From NCBI GenBank assembly GCA_026414805.1, contig JAOAIH010000023.1:1-40069 (forward strand): a stretch of 40,069 bases of DNA. Direction: 5' to 3'. Source of the stretch: Spirochaetota bacterium. Lineage in GTDB: Bacteria; Spirochaetota; UBA4802; UB4802. Both the position numbers and the translations under genes were made by a program. Of the stretch, positions 1 to 40,069 are shown piece by piece. Within the stretch, counting starts at the first letter, position 1; every line of letters starts with the position of its first letter. A model generated the notes under the pieces. That model made no database searches. It was not told where the DNA came from and saw nothing but the letters and a program-made list of their open reading frames with translations.

Positions 1-210
1 TTTCTGTATATATAAACGCGGCAGTTTAAAAAAAATAAAAGATTTTTGATAAAAAATTGGCAATTTTGTAAAAAAATAAAAAAGTATGGGGTCAGAGCCA
101 ATTGGTAAAATGATACATCACGCAGGGTGCGCTGAGTACACAGAGTTATGGGAGGGATAGCAAAATTTGGGATCAGAGCCTTAATTCCTAATCTCCGTGT
201 TCTCTGCGAT

Positions 211-244
211 CTCTGCGTGAAATATAATGATACATCACGCAGAG
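211..244. repeat. Perfect 10-bp inverted repeat (CTCTGCGTGA)
   Basis: Left arm 211-220 (CTCTGCGTGA) is exactly complementary to 235-244 (TCACGCAGAG), with a 14-nt AT-rich loop. There is no T-tract after the stem, so it does not look like an intrinsic terminator. It is the first of two related dyads in the 1-532 non-coding region. Confidence 0.65.
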
Positions 245-357
245 TGCGCAAAGTTATTGGAGAAATTTGATTTAGGGGTCAGAGCCTCAACTAAACCACA
301 AAAACCCATACCTATTTACTTATCAGGGATAAAAGCCTAAACACTCTCCATCTCTGC

Positions 358-415
358 GAACCCTGCGCTCTCTGCGTGAAATAAAATAATGAATCACGCT
401 GAGGACGCAGGGTTC
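358..415. repeat. Imperfect 22-bp inverted repeat, second copy of the CTCTGCGTGA family
   Basis: The arm at 358-379 pairs with 394-415 with three mismatches in 22 and a 14-nt loop. Its inner arm carries the same CTCTGCGTGA sequence as the dyad at 211-244, and the loop length is identical. The outer part adds a GAACCCTGCG arm absent from the first copy. This is a dispersed palindromic repeat of REP-like type; it ends about 118 nt before the MBL-fold gene. Confidence 0.65.
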
Positions 416-532
416 ACAAAGTGATTGAGGGTCAGAGCCTATACAACAGACCTTATGTAATAAAATTATTCTTGAATCTCGTAAAATCCACGATATTATA
501 TATACACAAAAGAAAGCTAATGAGGCTATACT

Positions 533-1489
533 ATGAAAGTCAAATTTTGGGGAGTTAGAGGCTCAATACCAACTACCCTGAGTTCTTTAACTATACGTGA
601 TAAAATAAAGCAAGCTCTCAAACTTGCAACTCCAAAAGACATTGCAAACGATGAATCTATTGATACATTCTTAGATTCACTGCCAACATCAATAGTGGGG
701 ACTTATGGAGGCAATACAACAACTCTTGAAATCAGAACTGCTTCTGACGATTTAATCATTATTGACTGTGGCACTGGTTTAAAACATCTTGGCAACGAAC
801 TATTACAAGGTGATTTTGGCAAAGGCAAAGGATTTGCCACTATTTTACTTACCCACACACACTGGGATCATATACAAGGCATACCATTCTTTGCACCTTT
901 CTACATAAAAGGAAACCGTTTTAATATATATTCCCCCTATGATGACATCAAAGAACGTATTGAATACCAGCAGGTTTTTACTCACTTCCCAATTAACCTT
1001 GAGTACATGCTTGCTCAAAAAGAATTTTTTATTATACCAAAAGAAGGTGAAATATATATAAACGATGTCAAAATTAAGAACAAACGTATGCGTCATCCTG
1101 GAGGTTCGTTTGGTTTTAGGTTTGAAGAAAATGGAAAGTCTTTTGTATTCACTAGTGATTGCGAATTTAATATAGATGAAATTGATAAAATCGATTCATA
1201 TAAAGATTTTTTTGAAAATGCTGATGTATGTGTTTTTGATACCCAGTACACCTTTGAAGAATCAATAAATAAAGTTGATTGGGGGCATTCATCAGCTTCT
1301 ATCGCAATTGATATTGCTGCAATGTTCAATATCAAACGATTGATACTATTTCACCATGAACCAGATTACAATGATAATAAATTAGATGCAGTTTTATCAA
1401 ATGCAAAACTCTATCTTGGAATAAATCCAGCGCGCAGGAGCAAACTTACTATTGATATTGCTCGTGAAGGAATGGAAATAGAAATATAG
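533..1489 (+). CDS. MBL-fold metallo-hydrolase
   Basis: This 318-residue protein belongs to the metallo-beta-lactamase fold hydrolases, in the group that begins with a GVRGS(I/T)P N-terminus like the one seen here and often resembles PhnP/cyclic-phosphodiesterase enzymes. The metal-binding motif HTHWDH is at residues 108-113, preceded by the usual IIDCGTGL strand. Later ligand candidates are the His in RMRHPGG, the Asp in FTSDCEF and the final FHHEPDYND. An insertion of about 40 residues follows GVRGSIPT before GTYGGNTT. The protein is cytoplasmic, with no signal peptide. The start ATG has a GAGG about 8 nt upstream. Its stop codon abuts the ktrA stop codon on the other strand with no spacer. 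The substrate cannot be told from sequence. Confidence 0.9.
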   Translation: MKVKFWGVRGSIPTTLSSLTIRDKIKQALKLATPKDIANDESIDTFLDSLPTSIVGTYGGNTTTLEIRTASDDLIIIDCGTGLKHLGNELLQGDFGKGKGFATILLTHTHWDHIQGIPFFAPFYIKGNRFNIYSPYDDIKERIEYQQVFTHFPINLEYMLAQKEFFIIPKEGEIYINDVKIKNKRMRHPGGSFGFRFEENGKSFVFTSDCEFNIDEIDKIDSYKDFFENADVCVFDTQYTFEESINKVDWGHSSASIAIDIAAMFNIKRLILFHHEPDYNDNKLDAVLSNAKLYLGINPARRSKLTIDIAREGMEIEI

Positions 1490-2176
1490 TTAATCAGCAT
1501 TTTGCAAGCGCTCAATATCACTCAACTTGCCAATAACAACCATAACCGAATGTTCGGTTACAACATCATCAGCAGTTGGTGCTATTTTAATCTGAGCATT
1601 TTTTTCACTTACATCGTTATAATTCCCATTAGTATAATACTTAAGCCCTATAACCTGGCATCCATAACGAGTACTTAATTTCAGGTCTTTCAAAGATTTA
1701 TTTATGAAACTTGCTGGTGGCTTAACTTCAAGTATACCGTACTCTTCAGTAAGGGGAAGATAGTCCATAGCATTTTTTAACGCCAGCTTACTTGCAAGGC
1801 GAATTGCCATATCTCGTTCAGGGAATACAACAGTATCAACACCAATGAGCGTTAGAATCTTGCCATGATCTTCGGAGATAGCTCTCACAATAATTTTTTG
1901 CATGCCAATTTCTTTTAAATATAATGCTATCAATATACTTGCCGCCATATCCTGTCCAATACTGATAACAGCACCGTCAAAATCACTTATGGCAAGCGAC
2001 TCAAGCACCTCCCTATCTGATGCATCTCCTATTATAGCATGGCTAATAAAATCTTTTGCTCTCTGGACAAGTTCTTTATCAATATCCATGCCAAGCACTT
2101 CACAGCCATTTTCTTCAAGTGCTTTGGCTATATTAAACCCAAAGTTACCCAACCCAATAACAAAATATTTTTTCAT
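1490..2176 (-). CDS. ktrA: Trk/Ktr potassium uptake regulatory subunit (RCK protein)
   Basis: This is the cytoplasmic nucleotide-binding gating subunit of a Ktr/Trk-type K+ channel. Residues 1-140 form a TrkA-N (RCK) Rossmann domain with the glycine motif GLGNFG at 8-13 and an acidic MDID at the end of strand 2. The last 80 or so residues look like a TrkA-C domain, which in relatives binds c-di-AMP. The length (228 aa) is usual for KtrA and half that of two-domain TrkA. The gene follows ktrB with only 3 nt between them, so the two are certainly co-transcribed. Confidence 0.93.
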   Translation of the reverse strand: MKKYFVIGLGNFGFNIAKALEENGCEVLGMDIDKELVQRAKDFISHAIIGDASDREVLESLAISDFDGAVISIGQDMAASILIALYLKEIGMQKIIVRAISEDHGKILTLIGVDTVVFPERDMAIRLASKLALKNAMDYLPLTEEYGILEVKPPASFINKSLKDLKLSTRYGCQVIGLKYYTNGNYNDVSEKNAQIKIAPTADDVVTEHSVMVVIGKLSDIERLQNAD

Positions 2177-2179
2177 ACG

Positions 2180-3523
2180 CTATCCTATCATTATATGATC
2201 TTCAGCATAACGAATATTAATAGTTTTTCTTCGTAAAGTCAATGCTGATATTAATGTCAACGGTCCTAACCTACCTGTATACATAACAATACACAAAATT
2301 ATTCTTTCAATTGGCAATGTTTTTGGAGTTATTCCCATGGATAATCCTACAGTACCAAATGCTGATGTCACTTCAAAAAATGACTGCAAAAATTCACCTG
2401 TTGGTAAAGTTGGGAGAGCTACAAGGATAAATGTGGCAAAAAATATAAACAAACCTGAAACTACAACAAGAGTAATAGCTCTTTCTACATTGTCAAATGC
2501 CAATGCTCTTTCCCAAACTATAATCTGCCGCAAACCTTTTAGCCGTGAAGTTAAAAACAACCACAATATTGCAAATGTACTAGTTTTTACACCACCAGCA
2601 ATTGAACCTGGTGAACCACCAATGAACATAAGAAATATCAATACCAGGCAGGTAGCCTCGCGCAATCCTCCAATATCCACTGTATTAAAACCTGCAGTAC
2701 GTGCAGTAACTGATTGAAAAAAAGATGCTAACAATTTTTCCTTAAAGCTCATATTTTGCAAAATGCCATTGAATTCAAGCACAAAAAAAAGAACCATACC
2801 ACCAGCTATCAACAAAACCGTTGTAAAAAGCACAATACGTGTATGCAACGTTAACGTCTTCCACATTTTATTTATGTTAAGGCTTCTTGAAGTAAACAGT
2901 TCGCTCATTACTAAAAAACCAATGCCACCCAAAATAATATCAACAGCAATACTTATTACAACAATGCTATTGCTATTATAATCCATAAGGTTATTGCTGA
3001 ATGTTGAAAATCCTGCATTACAGAAGGCAGAAATTGAATGAAACACTGAATGCCACACAGCATCAGGCAAAGGGAATGTTTTAATAAATTGTGTAAAAAG
3101 GATGATTGCAACTATCGATTCAATAGTAAATGTATAAATAACAATTCTTCCAAGAATATTCCTTATGGGAAGCTTTGATACTTCGCTGTACATATTTTGG
3201 AGTGTAAAACGCCATTTAATGGAAACACTTCCACCCATGAGCGATAGCAAGGCAACTGAAAATGTCATAATTCCCAGTCCACCTAACTGTATCAGCAGTA
3301 TAATTACAACCTGTCCAATAAATGTAAAATCCTTTGCTGTATCAAGAACTACTAGGCCGGTAACGCATACAGCAGAGGTTGAGGTAAATAACGCATCAAT
3401 GAAAGTAATAGTTTTGTTAGTGCAGATTGGGAGGCAGAGTAAAAAGGCTCCAGCAAAAATTAATACAATAAAGCTCAAAAGGACCTTATCAATAGGCGAA
3501 AGATATTCCTGTGGCTTTTTCAT
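2180..3523 (-). CDS. ktrB: Trk/Ktr potassium transporter membrane subunit
   Basis: This is the K+-translocating subunit, an integral membrane protein of four M1-P-M2 repeats. All four selectivity-filter loops are visible: CVTGLV, FCNAGFS, ARTAGFN and GTVGLS, each with its central glycine. I start at the ATG at 3523 (protein begins MKKPQEYLSP, 447 aa). The longer frame from 3547 would begin with a GTG inside the hairpin at 3538-3556. No good Shine-Dalgarno sequence precedes 3523, so the start is not certain. It partners with KtrA just downstream; the tRNA-Val gene lies 41 nt upstream of the chosen start. Confidence 0.93.
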   Translation of the reverse strand: MKKPQEYLSPIDKVLLSFIVLIFAGAFLLCLPICTNKTITFIDALFTSTSAVCVTGLVVLDTAKDFTFIGQVVIILLIQLGGLGIMTFSVALLSLMGGSVSIKWRFTLQNMYSEVSKLPIRNILGRIVIYTFTIESIVAIILFTQFIKTFPLPDAVWHSVFHSISAFCNAGFSTFSNNLMDYNSNSIVVISIAVDIILGGIGFLVMSELFTSRSLNINKMWKTLTLHTRIVLFTTVLLIAGGMVLFFVLEFNGILQNMSFKEKLLASFFQSVTARTAGFNTVDIGGLREATCLVLIFLMFIGGSPGSIAGGVKTSTFAILWLFLTSRLKGLRQIIVWERALAFDNVERAITLVVVSGLFIFFATFILVALPTLPTGEFLQSFFEVTSAFGTVGLSMGITPKTLPIERIILCIVMYTGRLGPLTLISALTLRRKTINIRYAEDHIMIG

Positions 3524-3537
3524 ATACTTATAAAATA

Positions 3538-3556
3538 GGGTATACACTGTATACCC
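3538..3556 (-). terminator. Hairpin after tRNA-Val, possible weak terminator or processing site
   Basis: The sequence 3538-3545 (GGGTATAC) is perfectly complementary to 3549-3556 with a 3-nt loop. On the reverse strand it sits 8 nt after the tRNA 3' end and is followed by TATTTTATAAG, a modest U-rich tail. On the forward strand it is followed by TTCTTTTTT, but no forward gene enters it. It probably marks the end of the rpsT-hup-tRNA transcript or a tRNA maturation site, and it may shape ktrB translation. Confidence 0.55.
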
Positions 3557-3564
3557 TTCTTTTT

Positions 3565-3637
3565 TGGGCGCTAGAGGATTTGAACCTCTGACCCTCTGCT
3601 TGTAAGGCAGATGCTCTCCCAGCTGAGCTAAGCGCCC
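3565..3637 (-). tRNA. tRNA-Val (anticodon UAC)
   Basis: The reverse strand folds into a full cloverleaf of 73 nt. The acceptor stem is GGGCGCT/AGCGCCC, the D arm GCTC...GAGC, the anticodon stem TCTGC/GCAGA with loop CTTACAA (anticodon TAC), and the T arm AGAGG-TTCAAAT-CCTCT. The discriminator base is A and CCA is not encoded. Its 5' end is only 3 nt after the stop codon of the HU gene, so it is probably cut from the rpsT-hup transcript. Confidence 0.97.
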
Positions 3638-3640
3638 CCT

Positions 3641-3913
3641 TTATCTTTGCTCAATATCAGTGAGCTTGCTTGATTTAAAATCTATTACATAGCGAGAAGG
3701 TATTGTAATCTCTCGCTGCGCAATAGGAGAATATACCTTCCTTTCTGATTGCTTGATTCTTGAAAAAACACCAAAACCTTTAATAGTTACCTTTTCCCCT
3801 TTTTGAACTGATGCTACAATTTCATCAACAAATCCATCAACTATCAGTTGCACTACTTCACGGGGAATACCAAATTTAAGATGTAATCGTGTTATGATTT
3901 CATGTTTGGTCAA
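3641..3913 (-). CDS. hup: HU/IHF-family DNA-binding protein
   Basis: This 90-residue histone-like protein matches the HU/IHF fold throughout: an N-terminal helical dimerisation part (MTKHEIITRLHLKFGIPREVV), then GEKVTIKGFGVFSRIK leading into the DNA-binding arm and a C-terminal helix. The arm sequence differs from the canonical RNPxTG motif: around residues 60-75 it reads VYSPIAQREITIPSRY, so it is a divergent HU. The start is a TTG codon with AGGAG upstream; no in-frame ATG fits. It lies 21 nt downstream of rpsT. Confidence 0.92.
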   Translation of the reverse strand: MTKHEIITRLHLKFGIPREVVQLIVDGFVDEIVASVQKGEKVTIKGFGVFSRIKQSERKVYSPIAQREITIPSRYVIDFKSSKLTDIEQR

Positions 3914-3934
3914 AAAATACTCCTGCCTGCACGA

Positions 3935-4198
3935 TTATAACGCAGCATTAACCTTCTTTGCCAAACGGGATTTCTTACGTGCAGCTGTTTTCCAATGAAT
4001 TATTCCTTTGCGTGCTGCAGTATCTATTTTCTTCACAAATTCTTTGAACAAAGCAGGCACAGCTTCTTTTGACTGACTTTCTAATTGTTTACGCACCTTC
4101 TTTTCAGCAGTTCTGATAGATGATTTGACCTGCGAATTTCGCTGTCTTCGCTTTTGGTTCTGCCTGTTCCTTTTTTCCGCTGATTTTATGTTAGCCAA
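3935..4198 (-). CDS. rpsT: 30S ribosomal protein S20
   Basis: This 87-residue, very basic protein begins MANIKSAEKRNRQNQKRR, the standard S20 N-terminus. It contains the helical region IRTAEKKVRKQLES and ends with KGIIHWKTAARKKSRLAKKVN, as in bacterial S20. It binds 16S rRNA in the body of the small subunit. GAGGG precedes the ATG. It is the first gene of the rpsT-hup-tRNA-Val block. Confidence 0.97.
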   Translation of the reverse strand: MANIKSAEKRNRQNQKRRQRNSQVKSSIRTAEKKVRKQLESQSKEAVPALFKEFVKKIDTAARKGIIHWKTAARKKSRLAKKVNAAL

Positions 4199-4265
4199 TG
4201 TTGTACCCTCGTTACTATATGATTATTGATATAATTGCACTTTTTTAAGGATTTAATGAAATGGA

Positions 4266-4294
4266 TATAAACAAATTCTATCACAATGTGTCAA
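4266..4294 (-). promoter_or_regulatory. Candidate sigma-70 promoter for rpsT
   Basis: On the reverse strand TTGACA (4289-4294) is followed after exactly 17 nt by TTTATA (4266-4271). The -35 box is consensus and the -10 box is weak. It lies about 70 nt upstream of the rpsT start codon in an otherwise AT-rich gap. Confidence 0.5.
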
Positions 4295-4348
4295 GAATTT
4301 AATAAATTTTTTTATAAAAATAATACTATTTATAATGTATACCCAAGT

Positions 4349-4876
4349 TTATTGCATCAGACTACGGAATAAATTCTTATAATAATAATAGACTGTTAGC
4401 GAATAAATTTTACCTTTATTTTCAGCTATGGCAATAATTTTTGTATCATCCTTGGTAAAGGTACAGGTTGTGGTTGCACCTTCACTTTGTTTTTGGGGAT
4501 ATCCATATTTTTTTTCTAATTGGGCGATAGCTCCTGTAATAGAATCCATGGAGGGTTTTTGCAGATAATCAGTGACAACATATAATTTGTTATCGATAAA
4601 CATGAAATCTCTTGTAATTTCGCCCGTAACCCTGACAATACTAACTTTTGTTTTATAATTTTCATCAATAGCAAGTATATAGTTAAGTAATTTGTTGGAA
4701 TATCCCTGCAGTTGGCTAAGTGAATATTTTTTAAAAGGTGCTTTTTGAACATAGAGCTTTATAACATCGTTTTCATTTACTTCCCACTTCTGCACGTCAA
4801 TACCAACATACGCCCATACCTGCGCTACCATACACGCAATGCTTAGCATTATCATCATGCTTACTGTTCGTTTCAT
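4349..4876 (-). CDS. Exported protein of unknown function
   Basis: This 175-residue protein starts with a clear secretion signal: MKR followed by a hydrophobic stretch ending near residue 22 at VWA. There is a Cys in the signal, but it is not in a good lipobox, so I read it as a secreted or periplasmic protein. The mature part is soluble and mixed alpha/beta, with a tyrosine-rich C-terminus (VYYYYKN). I do not recognise a family. GGAGCAGG precedes the ATG. It stands alone between rpsT and the GC-rich element at 4971-5105. Confidence 0.75.
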   Translation of the reverse strand: MKRTVSMMIMLSIACMVAQVWAYVGIDVQKWEVNENDVIKLYVQKAPFKKYSLSQLQGYSNKLLNYILAIDENYKTKVSIVRVTGEITRDFMFIDNKLYVVTDYLQKPSMDSITGAIAQLEKKYGYPQKQSEGATTTCTFTKDDTKIIAIAENKGKIYSLTVYYYYKNLFRSLMQ

Positions 4877-4970
4877 AAACGATTACCTGCTCCAATCCAA
4901 CGATTATTATTAAATATCATCCAATTGATAATTAATGTCAAACATTTTTCTTGTTCACACCTTTTATCAC

Positions 4971-5105
4971 GCGTGAGGGATACGAAGGGTGCCTTTTGGC
5001 AGCCACGGGCGCGCTGCAGCTATTATGTAAACACATTGCGCCCGTGGCCGAAGGCTTTAAGCCGAAGCCCGTAGTAGCCCGACCCCGTTAGGGGGCACGC
5101 CCTGA
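4971..5105. repeat. GC-rich palindromic intergenic element
   Basis: A roughly 135-bp GC-rich block sits in a very AT-rich gap. It contains a perfect 11-bp inverted repeat (GCCACGGGCGC 5002-5012 with 5038-5048, 25-nt loop), a direct repeat GCCGAAG at 5047-5053 and 5061-5067, and a CCCC-GTTA-GGGG hairpin (5083-5094). Outer ends AGGGTGCC and GGCACGCCCT are roughly complementary. No frame codes across it. The pattern of ...CTCACGC at one end and GGGCGTGCC...CGGGGTCGGGCT at the other resembles an intergenic repeat I remember from Bacteroidetes genomes; this is recall, not a search. Confidence 0.65.
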
Positions 5106-5134
5106 AAAAATTAATAAATAGATGTTTACAATTA

Positions 5135-6049
5135 TCAATGATGGAGCGTTTTTTGGGATAGCATGTGAAGCTGGTACTGGTCACCACGCTTCAATTTGTG
5201 GCGAAAATTGGTGGATTCATCGGCAATTATTTTTTTAATGTATCGTATATTCCTGTTTATTGCCACCATATACAGATTGCTGTGAATGCCATAGTGTGTA
5301 TCAAAATGGTAAAGACAATATTGCTGTACATTGAGCAGCGTGCTTTTCATGCGTTTAACTGTCATTACATAAAAATCAACGGTCTTACGGATTATATCAT
5401 ATTCGGTAGCATATCCAGGGATGCCTGCTTCCTTGAATTCATAATATAAAAAGAGCAGTTTTTCCAGATACTCCCTATCGGACATCTGACCTAAAAGGTC
5501 AGCGGTACCCATCATTGCTCCAGCCAGTGTATGTTCCTTTGAAACAAATTCCATGGTTTCAAATTTTGCTGAAAGGCCTGTTGATTGTATACATAAAGAA
5601 ATAATAGGGATAAATTGTTCATCAATACCCAATGTTTTATAATGTTTCTTTAAAAAATCAACACTTCGTTGAACATGGACTGCAGTATATTTTGCTCCAG
5701 TTCCTTCGGTATCCCAATCTTCTTGAATATAGCCAACATCATGAAGGAGCGATGCCAAAATTAATGAATATGCCATATCCTGTGCAAGGATTTTTCGCTT
5801 TATATTATATCCATCAAGTATCCGTATTGCAGCAACGGTAGCATCGACAGTATGTTGAAAATCATGGTATTGCGTATTACACTTTTGATATCCTGGGAAT
5901 TTGCCTTCAAATAAATTCTGTATGTGAAAAAAACATGAGGAGATTTTTTCAAAACCTATATAATATTTTGAATAAATTTTTCTGATTTCTTCAAGGGTTT
6001 TTACATGGTCATGAGTATTAAGCAATTTTGACAGCTGAAGTTGCTGCAT
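5135..6049 (-). CDS. HD-domain phosphohydrolase (cyclic-nucleotide PDE-like signature)
   Basis: This soluble protein of 304 residues has an HD metal-dependent phosphohydrolase core. Visible residues are H62 and H66 in YHDFQH, H103-D104 in LASLLHDVGY, and a downstream D184 in GTADLLGQMSD. The YH(D/N)xxH motif followed by a HD pair is the arrangement seen in class I cyclic-nucleotide phosphodiesterases, so cAMP/cGMP or another nucleotide is a plausible substrate; this is inference. I start at 6049 because the ATG there follows TGGAGG; the longer frame to 6160 would run into pgeF. It is the last gene of the reverse-strand run from 9311. Confidence 0.8.
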   Translation of the reverse strand: MQQLQLSKLLNTHDHVKTLEEIRKIYSKYYIGFEKISSCFFHIQNLFEGKFPGYQKCNTQYHDFQHTVDATVAAIRILDGYNIKRKILAQDMAYSLILASLLHDVGYIQEDWDTEGTGAKYTAVHVQRSVDFLKKHYKTLGIDEQFIPIISLCIQSTGLSAKFETMEFVSKEHTLAGAMMGTADLLGQMSDREYLEKLLFLYYEFKEAGIPGYATEYDIIRKTVDFYVMTVKRMKSTLLNVQQYCLYHFDTHYGIHSNLYMVAINRNIRYIKKIIADESTNFRHKLKRGDQYQLHMLSQKTLHH

Positions 6050-6143
6050 ACTTTCCTCCAATGTGAGAATATTTATATTATCTTTTAATTTATAAAAAAA
6101 TGCAAAATTTTTTCTTTTTGTATGATTAAAAAAATTTATATAG

Positions 6144-6878
6144 TCAAGACAAATACACAAAATTCAAGTTTCTACCTTTATCGCCTCTTCTGTGCGAAAA
6201 AAAATCATTATTATTCTGAAATGTACATAAATTTGATATAAATATATGCAAATCAGGAATGCCACACTGCAAGGCTGAATCTTTAATATGTTGCCACATA
6301 TTTAAGTACAGTCTCCCGTCTCTTTTAATGACATACCCATCAAATTGAGAGGCAACATCCTGTCCAATTTCATACGATTGAGGTCCAATTGAAGGTAGTA
6401 TTAGAACATATAATGACTCCGGGCGTGAACCTTTTTTAATCATTAACTGAATGCCTTCCCTTGTAATATTCTGCGCACAACCCCTCCATCCTGAATGCAG
6501 CGCTGCAACTACTCCATTTTCAGCATCAAACAATATTACTGGCACACAATCTGCTGTGCGTATAACAAGGCAAACACCATGTACCATAGTTAAAAATCCA
6601 TCAGCCTTTGCTACAAATGGTTCATCTATACGGGGATGCTGATATATTTCAACAATATCACAGCCATGCACCTGATCAAGCATGACGATATGTTCTGGCA
6701 AAATCCCGGTAGCTTTATATATAAGCATCTTTTCATTGCTTCGTATTTCAACCATAGTGCTGTTATAATCAACCCTATTGGCAGCCTTTGCAATGATACC
6801 TGCCTGTAATCCACACAATCCATAAATTCTATAAATGTGTTGTGAGTCCTTAACAAGATTTATCATAGATACGTTCAC
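6144..6878 (-). CDS. pgeF: Peptidoglycan editing factor PgeF / multicopper-oxidase-fold YfiH family
   Basis: This protein of 244 residues carries the YfiH/laccase-domain signatures: TADCVPVILFD, ALHSGWRG in the metal/catalytic region, and the C-terminal FFSHRRGDKGR. In E. coli the family removes wrongly incorporated L-Ser from peptidoglycan precursors; in other hosts purine-nucleoside activity is reported. The start is a GTG that overlaps the TGA of the upstream PHP gene by three bases, implying translational coupling. An ATG four codons later is the alternative. Confidence 0.9.
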   Translation of the reverse strand: MNVSMINLVKDSQHIYRIYGLCGLQAGIIAKAANRVDYNSTMVEIRSNEKMLIYKATGILPEHIVMLDQVHGCDIVEIYQHPRIDEPFVAKADGFLTMVHGVCLVIRTADCVPVILFDAENGVVAALHSGWRGCAQNITREGIQLMIKKGSRPESLYVLILPSIGPQSYEIGQDVASQFDGYVIKRDGRLYLNMWQHIKDSALQCGIPDLHIFISNLCTFQNNNDFFSHRRGDKGRNLNFVYLS

Positions 6879-7657
6879 AATGATATTGGATATTGTTTTC
6901 TTTTTCTATACCCTACTATTTTTTTATACCCTGCTTTTTTTATAAGACTCAATGCCTCACTGAAATTATATGCCACTTCCTCAGGTGCATGAGCATCTGA
7001 ACCCAATGTGATTGGGACATTGTATTCATACATCTTCTGGATTATATCAAAGGAAGGGTACACTTCATTAACAGGTTTTCGCCATCCTGAAGTATTTATC
7101 TCAATGGCTGTTTTTTGCCTAGCAGCAAGTTGCAATATTGGATCTATGTGTTTACTCATATCAGCTGTTGCCCTATAGCCAAACTTTTTTACCAGGTCAA
7201 AATGCCCAACAATATCAAACAACCCTGTAGCAACCATATCATACACAATACGATAATAATCTTGATATACCTTATTTATATCCCGCCTGGTATATTCTTC
7301 AATAAAGGATGGGTGGTCAAATGGCCAGTCGCCAATAAAGTGGCATGAGCCCACAATGTAATCTATTCGCCTGTCATGTAAAAAGCGCGTTTCAAACGTA
7401 GGATGCAATGGATAATCCACTTCAAAGCCAATCTTTACTGCCACTGGATATTTATCACATAATTTATATAACATCAAAACATATTCTTCAGCTTCTTCCG
7501 GCTCCATAGTGATGTTTTGTCTAAGTAGCAGGGGCAGTGGTGCATGGTCTGAAAAACCAATTTCATATAAATCTGCTTCTATTGCTTTTTCAATATAGTC
7601 TTGCGGTGTACCTGAAGCATGGTCGCACAGGTAAGTATGTACATGATAATCAACCAT
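6875..7657 (-). CDS. PHP-domain histidinol-phosphatase (HisJ family)
   Basis: This 260-residue PHP-fold metal-dependent phosphatase opens with YHVHTYLCDHA, the first metal-binding motif. It continues with IGFSDHAPLP, the IGFEVDY motif, DYIVGSCHFI, DIVGHFDLVKKFG and the terminal ITLGSDAHAPEEV, the full set of PHP ligands. Members of this family dephosphorylate L-histidinol phosphate, but no other his genes are here, so the physiological substrate is inferred from the family only. It is coupled to pgeF downstream and 5 nt from the unknown gene upstream. Confidence 0.87.
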   Translation of the reverse strand: MVDYHVHTYLCDHASGTPQDYIEKAIEADLYEIGFSDHAPLPLLLRQNITMEPEEAEEYVLMLYKLCDKYPVAVKIGFEVDYPLHPTFETRFLHDRRIDYIVGSCHFIGDWPFDHPSFIEEYTRRDINKVYQDYYRIVYDMVATGLFDIVGHFDLVKKFGYRATADMSKHIDPILQLAARQKTAIEINTSGWRKPVNEVYPSFDIIQKMYEYNVPITLGSDAHAPEEVAYNFSEALSLIKKAGYKKIVGYRKRKQYPISL

Positions 7658-7662
7658 TGATA

Positions 7663-8316
7663 TTAATATCCATGACGTTTATAAAAGAACGATATCTCAT
7701 CCAATGCAGTCTGCAGTTTTGATGTTGTATCACATCGCAATAAAAACTTGTCAACTTTATCTGAATAAGAAGCTTCTATAAGCGATAGCATATACCACAA
7801 CGGTGGAATGAGATATGGATCATTTTCATTATTTTGAGTGGTAATGACTTTTGACTGTAATAAATGAGCCAATGGTGTAAATTCAGCAAACTGAGCAAAC
7901 CGTGACGTTTTTAATGAATAAAAGTGTGGCTGATGGAGATAGATAACCAGAATCTTTTTTTTATGGAGATATAAAGCCATAAGCTCAACATTGCCAAGCA
8001 CTACATGACGTGGACGTATAACAATCTTTGCAACATTCTCCAGATCGCTTACAAATGGATACAACGACAGTAAAAATCTGAAATAGTCAGGTGATTTGAG
8101 TAATACCTTATGATGATTATATTGAATTCTAGGATAAATAATTTCCACAGCAACATGCTGCTTTTTGTATATATCTTTTAGATATAATGAATCAAATCGG
8201 TTTGCCAAAAGATTGTCAATATCAGTAGTAATATCATTATCGATATCACTGATTTCCATCTGCATATTATCAAATATTGGTGGCCTGTATTCATGTGATT
8301 CATATATATCAAACAT
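7663..8316 (-). CDS. Unknown soluble protein, 217 aa
   Basis: I do not recognise this protein. It is soluble, with no signal or membrane segment. The N-terminus is acidic, there is a central hydrophobic beta/alpha region (RPRHVVLGNVELMALYLHKKKILVIYLHQPHFY) and the C-terminal half is helical. The ATG follows AGGTG. It lies 8 nt after the gene at 8325-9311 and 5 nt before the PHP phosphatase, so the four genes form one transcription unit. Confidence 0.7.
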   Translation of the reverse strand: MFDIYESHEYRPPIFDNMQMEISDIDNDITTDIDNLLANRFDSLYLKDIYKKQHVAVEIIYPRIQYNHHKVLLKSPDYFRFLLSLYPFVSDLENVAKIVIRPRHVVLGNVELMALYLHKKKILVIYLHQPHFYSLKTSRFAQFAEFTPLAHLLQSKVITTQNNENDPYLIPPLWYMLSLIEASYSDKVDKFLLRCDTTSKLQTALDEISFFYKRHGY

Positions 8317-8324
8317 AAAAACAC

Positions 8325-9311
8325 CTAATACTCAACCATAGTACGTGATGACAATAAAAAGCACATCAAATATTCTTCAAGCGTTTTTTTGGGGCCCTGT
8401 AACCTGGAACGAGCCCTAAACCTAGAATTGATTTTTCGGTCCCTGAACGATCTGTACAACTCTCTGGGATCCTGTCCCTGATACTCCGGGATATGTGTTT
8501 TTTGCAAAATTGATGGCAATTCTTCCCTACACACAGTCATTTTATTATGTTTTTCAAGATAATCTCTTACAAAAACTATCTCCTCATAACTTAGATCAAA
8601 AATAAACTCTTCAACAGCATATACCTCATCTTCAGTTATTGTATCACGCTGCAAATAATCAAGCCATAATGGTGATGTATGTTCGGAAAGCATGCACAAT
8701 TCGGCAAAACCCATCATAGTACCAAAGTTTGGAATAAGACGTTCCCGTGCTTTCCACAAATTTAGTAGTATTGGTGCAAATTCAGCTACTCCATAATCAA
8801 GCCTGTGCTCCCATGTGCGTGCCAAAAGATATGCTGCATTGTGGCGTATATTCTGAGACAGAGCATCATCCTCTATTATCGAAGTGTAAACTTCTTCAGC
8901 TGTCAACATAAATACATTGGATGCAATACAGGAAAGTAGCATATCAAGGAATGAAACATATTCTTGTTTATCACGTATAATATACCACAGCATTATAAAA
9001 AAATTGATCTTTGCAATGGTAAATGCACGCCCTAAGATTGCTTTAGTAGGTATATGCAAAATCATATCCGGTATAGATTTTGAACATAACTTGTCAAGTA
9101 AGCTTTCCATAGTTCTTTTCTGATTACTCAGCCGCTGAGGATCCAGCAAAGAAGGATACATGGATATGGAGGCAACTAAACTGCGCAACGCTTCCGTATG
9201 TTTTTCTATAAGAGTATACTCTGAATAATACTTATCCTTAATTGCATTCTTTAATTGTGCAACGAGATCTTCTTCTTCTTTTGTAAATATGATGATGTCC
9301 TCAGTGCTCAC
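8325..9311 (-). CDS. Unknown helical protein, 328 aa
   Basis: I do not recognise this protein. It is predominantly alpha-helical, with repeated acidic/hydrophobic helices that could be HEAT- or TPR-like, and a basic C-terminal patch (FRDRKINSRFRARSRLQGPKK) that could contact nucleic acid or membrane; both ideas are inference. I start at the GTG at 9311 because GAGG lies 9 nt upstream. A GTG at 9326 would add five residues. It heads the reverse-strand run of two unknown genes, PHP phosphatase, pgeF and HD protein. Confidence 0.7.
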   Translation of the reverse strand: MSTEDIIIFTKEEEDLVAQLKNAIKDKYYSEYTLIEKHTEALRSLVASISMYPSLLDPQRLSNQKRTMESLLDKLCSKSIPDMILHIPTKAILGRAFTIAKINFFIMLWYIIRDKQEYVSFLDMLLSCIASNVFMLTAEEVYTSIIEDDALSQNIRHNAAYLLARTWEHRLDYGVAEFAPILLNLWKARERLIPNFGTMMGFAELCMLSEHTSPLWLDYLQRDTITEDEVYAVEEFIFDLSYEEIVFVRDYLEKHNKMTVCREELPSILQKTHIPEYQGQDPRELYRSFRDRKINSRFRARSRLQGPKKTLEEYLMCFLLSSRTMVEY

Positions 9312-9513
9312 GCAAACCACCCTCACCTATAATTAAATCCTTTTACAAAATTTTGTCAATATTTAATTTTTTTTAATTGTCTATAATTGCAAAGTACCTT
9401 TACTGTGATAAAGGTAATACACTACTTACAAAGACATACATTGTTATACATTAGATATAATGTTACCTTGAAACATTGTTTGTGTGAATAGTTCACCAAA
9501 GCCAACCCTATAA

Positions 9514-9543
9514 ATAAAAAAGACGATCCCTTACGGAACCGTC
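9514..9543 (-). terminator. Intrinsic terminator of the NSS transporter gene
   Basis: On the reverse strand 9535-9543 pairs with 9522-9530 in a nine-pair stem that includes two G-U pairs, capped by a GUAA tetraloop (GNRA class) and followed by six U residues (A's at 9516-9521). It sits 95 nt beyond the transporter stop codon. The rest of 9312-9637 is AT-rich, with a small dyad at 9575-9589 (CTACTC-ACT-GAGTAG) and no gene. Confidence 0.85.
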
Positions 9544-9637
9544 AATATCATTAGCGGATTATGTTGGAAGGTAACTACTCACTGAGTAGCATCACTATTT
9601 ATAATACAAAAACAGAAACAAAGAGTCAAATAAAAAT

Positions 9638-11008
9638 TTAAAAAATTTTAGAAAGAAGTACCATGATATCATCTTTTATAAGCATAAAAAACACTATAAA
9701 GAGAATAAATGGCGACACAAATTTAATCATGAATGCCCATAGTTCTTTAAGCGAAATAATCCGTGTATCCGGGTCAAGTTCATGAATGGTATTTTCCAGT
9801 CCATATTTCCACCCCAAACAAATAGCAATAAAAAACCCTCCAATTGGAAGCATGTAATTTGATGTTAATTTATCCATAAAATCAAAAAACGTATTGTTGA
9901 GTATTGTAAATTCGCGCAAAGTTCCAAATGATAGAGCTGAAGGTATTCCTAATAAGGTGATTATGCTGCCCATAATAAGAACAGCTTTATTTCGGCTCCA
10001 TCCTTTTTCATCGGTAATATATGCAACAACAACTTCAAGCAAAGAAATTCCTGAAGTAAGTGCAGCAATGAAAAGAAGTACAAAAAACAAAAATTCAAAA
10101 AACTGACCCAGAGGCATACGGGCAAACACTGCTGGAATTACATGAAATATAAGCCCTGGACCTTCTTGGGGCGATAGCGACATCGCAAATACTGAAGGAA
10201 AAATTGCAAGCCCTGCAAGGATTGCAACTAATGTATCAAGCACCACTATCCACAATGCTGAATGCAAGATTTTATCTTTTCGCGAAAGATAGCTTCCGTA
10301 AGTAATCATTGCACCCATACCTAAGCTTAAACTAAAAAAAGACTGCCCCAACGCCGAAAGTACAGAATCTATTGTTATCTTTGAAAAATCGGGATTTAAA
10401 AAGAAAATAATTCCTTCAAGACTCCCTTCCATTGTTATGCCACGAACAATGAGTACAATTAAAATCAAAAACAACATGGGCATCAGAATTTTGCTCCACT
10501 TTTCAATACCATTTTTTATACCTTTTATAACAATATACATGCATGAAAGCATAAACAATACATGATACAATATTGAAAGATACGGATTGGCAACATACTC
10601 CTTAAACACCACTGCTGCCTGGGAAGTTTCAGTAACAGTAGACATGGATCCAGTTATACTTTTTACTATATACCCTATTGTCCATCCACCAACAACACTG
10701 CAGAAAGACAAGATAAAAAATCCCGATAGTACCCCTAAATACCCAACAAATTCCCATGTTGTACCACCCGCTATTTGCTTAAATGCACCAACAGGGTCTT
10801 TTTCTGTATGGCGCCCTATTACAAGTTCGGCAATCATTATTGGCAAACCCAATATAAGTACTGAGACCAGATATACAAACACGAAAGCTGCTCCTCCATT
10901 TGCACCTGTAACATATGGAAATTTCCATACATTACCCAACCCAATTGCAGAACCAGCCGCAGCCAGCACAAATCCAATTTTTGAGCCCCAGTGTTCCCTA
11001 TTTGCCAT
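9638..11008 (-). CDS. Sodium-dependent transporter, NSS/SNF family
   Basis: This 456-residue inner-membrane symporter is of the neurotransmitter:sodium symporter family (LeuT fold). TM1 carries the family signature GLGNVWKFPYVTGANGGAAFVFVY with the unwound Na+/substrate site, followed by LPIMIAELVIGR. About 11-12 hydrophobic segments follow, including SFFSLSLGMGAMITYGSYL in TM6. Bacterial members usually move amino acids with Na+; the exact substrate is unknown. GGAGGG precedes the ATG. It is monocistronic, with its own terminator at 9514-9543. Confidence 0.93.
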   Translation of the reverse strand: MANREHWGSKIGFVLAAAGSAIGLGNVWKFPYVTGANGGAAFVFVYLVSVLILGLPIMIAELVIGRHTEKDPVGAFKQIAGGTTWEFVGYLGVLSGFFILSFCSVVGGWTIGYIVKSITGSMSTVTETSQAAVVFKEYVANPYLSILYHVLFMLSCMYIVIKGIKNGIEKWSKILMPMLFLILIVLIVRGITMEGSLEGIIFFLNPDFSKITIDSVLSALGQSFFSLSLGMGAMITYGSYLSRKDKILHSALWIVVLDTLVAILAGLAIFPSVFAMSLSPQEGPGLIFHVIPAVFARMPLGQFFEFLFFVLLFIAALTSGISLLEVVVAYITDEKGWSRNKAVLIMGSIITLLGIPSALSFGTLREFTILNNTFFDFMDKLTSNYMLPIGGFFIAICLGWKYGLENTIHELDPDTRIISLKELWAFMIKFVSPFILFIVFFMLIKDDIMVLLSKIF

Positions 11009-11393
11009 TAGTGTTCCCTCCTAAATGAAATAAACTACTTTGCACATTCTTATGTTATCTTCATGTATTCACTTAGAATAAAAGTAATTATCGAACAAAA
11101 AAAACTCATACGCTACACTTATGACCTGTAAACAAACAATATCAACCTTATCCAACGATGTATAGTAAAAATCTACTATTGTAACTTTTGTAACTTTTTA
11201 AATACTGTAACTACAGGCAAAATAGATTGCTATATGATTAATATTGCAATATTTTTTTTAAATTCTAAAATTTGCAATAACTAACAAGCACTATCCTTTT
11301 ATTCCAATAGTTCTTGACACTATCTATACACAGCTTTATGTATGAATTGTCTTAAAATTGATATATACTTTGCATTATTAGCATTGAGGGAAT
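11009..11393. other. Intergenic region between divergent genes
   Basis: This 385-nt AT-rich gap separates the reverse-strand transporter from the forward haem operon. Apart from a candidate forward promoter at 11314-11342 I see no gene, RNA fold or strong dyad in it. Confidence 0.6.
11314..11342 (+). promoter_or_regulatory. Candidate sigma-70 promoter of the haem operon
   Basis: A consensus TTGACA (11314-11319) is followed after 17 nt by TATGTA (11337-11342), a weak -10 box. It lies about 50 nt before the start of the first gene of the haem operon. No other consensus -35 box is visible in the gap. Confidence 0.45.
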
Positions 11394-12221
11394 ATGATAA
11401 TTTTTTTAGGATTACTATTTATATTATTTATGACCGCTTCTGTTTTCAGTATACTATCGGTCCACAGGGATATTCCCGCATATATTTTTATTACCAAATT
11501 ATCCATGGCAATTATACTGATTGTACTACTAATAGGTGGTTTTATTATCGCAGATAGATTTATTAATAATTTTAATTATTTTCATATTTCATTATTCTTT
11601 TATTTAATAATTATTTTTTTAACTGTCTTAATACTTTACATGGCGTTTTCTAAATGGAAAAACGATTTCAGGTCCATAAGTGCAATACTTGTGCCTATTA
11701 CTACAATTTTATATACGTTTTCATTGTTCTTTTATACCTCACCACGATATATGATAGTTGATCCCGGTCATAACTTCATGATTTTTCATATAATACTTGC
11801 ATTACTGGGAGAGGTGCTATTCTTTATAGGGTTTGCTTCATCCATTCTTTATATAATTGTATCTTGGCAACTACAAAAAAAATCCTCTTTGCAATATGTC
11901 AATCGATTGCCAAGCCTTACTGTATTAAGCAATTTAACAGCCTTTTCACTGTCTCGTTCATTGTTCTTCTTCAGTGCTGGAATTATTTTTGGCATTATCA
12001 TGGTTGTTCAATTTTATGGTACCATTTCATTTGGCACACCAAAAGAAATATTAATGTATGTAGCATGGGGGGTACTTTTTATATTGTGGATTTTGAGCAA
12101 ATCACACCTTACAAGCAATTATTATCTCAGTATTATTACTATAGTATCATTTGTTGTTTTACTGACTGTTTTTATTGCTGGCAATGTTATCATTACCACC
12201 GGATTTCACAGCTTCAGGTAA
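11394..12221 (+). CDS. HemX/CcsA-like integral membrane protein
   Basis: This 275-residue protein is almost entirely hydrophobic, with about eight transmembrane segments. The region HIILALLGEVLFFIGFASSILYIIVSW resembles the core of the CcsA/CcmC/HemX cytochrome-c-assembly superfamily, and the position immediately before hemA is the classic place of hemX. The tryptophan-rich WWD haem-handling motif of true CcsA is not evident, favouring HemX. In Bacillus HemX lowers HemA levels; the role here is inference. GAGG precedes the ATG, and it ends 6 nt before hemA. Confidence 0.8.
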   Translation: MIIFLGLLFILFMTASVFSILSVHRDIPAYIFITKLSMAIILIVLLIGGFIIADRFINNFNYFHISLFFYLIIIFLTVLILYMAFSKWKNDFRSISAILVPITTILYTFSLFFYTSPRYMIVDPGHNFMIFHIILALLGEVLFFIGFASSILYIIVSWQLQKKSSLQYVNRLPSLTVLSNLTAFSLSRSLFFFSAGIIFGIIMVVQFYGTISFGTPKEILMYVAWGVLFILWILSKSHLTSNYYLSIITIVSFVVLLTVFIAGNVIITTGFHSFR

Positions 12222-12227
12222 CTTTCC

Positions 12228-13514
12228 GTGAAAGAATATGTACCACACATTGGCATGGTAGGCATGAGCCATAAAACGGCTCCGGTTGAAACACGTGAGT
12301 GTTTTGCGTTTGATCCTAACGCACTGGATTTGTTTGTACAAAACGCAAAAGATGCTAATATTCTTGAAATGGTATACATTGCAACCTGCAACAGAATGGA
12401 ATTGTACTATGTTTCTTCAAATATTGAAGAAGCAACTCAATCAGTATTACGGCTTTTAGAGCAATTTGCCGGATTAACCCGTGAACATTTTGAACCAGTA
12501 TTATATAAAAAATATCACAAGGAAGCAGTACGGCACCTGTTATGCGTTGCCTCATCGCTTGATTCAATGGTTGTTGGCGAAAATGAAATTGTTGGTCAAG
12601 TCAAGGAGTGGTACAGGTGGGCAACACAACATAATGCAACAGGTACTATCTTAAATAAGCTATTTCACCAGGCATTCAGAACTGCAAAACGTGTGCGCAC
12701 CCAAACTGAGATTGCTCGCAATCCTTTATCTATTGCATTTATTGCCGTGGAACTTGCAAAGAAAATATTTGAAGATCTTTCCAAACAATCTGTCCTTTTA
12801 ATTGGTGCCGGTGAGATGGCTGAACTTATCTTGAAATACTTAACAAAATTTAAGATTGGATCTATAACACTGGCTAACCGTTCATTACATAATGCTCAAC
12901 GAATTGCCAATGAAATAAACCGTGATGCGACCATAATTACACTTTCAGAAATTATTGAAACTATCCCCACTGTTGATATAATAATAACCTCAACAGGGGC
13001 TCATCACTTTATGTTGACAAAAGAGATGATACAGGAAGCAGTAAAAAAACGTACACAGCCACTTTTTCTTATTGATATTGCCGTTCCACGGAATATTGAA
13101 CCTGCAGCAGGCGCAATACACGATGTATTTCTTTATAACATTGATGATTTAAAATCCATCGCTGATGAAAATCTAAAAAGTCGCCTCAACGAAACTAAAC
13201 TAGCTCTTGAAATGATAGATGCCGATACTGAAGAATTCATGAACTGGTACGATAGCCTGCAGATAGTACCATTAATTACAAAAATACAACAAACCTTTGA
13301 AACTATCCGGAATGAAGAGCTCAAAAAATACCGACGCCGTAAACTCAAGCATTTAGATGATAGCGATTTTGAAATCATCGAAGAGCTCACTCGACAGATT
13401 ATGACAAAGACACTTCATATACCTATTTCGTATATTAAAGAGCTTGGAACTAACTATCACACAAAAGAAGCAAGGGAAAAAGCAAAGCTATTGCGGGAGA
13501 TTTTTAAATTATGA
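12228..13514 (+). CDS. hemA: Glutamyl-tRNA reductase
   Basis: This 428-residue enzyme reduces glutamyl-tRNA(Glu) to glutamate-1-semialdehyde, the first step of C5 tetrapyrrole synthesis. It shows GMVGMSHKTAPVETRE at the N-terminus, the catalytic Cys in ATCNRMELYY, SSLDSMVVGENEIVGQVKEW, the NADPH-binding IGAGEMAELI and a C-terminal dimerisation helix. I take the GTG at 12228 as start, as it gives the normal N-terminus, though its ribosome site is weak. It overlaps ahbD by 4 nt (ATGA), so translation is coupled. Confidence 0.96.
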   Translation: MKEYVPHIGMVGMSHKTAPVETRECFAFDPNALDLFVQNAKDANILEMVYIATCNRMELYYVSSNIEEATQSVLRLLEQFAGLTREHFEPVLYKKYHKEAVRHLLCVASSLDSMVVGENEIVGQVKEWYRWATQHNATGTILNKLFHQAFRTAKRVRTQTEIARNPLSIAFIAVELAKKIFEDLSKQSVLLIGAGEMAELILKYLTKFKIGSITLANRSLHNAQRIANEINRDATIITLSEIIETIPTVDIIITSTGAHHFMLTKEMIQEAVKKRTQPLFLIDIAVPRNIEPAAGAIHDVFLYNIDDLKSIADENLKSRLNETKLALEMIDADTEEFMNWYDSLQIVPLITKIQQTFETIRNEELKKYRRRKLKHLDDSDFEIIEELTRQIMTKTLHIPISYIKELGTNYHTKEAREKAKLLREIFKL

Positions 13515-14566
13515 ATGGCCTTCGCCTTATATTCTGGGAGCTCACAAAGCGCTGTAACCTGCGCTGTGCACACTGCAGAGCTGAAAGCTTTGACAAAGAA
13601 TACATCAATGAACTGACAACTGAACAAATTTGTTCAGTCATTGATACTATTGCCAGTAACTATCGCCCCATTATAGTGTTAACCGGTGGTGAGCCATTAT
13701 ACCGTAAGGATTTATTTGATATTGCACGCTATATACATTTCAAAGGGTTACCGATAGCACTTGCAACCAATGGCACACTTATAGACAATACTATTGCACA
13801 ACAAATCAAAGACGCTGGATTCCAGCGTGTAAGTATTTCCATTGATGGCCCTGATGCACATACCCACGATTCTTTTAGAGGAATACCTGGTTCATTTGAT
13901 AGTGCGCTTAAAGGCGCACAGTTTTTATTTAAAGCGGGTGTTCCATTTCAATTCAATACAACCATCACAAAGCGAAATGTTGCCACTATTGATGCGATAT
14001 TGCAACTTGCCAAAGCCACACATGCTGCTGCGCTGCATGTGTTTATGCTGGTGCCGGTTGGTTGCGGCGTTGAAATTGCTGATACTGATATGCTTTCAAA
14101 AGAACAGTACGAAGAGGTGCTGCGCTCCCTTTACTATAAAACCAAAGAAGCAGGTATTGAATTTAAAGCAACCTGTGCACCACACTACTATCGCATCATA
14201 CGCCAGGAGGCAAAAAAAGAAGGCAGGCAACTTACCTTTGAAACTGATGGGCTTGCAGCAGTGACACGCGGGTGCCTTGCAGGAAGTGGAGTATGCTTTA
14301 TTTCGCACAGAGGCGATGTGCAGCCCTGCGGATATTTACCGATAGTAGCAGGCAATGTATTGCAGACATCATTCAATCAAATCTGGGAAGCCTCCGAGCT
14401 TTTTGCCAATTTGCGCAACCTCAATCATTTAAAAGGTAAATGCGGCATATGTGAATATAAACCATTTTGCGCAGGATGCCGTGCACGTGCCTACTATGAA
14501 ACCGGTGACTATATGGACGAAGAACCTTACTGTATGTATCAGCCAAAGAGGATGTCCAATGTGTGA
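13511..14566 (+). CDS. ahbD: AhbD haem synthase (radical SAM/SPASM)
   Basis: AhbD converts Fe-coproporphyrin III to haem b by radical oxidative decarboxylation in the siroheme-dependent pathway. The radical SAM cluster is C15-x3-C19-x2-C22 (KRCNLRCAHC), followed by LTGGEPLYRKDLF. The C-terminal auxiliary cluster has GCLAGSGVC, QPCGYLP and CGICEYKPFCAGCRARAYYETGDY, which matches AhbD rather than NirJ. The length (351 aa) is normal. It overlaps hemA by 4 nt and the next gene by 8 nt. Confidence 0.92.
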   Translation: MNGLRLIFWELTKRCNLRCAHCRAESFDKEYINELTTEQICSVIDTIASNYRPIIVLTGGEPLYRKDLFDIARYIHFKGLPIALATNGTLIDNTIAQQIKDAGFQRVSISIDGPDAHTHDSFRGIPGSFDSALKGAQFLFKAGVPFQFNTTITKRNVATIDAILQLAKATHAAALHVFMLVPVGCGVEIADTDMLSKEQYEEVLRSLYYKTKEAGIEFKATCAPHYYRIIRQEAKKEGRQLTFETDGLAAVTRGCLAGSGVCFISHRGDVQPCGYLPIVAGNVLQTSFNQIWEASELFANLRNLNHLKGKCGICEYKPFCAGCRARAYYETGDYMDEEPYCMYQPKRMSNV

Positions 14567-15542
14567 TGAGAAGAAACTGTTAAAAACAATACAGATTGAG
14601 GTACCACTTACTCAAAGGCCTTTTAACACAATTGCGCACATGTTAGGCACTTCCGAAGATGAAATACTTTCAACACTTACACGATTAAAAGAACAAAATG
14701 TATTGCGAAGCATTGCAGGTATTTTTAACGCAAAACTATTGGGCTATCAGTCAAATCTGGTGGCGTTTGCAGTACCTGAAAAGTCAATTGAGCAGGCAGT
14801 ACGTGTGATTAATCCTTTACCAGGAGTAAGCCACAACTACCTGCGCGAAGGCGAGTACAACATCTGGTTTACGTTAGCGTTGCCACAAGAAGCTGATTTT
14901 GTTGCATTCGTTGAACGATGTGCCACACAGGCAGGTGCAACAAAATTTAATATTTTCAAAGCGGACAAAATGATAAAATTATCTGCACGATTCACTGAAG
15001 ATGACTCCATAAATACAAGCGATATTCAGTTCAATATAAAAACAGGTGAATCCATAGAAATAAATGAAACAGTAAAAAAAACAATACAGGTGTTACAGCA
15101 TGACCTTCCACTTGTTTCTGAACCTTTCAGGGCGATAGTAAATGAGAGAAAGATCCCTATTACAGTAGAAGAGGTTCTTGCAACAGGAACACGCTTGCGT
15201 GATGCCGGCGTGATGCGCTCATACCGTGCAGTGGTGCGACATCATACATTAGGCTACGTTGCTAATGCAATGACCGTGTGGAAAGATAATGGCAATGCAG
15301 AGCACATTCTGCAGGAGTTTTCAAAAGAGCACGCTATTTCACACCTTTATATACGCAGTTCATTGCCTCATCCATGGGAATATCCAATATTTGCAATGGT
15401 TCATGCAAAAAGTGAAGAAGAATTGGCTGATATCATTAAAAGGCTTCATGCAATAGCAGAAACTGATTACAGGAGCTATCGCTCATTAAAAGAATTTAAG
15501 AAGGAACGGGTAAAATATTTTGAGGATTATACGTCATCCTGA
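14559..15542 (+). CDS. Fused siroheme decarboxylase AhbA-AhbB
   Basis: Siroheme decarboxylase removes two acetate carboxyls from siroheme to give didecarboxysiroheme. This 327-residue protein contains two successive Lrp/AsnC-like halves. The first (about 1-160) has the helix-turn-helix-like FNTIAHMLGTSEDEIL, VLRSIAGIFNAKLLGYQ and NYLREGEYNIWFTL. The second (about 175-320) has FRAIVNERKIPITVEEVL, VMRSYRAVVRHHTLGYVANAM and the terminal SLKEFKKERVKYF. In most haem-pathway operons the halves are separate subunits; here they are one chain, as NirDL is in some denitrifiers. I start at 14559, where GAGG stands upstream, not at the earlier in-frame ATG inside ahbD. Confidence 0.9.
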   Translation: MCDEKKLLKTIQIEVPLTQRPFNTIAHMLGTSEDEILSTLTRLKEQNVLRSIAGIFNAKLLGYQSNLVAFAVPEKSIEQAVRVINPLPGVSHNYLREGEYNIWFTLALPQEADFVAFVERCATQAGATKFNIFKADKMIKLSARFTEDDSINTSDIQFNIKTGESIEINETVKKTIQVLQHDLPLVSEPFRAIVNERKIPITVEEVLATGTRLRDAGVMRSYRAVVRHHTLGYVANAMTVWKDNGNAEHILQEFSKEHAISHLYIRSSLPHPWEYPIFAMVHAKSEEELADIIKRLHAIAETDYRSYRSLKEFKKERVKYFEDYTSS

Positions 15543-15558
15543 TAAATATTATGTATAT

Positions 15559-15656
15559 GTCATTATGAGCAGTAATTTCATCTCATCCTGAGCCAAAGGC
15601 AAAGTATTGTGTTGTTCCATTACGAGATTCTTCAGCACTTCGTGCTTCAGAATGAC
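15559..15656. repeat. HSERSEE-type palindromic repeat inside the haem operon
   Basis: The ends GTCATTATGAG (15559-15569) and TCAGAATGAC (15647-15656) are near-complementary, and the inner part carries TCATCCTGAGCC and GAGATTCTTCAGCACTTCGTGCTTCAG. This is the widespread environmental repeat whose translation gives HSERSEES; a better copy is at 32723-32795. It occupies the only sizeable gap (148 nt) of the operon, between ahbAB and ahbC. Confidence 0.75.
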
Positions 15657-15690
15657 ATTGTGAAATTCTATTGTTGATGGAGAATATACA

Positions 15691-16959
15691 ATGATTGATA
15701 TAGGCAAACTGTACTGCGCAGGCTCTTCTACGGGTGATGGGCTACGCTACGGCACAGAAGCAACTGCAGATGCCCACGGCAACAGGCCACACACACGCGT
15801 GGAACTTGCTAGCCAGCGCCGTCCAATTGTGGTGTGGAATGTGACGCGCACCTGCAATTTAAACTGTGTACACTGCTACACTGATTCGCACAACCGCAAA
15901 TACGATGAGCTAACAACAGAGCAAGGTTTAAAGCTTATCGATGATTTAGCTGCGTTTAGTATCCCTTCACTGCTTTTTTCTGGTGGAGAGCCATTAATGC
16001 GCAAAGATCTTTTTACACTTATTGAACGGGCGGCTGATAAAAATATACGCCCTGTGCTTTCTACCAACGGGACACTAATTGACAGGGACAAGGCACGCGC
16101 AATGAAAGATGCAGGCATAGTATATGTGGGCATTAGCCTTGATGGTATGGAGGATGTAAATGACAGATTTCGCGGCGTTGATGGCGCATTTAAAAAAGCA
16201 ATGAAGGGGTTTGAACACTGCATAGCAGTAGGACAGAGAGTTGGACTGCGACTGACATTAACACGACGCAACTTTGAAGACCTACACCGTATCTTTGATT
16301 TTATTGAAAAAGAGGGAATTAACCGCGCATGTTTTTATCATCTAGTGTACTCGGGTCGTGGGGGTAACCTTTTTGCTGATGATTTAACATACTCCCAGCA
16401 GCGGAAAGCACAGGACATCATCATTGAACGTACCAATGACTTTTTTACCCGCGGACTTGACATTAATATTTTAACTGTGGATAATCATGTTGATGGAGTG
16501 TATTTGTATTTAAAGCTTTTGCAAAAAGATGAAAAAAAAGCACACAAAGTAAAAGAACTGTTAACATGGAATGGCGGAGGTGCATATTCAACAGGTGTGG
16601 GAATAGCTAACATTGATTTTGTGGGAAACGTGCACCCCGATCAGTTTTGGCAGGATTATACATTTGGCAATGTGTTAGAGCGCTCATTTGCTGATATATG
16701 GATGGATGAATCAGACCCGCTTATGAAAGGGTTAAAACATAAATCCCACTATATCAAAGGGCGCTGCAGGCTGTGTCAGTATAAATCAATGTGTAATGGT
16801 TCAATGCGAGTGCGCGCATACCGAGTGTTTGGCGATCCGTGGGCACCAGATCCACAGTGCTACCTTACCGACGAGGAAATTGGACTTACAAAAGAAAAAA
16901 TTGATGAATTAAAACAAAGTGGCGAGTATTTTGAAATGCCGTCCGAATTAAAAAACTAG
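15691..16959 (+). CDS. ahbC: AhbC, Fe-coproporphyrin III synthase (radical SAM)
   Basis: AhbC removes two acetate side chains from 12,18-didecarboxysiroheme to give Fe-coproporphyrin III. The N-terminal IGKLYC and GLRYG segments and the phrase RRPIVVWNVTRTCNLNCVHC (cluster cysteines 55, 59, 62) are characteristic. FSGGEPLMRKDLF, VHPDQFWQDYTFGNV and the C-terminal GRCRLCQYKSMCNGSMRVRA...DPQCYLTDEEIG match AhbC more than NirJ or AhbD. The length (422 aa) is slightly above typical. GGAG precedes the ATG. It lies 8 nt before sirC. Confidence 0.92.
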   Translation: MIDIGKLYCAGSSTGDGLRYGTEATADAHGNRPHTRVELASQRRPIVVWNVTRTCNLNCVHCYTDSHNRKYDELTTEQGLKLIDDLAAFSIPSLLFSGGEPLMRKDLFTLIERAADKNIRPVLSTNGTLIDRDKARAMKDAGIVYVGISLDGMEDVNDRFRGVDGAFKKAMKGFEHCIAVGQRVGLRLTLTRRNFEDLHRIFDFIEKEGINRACFYHLVYSGRGGNLFADDLTYSQQRKAQDIIIERTNDFFTRGLDINILTVDNHVDGVYLYLKLLQKDEKKAHKVKELLTWNGGGAYSTGVGIANIDFVGNVHPDQFWQDYTFGNVLERSFADIWMDESDPLMKGLKHKSHYIKGRCRLCQYKSMCNGSMRVRAYRVFGDPWAPDPQCYLTDEEIGLTKEKIDELKQSGEYFEMPSELKN

Positions 16960-16967
16960 GATATGCT

Positions 16968-17609
16968 ATGCTGTATCCAATAATGTATAACATAAAGGGA
17001 AAACGTGTTGTTGTTATAGGCGGTGGTCAGGTTGCATTACGCAAGGTAAAAGATCTGACAAGCGCAGGCGCACACGTTGTGGTGATAGCTCCTTACATTC
17101 ATCATGAGCTAGAAGAATTTGCAGCCACACACACTTCGGTCACTATTGAAAAACGCTCATACCAGTACGGAGATTGCAAAGGTGCTACGTTAGTTTTTTC
17201 TGCAACAAATAATAAAGAGATAAACCGGAAAGTTTTTGATGAAGCTTTAGCATTGAACATTCCCATAAACGCTGTTGATGATCCTGACAATTCATCATTT
17301 TATGTACCATCGTTTTTTACGCGCGGTTTGCTTCTTGTTGCTGTTTCCACTGGTGGTGCTTCTCCGGCTATGGCAGCTAAAGTAAGAAGGCTGATTGAGC
17401 AAAGCATCCCACAGGATATTGAAATAGTGCTTGATGTAATGAATGAAATAAGACGAATCTTAAAACAAGATTTTGCACATCTTGAAGTGACAAAACGAAG
17501 TGATATTCTGAAAGCGATAGCTAATGATGACACACTTGTAGAACAGGCCAAAGAAGCATATAAAAAAAATACCCTGCGTGAATTTTTGAATAAAATGATC
17601 AATAAATAA
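16968..17609 (+). CDS. sirC: Precorrin-2 dehydrogenase (siroheme synthase N-terminal type)
   Basis: This 213-residue NAD-dependent enzyme oxidises precorrin-2 to sirohydrochlorin, and in Met8-like members also inserts iron. It shows LYPIMYNIKGKRVVVIGGGQVALRKV with the dinucleotide-binding glycines, then NAVDDPDNSSFYVPSFFTRGLLLVAVSTGGASPAMA, the family core. There is no CobA methyltransferase domain, so uroporphyrinogen methylase must be encoded elsewhere, as must hemL, hemB, hemC and hemD. It closes the haem operon. Confidence 0.93.
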   Translation: MLYPIMYNIKGKRVVVIGGGQVALRKVKDLTSAGAHVVVIAPYIHHELEEFAATHTSVTIEKRSYQYGDCKGATLVFSATNNKEINRKVFDEALALNIPINAVDDPDNSSFYVPSFFTRGLLLVAVSTGGASPAMAAKVRRLIEQSIPQDIEIVLDVMNEIRRILKQDFAHLEVTKRSDILKAIANDDTLVEQAKEAYKKNTLREFLNKMINK

Positions 17610-17695
17610 TGCTTGATTTTATTTTTTGGAATATACATATTAATCTGCATTGAAGGGCTTACCACAGCAATTGTGTACTATGAGGTAGTAAATAT

Positions 17696-18022
17696 ATGAA
17701 TATTACACAAGAGATAAAAGACAAAGTGCTCATTATATCAATTGAAGGGGAATTAATATCGCCTCAAGCTCTAGATACTGATAAAAAGATAATTTCTATA
17801 ATTGAAAAAGAAAAAAAAGAGCGAGTAATCCTCAATCTTTCAAAGGTTGATTTTATTGATTCTACAGGCCTAGGTATACTTGTTTCAATACGATTGTATT
17901 GTAAAAAAAACAAGATCATGTTTGCAACTGTAGGTGTAAATGAAAAGATAAAGCGAACATTTACAGTAACCGAAATGACTTCATTTTTAAATATACACGA
18001 TTCATTAGATAAGCTTTTGTAA
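17696..18022 (+). CDS. STAS-domain anti-sigma factor antagonist
   Basis: This 108-residue single STAS domain is of the SpoIIAA/RsbV type. The helix-capping motif DFIDSTGLGIL includes the serine that anti-sigma kinases phosphorylate. The protein is cytoplasmic and expected to bind a partner-switching anti-sigma factor, but no kinase or sigma gene is adjacent. GAGGT lies 6-8 nt before the ATG. It converges on the ROK gene with 25 nt between the stop codons. Confidence 0.92.
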   Translation: MNITQEIKDKVLIISIEGELISPQALDTDKKIISIIEKEKKERVILNLSKVDFIDSTGLGILVSIRLYCKKNKIMFATVGVNEKIKRTFTVTEMTSFLNIHDSLDKLL

Positions 18023-18047
18023 ATTATATATTTTACCAAAAATAGCA

Positions 18048-19037
18048 TTACAGTGTAATCAATTCAGGTGCCTGCTGCCATGGCTTATGCTGTCTCCATG
18101 ACTCAATCCACGAAGGGGGCATTACAAGTGATAATGATGATATATCAGCAATATATTCAAACAAAGAACTTCGTTCAATGATAACATTACTTGAAAGAAC
18201 CGGAAATGATGCATAAAATTCATCCCTAATCAGGGGCAACACAATGTCACTGTCATTCATGATGCTGCCACCAAGAGAAATATATTCTGTATCAAACAGC
18301 GCATTCAATGATGCAAGGCCTCTTGCCAAATTACGGGCTGCGTTGTGTATAATTTCTATGGCCTTACTATCCCCTTTTCTATAGTTGTCAAAAACTTCTT
18401 TTGCAGAAGAAACGCCGTACTGGCGGGCAATTGCAGTACCACTTGCAATTGATTCCAGATCACCAAAATTGCCACATCCGCACTGTGGGCCATTTTGGGC
18501 AACATAGATATGTCCAAAATGAGGTGCATTGCTGTTTTTGCCTCTTATCAGTTTACCATCAACATAGGCTCCTGCTCCAATGCCAGTACTCCAGGTAACG
18601 TATACCAGATTATCATATAGCCTTCCAGTCCCAAAGAGCTTTTCGGCAACTACTGCTGCCACACAGTCATTTTCAATAATACAATTAGGATATAAATCTG
18701 TTAAGAATTCTTCAATAGGGATTGATTTCCAGTTATTAGGAAGCCGGCCGCTATCGGTTAAACCACCACAAAGATTTGGTGCTACTATTTCTTTAAACGA
18801 ACCTTTCAGCTGAAAAGGACTGCATGTGGCTACCCCAACTGACATAATTTCATCATATTGAATACTAGCATACTCCGCAGCCAATTGAACAAGTTTAAAA
18901 ACTTGTTTTGGAATGGCAAGCGGATCCCCTGCCAGCTGCGTATGTTGATACACACGGGCTCGTATGCCTGCTGCATCTGCCACTGTTACAATTATCTTTG
19001 TTCCACCAATATCTACACCAGCAATATAGTCACGCAT
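18048..19037 (-). CDS. ROK-family protein (sugar kinase-like), atypical active site
   Basis: This 329-residue protein has the ROK fold: phosphate-binding DIGGTK at 9-14, the catalytic Asp in ENDCVAAVVAE, and YVTWSTGIGAGAYVDGKL. Two usual features are altered. The sugar-binding G-E-x-G-H motif reads PHFGH, with His in place of Glu, and the zinc motif CxCGxxGCxE reads CGCGNFGDLE, with Asp in place of the third Cys. It may therefore be a kinase of unusual specificity or a sensor. It overlaps queF by 8 nt, implying co-translation. Confidence 0.82.
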   Translation of the reverse strand: MRDYIAGVDIGGTKIIVTVADAAGIRARVYQHTQLAGDPLAIPKQVFKLVQLAAEYASIQYDEIMSVGVATCSPFQLKGSFKEIVAPNLCGGLTDSGRLPNNWKSIPIEEFLTDLYPNCIIENDCVAAVVAEKLFGTGRLYDNLVYVTWSTGIGAGAYVDGKLIRGKNSNAPHFGHIYVAQNGPQCGCGNFGDLESIASGTAIARQYGVSSAKEVFDNYRKGDSKAIEIIHNAARNLARGLASLNALFDTEYISLGGSIMNDSDIVLPLIRDEFYASFPVLSSNVIIERSSLFEYIADISSLSLVMPPSWIESWRQHKPWQQAPELITL

Positions 19038-19425
19038 TGTAATTAGCCTTACCTTTTACAGATATGGTGGTTGCAAAAATGCCACCACGTGGAGCCCATT
19101 TAATCTCTACCTTGAGCCATACAGGTTTTACTGCATCAAATAAATCCTGCGCAATAACATCAGTGACAAATTCCTGCCAGATTGACTTATTGCGCCATGC
19201 ACTTAAATAATTACGAACGGATTTACTTTCAAGAAGTAGTTTTTTTGGCTGATAGGTTATAATGAGAGTACCCTGATCATGCCTTCCTGAAATGGGGCAT
19301 ACACTCTGAAATTCAGGGTATTCCCATTGTACCAGAGGGAGATGGCCCTGTGCAGGTATGGTATCAAAGGCATACCCTTCAACTTTTTCAATGTGTGCAT
19401 CTTTTGCTTTTGAATAATCTGTCAT
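19030..19425 (-). CDS. queF: NADPH-dependent 7-cyano-7-deazaguanine reductase (QueF)
   Basis: QueF reduces the nitrile preQ0 to preQ1 in queuosine synthesis. The 131-residue protein is the short, single-domain type. It has the catalytic Cys in SVCPISGRHDQG, the ESKSVRNYLSAWRN substrate-binding segment, and WAPRGGIFATTISVKG near the C-terminus. I start at the ATG at 19425, which has GAAGG 7 nt upstream; a TTG two codons earlier lies too close to the ribosome site. It is followed by the overlapping ROK gene, a pairing without an obvious metabolic link. Confidence 0.9.
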   Translation of the reverse strand: MTDYSKAKDAHIEKVEGYAFDTIPAQGHLPLVQWEYPEFQSVCPISGRHDQGTLIITYQPKKLLLESKSVRNYLSAWRNKSIWQEFVTDVIAQDLFDAVKPVWLKVEIKWAPRGGIFATTISVKGKANYNA

Positions 19426-19769
19426 AATCAAACCTTCACTTTATTCAGTAAACATGTACGAAATTACTACAACATACACACTTTATCAATTAATTTTTTT
19501 TTAGCATTGCTCTTTCTCTGCTCAATTCCAACCATCAGGGAGTAATACAGTTTTTTGACACTTTAGAATAATAAAATACTTTTATTTTACTATTATAATT
19601 GCATGAATTTATTATAATATTATCTTGACTTTTAGCAATCATTTTTACATTGTACCTGGCAAAATTGATGATGAACGATAATATCCATTAAATGAGATTT
19701 CCTATGGATACAAGTTGGAATAGCAATACACATTTGATAACACGATAATTCTATTTATGGAGTACTACT
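19426..19769. other. AT-rich divergent intergenic region
   Basis: This 344-nt region lies between divergent queF and the DUF2279-like gene. Forward TTGACA (19555-19560) and TTGACT (19625-19630) are possible -35 boxes but neither has a convincing -10 at 16-18 nt. I see no gene, riboswitch or strong dyad, and in particular no preQ1-riboswitch-like fold before queF. Confidence 0.5.
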
Positions 19770-20696
19770 ATGCCTGGTAAAAATATTATTCGTTGTGCTG
19801 CTGTAACAATAGTTATACTGTTTTCAACAGCTCTGTTTGCTCAGGATTCTGTTGATCAGACATCACAACCACAAAGTGCAACAACTACTTCAATAGTTAC
19901 CGATAGTAACTGGCCAACAATTCCAACCCTGGCAATGTTTGTTGCTGTACCCACCATTACATTAATTTATGGTATGGAAACATGGGACTGGGGAGAACAA
20001 AATGAATGGCGATGGGCACATGAAGGTTTTTTTGGCCAGAATACAGATTCCGGCGGAGCTGATAAAATAGGCCACGGGTGGGCGCATTATTTGGCATTTA
20101 GAGTTTTTCATAATTATTATGATTGGTCAGAAAAAGGCAAAAGCACTAAATGGATTTATTCAATTTCTACAGCTACATTTTTAGGTGTTTTTATTGAAGT
20201 TGGCGATGCGTTTACCGGCAAATATGGATTTTCGTACGAAGATGTTGTTGCAGATATGGCTGGTATAGGCCTTGGAATACTCCTTGAATATTCCCCTACT
20301 CTGGATTCTCTTATTGGCTTCAGCTGGCAATACTGGCCAACGGAAAGCTATTTTGACCGATGGGGTAAAAATCCTTTACATATGACCAGTGATTACAGTG
20401 GGGCAAAATATGTTTTTAATTTCAGATTAGCAGGCCTACAAAATTTAGGTATAAAAATCCCAACCTTTATGCGTTATATACAGTTTGATATAGGCTATTT
20501 CACTCGGAATTATGTTCGATGGGATAACACAACTGCTGAACCTTATAGAAGCATGTATTACGGAATATCACTAAATTTTATGGAAGTAGTAAAAGACTTC
20601 TTTGAAAACCCTGAGAGCAAACCAAGCAAAATTTTGCAACAACCATTTAAATACTACCATATTCCAGCAGGATACTTTGTAGAAGATAAAATATAA
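19770..20696 (+). CDS. DUF2279-like exported or outer-membrane-associated protein
   Basis: The 308-residue product starts with a signal peptide (about 1-24, ending ALFA-Q). After a Thr/Ser/Gln-rich linker comes the DUF2279/YfiM-like core: GGADKIGHGWAHYLAFRVFH with the conserved D-K-x-G-H, then EVGDAFTGKYGFSYEDVVADMAGIGLGILLEY, whose E..D..GFS..D..AD pattern is typical. The C-terminal third is rich in aromatic beta-strand-like segments, suggesting an envelope location. The function of the family is unknown. GGAG precedes the ATG and a terminator follows at 20729. Confidence 0.8.
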   Translation: MPGKNIIRCAAVTIVILFSTALFAQDSVDQTSQPQSATTTSIVTDSNWPTIPTLAMFVAVPTITLIYGMETWDWGEQNEWRWAHEGFFGQNTDSGGADKIGHGWAHYLAFRVFHNYYDWSEKGKSTKWIYSISTATFLGVFIEVGDAFTGKYGFSYEDVVADMAGIGLGILLEYSPTLDSLIGFSWQYWPTESYFDRWGKNPLHMTSDYSGAKYVFNFRLAGLQNLGIKIPTFMRYIQFDIGYFTRNYVRWDNTTAEPYRSMYYGISLNFMEVVKDFFENPESKPSKILQQPFKYYHIPAGYFVEDKI

Positions 20697-20728
20697 TTTT
20701 ATAAAATTATTTATAGTAGATGAATAAG

Positions 20729-20773
20729 ACCGCTTTGCTCCTTAAAATGGATACGACAACAAAGCGGTTTTTT
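20729..20773 (+). terminator. Intrinsic terminator after the DUF2279-like gene
   Basis: ACCGCTTTG (20729-20737) pairs with CAAAGCGGT (20760-20768), a perfect 9-bp stem with a 22-nt loop, followed by six T's (20768-20773). It is 33 nt beyond the stop codon. Confidence 0.85.
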
Positions 20774-20855
20774 ATATTAATAATACCACCATGTCAGCAA
20801 ATTTTGCCGTCACTATCTTTTATAATAATTTTTAGTCTAACCAGAAAAATATTGC

Positions 20856-21344
20856 TTATAAATGTTTTCGTAATGCTTTTGGTGGTGGCCCCCAGTAAAA
20901 TTTTAAGCAATGTATCCCATTTTCTCTGTAAAAATCAAATGTGTATGACCTGTTAACATAATAACTGGGGATATTATCAGGATAGTTATCGGTATTTATT
21001 TTTTGCAACTGTTGCTTGAAATATAAAAAAAATTCATCAATTATATTATCCACACAGAAAGCAATAATATTGGCTAATGACATTTTCCATAGCTTCTTAA
21101 CATCAAGCAAGAACTCATATTCCGACTGATACAACATTAGATGAACTCTGCGCCATGGATTTCCTGTGTTGCGCTTACGGTATGCAATTCGTGTAAATGC
21201 AACATATTTTCTCTTTTCTTTTTTGGCTGCATACATAACCATATATGCTATAAACGTACGTAACGGAAGCGATATTTGTTTAGAATATTCTTCAATAATG
21301 GCCAGCTGTTGTAACGATATGCATGTAGTAGTTTCGAAATACAT
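20856..21344 (-). CDS. Small paralogous protein family, copy 1 (possibly DUF1564-like)
   Basis: This 162-residue protein begins with a short helical region, then has the basic stretch KKEKRKYVAF...RKRNTGNPWRRVHLML. Two helices follow (SEYEFLLDVKKLWKMSLANIIAFCVDNIIDEFF), then an aromatic C-terminus, CLKFYWGPPPKALR. A second copy at the window end shares 74 of 96 aligned C-terminal residues. The basic stretch followed by a SxANIIAF helix suggests a ribbon-helix-helix or DUF1564-type DNA-associated protein; this is inference. I start at 21344, where GGGAGG precedes the ATG, not at the upstream Met of the longer frame. It stands alone. Confidence 0.75.
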   Translation of the reverse strand: MYFETTTCISLQQLAIIEEYSKQISLPLRTFIAYMVMYAAKKEKRKYVAFTRIAYRKRNTGNPWRRVHLMLYQSEYEFLLDVKKLWKMSLANIIAFCVDNIIDEFFLYFKQQLQKINTDNYPDNIPSYYVNRSYTFDFYRENGIHCLKFYWGPPPKALRKHL

Positions 21345-21486
21345 GGTTTCCTCCCAAAGATTATTTATATACAACCATTTTTTATTAATATCCAATACAT
21401 ATAAATGAAATAAAATAATTTTCTGTCAATAACAAGTTTAAATTTATAACTTTGGACTCATTTTTTACTTTTATTCAATATCTTGA

Positions 21487-21516
21487 TTGACATAAAGTTT
21501 TACTTTATTCTATTAT
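21487..21516 (+). promoter_or_regulatory. Strong sigma-70 promoter for the AOR-ADH cluster
   Basis: Consensus TTGACA (21487-21492) is followed after 18 nt by TATTAT (21511-21516, five of six matches). It is 100 nt before the AOR start codon. The spacing from the -10 leaves a 5' leader of roughly 90 nt without an obvious fold. Confidence 0.65.
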
Positions 21517-21615
21517 TACTCATAAATAATTTTATTGTAATAATACATTTAGTTGTTTTTGCCGTAAACGCCAATCACTACATTACACAAATTTTATGTT
21601 TCAAGGAGATACTAT

Positions 21616-23478
21616 ATGCAGGAAATTATTGGAACAAGTAACAAGGTCATTGAAGTTGACTTAACTTCACAATCCTACCGCGAAATCCCAATATCCGAGA
21701 AAGACCTAGAATTATATCTTGGCGGCAAAGGATTGGGTTTAAAACTTTTTTACGATAGGGTGCCAGCAGGGATTGACCCTCTTTCTGCGGAAAACGAATT
21801 CATTGTCATGACAGGTGTATATTTGGGTACCGGTGCACCATGTGCTGGACGTTTTGCAGCTGTCACAAAATCGCCATTAACAGGCCTTATGGGAACTGGC
21901 TCTTGTGGAGGACCTTTTGGCATGGCATTAAAAACATCTGGATGGGATGGGCTTATTGTCAAGGGTAAAGCAAAGGCACCAGTGTATATTGTCATAAGTT
22001 CAAAAGGCGTTGAATTCAAAGATGCAAAAAAGCTCTGGGGAAAAGACACGCAGACTGTTCAAAAGGCTCTTGAAAATGAAGGCAGTGGTGCACTTGTCAT
22101 TGGTCAGGCTGGTGAAAACAAAGTGCTCTATGCCAACATTTGTTCTGGACATAGGTTTTTGGGCCGTTGTGGCATGGGTGCAGTATTGGGCTCAAAAAAT
22201 TTGAAAGCGATAGTTGCTAAAGGAAATGAATTCAAAATTTTGCCAAAAAATCCCAAAAAGTTTGATAAAGCGCGCAAAAAAACCCTTAAATTTATAAACC
22301 GAAATCCAATTACCTCGGTATCATACCGCCAGTTTGGGACAAATGCAAATGTGAATCTCAACAATGCTGGAGGATTATTGCCAGTTCGAAATTTTACCGG
22401 CGGTTCGCATGGAGAAGCACATAAACTATCTGGTGAAGAGATGGCTGAACGCTTCGATACTAAATTTTCTACATGTAAGCCATGCGCTATTCTGTGCGGT
22501 CACAAAGGAAACATTGATGGTGAAATCAAGCAGATACCAGAATACGAAACTATCGGAACATTTGGATCTAATTTAGAGATATTTGACCCTGTTGCTGTCA
22601 GCCATTTTAACGAACTATGTACAAAATACGGCCTTGATACAATATCAACTGCCGTCACAATTGCCTGGGCAATGGAAGCTACTGAAAAAGGATTAATCAA
22701 AACTGATCTTAGATTTGGATCACCAGAAAATGTGGCAAAAACAATAACCGATATAGCTTTTAGAAGAGGATTGGGAAATGATCTTGCCAACGGCACCAGG
22801 AAACTATCGCAAAAATATGGCGGAGCAGATTTTGCAATTCAGGTTAAGGGGCTGGAAATGGCTGCCTATGATCCGCGAGGTGCATGGGGACAGGCATTAA
22901 GCTATGCAGTAGCAAATCGTGGCGCCTGCCACCTTTCCACTGCAAGCTTTGCCGTAGAAGTATATCTCAATATGCATGATCCTTTCTCACTTAAAGGCAA
23001 AGGTTCCATGATAGCATTTTTAGAAGATGTTACCTGTGCTATTAATTCCATGCATATATGCCAGTTCACTGCATTTGCAGTAGAACTTGAGCCATTTGTA
23101 GTGAAATATACACCAACATTTCTGCTTAATCCAATGGTAACCTATCTTAATCCAATTGCAACAAAGTTTATGGATGTGAGCCTATGGCCAGAAATGTGGT
23201 CAGGTATTACCGGTAAACCAATGGGAATGTTTAAGTGGATAAAAGCAGGAAGAAGAATCCATGTGCTTGAACGTTATATGAATACCCGAGAAGGCATTTC
23301 ACGAAAAGATGACACCCTGCCGCAGCGATTTTTAACCGAAGGTAGAAACTGCGATCCAAAGCAGCGCACGGTACCATTGGATGAATTGCTGGACAGCTAT
23401 TACAAAGCACGTGGTTTTGACAGCAATGGCATACCAAAAGATCGAACGTTAAAGCGATTAAAAATTGAAAAAAAATAA
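21616..23478 (+). CDS. Aldehyde ferredoxin oxidoreductase family (tungsten/molybdenum bis-pterin)
   Basis: This 620-residue enzyme of the AOR family interconverts aldehydes and carboxylates using ferredoxin-like electron carriers. The N-terminal pterin-binding domain has LYLGGKGLGLKLFYDRVP, GTGAPCAGRFAAVTKSPLTG and SGWDGLIVKGKA. The [4Fe-4S] ligands are C287, C290 and C294 (CKPCAILC), with the fourth expected at C482 in NSMHICQF. The length equals that of typical AORs. GGAG precedes the ATG. It leads a four-gene forward cluster with two iron-ADH homologues, suggesting aldehyde/alcohol/acid interconversion. The aldehyde is not identifiable. Confidence 0.92.
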   Translation: MQEIIGTSNKVIEVDLTSQSYREIPISEKDLELYLGGKGLGLKLFYDRVPAGIDPLSAENEFIVMTGVYLGTGAPCAGRFAAVTKSPLTGLMGTGSCGGPFGMALKTSGWDGLIVKGKAKAPVYIVISSKGVEFKDAKKLWGKDTQTVQKALENEGSGALVIGQAGENKVLYANICSGHRFLGRCGMGAVLGSKNLKAIVAKGNEFKILPKNPKKFDKARKKTLKFINRNPITSVSYRQFGTNANVNLNNAGGLLPVRNFTGGSHGEAHKLSGEEMAERFDTKFSTCKPCAILCGHKGNIDGEIKQIPEYETIGTFGSNLEIFDPVAVSHFNELCTKYGLDTISTAVTIAWAMEATEKGLIKTDLRFGSPENVAKTITDIAFRRGLGNDLANGTRKLSQKYGGADFAIQVKGLEMAAYDPRGAWGQALSYAVANRGACHLSTASFAVEVYLNMHDPFSLKGKGSMIAFLEDVTCAINSMHICQFTAFAVELEPFVVKYTPTFLLNPMVTYLNPIATKFMDVSLWPEMWSGITGKPMGMFKWIKAGRRIHVLERYMNTREGISRKDDTLPQRFLTEGRNCDPKQRTVPLDELLDSYYKARGFDSNGIPKDRTLKRLKIEKK

Positions 23479-23490
23479 TGAGGTGACACC

Positions 23491-24633
23491 ATGATTTCAT
23501 ATAATTTCACTTTTTTAAGTCATCCAAAAATTTGCTCAGGACTTAAAGCGCTTGAGCATATCCCATTTGAATTAGAATCACTCAACGCCCGCAAACCTCT
23601 TGTAATCACATCACCACGCTGGGCTAAAAAAGGATTGGATAAAACATTAGTGAAAGCATTATACGATAGCAACATAACTATAGGTGCACTCTTTACCAAT
23701 GCCCCTCACTATCCAAGTTTGACTATAATCAATGAGCTATCCAAACTATATAGAGATAGAGGCTGCGATTCAATCATTGCACTTGGTTCAGGTGGTATCA
23801 CTCAAATAGCAAAAGCTGTGAATATGGTTGTATCACTGAAAGCTGATATTTTACAATGCACTGAAATTACCATATCATCACCCCTTAAGCCTTTGATATG
23901 TGTTCCTACTGCAGATTGCGAAGGCGGTGAAATGGCATCTGTTGCATATTATGAGCGTTTTGAAAAGCAATCTGATTTCCTCTATCCTGATGTCATTGTT
24001 ATTGATTCACGAATTACCCGCCACGCAACTAAGGAAGAAGTAGCCAACTGTGCGCTCACATCACTTGCACACGCAATTGAAGCATGCGGCATTGAAACAC
24101 CAAACCCCATTAACGACGCATACGCACACACTGCCCTACAATTTATTTATCAATACCTTCCAAAAGCTTTTAAAAGGACATGTAATAAGGATGCAAGTGT
24201 AGCCATTGTTAATGCAGCCGCTTGTGCTGATACTGCATTTTCAAATGCACCACAGGGAATTGTACATACACTAGCGCAGGCGATAGCTAGTGATACTAAC
24301 CTTAAACCCGGAATTGTAATGGGTATACTTCTTCGCCATAGCCTTGCAGCCAAACTGCAAGCTAAAGGTGGAATTCGTCCAGAACTACTCCTTGCCCTTG
24401 CAGGAATTGATACCTACGCAAAAACTCCTGAAAAAGACAGGCAGAAAACTGCGTATGACTATCTCATTACATGTATCAATGTTACAAAAGAGTTTGTTCC
24501 TTCCACATTAAAAGAACTTAAAATTCCTCATTACAAACTCAAAGAATATGCCCTGCTTGCTTCTGCAAAGAATAGGCAGTTTAAAGAAAGTGCATATTTT
24601 GCATTACTGGAAAAATCCTGGGAAGGTAAATAA
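23491..24633 (+). CDS. Iron-ADH paralogue with lost metal and NAD motifs (putative pseudoenzyme)
   Basis: This 380-residue protein aligns over its full length with the intact iron-containing alcohol dehydrogenase at 25220. Family ligands corresponding to FucO D196 and H277 are replaced by T190 and P273, while H194 and H259 remain. The NAD motif GGGSxxD reads GSGGITQ (99-105), and PTTAGTGSE reads PTADCEGGE. The frame is open and the rest is well conserved, so it is not a decaying pseudogene. It may be a structural or regulatory partner of the AOR or the intact ADH, or bind another ligand. It is 12 nt after the AOR gene. Confidence 0.85.
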   Translation: MISYNFTFLSHPKICSGLKALEHIPFELESLNARKPLVITSPRWAKKGLDKTLVKALYDSNITIGALFTNAPHYPSLTIINELSKLYRDRGCDSIIALGSGGITQIAKAVNMVVSLKADILQCTEITISSPLKPLICVPTADCEGGEMASVAYYERFEKQSDFLYPDVIVIDSRITRHATKEEVANCALTSLAHAIEACGIETPNPINDAYAHTALQFIYQYLPKAFKRTCNKDASVAIVNAAACADTAFSNAPQGIVHTLAQAIASDTNLKPGIVMGILLRHSLAAKLQAKGGIRPELLLALAGIDTYAKTPEKDRQKTAYDYLITCINVTKEFVPSTLKELKIPHYKLKEYALLASAKNRQFKESAYFALLEKSWEGK

Positions 24634-24655
24634 ATTTATTCAAAGGAGCAATACT

Positions 24656-25198
24656 ATGAACCTTTTAAATTATCCTGAAATTAAACCTAAAAAGAAATTC
24701 ATTAAGCGCATATACATTGCTGTGATGCTGTGGGTAGTGGGCAGAGCCATTCAGGCTGCTGCAAAGGTTGATAAAGAGGTAAAGGAAGAATTTGAGAAAT
24801 TAAAAGATAATTTTTTATTAAAAATGTGGATATGGCCACATGGTCCTGCAATGTATGTAGGTAAAACAAAAGATGGAAAAGTTAAATACTTAGGATGGAA
24901 AGACAAAGGTTACAAACCCACTTTAACTATGACTATAAAAAGTGTTGAGGCAGCAATGCTTCTGTTTACATTTCAGGAGGCGACAGCAATCGCAACAACT
25001 CGCAACAGATTAGTTGTAGATGGTGATTTACCCGATGCATGTGCTCTGGTAAGGATTTTGAATATCGTGGAAGTATACCTGCTTCCAAAAATTATTGCCA
25101 AGCTGGCTGTGAAACGATATCCAAAATGGTCGCAGATGAATCCTTTCCGAAAACATTTTGGTAGAATATTAATTTATGTTCGTGCATTTACATTCTAA
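24656..25198 (+). CDS. SCP2-like sterol/lipid-binding domain protein
   Basis: This 180-residue protein starts with a basic, partly hydrophobic helix (KKKFIKRIYIAVMLWVVGRAIQAA) that could attach it to the membrane. It continues with an SCP2-like segment: LTMTIKSVEAAMLLFTFQEATAIATTRNRLVVDGDLPDACALVRIL. SCP2 domains bind long-chain or sterol-like hydrophobic molecules. I start at 24656, which has AAAGGAG upstream; the earlier in-frame Met lies within the ADH-like gene. Between two ADH homologues and downstream of an AOR, it hints at hydrophobic alcohol or aldehyde substrates; this is inference. Confidence 0.6.
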   Translation: MNLLNYPEIKPKKKFIKRIYIAVMLWVVGRAIQAAAKVDKEVKEEFEKLKDNFLLKMWIWPHGPAMYVGKTKDGKVKYLGWKDKGYKPTLTMTIKSVEAAMLLFTFQEATAIATTRNRLVVDGDLPDACALVRILNIVEVYLLPKIIAKLAVKRYPKWSQMNPFRKHFGRILIYVRAFTF

Positions 25199-25219
25199 TA
25201 ATTGAAACGAGGTGCAATT

Positions 25220-26470
25220 ATGCAATTACCAGCATATTATGAATTCTGTAACAGAGTTAAAACAATAGTTGGCCACAAGGCCCTGGAACAAATACCACAA
25301 AGTTTAAAAGCAATCAATGCACAAAGACCAATGATAATTACTGATAAAGGTGTTGAACAAGCCGGATTAATAAAAATTGTACTGGCAGCAATGCAAAAAT
25401 CAAAATTAAAAGCTACTGCACTGTTTGACAACGTTCCACCTGACTCAGATGTAAAAGTGGTCAATGAAGTTGCAAAAATTTACAGGTCTAAAAAATGCGA
25501 CTCCATAATTGCAGTAGGTGGTGGTTCAGTACTTGATACCGCCAAAGGTGTTAATATCATTGTATCCGAAAATGCAGCAGATTTAATGCTATTTGCCGGT
25601 TATGGAAACGTTAAACGCAAGTTACGACCCCTTGTTGCTGTACCAACTACTGCAGGGACAGGCTCAGAGGTTACGTCAGTTGCTGTAATTGCCAATCATG
25701 AAAAGAATATCAAAATGGCATTTGGTTCCCTTTTTCTTTTGCCAGATATAGCAATTATTGACTCACGTATGACCAAAACACTGCCACCGGCAATTACCGC
25801 ATTTACTGGAATGGATGCTCTCACCCACGCTGTGGAAGCATACTTCTGCTTAGCAAAAAATCCACTCAGCGACACCACCGCTTTAGCTGCTATTCAGCTA
25901 ATAGCTCAGAATTTAGTCAATGTGGTTAAAAAGCCTTCAGATCTTGACGGCAGACTTGCACTGGCACTTGCTTCCAACCTGGCTGGAATGGCATTTTCCA
26001 ATTCAATGGTTGGCATGGTTCATAACATAGGGCATGCTATTGGTGGTGTATGTGGTGTTCCACATGGCGTATGTATGAATATTCTCCTGCCCTATGGTCT
26101 TGAATATAATATGCATAAAGCTTCACAGTATATTGGTGAATTGTTGTATCCTCTTGCTGGTGAAGATGTGTATAATAAAACACCTAAGAAGGATAGGCCA
26201 TTAAAGACAGTAGAATACATCCGTAAACTCATACAGGATTTACACGACGCAACTGATGGCAAACACCCTCGCTTCCTTAAAGAAGTATACGATAGAAATG
26301 GCAATCCGATGATTCCAAAAGAAAAACTTCCTGATATTGCTAAAACAGCCATGAGCGACCCTGCTCAATTCTATAATCCCGAGGACCTTGATTATAATGA
26401 TTATATAATGGTCCTTGAGGCAGCATGGGAAGGAATTCCGCTTGACAGGAAGAAAATTAAAAAGGGTTAA
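25220..26470 (+). CDS. Iron-containing alcohol dehydrogenase (group III)
   Basis: This 416-residue NAD(P)-dependent alcohol dehydrogenase has all family residues: NAD motif GGGSVLD at 100-106, PTTAGTGSEVTS, and the four metal ligands D199, H203, H268 and H282 (GMDALTH, GMVHNIGH, PHG). It carries an extended C-terminus of about 30 residues beyond the usual core. The start ATG at 25220 follows GAGGTG; a TTG at 25202 is less likely. It is the last gene of the AOR cluster and the probable functional partner of the degenerate paralogue at 23491. Confidence 0.93.
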   Translation: MQLPAYYEFCNRVKTIVGHKALEQIPQSLKAINAQRPMIITDKGVEQAGLIKIVLAAMQKSKLKATALFDNVPPDSDVKVVNEVAKIYRSKKCDSIIAVGGGSVLDTAKGVNIIVSENAADLMLFAGYGNVKRKLRPLVAVPTTAGTGSEVTSVAVIANHEKNIKMAFGSLFLLPDIAIIDSRMTKTLPPAITAFTGMDALTHAVEAYFCLAKNPLSDTTALAAIQLIAQNLVNVVKKPSDLDGRLALALASNLAGMAFSNSMVGMVHNIGHAIGGVCGVPHGVCMNILLPYGLEYNMHKASQYIGELLYPLAGEDVYNKTPKKDRPLKTVEYIRKLIQDLHDATDGKHPRFLKEVYDRNGNPMIPKEKLPDIAKTAMSDPAQFYNPEDLDYNDYIMVLEAAWEGIPLDRKKIKKG

Positions 26471-26482
26471 TGGTATAATTAT

Positions 26483-26643
26483 GGGGCTGTCTACACAAGT
26501 TTCATTGAAGTAATAAGAAAGGAATTTATTGGCGCTTATTGTGGTAATTATACCACAGAATGTGATAAAACAGTATCAAAATAAGCGCAATATACAATTA
26601 CGTTTTTATAAAATTCAACTTTATCAATTGTGACGGCAGCCCC
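26483..26643. mobile_element. MITE-like inverted-repeat element
   Basis: The ends GGGGCTGTCTACACAA (26483-26498) and the complement of 26628-26643 match at 13 of 16 positions. Nested inside are a 9-bp dyad (GCGCTTATT 26532-26540 with 26580-26588) and a perfect 7-bp hairpin TGTGGTA-ATTA-TACCACA (26540-26557). The total length is 161 bp and it has no coding capacity. GGGGCTGT termini are common among IS and MITE ends. I see no clear target-site duplication. It may also end the AOR-ADH transcript, which stops 12 nt earlier. Confidence 0.55.
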
Positions 26644-26676
26644 TTAGTTTCTAAAATATAAAAGGATTGTGTGTTT

Positions 26677-28527
26677 ATGAAGGTAGAATCTCTTCCCATG
26701 GACTCAACTATAAAAAAGTTTACTTATCATTTTATCATTCGCACTGAAGGAATTAGTTATTTTATTATTGTACCAATATTAATTCTCTTTTTAACAACAA
26801 ATGTAAGCTTTTCACCCAACCAGATTACATTCTTTATTATTTGTGTTTTATTTGCTTTCCCCATTTCATTTATTACCACTCAGATAAATAATATCATTGT
26901 CACAAAACCGGTACAAAAATATTTTAACGCATTAATTAAAGGGGAAAATGTTTCCGATGAATTGTATTCTACTGCTTTTACAAGATTTTTAAACCTTCCG
27001 TATCTGCACAGCATTGGTGCTTTTTTCAGATGGGTGGTAGGATTATCAATGTTTACCGTTCCTATAACATTATCTCATCAATTTTCAACAACACAAATTT
27101 TTATAAGCTGGATGAGCATACTGATATGTGCACCGTCAGGGACTGTACTATATTTTCTGTTAACCGAAATATTTATTCAGGAAATTTATAACAAAGGAGT
27201 CTTCCCAAAAATCCCTCCTGGCTTTATATTTCATAATACAATGAGTATCACAAAAAAATTAATGATTTCAATTACAGTTATTGTTTTCACACCTTTCTTT
27301 ATAATGGTTGCATTTATGGCAGCCATTATCGACCAGGGGGCTATGAATATAATATCCTCATGGTGGAAGCTTGTTATCTTTGGAACTATCGGTTTACTAT
27401 TTTCATTATTCCTTGCTAAATTACTGGCAAAATCCCTCATTATGAAAACCAACATCATTAAAGAATTTTTAGGTACAGTGGGCCAAGGACAATTAGCTGT
27501 ATATACAAAGAAAATAGCAGTGTCGGATGAGCTTGCAGAAATTAATATTGCTGTATATGATATGAAAGAAAACTTGCGTAAAATGGTTGAACTTATACGC
27601 TTGAGTTCTCTAGAGCTTAAAGAAACCAGCAATAATATGAAAATATCTTCCACTAAGTTTTCCGAAGCATCCCGCGACCTGACTGCCATCATCGAAGAAA
27701 CAAGCTCAGCATATGAAGAGATGTCATCATCCTTTGAGATGATAGTAAATACAATTAAATTACAGTTTGAACAGGCAAATACAGTAAATAAAGAAATAGC
27801 TGCTATTAACACTTCAGGCTTTAACTTAACACAACAGGTAGACTCATTAACTGGTACTTTTAATGAAGCTATTAATGGCGTAGAAAAAGGCAAAGAAACA
27901 ATCCAGCGCTCTGTGAGTGCTATAACTGATATTTCTCAGTATCTTGAAACAGTTGAGACAACAGTCTCCACAATTAATGATGTAGCAGATCAAATAAACT
28001 TACTTGCACTCAATGCTGCCATTGAAGCAGCCCGCGCAGGTGAGCACGGAAGAGGTTTTGCGGTAGTTGCTGATGAAGTAAATAAATTGGCTGATCAAAC
28101 AGCATCTCTTGTAAAGGGAATTCAAACTACAATTGAACAATATTCAACTAAAATTAAAAATGAAATAAAATTTATTAGCGAAACGGCACAGGTATTTGAA
28201 TTAGTCCGCGATAAAATGCTCACAACACAAAATGTGCTCAACACTACTCACCAGTTTACAAGAGAACTTACAGCTCAAAACAAGAGCATTTTGGAAAATA
28301 TTGAAAAGTTAGTACATCTTTCCAATGAGATATTTAATACTTCAAATGAGCAGCAGATTACCATTGATGAACTAACAAAAGCAATTAATTCAATAAATGA
28401 AGTAGCTACACATACTGCAGAAGAATCATTTGCAATACAATCGCTATCCGAAAAACTAGAAGAAAATGCAAAACGGCTGCTGGAAAATATTGAATACTTC
28501 AAAATATCTGTTGATCAAATAGATTAA
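26677..28527 (+). CDS. Methyl-accepting chemotaxis protein with multi-TM N-terminus
   Basis: This 616-residue chemoreceptor has six or so membrane segments in its first 250 residues, in pairs: about 20-75, 105-165 and 185-255. There is no large periplasmic sensor domain. A HAMP-like linker is followed by a long coiled coil, and the signalling tip [31 protein letters not shown] is fully conserved. The ligand is probably sensed within the membrane. I start at 26677 because AAAGGA stands 10 nt upstream; a GTG two codons earlier is too close to it. No other chemotaxis gene is adjacent. Confidence 0.93.
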
Positions 28528-28700
28528 ATTACACCAATGCAGCCTGATATCAGTATTTAATTAAAGATATTTTTTAAAATGTAACTCATTAAAGTGGACA
28601 TAATGCGTGAAAAAAATAACATCATACTCAAGCCTGAATAGATAGAAGTGCAATTTTGGAAACTAATGAATTAAAATTTTTAAAAATAATGCAATTTTAT

Positions 28701-28729
28701 TTGACGTTTTTCATGTAATTTAGTATTTT
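28701..28729 (+). promoter_or_regulatory. Candidate promoter of the ArsM-peptide-radical SAM operon
   Basis: TTGACG (28701-28706), one mismatch from consensus, is followed after 17 nt by TATTTT (28724-28729). It lies 58 nt before the methyltransferase start. No ArsR-like or other operator dyad is obvious next to it. Confidence 0.45.
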
Positions 28730-28786
28730 ATAAAATAATAATATATGGTATTTTCTTTAAAATTTAAGAGATAGTGACACCAAACT

Positions 28787-29428
28787 ATGGCTAAGAATTT
28801 AAACGTTATTGAAGCAATTAATGTACGTTATAGTAAACTTGCAACCACAAGTTGTTGCCTTTCATGTGGTGGTGCATTAAATCACGCTAATCCACAATGT
28901 GGCGAAGTGTGTGTTGATTTGGGTAGCGGTCGAGGAACTGATGTTTTACGCATGGCTGATGCAGTAGGTAAAACTGGGTTTGTGTATGGCATTGACATCT
29001 CTGATGGCATGATATCCACTTCACAGGAGCTATCGAACAAATTTGGATATACTAATGTTGCATTTATTCAATCTGACCTTGCAACCATTCCTCTTGCTGA
29101 TAATACTGCCGACCTGATTATTTCAAACTGCACAATAAATCATGCTCAGGATAAGCAAAAGGTATTTAATGAAATTTACCGTATTCTTAAACCCGGCGGC
29201 AGGTGCATCATTAGTGATATTTATTCTATTGGACAGGTTCCGGATGAATATAAGAATGACCCTGATGCTGTTGCTGAGTGCTGGGCTGGAGCCATTCCTA
29301 AAGATGAATATGTGGCCATCATAGCAAATGCAGGGTTCAGTGATATTGAGATTCTTGAAGAAAGTACACCTTACCAAAAAGGTAAAATTCACGTTGCAAG
29401 TTTTACGTATAGGATTATAAAAAAATAA
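28787..29428 (+). CDS. ArsM-like SAM methyltransferase
   Basis: This 213-residue class I SAM methyltransferase has VDLGSGRGTDV (SAM motif I) and GIDISDGM. It also has the arsenite-methyltransferase hallmarks SNCTINHAQDKQKVF (C115) and AVAECWAGAIP (C165), matching the two As(III)-binding thiols of ArsM, and an N-terminal SCCLSCGG (C23, C24, C27). It is shorter than typical ArsM (about 260-280 aa), ending soon after the core. The ribosome site is weak. It is followed after 30 nt by a tiny Cys-containing gene and a radical SAM maturase. It may methylate As(III), but a role in modifying the peptide or a thiol ligand cannot be excluded. Confidence 0.8.
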   Translation: MAKNLNVIEAINVRYSKLATTSCCLSCGGALNHANPQCGEVCVDLGSGRGTDVLRMADAVGKTGFVYGIDISDGMISTSQELSNKFGYTNVAFIQSDLATIPLADNTADLIISNCTINHAQDKQKVFNEIYRILKPGGRCIISDIYSIGQVPDEYKNDPDAVAECWAGAIPKDEYVAIIANAGFSDIEILEESTPYQKGKIHVASFTYRIIKK

Positions 29429-29458
29429 TCCAGTTAATTTACTATATGAGGTGTTTAC

Positions 29459-29551
29459 ATGAAGTCACTTGTTGCACAAAAGGATAACTCTGTGACCATA
29501 GCACAGTGTTGTGCAAAAATCTCACCAATCGTTGCAGGTTGCCACGATTAA
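29459..29551 (+). CDS. 30-residue cysteine-containing peptide, putative RiPP precursor
   Basis: The reading frame encodes 30 residues: a 16-residue polar leader-like part (MKSLVAQKDNSVTIAQ) and a C-terminal CCAKISPIVAGCHD with C17, C18 and C28. GAGGTG is 6 nt upstream of the ATG, the strongest ribosome site in this operon, and the frame ends with TAA. It lies 30 nt after the ArsM-like gene and just before a stable hairpin and a radical SAM/SPASM gene. That is the usual position of a ribosomally made, modified peptide. It is not a known family to me. An alternative is a small thiol peptide that binds a metal(loid) without modification. Confidence 0.7.
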   Translation: MKSLVAQKDNSVTIAQCCAKISPIVAGCHD

Positions 29552-29560
29552 TCTATGCAA

Positions 29561-29593
29561 CCACCTGTTATTGGTAGCACCAGTAACAGGTGG
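29561..29593 (+). promoter_or_regulatory. Strong intercistronic RNA hairpin between peptide gene and radical SAM gene
   Basis: CCACCTGTTA (29561-29570) pairs perfectly with 29584-29593, and the stem continues through a U-G pair into TGGT/ACCA with an AGC loop, giving about 15 base pairs in 33 nt. The following bases (GACAACTTTAC) are not a U-tract, so it is not a classical terminator. It starts 9 nt after the peptide stop codon and ends 26 nt before the maturase ATG. Such a stem would let the short peptide mRNA be more abundant than the enzyme mRNA. Confidence 0.8.
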
Positions 29594-29619
29594 GACAACT
29601 TTACAAACAAGGTATAACT

Positions 29620-30969
29620 ATGCGCTTATCACACTACACAATTATCAGCAAGCTGTATGATGGAGACAACTATTGCATACTAAATCCGTTAACAAAACAG
29701 GCCGACATCATTACCGGCTTGGAAATGGAGCAGATCATTTCTGGTACCTTTGACCAAAAGCTTCTTAAACAAAAGGGCTATGTTCTAACAGAGGATGAGG
29801 AAAAGCTGCTTTACCGCAGTGCGTATTTGGATTTTTTAGATATGCGCGACAACTCAGAGGTGCAGATCTTTTTTGTACCCTGGTATGCATGCAATTTTGC
29901 CTGTTCTTATTGCTATCAATCAGGATATGAGCACGCATCTGGCTTGCTATCAAAAGAAGTTATTGATGCTTTTTATGGCTATATTACCACACAAATACAA
30001 AAACCAAAATATATTACTCTTTTTGGCGGTGAACCATTACTTGAATCATCACATGCAAAGGAATTAATTTCCTACTTTATTGAAAAAGCTAATAATTACG
30101 GATTGTCATTGGCGATAGTTACCAATGGATATACCCTCAGTTCATATATTGCTACTCTTAAAAAAGCATCAATCCGCGAAATTCAAGTAACACTTGATGG
30201 AACTGAAGAAGTGCACAACGCACGCAGGTATACACACACAAAAGCACCAACATTTGAGGCGATAGTAACCGGAATAGATGTTGCGTTGTCAGAAAATATC
30301 CCCATTAACTTACGAGTTGTTGTTGATGCCCAAAACATAAACAATCTTCCAAAGCTTGCCCAATTTGCCATTGATAGAGGATGGACAAAGAATCCATTAT
30401 TTAAAACACAAATTGGCAGAAATTATGAACTTCACTCTTGTCAGGCAGACAACGCAAAACTTTTTGACAGAGCATCCCTCTATGAAAAAATATATGCACT
30501 GATTATACAACACCCCTATATTTTGCAATTCCATAGACCTGCATTTTCAATAAGCAAATTCTTATTTGAAAATGGCACTATGCCACATCCTCTGTTTGAT
30601 GCATGTCCAGGGTGCAAAACCGAATGGGCTTTTGATTACACCGGCACAATATACCCATGTACTGCAATGGTGGGCAAAAAAGGTGAAGACGTTGGTACAT
30701 TTTATCCTGAAATTTCACTGAATCACGATTATATAAAAGAATGGCAGAACCGCGATATTACCACAATAGAACAGTGCAAGCAATGCGAAAAAAGCTTACT
30801 GTGCGGTGGTGGCTGCGCTGCACTTGCCAAAAATAAAACAGGTCAAATACTTAGCCCTGATTGCAGGCCACAAGATCAATTGCTGTCAATGGGCATTTCA
30901 CTGTATTTTGAAAAAGGCATTACACACGATGGCTATTCTCATACATCAAGTTGTAATTGCTTACGCTAA
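29620..30969 (+). CDS. Radical SAM/SPASM peptide maturase
   Basis: This 449-residue protein has an N-terminal domain of about 80 residues of the kind that often binds leader peptides. The radical SAM motif is C91-x3-C95-x2-C98 (ACNFACSYC), with GGEP at 136-139. The SPASM region has C329, C332, C347, C386, C389, C395, C399 and C415, enough for two auxiliary [4Fe-4S] clusters, and the tail ends SCNC (C445, C447). This architecture is that of anSME-like and RiPP-maturing enzymes that make thioether, C-C or epimerised products. I start at 29620 (AAGG upstream), because the longer frame begins inside the hairpin. The obvious substrate is the 30-residue peptide just upstream. Confidence 0.88.
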   Translation: MRLSHYTIISKLYDGDNYCILNPLTKQADIITGLEMEQIISGTFDQKLLKQKGYVLTEDEEKLLYRSAYLDFLDMRDNSEVQIFFVPWYACNFACSYCYQSGYEHASGLLSKEVIDAFYGYITTQIQKPKYITLFGGEPLLESSHAKELISYFIEKANNYGLSLAIVTNGYTLSSYIATLKKASIREIQVTLDGTEEVHNARRYTHTKAPTFEAIVTGIDVALSENIPINLRVVVDAQNINNLPKLAQFAIDRGWTKNPLFKTQIGRNYELHSCQADNAKLFDRASLYEKIYALIIQHPYILQFHRPAFSISKFLFENGTMPHPLFDACPGCKTEWAFDYTGTIYPCTAMVGKKGEDVGTFYPEISLNHDYIKEWQNRDITTIEQCKQCEKSLLCGGGCAALAKNKTGQILSPDCRPQDQLLSMGISLYFEKGITHDGYSHTSSCNCLR

Positions 30970-30999
30970 CATCATTATTATTACTATAAGGAGAACACA

Positions 31000-32295
31000 A
31001 TGAGTGGAAGAATTAAGTATATCAATGCATCACAATATGAAGAAGTAGTATTAAAGGGTAACAGTGTTATTGTAGATTTTTATTCTACAGAATGCCCGCC
31101 ATGTGAAGCGCTGGCAGCAAAATTTGAGCCACTCAGCGAAATTTTTGGCAACGACATAACATTTATAAAAATATTTAGACAGGAAAACCGCCAATTAGCT
31201 CAATCCTTAGGGATACTGTCATCCCCTACTGTATTATTTTACAAAAATGGTTTGGAAGTAGGCACACGTCTGTCGGGGAGCATAAAACGCTCTGAACTTT
31301 TAGACAATATAAAGCTATTATTACCTGAAAGCAGGTTTAATCAGTTACTATCGCACATACAACCCGTCACCACTTATACTGATATTCTTATTCTGGGAGC
31401 TGGTCCTGCCGGTTTAACTGCAGGTATTTATGCTGCGCAGGCTAAATTAAAAACTATCATCGTGGACACTCAACTTCCTGGAGGACAGGTGCAGACTACG
31501 CATATGGTTTCCAACTATCCTGGTTTTGCCAAACCCATCGAAGGATTTATGCTAATGCATTACATGAGTGAGCAGGCTAAAGAAGCAGGGTGCCAATATA
31601 GAGTTGCTGTTGACGTTACTAGCATAAACCTTAAAGAGAAATATATCATAGTAGACGGGATTGAAACAATATACGCAAAAAAGATAATTCTTGCCACAGG
31701 GTGCAGCTATCGCCAACTCAATGTTCCCGGCGAAGTAGAATACAAGGGCAAAGGCATTTCGTACTGTGCAACATGTGATGCAAAATATTATCAGGACAAG
31801 CATGTAGTTGTGATTGGTGGCGGGAATTCAGCTATTGAAGAGTCACTGTTCATTGCCAAATTTGCACGTGCCATAACAATAGTACATCAATTTGATAAAC
31901 TGCAGGCAAATAAGGAAGCACAGGAAAAAGCATTTGCCAATGAAAAAATATCATTTATGTTTTCCCATGAACCACGGGCATTCATAAAAAATGCTGATGA
32001 CAGTATGACAGTTGAAGTTGAAAATGTGAAAACCGGAAATCGTTCAACAATACTATGTGATGGCGTTTTCATTTTTGCAGGAATGAAACCCAATATTATA
32101 CATGATGACCTGGAAAATATAAATGGATACCTGATAACTGATGAATATATGCACACATCAATTCCCGATGTATTTGCTGCAGGAGATATTCGTTATAAAC
32201 CATACAGACAGATTACAACTGCTGTATCTGACGGAACCGTTGCTGCAATCACCGCGGTTAAGGAACTAGAAGAAGCCACAGTTGTAGCTAAGTAA
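31000..32295 (+). CDS. Thioredoxin-thioredoxin reductase fusion protein
   Basis: This 431-residue protein joins two complete enzymes. Residues 1-110 are a thioredoxin fold with C32-P-P-C35 (ECPPC instead of WCGPC). Residues 125-431 are a thioredoxin reductase, with FAD motif GAGPAGLTAG, the redox pair C256-A-T-C259, NADPH motif GGGNSA and AGDIRYKPYRQI. The thioredoxin-first order differs from the Mycobacterium leprae fusion. It is 30 nt after the radical SAM gene with GGAG upstream, so it belongs to the operon. It could reduce the cysteines of the peptide or supply thiols to the ArsM-like enzyme. Its stop abuts the convergent lipoprotein gene without a spacer. Confidence 0.92.
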   Translation: MSGRIKYINASQYEEVVLKGNSVIVDFYSTECPPCEALAAKFEPLSEIFGNDITFIKIFRQENRQLAQSLGILSSPTVLFYKNGLEVGTRLSGSIKRSELLDNIKLLLPESRFNQLLSHIQPVTTYTDILILGAGPAGLTAGIYAAQAKLKTIIVDTQLPGGQVQTTHMVSNYPGFAKPIEGFMLMHYMSEQAKEAGCQYRVAVDVTSINLKEKYIIVDGIETIYAKKIILATGCSYRQLNVPGEVEYKGKGISYCATCDAKYYQDKHVVVIGGGNSAIEESLFIAKFARAITIVHQFDKLQANKEAQEKAFANEKISFMFSHEPRAFIKNADDSMTVEVENVKTGNRSTILCDGVFIFAGMKPNIIHDDLENINGYLITDEYMHTSIPDVFAAGDIRYKPYRQITTAVSDGTVAAITAVKELEEATVVAK

Positions 32296-32691
32296 TTACT
32301 TTACAGGCTTTACCACCTGGTAGAGCCTGTCTTCAAAAACCTTGTTGTTAAAAGTTTCATTTTCAAAATCATCCGGGAAAAGATATAAAATTAAGATCCA
32401 CTCACCTTTCACAATATCTACCTTAACTGGCATGGCATATACTTTTATATAGTCTTCGGTTGCGGTTATTTTTACTCTAACTCTTTCACCTTTGGGAATT
32501 TTATTGTCGCCACGAGTTGCGTCCTGTAACAGAATATACTCACCTTGATAATTTTTAAGGTTGCGTTGTTGTTCCTTAGTAATAAAACTAGAGCAGTTAA
32601 ATAGAGTTGTGATAATTAACATCAATAATAAAAGAGATAGTGCTTTTTTATATAAAATTGTATTCAACGTATTTGTATATGAAACGACCAT
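32296..32691 (-). CDS. Small lipoprotein of unknown function
   Basis: This 131-residue protein has a hydrophobic signal ending in LIITTLFNC, a lipobox of the spirochaete-like relaxed type, so the mature protein would be membrane-anchored at that Cys. The rest is a small beta-rich domain (GDNKIPKGERVRVKITATEDYIKVYAMPVKVDIVKGEW) that I do not recognise. I start at 32691, where GGAGGG precedes the ATG. The open frame continues to 32850, but those residues (CHSERSEESK) are the translation of the palindromic repeat at 32723-32795. Confidence 0.78.
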   Translation of the reverse strand: MVVSYTNTLNTILYKKALSLLLLMLIITTLFNCSSFITKEQQRNLKNYQGEYILLQDATRGDNKIPKGERVRVKITATEDYIKVYAMPVKVDIVKGEWILILYLFPDDFENETFNNKVFEDRLYQVVKPVK

Positions 32692-32722
32692 TATTCCCTC
32701 CTGAAAAATAAAATTTCGATAG

Positions 32723-32795
32723 GTCATTCTGAGGCACACAGTGCAAAAGAATCTTATGTTTAAATATTTAGATTCTTCGCTTCGCTCAGAATGAC
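32723..32795. repeat. HSERSEE-type palindromic repeat
   Basis: GTCATTCTGAG (32723-32733) is perfectly complementary to CTCAGAATGAC (32785-32795), and inner AAGAATCT (32747-32754) to AGATTCTT (32770-32777). The right half reads GATTCTTCGCTTCGCTCAGAATGAC, the common environmental repeat. A diverged copy sits at 15559-15656. It lies just upstream of the lipoprotein gene and creates its false N-terminal extension. Confidence 0.85.
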
Positions 32796-33190
32796 AAAAA
32801 TAAATACTCTGATCGATTAAATAAATATTCAAAATAGCTAAAAAAATCAAAACGACACTACAATAATATTTTCATTACTTGTAACTATAAACACATAACA
32901 TGGACATGTTTCAAAAAAAGAATCTCAAAAATATTATTTTGAATAGGCAAAGTTTACATACAAACTTGTTGCTTTAAAGCAAAATTTTTACCTGTTGCAA
33001 AGTAACAAGTGCATACAACCCACTTTATATTAATAACACAATAGTGTAAAATCATAGATAGCATTCTATCTACCATGTTTTATTCATTAAAAATTGTCAA
33101 CAATGTATAATAGCAATATACTAAAAATATATTGCATATATTGTGGAAAGAATTAGTGTATACACATACCAAAGTTAATGAGGATTTTGT
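32796..33190. other. AT-rich intergenic region before tatD
   Basis: I see no gene here. A dyad of 11/12 matches (ACTTGTTGCTTT 32964-32975 with 32999-33010, 23-nt loop) is the only structure. It could be an operator or chance in AT-rich DNA. Confidence 0.5.
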
Positions 33191-33982
33191 ATGTATATTG
33201 ATTCACACGCTCACTTTGATCTTTGCGCTGAAGATCATTCAACAACTGCAGATGCTATTGTTGTTTTTATGGATGAATATAACGTGGGGGCTGCTGTCCA
33301 TGTTGTAATTGATATGCATGGATTACAGTGGGGTATTGATTTTGCCAGCAAATATAATACTATCTATCTTGCGTTGGGAATACACCCGTCTTCACCTGCT
33401 GATAGCTTTGCATTGAATAAAATTTCCGAAGCTGTTGAACACGGCATAAAAATAATGCCCCAAAAAATTTTAGGCATTGGTGAAACTGGACTTGATTACT
33501 ACCGCATGCGCCAGCCAAAAAAAATGCAGCAGGAATCTTTTCATGCGCAGATACAGCTTGCAAAAAAATACAATCTTCCTGTTATTGTGCATTCGCGTGA
33601 TGCCATGGAAGATACGTATGCAATACTCAAAGAATATACCCCACTTGTAGGCATTATCCATTGCTTTTCTGGTGATCATGCCGATGCAAAAAAATTTATC
33701 GACTTAGGATTTTACATTTCATTTGCTGGTAACGTAACATATAAAACCGCCACCACTCTTCAACAGGCTGCACAGTATGTCCCTCTTGATCGATTATTGC
33801 TTGAAACTGATGCTCCTTTTTTAACACCTGTACCCTTCAGAGGCAAACCCAATCACCCAGGGCTTGTTAGCTACACATATAATTTTGTTTCGTCACTTAA
33901 AAAAGTATCGCTTTCAAATTGTATTGACAATATTGCGCAAAACTTTTCCAATTTACTCAACACACACAAATTGGCCTTGTAA
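33191..33982 (+). CDS. tatD: TatD-family metal-dependent hydrolase (DNase)
   Basis: This 263-residue TIM-barrel hydrolase has the TatD metal ligands: YIDSHAHFD (H6, H8), the Glu in LGIGETGLDYY, VIVHSRDA, GIIHCFSG and LLETDAPFLTP. Relatives are Mg-dependent 3'-5' exonucleases involved in DNA repair or RNA quality control; the exact role here is not shown. GAGG is upstream of the ATG. Its TAA overlaps the nadB ATG by one base (TAATG). Confidence 0.92.
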   Translation: MYIDSHAHFDLCAEDHSTTADAIVVFMDEYNVGAAVHVVIDMHGLQWGIDFASKYNTIYLALGIHPSSPADSFALNKISEAVEHGIKIMPQKILGIGETGLDYYRMRQPKKMQQESFHAQIQLAKKYNLPVIVHSRDAMEDTYAILKEYTPLVGIIHCFSGDHADAKKFIDLGFYISFAGNVTYKTATTLQQAAQYVPLDRLLLETDAPFLTPVPFRGKPNHPGLVSYTYNFVSSLKKVSLSNCIDNIAQNFSNLLNTHKLAL

Positions 33983-35661
33983 TGGGTATAGAGGTTTTCA
34001 CATCTGATTTTTTGGTGATAGGCAGCGGCATCGCAGGCCTCACATTTGCAATAAAAGCTTCTGACCTTGGAACTGTGTATATAGTCACAAAAAAGAAAGA
34101 TTTTGATTCAAATACCAACTATGCACAGGGCGGCATCGCATCAGTATTTGACCCTCACGATTCTATTGAAGCCCATATCAATGATACATTAACTGCTGGT
34201 GCAGGATTATGCAATGAAAAGGCTGTACGAATATTGGCTGAAAGTGGTCCTGAGCGAGTAAAGGAACTCATGAGCTGGGGAGCGCACTTTAGCACACGGC
34301 AAAATCCCAATGGTTCGGTTACACTTGATCTTGGACGAGAGGGAGGACATTCTTATAATAGAATAGTTCATGCCAAAGACCTCACCGGACAAGAAATTGA
34401 ACGGGCACTGCTTGATGAAATTGCACGAAGAAAAAATATACGCATATTTGAAAACCATACCGCTGTTGACTTGCTCACACAACATCAGCTAAGATTAACT
34501 GGCAAATTTGTAAATTCCTACAACAACATCACTTGCTACGGTGCATATATCCTTGATAACACTACAGGAGTAGTTCACATTTTTTCTGCCCCCTATACGC
34601 TGCTAGCCACTGGCGGCATAGGGCAGATATATTTGCACACTACCAATCCTGACATTGCTACAGGAGATGGCATTGCAATGGCATACCGCGCAGGGGCACT
34701 TATTGCCGATATGGAATTTATTCAGTTTCATCCCACAGCATTATATCAACACGGGAAAAAAGATCGGGCATTCCTTATTAGTGAAGCTGTCAGAGGTGAA
34801 GGTGCAATTCTTTACAATAGCCGTGGTGAACGCTTCATGGAAAAGGTGCATCCTTTGAAGGAATTAGCACCACGTGATATAGTTGCCAGAGCTATCGACA
34901 TGGAATTAAAGCGCCTTGGAGATCAGTGCGTATACCTTGACATATCATTCAAAGATAAGGACTTTCTGCTATCCCGTTTCCCTACAATTTATAATTATTG
35001 CATGCAAGCTGGCATTGACATAAGCAAAGAGCCTATTCCAGTTGTACCGGCTGCACACTATCTGTGTGGTGGGATAGTATCCGATTTAAATGGCCGAACG
35101 TCGATCAACAATTTGTTTGTATCAGGTGAATCCGCATGTACCGGTGTGCACGGTGCCAACAGGCTTGCCAGTAATTCCTTGTTGGAAGGAATTGTATTTT
35201 CTCACAGAGCCTTCTGTCACATAAAAGATATCTTTACACCACAGCAAATAGATTCATTACCACAATTTCCACAGTGGGATAAAAAAGGTACCTTTGACTT
35301 AGAAGAATGGATTTTAATTCAGCATAATATTGAAGATGTCAAGCGCGTGATGTGGGATTATGTTGGCATTGTACGCTCTAACCTAAGGTTGGAGCGCGCC
35401 TTACGTCGCATTACACTTCTGGAAGAAGAAATTCAGGATTACTATAGAAGGAGTACTCTGACTTCACGTCTTGTTGAATTACGTAATTTAGTCACCACTG
35501 CCAAGCTTGTTGTTCAGAGTGCTGTGCTTCGCAAAGAAAGCCGTGGGCTCCATTATAATACTAATTATCCCACGCAGGATGAATCATTACGCGGAAGTTT
35601 TATTATTGCATCGCAGCAAGAACCCGTATTTATGAAAATTTCAGAAATTTCGTTTTCATGA
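33982..35661 (+). CDS. nadB: L-aspartate oxidase
   Basis: This 559-residue FAD enzyme oxidises L-aspartate to iminoaspartate for NAD synthesis. It has the FAD motif IGSGIAGLTFA, NYAQGGIASV, HSYNRIVHAKDLTGQEIE, ATGGIGQIY, MEFIQFHPTALY, EAVRGEGAILYN, VPAAHYLCGGI and LFVSGESACTGVHGANRLASNSLLEG. The succinate dehydrogenase-like C-terminal helical domain is complete. In anaerobes fumarate is the electron acceptor. It is translationally coupled to tatD. No nadA or nadC is nearby. Confidence 0.95.
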   Translation: MGIEVFTSDFLVIGSGIAGLTFAIKASDLGTVYIVTKKKDFDSNTNYAQGGIASVFDPHDSIEAHINDTLTAGAGLCNEKAVRILAESGPERVKELMSWGAHFSTRQNPNGSVTLDLGREGGHSYNRIVHAKDLTGQEIERALLDEIARRKNIRIFENHTAVDLLTQHQLRLTGKFVNSYNNITCYGAYILDNTTGVVHIFSAPYTLLATGGIGQIYLHTTNPDIATGDGIAMAYRAGALIADMEFIQFHPTALYQHGKKDRAFLISEAVRGEGAILYNSRGERFMEKVHPLKELAPRDIVARAIDMELKRLGDQCVYLDISFKDKDFLLSRFPTIYNYCMQAGIDISKEPIPVVPAAHYLCGGIVSDLNGRTSINNLFVSGESACTGVHGANRLASNSLLEGIVFSHRAFCHIKDIFTPQQIDSLPQFPQWDKKGTFDLEEWILIQHNIEDVKRVMWDYVGIVRSNLRLERALRRITLLEEEIQDYYRRSTLTSRLVELRNLVTTAKLVVQSAVLRKESRGLHYNTNYPTQDESLRGSFIIASQQEPVFMKISEISFS

Positions 35662-35794
35662 CTATAAAAGTATTGTAGTGCAGTGTTGCACAATAATGCT
35701 TTTGGCAGAGTAATTCTCAACTATTTAAACACAACTACATCCGGCGCCTTACCGGAGCTAATATTAGTAAACAATTTTTTTGGAGGATTTGATA

Positions 35795-36070
35795 ATGGCT
35801 AAGCGATTAATCCTTCATGGTATTGTACAAGGAGTGTTTTGCCGCTACTATTGCAGCGAAACGGCAAAACGGTTAGGACTTCATGGCAGTGCAAGCAACC
35901 TTGCTGATGGTACTGTTGAAGTTCTTCTGGACACAGATAATGACACTATTGTTGAGTCGTTTATACAGGCACTAAAAACCAATCCCTACGGCATCCGGTT
36001 CTATGGATCTATCAGAAAAGTTGATACTTATGATTACAATGGAACCATTGGCGGTGACTATCGCTTTTAA
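35795..36070 (+). CDS. acyP: Acylphosphatase
   Basis: This 91-residue acylphosphatase hydrolyses carboxyl-phosphate bonds. It has HGIVQGVFCRYYC with the catalytic Arg, and GSASNLADGTVEV with the catalytic Asn. The usual VQGVxFR reads VQGVFCR, so the residue before Arg is Cys. The start at 35795 follows GGAGG; an earlier Met would lie across the ribosome site. It is 133 nt after nadB and probably has its own promoter. Confidence 0.9.
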   Translation: MAKRLILHGIVQGVFCRYYCSETAKRLGLHGSASNLADGTVEVLLDTDNDTIVESFIQALKTNPYGIRFYGSIRKVDTYDYNGTIGGDYRF

Positions 36071-36072
36071 TT

Positions 36073-36654
36073 TTATTTTATCTTTTTTGGACGTGGCACC
36101 TTCATAGTGCGGGTATACACTGTTTCAAAATGTTCTGAAATCTGTGTAAAGTTCATCTCAAGGATTGCATACAAGGGAGTATTTTTAATCTTAGAGTAAT
36201 AGTGCGATAGCTCATCTTTAAACTGGTTGTTGAAATGCTCTTTTGAAAATCCATGCGAAAATTTATATGCACCCATCCTGCGTACATCACCGTTAAAATC
36301 CGGGTTAATGTGATACAGTTCATGAAATGCTACATTGAGTTTTTCATACACTGGCAGATCAAAATATCGAGGTATATAAAAATATATTATATACAGAATC
36401 TCATGTCCATTATTCATTACTTTTGGGAATGCATACCAGTGGTTATTAAACTTCTTTACGCAAACGCCATTTTCAAAACGCAGAGGAACAACCTTTGCAA
36501 AGATCCCACCACCTGTGACTTTTTTATTATAGGCACTACATACAAGCACGCGGTTTAGATCAATATGCCAGAATAGGGATGTGGCCGTAATGATATCACT
36601 AAGAAGAAAAGTCATAAAATCGGAAAGGTTGATTGTGCTGTAAAGTATACTCAT
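36073..36654 (-). CDS. Putative zinc metallopeptidase-like protein (HExxH)
   Basis: This 193-residue protein contains AFHELYHINPDFNGDVRRMG, an HExxH zinc-binding motif about 60% of the way along. It is followed by GAYKFSHGFSKEHFNNQF, whose His or Asp could be a third ligand. It resembles the small putative phage-type metallopeptidases in having the HExxH core with little else. There is no signal peptide, so it acts in the cytoplasm. Its ATG overlaps the recN TGA (ATGA), implying co-translation with recN. The substrate is unknown. Confidence 0.7.
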   Translation of the reverse strand: MSILYSTINLSDFMTFLLSDIITATSLFWHIDLNRVLVCSAYNKKVTGGGIFAKVVPLRFENGVCVKKFNNHWYAFPKVMNNGHEILYIIYFYIPRYFDLPVYEKLNVAFHELYHINPDFNGDVRRMGAYKFSHGFSKEHFNNQFKDELSHYYSKIKNTPLYAILEMNFTQISEHFETVYTRTMKVPRPKKIK

Positions 36655-38357
36655 TGCTTTGATGCAAGTTCAATTAATTCTTTTGCATGCTTAATGCTTA
36701 AGTCTGTCACAATCTCACCGGCAAGCATGCGCGCCACTTCATTTACCTTTTCATCAGGCGATAGTTTTTCAACATAGGTTGTAGTGCGAGCATTTACCGA
36801 CTTTTTCTGCACCATGTAGTGGTTGTCCGACATTGCTGCAATCTGCGGCAAATGAGTGATAACCAGCACCTGGCGCTGCTTTGCAAGAGCCTTCAGCTTT
36901 TTGCCAACAACCTCTGCAGTTTTACCGCCAATACCAGCATCAACCTCATCAAACACAAGCGAATCAACAATATCTGCGTCAAGAATACATTTTTTGAGTG
37001 CCAGCATGATTCGTGACATCTCGCCGCCACTGGCAACTTTACGCAGTTGCCGCAAGTCTTCACCTTCATTGGCTGACAGCAAAAACTCAACCCTGTCAAG
37101 TCCATGGGGATATAAAATATACCGCTTATTATTTGCTTCTATCTCACCTTCAGGGCTTATCTCACGCTTAATGGATACCCTGAACACCGTACCCTGCATG
37201 CCAAGATCTGCCAACTCCTGCGTAACCATCTGTTCCAATTTTTTTGCTGACTCAAGACGCTTTTCTGAAAGCTGCAAAGCAAGTTCACGTGCCTGCTTCA
37301 AGGTTATCTGGTATTCCTGCTGCAGCTTATCCAGCGCTTCTTCAGTTGAAGTGATTGTTGCAAGTTCCCTTTTTGCATTCTGTGCATACGCAATAACATC
37401 CTGAATACTGTCACCATATTTCTTCTTTAAACTTGATATGAGCGCCAGTCTCTCTTCAACCTGATTTATGCGCTCAGGGGAAAAATCAATAGAACGCGAA
37501 TAATCTCTAAGTGTGGCATGTGCATCTTCTAGCGAATAATATGCTTCTCTGACGGTTTCAAGTACACTCGACAAATTTGGGTCGTAATTTGCCATGTGTC
37601 CCAGACTCATCTCTATTTTCTTTAAGCTCTGGACAACACCACGGTCACCCTGCATCAGCTCCTGTACAGTATTTAATTCATTAAAGAGCTTCTCTGCATT
37701 GCTCAAAAGATTAGACTCGTTTTTCAACGCTTCTTCTTCATTTGGCTGTAAGTTTGCCTGCTCAATCTCACCAATTGCATGTGTCAAATAATCAATGCGT
37801 CGGGCTTTTTCACGTTCGTCAATCTGAAGCGACTGGATTTTTTCTTTAATCTCTTGCAGTTGTTTGTGCAGCTGCGACATTTTTTGCACCAGTGGCTGCA
37901 ACCTGCCAAAATTATCTAAAAGCTCTCTGTGTTTTGCAACCTGTATAATATTCTGATGCTCATTCTGCCCATGTATGTCTACCAGGTAGTCAGCAATCTC
38001 CTTTAGCTTAGACAACGGTATCTGCACGGAATTTGCAAAACACCTGCCTTTCCCATTGGAATAAATTTCTCGACGCAGTATAAGGGTGTTATCATCATTA
38101 TCAATGCCCGATAGCTCCAGTATGTGCTGCACCTGTGGCAGATTACTTATATCAAAAATGCCTTCAAGCACTGCTCTGTCATAGCCTGAGCGAATCATAT
38201 CAGTTGACATTTTTTCACCCAGCACTCCGGAAAGCGCATCTATAAGAATTGATTTACCTGCACCAGTTTCACCAGTGAGGATGTTCAACCCTTTCCCAAA
38301 TGTTACCGATAGCTCATCAATAAGAATAAAATTTTTTATTCTAAGTTCTACTAACAT
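36651..38357 (-). CDS. recN: DNA repair ATPase RecN
   Basis: This 568-residue SMC-like protein acts in double-strand break repair. It has an N-terminal Walker A (GETGAGKSILIDALSGVLG), the DIHGQNEHQ Q-loop region, two coiled-coil arms in the middle, the signature VASGGEMSRIMLALK, Walker B SLVFDEVDAGIGG and ITHLPQIAAM. The length is normal. It lies 3 nt after nadK and overlaps the HExxH gene by 4 nt, forming a nadK-recN-HExxH unit. Confidence 0.96.
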   Translation of the reverse strand: MLVELRIKNFILIDELSVTFGKGLNILTGETGAGKSILIDALSGVLGEKMSTDMIRSGYDRAVLEGIFDISNLPQVQHILELSGIDNDDNTLILRREIYSNGKGRCFANSVQIPLSKLKEIADYLVDIHGQNEHQNIIQVAKHRELLDNFGRLQPLVQKMSQLHKQLQEIKEKIQSLQIDEREKARRIDYLTHAIGEIEQANLQPNEEEALKNESNLLSNAEKLFNELNTVQELMQGDRGVVQSLKKIEMSLGHMANYDPNLSSVLETVREAYYSLEDAHATLRDYSRSIDFSPERINQVEERLALISSLKKKYGDSIQDVIAYAQNAKRELATITSTEEALDKLQQEYQITLKQARELALQLSEKRLESAKKLEQMVTQELADLGMQGTVFRVSIKREISPEGEIEANNKRYILYPHGLDRVEFLLSANEGEDLRQLRKVASGGEMSRIMLALKKCILDADIVDSLVFDEVDAGIGGKTAEVVGKKLKALAKQRQVLVITHLPQIAAMSDNHYMVQKKSVNARTTTYVEKLSPDEKVNEVARMLAGEIVTDLSIKHAKELIELASKQ

Positions 38358-38360
38358 ACA

Positions 38361-39230
38361 TCATTCTGCCTGACTGTTTGCTCCCCACCCTAATTTCTGT
38401 CGCAATACATCAAAATACCGCCGTGACGGGTGATTTATAATGTGAATCACATATGATGAACGGGAAAAATGTACAACGTCCGTTTCCTGCAAAGCAATAG
38501 CTTCCTGACCATCAACTGTCAATAACAAATTTTCTATAGTAGTAACAACACTGGCCGACAATACCATTGAATCGGGGACTATCATGGGGCGAATGGCAAG
38601 CGTGTGCGGACAGATTGGATTTACTATAAATACTGATTCATCTTCAGGCAATACAATGGGGCCACCAGCAGAAAGCGAATACGCAGTTGACCCTGTAGCT
38701 GTTGCAATAATAAGGCCATCACCTGAATAACACGTAACAAATTCATCATTGAGTTCAAGCCGTATACGGATAGGCCTTGAAAATGACCCTTTGGTAATGA
38801 CAGCATCGTTGAGATAATCCACAGCCGCGTAGTGTTCACCGTCACGGATAATATTGGCTTTCAGCATTTTCCTTTCTGAAAAGGTAAAATTACCTTTCAC
38901 AATTTCATCAAAATAATCAAGTGCTTCCTGGGGCAAAAATTCAGTTAAAAAGCCCAACCTACCACGATTAACACCTAGAATAGGAATGTTTGCTGCTGCA
39001 AATATTCTGGCAGTACGTATAAATGTACCGTCACCACCTATTGCAACAGCAATATCAACGCTGGTATATGCATCATGCTTTACAATTAATGAAGAAAATT
39101 CCTTTTGTAATATTGGATAATCAGGCAAAAGAACTTGTATACCTTTTGCATGTGCTTTTTTTACCAATGCATGTATAATTTTAATAGACCCTTCATCTTC
39201 AGGGTGCAGGTTTATTGCTATTTTTTGCAT
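38361..39230 (-). CDS. nadK: NAD kinase
   Basis: This 289-residue enzyme phosphorylates NAD to NADP. It has the AIGGDGTFIRTARIF motif, ILGVNRGRLGFLTE, the conserved YLNDAVITKGS, GDGLIIATATGSTAYSLSAGGP and a C-terminal VDGQEAI. It is the first gene of the reverse-strand unit nadK-recN-HExxH; nadK next to recN is a common bacterial arrangement. AAGGA precedes the ATG. Confidence 0.95.
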   Translation of the reverse strand: MQKIAINLHPEDEGSIKIIHALVKKAHAKGIQVLLPDYPILQKEFSSLIVKHDAYTSVDIAVAIGGDGTFIRTARIFAAANIPILGVNRGRLGFLTEFLPQEALDYFDEIVKGNFTFSERKMLKANIIRDGEHYAAVDYLNDAVITKGSFSRPIRIRLELNDEFVTCYSGDGLIIATATGSTAYSLSAGGPIVLPEDESVFIVNPICPHTLAIRPMIVPDSMVLSASVVTTIENLLLTVDGQEAIALQETDVVHFSRSSYVIHIINHPSRRYFDVLRQKLGWGANSQAE

Positions 39231-39776
39231 TGTCTTCCTTTAATGGTTTTAGTATAAAAATGGAAAATATTTTTTTAATAGTTTCAAAAGTTTGCTCAAT
39301 AAAAGAATATATACCAGTTAAGATTTATGTCAATTAAAATATACCGCATCATATATTATTGATTTTAGATAACACAGCTCATGATCAGTAATAAAAAAAG
39401 TAAGATGTAAATTACAACTAAATAGAATTAGGTATCGTCCCATACAGTGTGTAAAAGAGGCGCGAACAAAGCATTGTACTACTACAAGAATAATAAAAAT
39501 GGAGCATCCTTTAACAACAAGACTGTTATATAATATTAATCCAATTGTAAACTAAAATTCCACCTGATGTACAATCAATATATACATTCAACGTTAATGT
39601 AAATTCACTTATCGAAAATAAAAGCAATATTAATAAATTTTAATAATATCGCTACAGTTGATTTAAAATAATTTAAATAAAATATCTCATCTTACCTATT
39701 TTAAAACAAATAGATTTTATGTTGTAATTAATTAATATGTGATAGAAAACCAAATACTAATTAGGCTTTATGATCA
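39231..39776. other. AT-rich gene-free stretch
   Basis: This 546-nt AT-rich stretch between nadK and the paralogous gene at the end has no open frame with a ribosome site and no strong dyad or tRNA. Possible start codons lead to frames of under 20 codons. Confidence 0.6.
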
Positions 39777-40069
39777 TCAGAATGCTCTCCGTAAGGCTTT
39801 TGGCGGTGGTCCCCAGTAGAATTTGAGGCAATGTATGCCTTTTTCTCTGTAAAAATCAAATGTATACGACCTATTTTCGTAATAACTGAGTAAATTATTA
39901 GGATAGTTATCGGTATTAATTTCTTTAAGACGCTTCTGAAAATACAGAAAAAATTCATCCAGCACATTTTCAGTACAAAACTCAATCACATGTGCAAGAG
40001 ACATCTTCCATAGCTTCTTCACATCCAGAAAAAACTCATATTCGGACTGATACAACACTAAATGCACTC
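39777..40069 (-). CDS. Small paralogous protein family, copy 2 (5' part outside window)
   Basis: Only the C-terminal 97 or so residues are in the window; the gene runs off the right edge. Over 96 aligned residues 74 are identical to the protein at 20856-21344, including SEYEF-LDVKKLWKMSLA, the INTDNYP motif and the terminal CLKFYWGPPPKALR. The GTG at 40067 corresponds to an internal Val of copy 1 and is not a start. Copy 2 is probably intact. Its function is unknown. Confidence 0.8.
   Translation of the reverse strand, partial: VHLVLYQSEYEFFLDVKKLWKMSLAHVIEFCTENVLDEFFLYFQKRLKEINTDNYPNNLLSYYENRSYTFDFYREKGIHCLKFYWGPPPKALRRAF

Follow-up and report, generated by a model that had tools for sequence, protein, structure and literature searches.

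The window, a stretch of 40,069 nucleotides, carries four adjacent genes on its forward strand. The first (positions 28,787 to 29,428) encodes a short SAM methyltransferase of the ArsM type (213 amino acids), assigned by NCBIfam, phmmer and fold matches. It is followed by a gene for a precursor-like peptide of 30 amino acids (29,459 to 29,551), recognised as a recurrent short frame whose core is under purifying selection, by a gene for a radical SAM/SPASM enzyme of 449 amino acids (29,620 to 30,969, starting with the ATG at 29,620), identified by its conserved cysteines and predicted fold, and by a gene for a thioredoxin-thioredoxin reductase (Trx-TrxR) fusion of 431 amino acids (31,000 to 32,295). 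The intergenic gaps are 30, 68 and 30 nt in gene order, which agrees with the spacing of about 30 to 70 nt reported in the initial annotation; promoter and terminator scans returned little beyond chance. Computation establishes the unit as such, the family of its peptide, its joint inheritance, and the folds and conserved residues of its proteins. The four genes probably function as a unit, producing and servicing a small modified peptide of the RiPP type.

The translated peptide, MKSLVAQKDNSVTIAQCCAKISPIVAGCHD, has the 30 residues and the three cysteines (C17, C18 and C28) initially described. In its family, a variable, basic leader with the pattern M[K/R][S/T][L/V]xxK precedes a C-terminus of 16 residues, AQCC[A/S]KxSx4GCHD-stop, which was found without exception in 85/85 sequences from at least five phyla. 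The invariant cysteines are located at -14, -13 and -3 from the C-terminus, and are matched in invariance by the core residues Q, K, S, G, H and D. Comparison of congeners shows strong purifying selection on the core (pS 0.547 vs pN 0.013); pN of the leader is 0.198. A Shine-Dalgarno-like site with AGG lies 5' of the gene. Scans of 23 family peptides gave no convincing match in NCBIfam or Pfam. The frame cannot be attributed to chance, because the invariant C-terminus recurs beside the same radical SAM enzyme in 82 loci, and the invariance of the core suggests a conserved cellular function rather than that of a fast-evolving antibiotic.

Co-occurrence of peptide and enzyme was checked by an independent genome search. 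Of 59 related genomes, 12 (8 genera) have both genes and the remaining 47 have neither; of 247 Bacteroidia, three have both and the others neither. The cassette-type methyltransferase occurs in the same 12 genomes. Judged by the labels of the metagenome-assembled genomes, the cassette is represented in at least five phyla (Spirochaetota, Bacteroidota, Ignavibacteriota, Elusimicrobiota and Bdellovibrionota). Gene order is variable and content constant: TrxR lies upstream in two loci (L059, L099), split cassettes have the peptide beside the methyltransferase (G059, G060), and in G055 the peptide gene lies upstream of that for Trx-TrxR, at a distance of 1.9 kb. Three apparent exceptions without the peptide (L010, L093, L097) were rejected, as the peptide is encoded elsewhere in those genomes, and two loci (L080, L095) are cut off by the end of the contig and so start with the radical SAM gene. 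The initial annotation had stated that its proposal would be supported if the three-cysteine peptide and Trx-TrxR recurred, in unrelated genomes, next to radical SAM genes of this subfamily, and this recurrence was found. The fusion itself was confirmed by both redox motifs (CPPC at 32-35 in Trx, CATC at 256-259 in TrxR). Among the 59 related genomes, the full-length protein is restricted to cassette carriers (11/12, the remaining carrier having its cassette on a truncated contig of 3.5 kb), and the 47 genomes without a cassette have ordinary TrxR at most.

The radical SAM enzyme contains a CX3CX2C motif, with C91, C95 and C98 as predicted ligands of the radical SAM cluster, and eight cysteines in the SPASM region. 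Among 88 relatives, every one of these motif and SPASM-region cysteines is kept in 85 or more; an additional cysteine, C274, is near-invariant. Of the features noted earlier for this protein, the eight SPASM-region cysteines stood, but the CxC tail, present in the window protein and unconserved in the 88 relatives, was rejected as a functional feature and deserves no weight. A GTG at 29,590 provides an alternative start of the gene. The N-terminal 78 residues are predicted to form an RRE-like domain of three strands and three helices (pLDDT about 90-95), which falls within the whole-chain structural match to CteB (5wgg, E 1.9e-18), the best fold match of the enzyme. CefB (NF038107) is the best NCBIfam model, matched end-to-end with 127.8 bits vs a cut-off of 600, and none of the NCBIfam models reached its cut-off with the window protein (92-128 bits vs 340-600). 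For all members analysed (36/36), the best-matching models are RiPP-maturase models. Neither of the two outcomes that would have refuted the initial proposal was found: a conserved short frame does accompany the radical SAM genes, and the window protein was not assigned to a characterised family with another substrate. Recurrence beside the enzyme and shared genomes support the earlier suggestion that the peptide is its likely substrate.

The methyltransferase was initially credited with both ArsM cysteines; these are present, but their number is three rather than two, C27, C115 and C165 corresponding to C72, C174 and C224 of CmArsM. They are kept in 76/80, 79/80 and 80/80 methyltransferases, respectively, so that nearly every member of the family, across at least five phyla, has the As(III)-ligand cysteines. 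The N-terminal CC is also in register with ArsM. Foldseek placed ArsM/AS3MT structures at ranks 1-13 (E down to 1.7e-19), and phmmer against ArsM structures gave values of 1e-21 to 8e-25. The best NCBIfam model, ArsM PRK11873, scored 197.6 bits, under its cut-off of 263. The family forms a clade separate from canonical ArsM, with an N-terminus CCLSCGGA, the motifs SNCTxNH and ECWAGA, and clade-specific H119 and W166, at positions occupied by L and I/V/S in canonical ArsM. A search for selenocysteine variants of the N-terminus found none (CCLSC in 62/63, ACLSC in one). About half of the methyltransferases from other loci terminate in a CxC-type tail.

With Acr3 and ArsC as queries, ars genes adjoin the cassette in one of about 90 loci, namely G055, where an ArsR-ArsM-Acr3-ArsC operon is its neighbour; a general link between the cassette and ars operons was rejected beyond this case. 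Five cassette genomes (G000, G001, G003, G004, G055) have a separate second, canonical ArsM, and Acr3 is present in 12/12 cassette genomes vs 30/47 others, an excess that is weak and confounded by phylogeny. For the metal(loid)-binding product suggested in the initial annotation, the kept arsenic-ligand cysteines speak in favour, the rarity of neighbouring ars genes and the second ArsM against. In Bacteroidota, the neighbours include thioredoxins, rhodanese-type genes, FAD disulfide oxidoreductases, DUF302, DUF1847 and OsmC-like genes, and a DsrE-type gene lies directly upstream of the cassette in G047. Such sulfur and thiol-redox neighbours are lineage-specific and mostly missing from the loci of Spirochaetota, Elusimicrobiota and Bdellovibrionota; as a counterpoint to a role of metalloids, those of Bacteroidota would also be compatible with a function in thiol or persulfide chemistry. 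The identifiable neighbour clusters include no recurrent protease or exporter, and the product may therefore act intracellularly.

Most likely, these genes represent a new RiPP-type cassette in which the radical enzyme modifies the C-terminal cysteines of the peptide. That the operon is an undescribed one of this type, as the initial annotation had put forward, is supported by the recurrent peptide, its co-inheritance and the lack of a covering model. How the leader is recognised, what chemistry each step involves and whether a metalloid takes part are matters of inference, as follows. The radical SAM/SPASM enzyme would recognise the basic leader through its RRE-like N-terminus and then modify the core AQCCAKxSx4GCHD, most likely through a cysteine-derived thioether or similar linkage, which is favoured because its nearest relatives make such bonds. 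The ArsM-type methyltransferase would use SAM to methylate a soft atom bound to the core cysteines. The leading candidate for this acceptor is a trivalent metalloid bound to thiols, such as As(III), given that the enzyme retains the complete set of three metalloid-ligand cysteines of ArsM; peptide sulfur is the alternative. Trx-TrxR, with NADPH, would reduce disulfides on the peptide and the methyltransferase. Arsinothricin, an organoarsenical made by a radical SAM enzyme and ArsM, is a precedent (PMC8552651). Tentatively, the cassette might yield the first metalloid-carrying ribosomal peptide: As(III) captured by the core cysteines would be methylated by the ArsM-type enzyme and/or bonded to the peptide by the radical enzyme, the product being an organoarsenical RiPP or else a cofactor in which a peptide carries an organometalloid group and which the dedicated Trx-TrxR maintains.

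A RiPP without metalloid is also a possibility to which we give limited credence: the ArsM fold could have been re-purposed for methylation of the peptide (Cys S-methylation, a side chain or the C-terminus), Trx-TrxR keeping the substrate thiols reduced. The separate clade with its shortened N-terminus and clade-specific H119 and W166, the separate canonical ArsM in five cassette genomes and the lack of a positional link to ars genes would fit, although three As(III) ligands, kept in at least five phyla, would be superfluous for a plain peptide methyltransferase. Rather unlikely is a metalloid chaperone or detoxification system in which the three-cysteine peptide, without modification, captures As(III) or Sb(III) for delivery to the methyltransferase, while the radical enzyme serves another step. 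Three invariant cysteines do fit a trivalent As site, the methyltransferase retains its As ligands, Acr3 is universal among the 12 cassette genomes and an ars operon adjoins the cassette in G055; however, the equal invariance of Q, K, S, G, H and D goes beyond the needs of metal binding, the genomes are already equipped for ordinary arsenic efflux, several also with a canonical ArsM, and the co-inherited CteB-like maturase would be left unexplained. We regard as similarly improbable that the modified peptide is a small carrier of electrons or sulfane sulfur reduced by its own Trx-TrxR, because the thiol-redox neighbours of Bacteroidota and the DsrE-type gene in G047 are features of certain lineages and the ArsM-type enzyme would have no evident role, even though those neighbours, where present, and the dedicated, cassette-specific Trx-TrxR are in favour. 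That the cassette is simply a ranthipeptide or bacteriocin cluster belonging to a described family (CefB, PapB, SCIFF, Clo7bot, geopeptide) is very improbable and appears largely refuted by sequence, since these models and the CteB fold match best but the scores (92-128 bits vs 340-600) are far under the cut-offs, so that the assignment was rejected, the peptide has neither a model match nor their cysteine patterns, and no exporter or protease recurs.

The four-gene unit is without a name in the libraries searched (NCBIfam, Pfam and literature), and the literature search found nothing relevant on the cassette, the enzyme combination, the type of compound or the peptide motif. In a survey of RiPPs in Bacteroidales (PMC10352776), thioredoxin and arsenic go unmentioned, and no radical SAM cluster is reported for the few genomes of Paludibacteraceae that it covers. 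The preferred reading, a modified peptide that may carry a metalloid, would unite CteB-like peptide modification with ArsM-type methylation, a pairing unreported in the literature searched; because the unit comprises only about 3.5 kb, the possibility of a ribosomal peptide that carries arsenic or another soft element is directly testable by heterologous expression.

The CteB/SCIFF and PapB-type ranthipeptide maturases are thioether-forming radical SAM/SPASM enzymes, and CteB possesses an RRE. The cassette enzyme, too, is predicted to carry an RRE-like domain at its N-terminus, and the cassette has in common with them the radical SAM core, auxiliary clusters and a Cys-containing precursor gene adjoining that of the maturase, but its precursor is another one, a methyltransferase and Trx-TrxR are added, and its enzyme has the near-invariant C274 and shares 17% identity with CteB across the aligned fold. 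Compared with CefB peptides, in which every fifth residue is Cys, the precursor has Cys at -14, -13 and -3. The methyltransferase resembles ArsM/AS3MT in its fold, the three As(III)-ligand cysteines and the N-terminal CC, but is shorter by about 35 residues at the N-terminus, lacks the C-terminal part as well, and is set apart by its own clade, the SNCTxNH and ECWAGA motifs and a sub-cut-off score. In the arsenosugar system, ArsM pairs with the radical SAM enzyme ArsS on arsenic. Both this pair and the arsinothricin cluster arsQML are without a precursor peptide and have another type of radical SAM enzyme; the cassette is without the efflux permease of arsQML, and its methyltransferase scores 109 vs a cut-off of 500 with the arsinothricin ArsM model and 83 vs 400 with the arsenosugar ArsM model. 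Nevertheless, the cassette, like arsQML, places an ArsM-type enzyme alongside a radical SAM enzyme, which in the case of arsinothricin act on arsenic (PMC8552651).

The initial annotation described four consecutive, closely spaced forward genes, and these are present on the + strand with intergenic gaps of 30, 68 and 30 nt: an ArsM-type methyltransferase gene (METHYLTRANSFERASE; 28787-29428), a 30-codon peptide gene (29459-29551), a radical SAM/SPASM gene (29620-30969) and a thioredoxin-thioredoxin reductase (Trx-TrxR) fusion gene (31000-32295). Upstream, a chemotaxis-receptor gene ends 259 nt away, and downstream an opposite-strand gene immediately adjoins the cassette, so the unit in the window comprises exactly four members. 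A search with the radical SAM protein, using one genome per species, yielded 80 loci; when their neighbours were tabulated, the short Cys-peptide frame was found to recur, a homologous frame lying between the methyltransferase and radical SAM genes in most of these loci and in related genomes. All 85 peptides share the C-terminus AQCC[A/S]KxSx4GCHD-stop, with zero exceptions at the core positions A, Q, C, C, K, S, G, C, H and D. Median gaps across 82 loci were 64 nt (methyltransferase-peptide), 76 nt (peptide-radical SAM) and 67 nt (radical SAM-TrxR). Among four congeneric genomes, the core had a pS of 0.547 and a pN of 0.013, and the leader, the variable N-terminal part, a pN of 0.198. Judged by these sequence comparisons, the 30-codon frame encodes a protein whose C-terminal core is functional and whose leader is less constrained. 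In 29 of the 85 peptides, mostly from Paludibacter and other Bacteroidales, the leader carries a cysteine pair (CGC, CC or CAC) in addition to the three invariant cysteines.

Because the loci had been found via the radical SAM protein, each part was also searched separately in whole genomes as a test of co-occurrence. Strong radical SAM orthologues, peptide profile matches and the cassette-type methyltransferase occurred in the same 12 of 59 related genomes, the remaining methyltransferase matches being canonical ArsM or more distant methyltransferases (≤44% identity). Full-length Trx-TrxR was present in 11 of the 12; in the twelfth (G021), the cassette lies at one end of a contig of 3.5 kb. 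The fusion was not found in the 47 non-cassette genomes, where any thioredoxin reductase was of the ordinary kind that lacks the Trx domain. The peptide was detected in three of 247 Bacteroidia, the same three that carry the radical SAM gene; in both samples this pairing had no exceptions in either direction, though the counts are phylogenetically non-independent (the first sample's carriers represent eight genera). The broken-up cassettes are telling: in genomes G059 and G060 the peptide and methyltransferase genes relocated as a pair, in G055 the peptide is found upstream of Trx-TrxR, and at two loci (L059, L099) the TrxR gene precedes the rest of the cassette.

In the radical SAM protein, C91, C95 and C98 are assigned from sequence as the cluster cysteines, the SPASM region contains eight conserved cysteines, and a near-invariant C274 (in GRNYELHxC) precedes this region. 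Its AlphaFold2 model (mean pLDDT 86.6, pTM 0.86) has a predicted RRE-like N-terminal domain of three strands and three helices, and across its full length the closest solved structure by fold is the thioether-forming maturase CteB (5wgg, E 1.9e-18). The top NCBIfam models are RiPP maturases without exception, and the other 35 members scanned match the same models; however, the window protein reaches 92-128 bits where the cut-offs are 340-600. We therefore consider that it probably works like a peptide maturase outside the named maturase families.

For the methyltransferase, the closest solved proteins by sequence are ArsM and AS3MT, which also fill fold ranks 1-13. The ArsM kinship and cysteines initially reported are borne out, except that three residues rather than two align: C27, C115 and C165 correspond to C72, C174 and C224, the As(III) ligands of CmArsM. 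The N-terminal CC is retained as well. Compared with canonical ArsM, the cassette enzyme is about 35 N-terminal residues shorter, has also lost C-terminal sequence, and shows the specific motifs SNCTxNH and ECWAGA; a CxC-type tail is present at the C-terminus of about half of the cassette enzymes. The 22 cassette sequences form a separate clade (support 99/97; 93/82 with the divergent L011 included), and five cassette genomes additionally possess a distinct canonical ArsM. Locus L118 of genome G014 encodes a 702-aa protein (2110-4218, - strand) in which a radical SAM domain is fused to an ArsM-type methyltransferase, resembling a fused arsenosugar ArsS-ArsM.

The gene upstream of the cassette encodes a MarR-type regulator in several Spirochaetota and in the Bdellovibrionota locus, and common Bacteroidota neighbours are thioredoxins, rhodanese-type genes, FAD oxidoreductases and DUF302, DUF1847 and DUF6132 genes; no recurrent protease or exporter was seen among the identifiable neighbour clusters. 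ArsR, ArsM, Acr3 and ArsC adjoin the cassette only in G055, and Acr3 occurs somewhere in 12 of 12 cassette genomes versus 30 of 47 others, a distribution that is suggestive at best. At 25 loci, mostly from Bacteroidota (e.g., L032, L048, L072), a zinc-ribbon protein of IS1595 type, about 145 aa long and standing alone, is encoded divergently upstream; the transposase catalytic part was not seen in it, and its role may be regulatory rather than that of a mobile element. Elsewhere in the window, 21616-26470 encodes an aldehyde ferredoxin oxidoreductase-like protein followed by an ErcA-like iron alcohol dehydrogenase and, after a conserved unknown, another iron alcohol dehydrogenase-like protein; this order is partly retained upstream of the cassette in a related genome (L021). 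A likely alternative haem biosynthesis cluster (12228-17609) includes glutamyl-tRNA reductase, AhbD-like (482 bits versus a cut-off of 500) and AhbC/NirJ1-like radical SAM proteins, a CysG N-terminal-type protein and, read by eye only, an AhbAB-like regulator-fold gene (14451-15542).

We infer the chemistry of every step in the following scheme. The radical enzyme, of which the peptide is very likely the substrate, would bind the leader via its RRE-like domain and modify the C-terminal cysteine core, probably introducing a thioether or similar link, with a thioether itself about an even call. The ArsM-type enzyme would methylate a soft atom held by the core thiols, and the fusion reductase would recycle thiols with NADPH; involvement of a metalloid is proposed only tentatively. 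The peptide is covered by no Pfam or NCBIfam model, none in NCBIfam reaches its cut-off with the window maturase, and searches of open-licence papers gave no matching description, although one may exist elsewhere. Since, in addition, arsinothricin biosynthesis already offers a partnership of radical SAM and ArsM enzymes without a peptide (PMC8552651), we place the cassette within the radical SAM RiPP kind, as a cassette type for which categorically new chemistry is possible.

Follow-up and report, generated by a model that had tools for sequence, protein, structure and literature searches.

A conserved RiPP-type gene set joining an ArsM-like methyltransferase, a three-cysteine peptide, a radical SAM/SPASM enzyme and a thioredoxin-thioredoxin reductase fusion

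Introduction

RiPPs have mainly been investigated as antibiotics with variable cores, and the precursors of cofactors such as PQQ or mycofactocin carry a frozen core in single copy. Among the maturases that act on short cysteine peptides, those of the CteB/SCIFF, PapB, CefB and TIGR04463 systems (ranthi-/sactipeptide) are radical SAM/SPASM enzymes with an RRE-like N-terminus, encoded next to their peptide. The radical SAM enzyme of the selenobiotic SbtM system, in work by Lewis in 2021, reportedly acts on Cys/Sec of a tiny peptide to form a thiooxazole.

Radical SAM enzymes are also found in arsenic biochemistry, where ArsM-radical SAM pairs produce the organoarsenicals arsinothricin (ArsQML) and arsenosugar (ArsM/ArsS) (PMC8552651). 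ArsL is reported to carry three conserved cysteines only, and therefore one cluster, and to use SAM and As(III) as substrates. In the canonical methyltransferase CmArsM, As(III) is bound by C72, C174 and C224 (PMC3877260), and the activity of the related AS3MT is boosted by Trx/TrxR/NADPH (PMC12608789).

Here we analyse a locus that shares with ArsQML and ArsM/ArsS the combination of an ArsM-type methyltransferase (MT) and a radical SAM enzyme but whose radical SAM enzyme is, unlike ArsL, of the SPASM type and is accompanied by a ribosomally made peptide. The locus lies in a 40,069-nucleotide stretch from a Spirochaetota bacterium (contig JAOAIH010000023.1), hereafter the window.

Results

Organization of the locus

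All four genes proposed in a preliminary description of the window were located on the forward strand in the order and at the positions given there (Table 1), with intergenic gaps of 30, 68 and 30 nt, a spacing that suggests a single transcript. Only weak -10/-35-like matches were found in the presumed promoter region upstream, and the peptide start codon is preceded by a GAGGTG ribosome-binding site. The radical SAM gene has an alternative GTG start at 29590, which would yield a 459-aa product.

Table 1. Coordinates of the features of the locus within the window
Feature	Positions	Strand	Remarks
Presumed promoter region, intergenic, 5' of the MT gene	28528..28786	+	no strong site
ArsM-type SAM methyltransferase (MT)	28787..29428	+	single domain, 213 aa
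Predicted precursor peptide	29459..29551	+	30 aa
Predicted radical SAM/SPASM peptide maturase	29620..30969	+	449 aa from ATG
Thioredoxin (CPPC)-thioredoxin reductase (CATC) fusion	31000..32295	+	431 aa

An invariant three-cysteine peptide core

The peptide of the window, MKSLVAQKDNSVTIAQCCAKISPIVAGCHD, carries cysteines 17, 18 and 28 as first described, and its homologs of 30-53 residues share the same design, with a leader MKSL(V/I), a variable linker and a C-terminal core AQCCAK-x-S...-GCHD, ending in AQCC-K...GCHD-stop with all three cysteines invariant. The frame is coding, since among 88 distinct core DNA sequences the entropy is concentrated at the third codon position (means of 0.26, 0.36 and 1.39 bits at positions 1, 2 and 3). 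Relatives number about 190 in all; we based locus counts on 95 family, 15 divergent and 21 control loci, and found a strict peptide motif in 90/95, 15/15 and 0/21 of these, respectively, always as a single copy in the 90 matching family loci. Three loci that appeared to lack the peptide (L010, L103 and L107) were ruled out as such, as the peptide was found elsewhere in the genome. A DNA pattern for the peptide gave 30 matches in 345 genomes of the window's phylum, against none for a reversed-pattern control, and all 30 genomes carry the radical SAM gene together with one peptide copy each. G197 is the one carrier that escaped the protein search, and its radical SAM gene is broken at a contig end. 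No fitting model for the peptide was found in NCBIfam or Pfam and, unlike in the SbtM system, whose partner genes also differ, there is no selenocysteine: an internal TGA is absent from every peptide core found. The vicinal Cys pair plus one of the peptide is comparable to that of ArsD, which binds As(III) via Cys12, Cys13 and Cys18 (PMC12607644).

A radical SAM/SPASM enzyme related to cysteine-peptide maturases

The 449-residue protein matches PF04055, with the CX3CX2C cysteines C91/C95/C98 present in 100% of alignment rows and a seven-cysteine SPASM motif in addition. The eight SPASM-region cysteines initially counted are correct, with C329, C347, C386, C389, C395, C399 and C415 conserved in 99% of rows and C332 in 92%; the CxC tail listed alongside them is present in only 2/91 relatives, and is thus ruled out both as a general feature and as a functional motif. 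In an AF2 model (pLDDT 90.7) the N-terminus forms three strands followed by three helices, and residues 1-78 are predicted to be an RRE-like domain at the level of fold resemblance only. The nearest solved fold is that of the thioether maturase CteB (5wgg, E 2e-18), and the best NCBIfam matches are all maturases of Cys peptides (CefB, TIGR04463, PapB, Clo7bot and SCIFF). Membership in the described families is nevertheless ruled out by scores far under the curated cut-offs (128/600 bits for CefB, 126/525 for TIGR04463, 122/340 for PapB and 92/425 for SCIFF). Compared with those systems, the core here is fixed as AQCC-K...GCHD rather than featuring six Cys in forty-five, Cys at every fifth position or CX3D, and MT and Trx-TrxR genes are near-obligate partners. 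Folding peptide and enzyme as one read-through chain placed the initial ~8 leader residues at moderate confidence, with a short strand (average pLDDT of 73 over the first ten residues), whereas residues 11-50 averaged ~30.

The radical SAM enzyme very probably has the peptide as its substrate. It is hardly likely that the peptide would instead act as a small protein with a regulatory or structural role, such as a radical SAM assembly factor, with a small molecule as the true substrate: a core that is invariant and not variable would fit such a role, but both the RRE-like N-terminus and the peptide-acting family neighbours of the enzyme speak against it.

Methyltransferase and thioredoxin-thioredoxin reductase partners

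The ArsM cysteines first noticed in the MT were borne out and extended to three, with C27, C115 and C165 aligning in register to C72, C174 and C224 of CmArsM (4kw7/4fr0), so that by alignment all three As(III)-ligand positions of ArsM are present. C115 and C165 are found in 88/88 rows and C27 is invariant in 31 rows, and the three ligand-type positions stay in register even at 36-39% MT identity. The protein shares with canonical ArsM/AS3MT (PRK11873, CmArsM) these ligand cysteines and a link to Trx/TrxR, the known reductant there, but is shorter at ~213 aa, lacking the profile's first 60 positions as well as its C-terminal part, and always peptide-adjacent. It scores 197.6 bits against PRK11873, under the cut-off of 263, as do its relatives from other carriers (145-242 bits). 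The genome of the window encodes an additional canonical ArsM, separate from this MT. A CxC/CC tail is common on the MT (37/86). A Cys pair was found in the MT tail in 35, in the peptide linker in 31, in both in 1 and in neither in 18 (Fisher p 2e-9); exclusivity between tail and linker is discounted, as only 0-2 informative pairs are phylogenetically independent.

The proposed Trx-TrxR fusion was confirmed by matches to PF00085 and TIGR01292 and by both Cys pairs, of which C32/C35 of Trx is present in 100% of rows and C256/C259 of TrxR in 94%. Its gene adjoins the radical SAM gene in 82/83 loci.

Conservation of the gene set across phyla

Radical SAM, MT, peptide and Trx-TrxR genes occur together in 79/83 homologous loci with sufficient flank, and MT and peptide in 15/15 of the more divergent ones, with hosts in at least five phyla (Bacteroidota, Spirochaetota, Ignavibacteriota, Elusimicrobiota and Bdellovibrionota). 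MT and peptide form the tightest pair of the set, their adjacency being kept even at two loci (L154, L155) where the radical SAM gene sits apart. The check put forward in the preliminary description, recurrence of the peptide and Trx-TrxR beside the same radical SAM subfamily, is thus strongly positive, and a conserved short frame, whose lack would have spoken against the proposal, is evident from the motif at 90/95 loci. The four genes make up a coding unit that is conserved and has the architecture of a RiPP system. No conserved exporter or peptidase was found among the neighbours, nor a recurring ArsQ-type permease; the radical SAM enzyme is of the SPASM and not the ArsL type, and our literature search returned no description of the MT/peptide/radical SAM/Trx-TrxR set. 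Together with the RRE-like N-terminus, the peptide-maturase relatives and the lack of a family model, this distribution strongly supports the original proposal of an undescribed RiPP-type operon whose enzyme acts on the peptide, and no matching described system emerged from the family models or the literature searched.

Genomic context of the possible arsenic link

Acr3 is not enriched in genomes that carry the gene set (22/34 vs 27/46), several carriers being without any, and canonical ArsM shows a weak, genus-confounded enrichment (10/34 vs 4/46). Within ~6 kb of 80 loci we found no Acr3, no ArsC and one ArsR, and on these neighbours an arsenic resistance operon is rejected; the single adjacency to arsR-arsM-acr3-arsC is in G055. 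Nearby regulators are of the MarR and Crp types, and the neighbours in Bacteroidota (DUF6132, DUF1847, DUF302, YeeE/YedE and TauE) are more suggestive of sulfur and redox metabolism than of ars functions. The suggested metalloid product is favoured by the three ArsM ligand cysteines in register but not by Acr3 distribution or gene neighbourhood.

These data bear on two alternatives. The product may be a redox or metal-binding cofactor with no metalloid involved, where the radical SAM enzyme would introduce cross-links into the peptide, the MT would serve as a tailoring enzyme that adds a methyl group to a thiol or backbone atom of the peptide, and Trx-TrxR would keep the product reduced. We view this as possible, if somewhat doubtful: it accommodates the close MT-peptide pairing, an invariant single-copy C-terminal core resembling that of a cofactor precursor, and the sulfur and redox neighbours without ars genes nearby, but leaves unexplained the persistence of the ArsM ligand cysteines in diverged MTs. 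Conversely, the peptide, modified or not, could replace glutathione as a chaperone or thiol donor delivering As(III) to the MT, in a pathway that would do no more than detoxify it to volatile methylarsines. The three invariant cysteines of the peptide and the three of the MT, Trx-TrxR as reductant and the G055 ars island are compatible with such a role, which we judge unlikely as a radical SAM maturase would be superfluous for plain detoxification, a canonical ArsM is already encoded in the window's genome, and no ArsR control is seen.

Discussion

In the model that we favour, the radical SAM/SPASM enzyme would bind the MKSL leader of the precursor through its RRE-like domain at the N-terminus and would then modify the core AQCCAKxS...GCHD, most likely through at least one Cys-directed bond (thioether or related). 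The modification is probably cysteine-directed, with a thioether as the likely outcome. Because neither an exporter nor a peptidase is conserved, the mature peptide would remain intracellular, where its cysteines would bind a soft element in the trivalent state, As(III) being the likeliest; we put the odds of arsenic or a similar metalloid at about even. The dedicated MT would methylate this element, either still attached to the peptide or handed over by it, and the thiols of peptide and enzyme would be kept in the reduced state by Trx-TrxR and NADPH. For this chain as a whole, from RiPP peptide and As(III)-type ligand to MT methylation and Trx-TrxR reduction, we estimate a probability of roughly 0.45. 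A more far-reaching variant would have the radical SAM enzyme join carbon to arsenic, or to another metalloid, on the peptide, with the MT adding a methyl group to that same atom; it seems distinctly unlikely, but would, if true, yield the first ribosomally made organoarsenical peptide.

Overall, a single-copy core frozen across at least five phyla, resembling cofactor precursors and tied to an enzyme with an arsenic site, suggests a conserved peptide-based handling of arsenic or a similar element. If the metalloid is not involved, the gene set still specifies a widespread uncharacterised peptide product whose substrate-enzyme pair is directly testable. If it is, arsenic biochemistry and RiPP biosynthesis would be linked, and the hosts would possess a gene-encoded thiol ligand with which to methylate metalloids.

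A Short Cysteine Peptide within a Recurrent Four-Gene Set

The four consecutive forward genes occupy the positions assigned to them in the preliminary description and are separated by gaps of 30, 68 and 30 nt (see table). The 213-residue methyltransferase scores 198 bits against its arsenite methyltransferase profile, for which the cut-off is 263, the 449-residue radical SAM protein has no other profile matches than the maturase models, and matches to both thioredoxin and thioredoxin reductase within one 431-residue protein bear out the proposed Trx-TrxR fusion. Neither Pfam nor NCBIfam has a model that the 30-residue peptide matches; the one weak hint for its family points to VcpD (2 of 21 members, E 0.1), a vicinal cysteine protein related to ArsD.

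Coordinates of the gene set in the window
Feature	Position	Strand	Basis
Methyltransferase	28787-29428	+	match to arsenite methyltransferase profile PRK11873
Precursor peptide	29459-29551	+	conserved short frame
Radical SAM/SPASM	29620-30969	+	peptide-maturase models, far under cut-offs
Trx-TrxR	31000-32295	+	thioredoxin fused to thioredoxin reductase

In 84,980 scanned species genomes 189 encoded relatives were identified, the best 80 of which were fetched, and 16 more were added from the window's relatives; the hosts sampled are Bacteroidota, Spirochaetota, Ignavibacteriota, Elusimicrobiota and Bdellovibrionota. The methyltransferase, radical SAM and Trx-TrxR genes recur together across these loci, with a short frame 5' of the radical SAM gene ending in AQCC(A/S/T)K...GCHD-stop. 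Among the 83 loci flanked by 1.3 kb or more on each side, the methyltransferase is present in 81, the peptide in 80, Trx-TrxR in 82 and the complete set in 79. The recurrence of peptide and Trx-TrxR beside one radical SAM subfamily, proposed as a check in the preliminary description, extends over at least five phyla. The peptide motif occurs in 0/21 control loci, and methyltransferase and peptide accompany all 15 divergent radical SAM genes (39-69% identity), several of these loci having the reductase upstream of the methyltransferase instead.

The peptide frame is coding and under constraint, with a codon-position entropy of 1.39 bits at third positions against 0.26 and 0.36 at first and second, an ATG start throughout and a good ribosome-binding site in spirochaete copies. 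M1, A15, Q16, C17, C18, K20, G27, C28, H29 and D30 are invariant in a diverse set, and the linker varies in length, with an extra CC or CxC in 33/91. The radical SAM subfamily is carried by 34 of 345 genomes from the window's phylum; across all 345, a degenerate DNA pattern for the core matched in 30, one copy each, and the reversed control pattern in none. Twenty-nine matches fall among the 34 carriers; the thirtieth genome (G197) holds the whole set, its radical SAM gene interrupted by a contig end. Of the five carriers without a match, four have Ser after CC and were probably missed because AGY codons lie outside the pattern, and the fifth retains only a radical SAM fragment. Three apparently peptide-less loci (L010, L103, L107) were ruled out as such, the peptide lying elsewhere in each genome, 1.6 kb from the methyltransferase in G055 and adjoining a displaced methyltransferase in the other two; the methyltransferase-peptide pair is thus the tightest part of the unit.

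Predicted Leader Recognition and the Methyltransferase Cysteines

All aligned radical SAM rows contain CX3CX2C, with almost no variation in the SPASM cysteines. In the structure model (pLDDT 90.7) the N-terminus consists of three strands followed by three helices, a layout resembling a PqqD-like leader recognition domain (RRE), and the model's best fold matches are the thioether maturase CteB, anSME, ChlB with bound leader, and SuiB. When the read-through translation of peptide and enzyme from locus L004 was folded as a single chain, the first ~8 residues formed a short strand at moderate confidence (first ten averaging 73) and linker and core were placed without confidence, which is consistent with leader binding and no more.

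Methyltransferase C27, C115 and C165 align with C72, C174 and C224 of CmArsM (4kw7, 4fr0), its three As(III) ligands (PMC3877260). C115 and C165 are kept in 88/88 methyltransferases, and a diverse set reaching down to relatives of 36-39% identity retains C27 in 31/31. As the window's genome encodes a separate canonical ArsM (G000:C4:76475-77269), over the family cut-off and outside the set, the set's enzyme is a dedicated paralogue. A C-terminal CC or CxC tail is found in 37/86 methyltransferases. Across 85 loci an extra cysteine pair lies in this tail in 35, in the peptide linker in 31 and in both in 1, a distribution suggestive of interchangeable thiol arms, the loci not being phylogenetically independent.

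The Case for and against Arsenic

The metalloid chemistry suggested in the preliminary description is supported in part, and we put a metalloid step at about one half because evidence stands on both sides. In its favor, the ArsM ligand cysteines are retained in register, AS3MT is known to use Trx/TrxR as its reductant (PMC12608789), the peptide's arrangement of CC plus C is comparable to that of ArsD (PMC12607644), two known pathways pair ArsM with radical SAM enzymes (PMC8552651), and one genome, G055, has the set beside arsR-arsM-acr3-arsC. However, Acr3 is not enriched in radical SAM carriers (22/34 vs 27/46), the enrichment of canonical ArsM (10/34 vs 4/46) is weak and confounded by genus, and no Acr3, no ArsC and a single ArsR were found near 80 loci. 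At the G055 locus (L153, G055:C75:3500-12500) the arsenic operon is complete and convergent to the set, whose thioredoxin part is without active-site cysteines and whose reductase part is missing.

Genomic Neighbors and Proposed Function

Neighbors that recur in Bacteroidota are DUF6132, DUF1847 and DUF302 proteins, proteins of sulfur transport and an additional thioredoxin-like lipoprotein. In many of these loci (L031-L110) the DUF6132 membrane protein and the lipoprotein lie some 1.2 kb 5' of the radical SAM gene, beside or between methyltransferase and peptide, pointing there to a periplasmic thiol step. DUF1847 (~25 loci) and DUF302 (~20) proteins follow the set, ~2.8 kb beyond the start of the radical SAM gene (L038, L044, L074 and others). 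An IS1595-type transposase zinc-ribbon protein directly precedes the set in 26 loci (e.g., L057:4450-4887), a possible route of spread.

Radical SAM RiPPs are an already known kind; a peptide family with an obligatory ArsM-type methyltransferase and Trx-TrxR partner is absent from Pfam, NCBIfam and the literature searched, which takes in few subscription journals, in agreement with the initial failure to name a matching system. We propose that the leader would bind the RRE-like domain suggested by the fold, and that the radical SAM enzyme would modify the C-terminal core, judging from its family neighbors most likely at C17, C18 or C28. The mature peptide may then present a ligand set of three thiols or thioethers, with the methyltransferase, given its cysteines, methylating the bound element and Trx-TrxR, from its domains, probably keeping the thiols reduced. 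As neither an exporter nor a leader peptidase recurs among the neighbors of the set, the peptide is more likely to act inside the cell than as an exported antibiotic.

Follow-up and report, generated by a model that had tools for sequence, protein, structure and literature searches.

A short cysteine peptide of a conserved family, encoded beside a radical SAM/SPASM maturase, an ArsM-like methyltransferase and a thioredoxin–thioredoxin reductase fusion

The open reading frame (ORF) at positions 29459–29551 (+) of the window, by which we mean the whole stretch of 40,069 nucleotides of Spirochaetota DNA that was analysed, is a real gene. It encodes MKSLVAQKDNSVTIAQCCAKISPIVAGCHD in 30 codons, from an ATG start to a TAA stop, and is the founding member of a family of short precursor peptides not described before. 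The peptide is almost certainly a precursor of the RiPP type. It belongs to a four-gene cassette, recurring across several phyla and mostly in uncultured bacteria, whose other members are an ArsM-like methyltransferase, a radical SAM/SPASM maturase and a thioredoxin–thioredoxin reductase (Trx–TrxR) fusion (Table 1). We think it reasonably likely that the precursor is modified by the radical SAM enzyme and has an intracellular thiol or metalloid role together with the methyltransferase and the Trx–TrxR fusion. The gene lies under the usual gene-calling size and is overlooked by standard annotation.

Table 1. Positions of the cassette genes and associated elements in the window
Feature	Position	Strand	Remarks
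ArsM-like SAM methyltransferase, putative As(III)-binding triad C27, C115, C165	28787..29428	+	From alignment and fold
Ribosome binding site GAGGTG	29448..29453	+	5 nt 5′ of the peptide ATG; from sequence
Precursor peptide gene, 30 aa, MKSLVAQKDNSVTIAQCCAKISPIVAGCHD	29459..29551	+	Homologues in 87 radical SAM loci and in 37/392 genomes of the phylum
Core region AQCCAKISPIVAGCHD	29501..29548	+	Consensus AQCC[AST]Kx[ST]xxxxGCHD
Stem-loop, 15 bp, 3-nt loop, no U-tract	29561..29593	+	Between peptide and radical SAM genes
Radical SAM/SPASM peptide maturase, N-terminal RRE-like domain	29620..30969	+	Alternative open GTG start at 29590
Thioredoxin–thioredoxin reductase fusion	31000..32295	+	Cassette partner by genome co-occurrence

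The size of the peptide ORF is uninformative by itself because the surrounding 10 kb contains 119 ORFs of 25 aa or more. Conservation was the test, and it is the existence of homologues that raises this ORF above chance. The sequence-only reading had described a 30-codon gene, running from ATG to TAA, with three cysteines; both the sequence, which places the cysteines at positions 17, 18 and 28, and the homologues confirm this. It had also placed GAGGTG 6 nt before the ATG and called it the best ribosome site of the operon. The motif is there with a spacing of 5 nt, and visual inspection ranks it above those of the methyltransferase and radical SAM genes, the two with which it was compared. 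Spirochaete homologues of the peptide also have G-rich sites 5′ of the start.

Relatives were fetched with the downstream radical SAM protein and so blind to the peptide. Of these loci, 87 had a small ORF with the same ending, which gave 80 distinct sequences and was nearly always immediately 5′ of the radical SAM gene; ten positions (A, Q, C, C, K, S, G, C, H and D) were invariant in 80/80 distinct peptides. This set is the only unbiased test of invariance, since the genome-wide DNA pattern and a later regular expression preset Q, C, C, K, [S/T], G, C, H and D. The whole family has 108 distinct members of 30–53 aa. Its leader is basic, often begins MKSL or MKSV and varies in both sequence and length; its C-terminal core is near-invariant, AQCCAKxSxxxxGCHD. 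One or two extra cysteines (CC, CGC or CAC) lie 5′ of the core in 36/108 leaders, about one third, for example those of L017, L018, L025, L032, L009 and L010.

At the DNA level, synonymous codons vary freely at the fixed residues among 111 distinct core DNAs, whose selection was determined in part by the search pattern. Cysteine is encoded by TGT or TGC (56 and 55, respectively) and aspartate by GAC or GAT (61 and 50), and the invariant residues use both or all of their codons. The sequence-only reading had named frame-breaking changes or loss of the cysteines in close relatives as the outcome that would count against it. This comparison was made and the gene passed: the frame is intact in all four same-genus copies, and each pair differs by 2–11 synonymous codons, with no more than one amino-acid replacement across the 16 core codons.

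The family is found in Spirochaetota, Bacteroidales, Paludibacter, Ignavibacteria, Kapaibacterium, Elusimicrobia and Bdellovibrionales, among the taxa named in the records. In the phylum of the window the core pattern matched in 37/392 genomes and the same pattern read backwards, used as a control, in 0/392. The family is sparse across Bacteroidota as a whole (5/247). Pfam and NCBIfam scans of the peptide and 26 homologues gave no family beyond scattered chance-level matches; the Pfam ‘BTK motif’ (0.007, 11 members) was taken as a short Cys/His coincidence. A plasmid search returned only radical SAM proteins 26–28% identical, in Rhodococcus. Our literature searches found no paper on the peptide family, nothing joining radical SAM, RiPP, arsenic and SPASM, and nothing on the peptide cassette under ArsM/RiPP or Spirochaete/RiPP; the core motif strings turned up just one paper on venom and one on cyber-security, neither of them related. 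The parts consulted of two RiPP-mining studies, of Bacteroidales (PMC10352776) and of anaerobes (PMC4289311), make no mention of the peptide. A core conserved this strongly points to a single, fixed chemical structure that serves a basic cellular function rather than to a variable antibiotic.

The peptide and the radical SAM gene occur together almost without exception. With presence of the radical SAM gene defined by E below 1e-40, each of the two was found in 37/392 genomes of the phylum and 36 genomes had both (Fisher p about 1e-48). Both exceptions lie at contig ends: in G201 the maturase starts directly after the peptide and the contig then ends, and in G104 the radical SAM match runs into the contig end. 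The five genomes that have only weak radical SAM homologues (about 1e-30) are all without the peptide. For radical SAM loci with no adjacent peptide, the peptide was found elsewhere in the genome in four of five cases. L087 and L091 come from genomes in which the peptide adjoins the methyltransferase and the radical SAM gene has a separate location.

The other two cassette genes were compared in 74 genomes from matching families. A full-length homologue of the Trx–TrxR fusion was present in 32/36 peptide-positive genomes versus 0/38 peptide-negative genomes (p 7e-17). The methyltransferase of the cassette type occurs in peptide-positive genomes and usually adjoins the peptide; the peptide-negative genomes have only more distant ArsM proteins, at most 44% identical, in about nine of them. 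No dedicated protease or exporter was recurrent among the 25 commonest of 68 neighbour families (74 neighbours), and the product is therefore probably intracellular.

The stem-loop that follows the peptide gene is strongly folded (−24.8 kcal/mol, z −5.0). Across 110 loci, mean z was −3.4 for the 70 nt that follow the peptide stop, versus −0.7 and −0.3 for the upstream and downstream controls. A stem-loop is present here in about two thirds of these loci, where its position is kept and the sequences differ. It is not called a terminator because a U-tract is absent in the window; a T-run follows the stem-loop in some relatives. It is probably a processing, stability or partial-attenuation element, and its likely purpose is to raise the precursor over the enzyme, which it would then allow to be outnumbered.

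The maturase has the cysteines of a radical SAM/SPASM enzyme: those of the CxxxCxxC motif (C91, C95 and C98) and of the SPASM domain (C329, C347, C386, C389, C395, C399 and C415) are invariant in 29 homologues. In its AlphaFold model (pLDDT 90) the N-terminal domain has a bbb-aaa arrangement and resembles an RRE, as judged from the order of secondary structure rather than by an RRE-specific search. The best PDB folds for the model were 5wgg and 5why (SCIFF maturase), followed by sulfatase maturases and ChlB, with PqqE far lower. NCBIfam places the enzyme near the CefB, TIGR04463, PapB, Clo7bot and geopeptide maturases and far below the cut-off of each (bits/cut-off: NF038107, 128/600; TIGR04463, 126/525; NF047865, 122/340; TIGR04334, 107/600; TIGR04280, 100/400; TIGR03974, 92/425). 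All 29 homologues match NF038107, TIGR04463 and TIGR04334 below 1e-20 and 28/29 match TIGR04280. As the maturase is so far below every curated RiPP-maturase cut-off, the type of bond that it makes cannot be read from family membership.

The peptide resembles a RiPP precursor in being short, with a variable leader and a conserved C-terminal core, and in having a linked modifying enzyme with a domain that is RRE-like in its secondary structure. The suggestion of the sequence-only reading that its length and split fit a short leader–core peptide is strongly backed by these features, by the co-occurrence with the radical SAM gene and by the stem-loop. The basic N-terminal half would be the leader, bound by the RRE-like domain of the maturase, as the fold and the linkage suggest. 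The radical SAM enzyme presumably acts on the peptide; judging from the relatives of the maturase, it would modify the core, most probably through a bond between the sulfur of a cysteine and a carbon of a side chain. We give such thioether chemistry slightly better than an even chance.

Among known systems, the closest in fold are the SCIFF ranthipeptides (CteA/CteB; TIGR03974), in which a short cysteine peptide, spread across wide taxa, is likewise paired with a maturase of the radical SAM/SPASM type. There the acceptor is a Thr or Asp that lies a few residues beyond the Cys (PMC8326336), a spacing that resembles C18-X3-S/T22 and C28-X1-D30 in the cassette peptide. However, the cassette peptide is unrelated in sequence and has three core cysteines rather than six, and the cassette occurs in other phyla with a linked ArsM-like methyltransferase and Trx–TrxR fusion. 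PapB joins Cys to the side chain of Asp and accepts Cys-Xn-Asp with n = 0–6 (PMC9413430). The core of the cassette peptide ends in Cys-His-Asp but, in contrast to the PapA/PapB (freyrasin) ranthipeptides, is single and non-repeated. Given the PapB spacings of 0–6 and the Thr or Asp acceptors of SCIFF, C18-X3-S/T22 and C28-X1-D30 are the best candidates for bridging among the invariant pairs; one bridge would leave two thiols. The best-scoring NCBIfam relatives of the maturase, CefB (NF038107), TIGR04463 and geopeptide (TIGR04280), all have small Cys-rich peptide partners, but no NCBIfam peptide family matches the cassette peptide. The cassette offers a tractable handle on the role of widely conserved Cys-type radical SAM peptides.

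The cysteines C27, C115 and C165 of the methyltransferase align with Cys72, 174 and 224 of CmArsM. They are invariant in 79/79, 83/83 and 83/83 homologues, respectively, and are likewise unchanged in 33 divergent members, of which many have tails rich in cysteine. A published filter for ArsM asks for at least 3 of 4 conserved cysteines (PMC5552862), and the cassette methyltransferase has the equivalents of the three in CmArsM. In a fold search the best 13 PDB matches were arsenic methyltransferases. The enzyme shares with ArsM and AS3MT both the fold and the three As(III)-binding cysteine positions of CmArsM; unlike them, it is short (213 aa), tied to a peptide and below the arsenite-methyltransferase cut-off of NCBIfam (NF008823; 197.6 bits against 263). 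ArsM-type enzymes reportedly need thiol reduction, as described in work on their disulfide cascade, and a dedicated Trx–TrxR fusion would fit this need.

Across genomes, ACR3 arsenite efflux was not enriched with the peptide (25/36 peptide-positive versus 27/38 peptide-negative genomes). Only in G055 is the cassette a neighbour of ACR3 and ArsC; in that genome a gene of the ArsR/SmtB type is oriented divergently from the peptide gene. In the genome of the window the cassette is away from the ars operon, and this separate operon and a second, canonical ArsM, from which the cassette methyltransferase is distinct, are encoded elsewhere. Ordinary defence against arsenic therefore has no need of the cassette, and together with the lack of ACR3 enrichment this makes the cassette methyltransferase a specialised relative of ArsM. 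The ars operon (G000:C21:1000-9000, L171) consists of ArsR-like, permease, ACR3, radical SAM (directly after ACR3) and ArsC-like genes, of which ACR3 was assigned by family search and the others by eye. The second ArsM homologue, of canonical length, lies away from the operon (G000:C4, L168:4443-5264).

The sequence-only reading had proposed that the three thiols of the peptide could form a trigonal As(III) site or be thioether or disulfide donors. A tri-thiol site and a thioether on those same cysteines exclude each other; thioether formation would fit the maturase family, and a role as disulfide donors is no more than possible. An arsenic role is plausible; what suggests it is the neighbouring methyltransferase, with its ArsM-type cysteine triad and fold, and the gene arrangement in G055, rather than the peptide thiols. 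We put a metalloid role for the cassette somewhat short of even, as a tentative assignment. The product would act with the ArsM-like methyltransferase, which holds the ArsM-type As(III) cysteines, and the Trx–TrxR fusion would re-reduce the thiols oxidised in each cycle. In a more specific version, which we regard as possible but doubtful, the mature peptide is a RiPP thiol cofactor or carrier dedicated to trivalent arsenic or another soft metalloid, passing it to or from the methyltransferase, and Trx–TrxR recycles the thiols. If this were true, the peptide would be the first RiPP with a known part in the methylation of metalloids, and the pathway might end in an organoarsenical peptide. The cassette is also a handle on the question of dedicated thiol cofactors for the methylation of metalloids in anaerobes.

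Several other explanations bear on the same data. That the ORF arose by chance, or is a translated attenuator (uORF) whose peptide has no function, might be suggested by its short length, its place between two genes and the stem-loop that follows. This can be taken as refuted for practical purposes by selection at the amino-acid level on 111 distinct core DNAs, by genomes in which the peptide gene lies away from the radical SAM gene and by the empty reversed-pattern control. Alternatively, the peptide might stay unmodified and use three free thiols to bind As(III) and pass it to the methyltransferase, with the radical SAM enzyme acting on something else. The three invariant cysteines and the linkage to a methyltransferase with the arsenic triad would suit such a peptide. 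We nevertheless find it very unlikely, given the near one-to-one co-occurrence with a radical SAM/SPASM enzyme having an RRE-like domain and the equal invariance of Q, K, S, G, H and D, for which simple chelation gives no explanation.

Two alternatives accept that the peptide is modified. PQQ and mycofactocin also derive from a conserved short precursor and a radical SAM/SPASM enzyme with no evident exporter. By analogy with PqqA and MftA, the cassette peptide might be consumed as the scaffold of a small molecule: the radical SAM enzyme would cross-link or trim the GCHD end, the methyltransferase would methylate the product and Trx–TrxR would use or reduce the resulting redox cofactor. The preservation of the core across several phyla down to the C-terminal residue, the near-perfect linkage to a dedicated redox flavoenzyme and the lack of a linked exporter or immunity gene among the 25 commonest of the 68 neighbour families are all compatible with a scaffold. 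However, the core is Cys-based and its three invariant cysteines exceed the needs of a two-residue cofactor, no linked protease was found among the neighbours examined and the best folds for the maturase are thioether or sulfatase maturases rather than PqqE; no sequence relation to these precursors is claimed. We therefore judge a scaffold to be fairly improbable. It is also unlikely, in our view, that the peptide is itself the substrate of the ArsM-like protein, methylated for example at a Cys sulfur, and becomes a signal or bioactive product with no involvement of arsenic. Methyltransferases are common RiPP tailoring enzymes, in the split loci L095 and L096 the methyltransferase accompanies the peptide rather than the radical SAM gene, and ACR3 is not enriched. 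Yet an enzyme that methylates peptides would have no need of the triad, divergent members retain each of the three As(III)-binding cysteines, the closest folds are arsenic methyltransferases and a linked exporter is lacking from the same 25 neighbour families.

The surroundings of the cassette vary between loci. In two Paludibacter loci (L017 and L019) extra genes encoding 377–411 aa are inserted between the peptide and the maturase. Genes related to thiols and sulfur recur beside the cassette in Bacteroidota loci (L026, L029, L045, L063, L066 and others); the neighbours include DUF6132, DUF302, DUF1847, OsmC, NAD(P)H/FAD–rhodanese fusions, SQR-like proteins and stand-alone thioredoxins. In 26 Bacteroidota loci an ORF of ∼145 aa with a zinc ribbon (cluster c3; e.g. 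L041:3447-3887) lies on the opposite strand just 5′ of the methyltransferase. By eye this protein looks like a fragment of an IS1595-type transposase, possibly domesticated as a regulator. In several spirochaete loci, and also in the one from Bdellovibrionales, a gene for a MarR-family regulator lies 5′ of the methyltransferase (L165:8024-8434, L166:8117-8575, L167:8030-8443, L052, L076 and L082).
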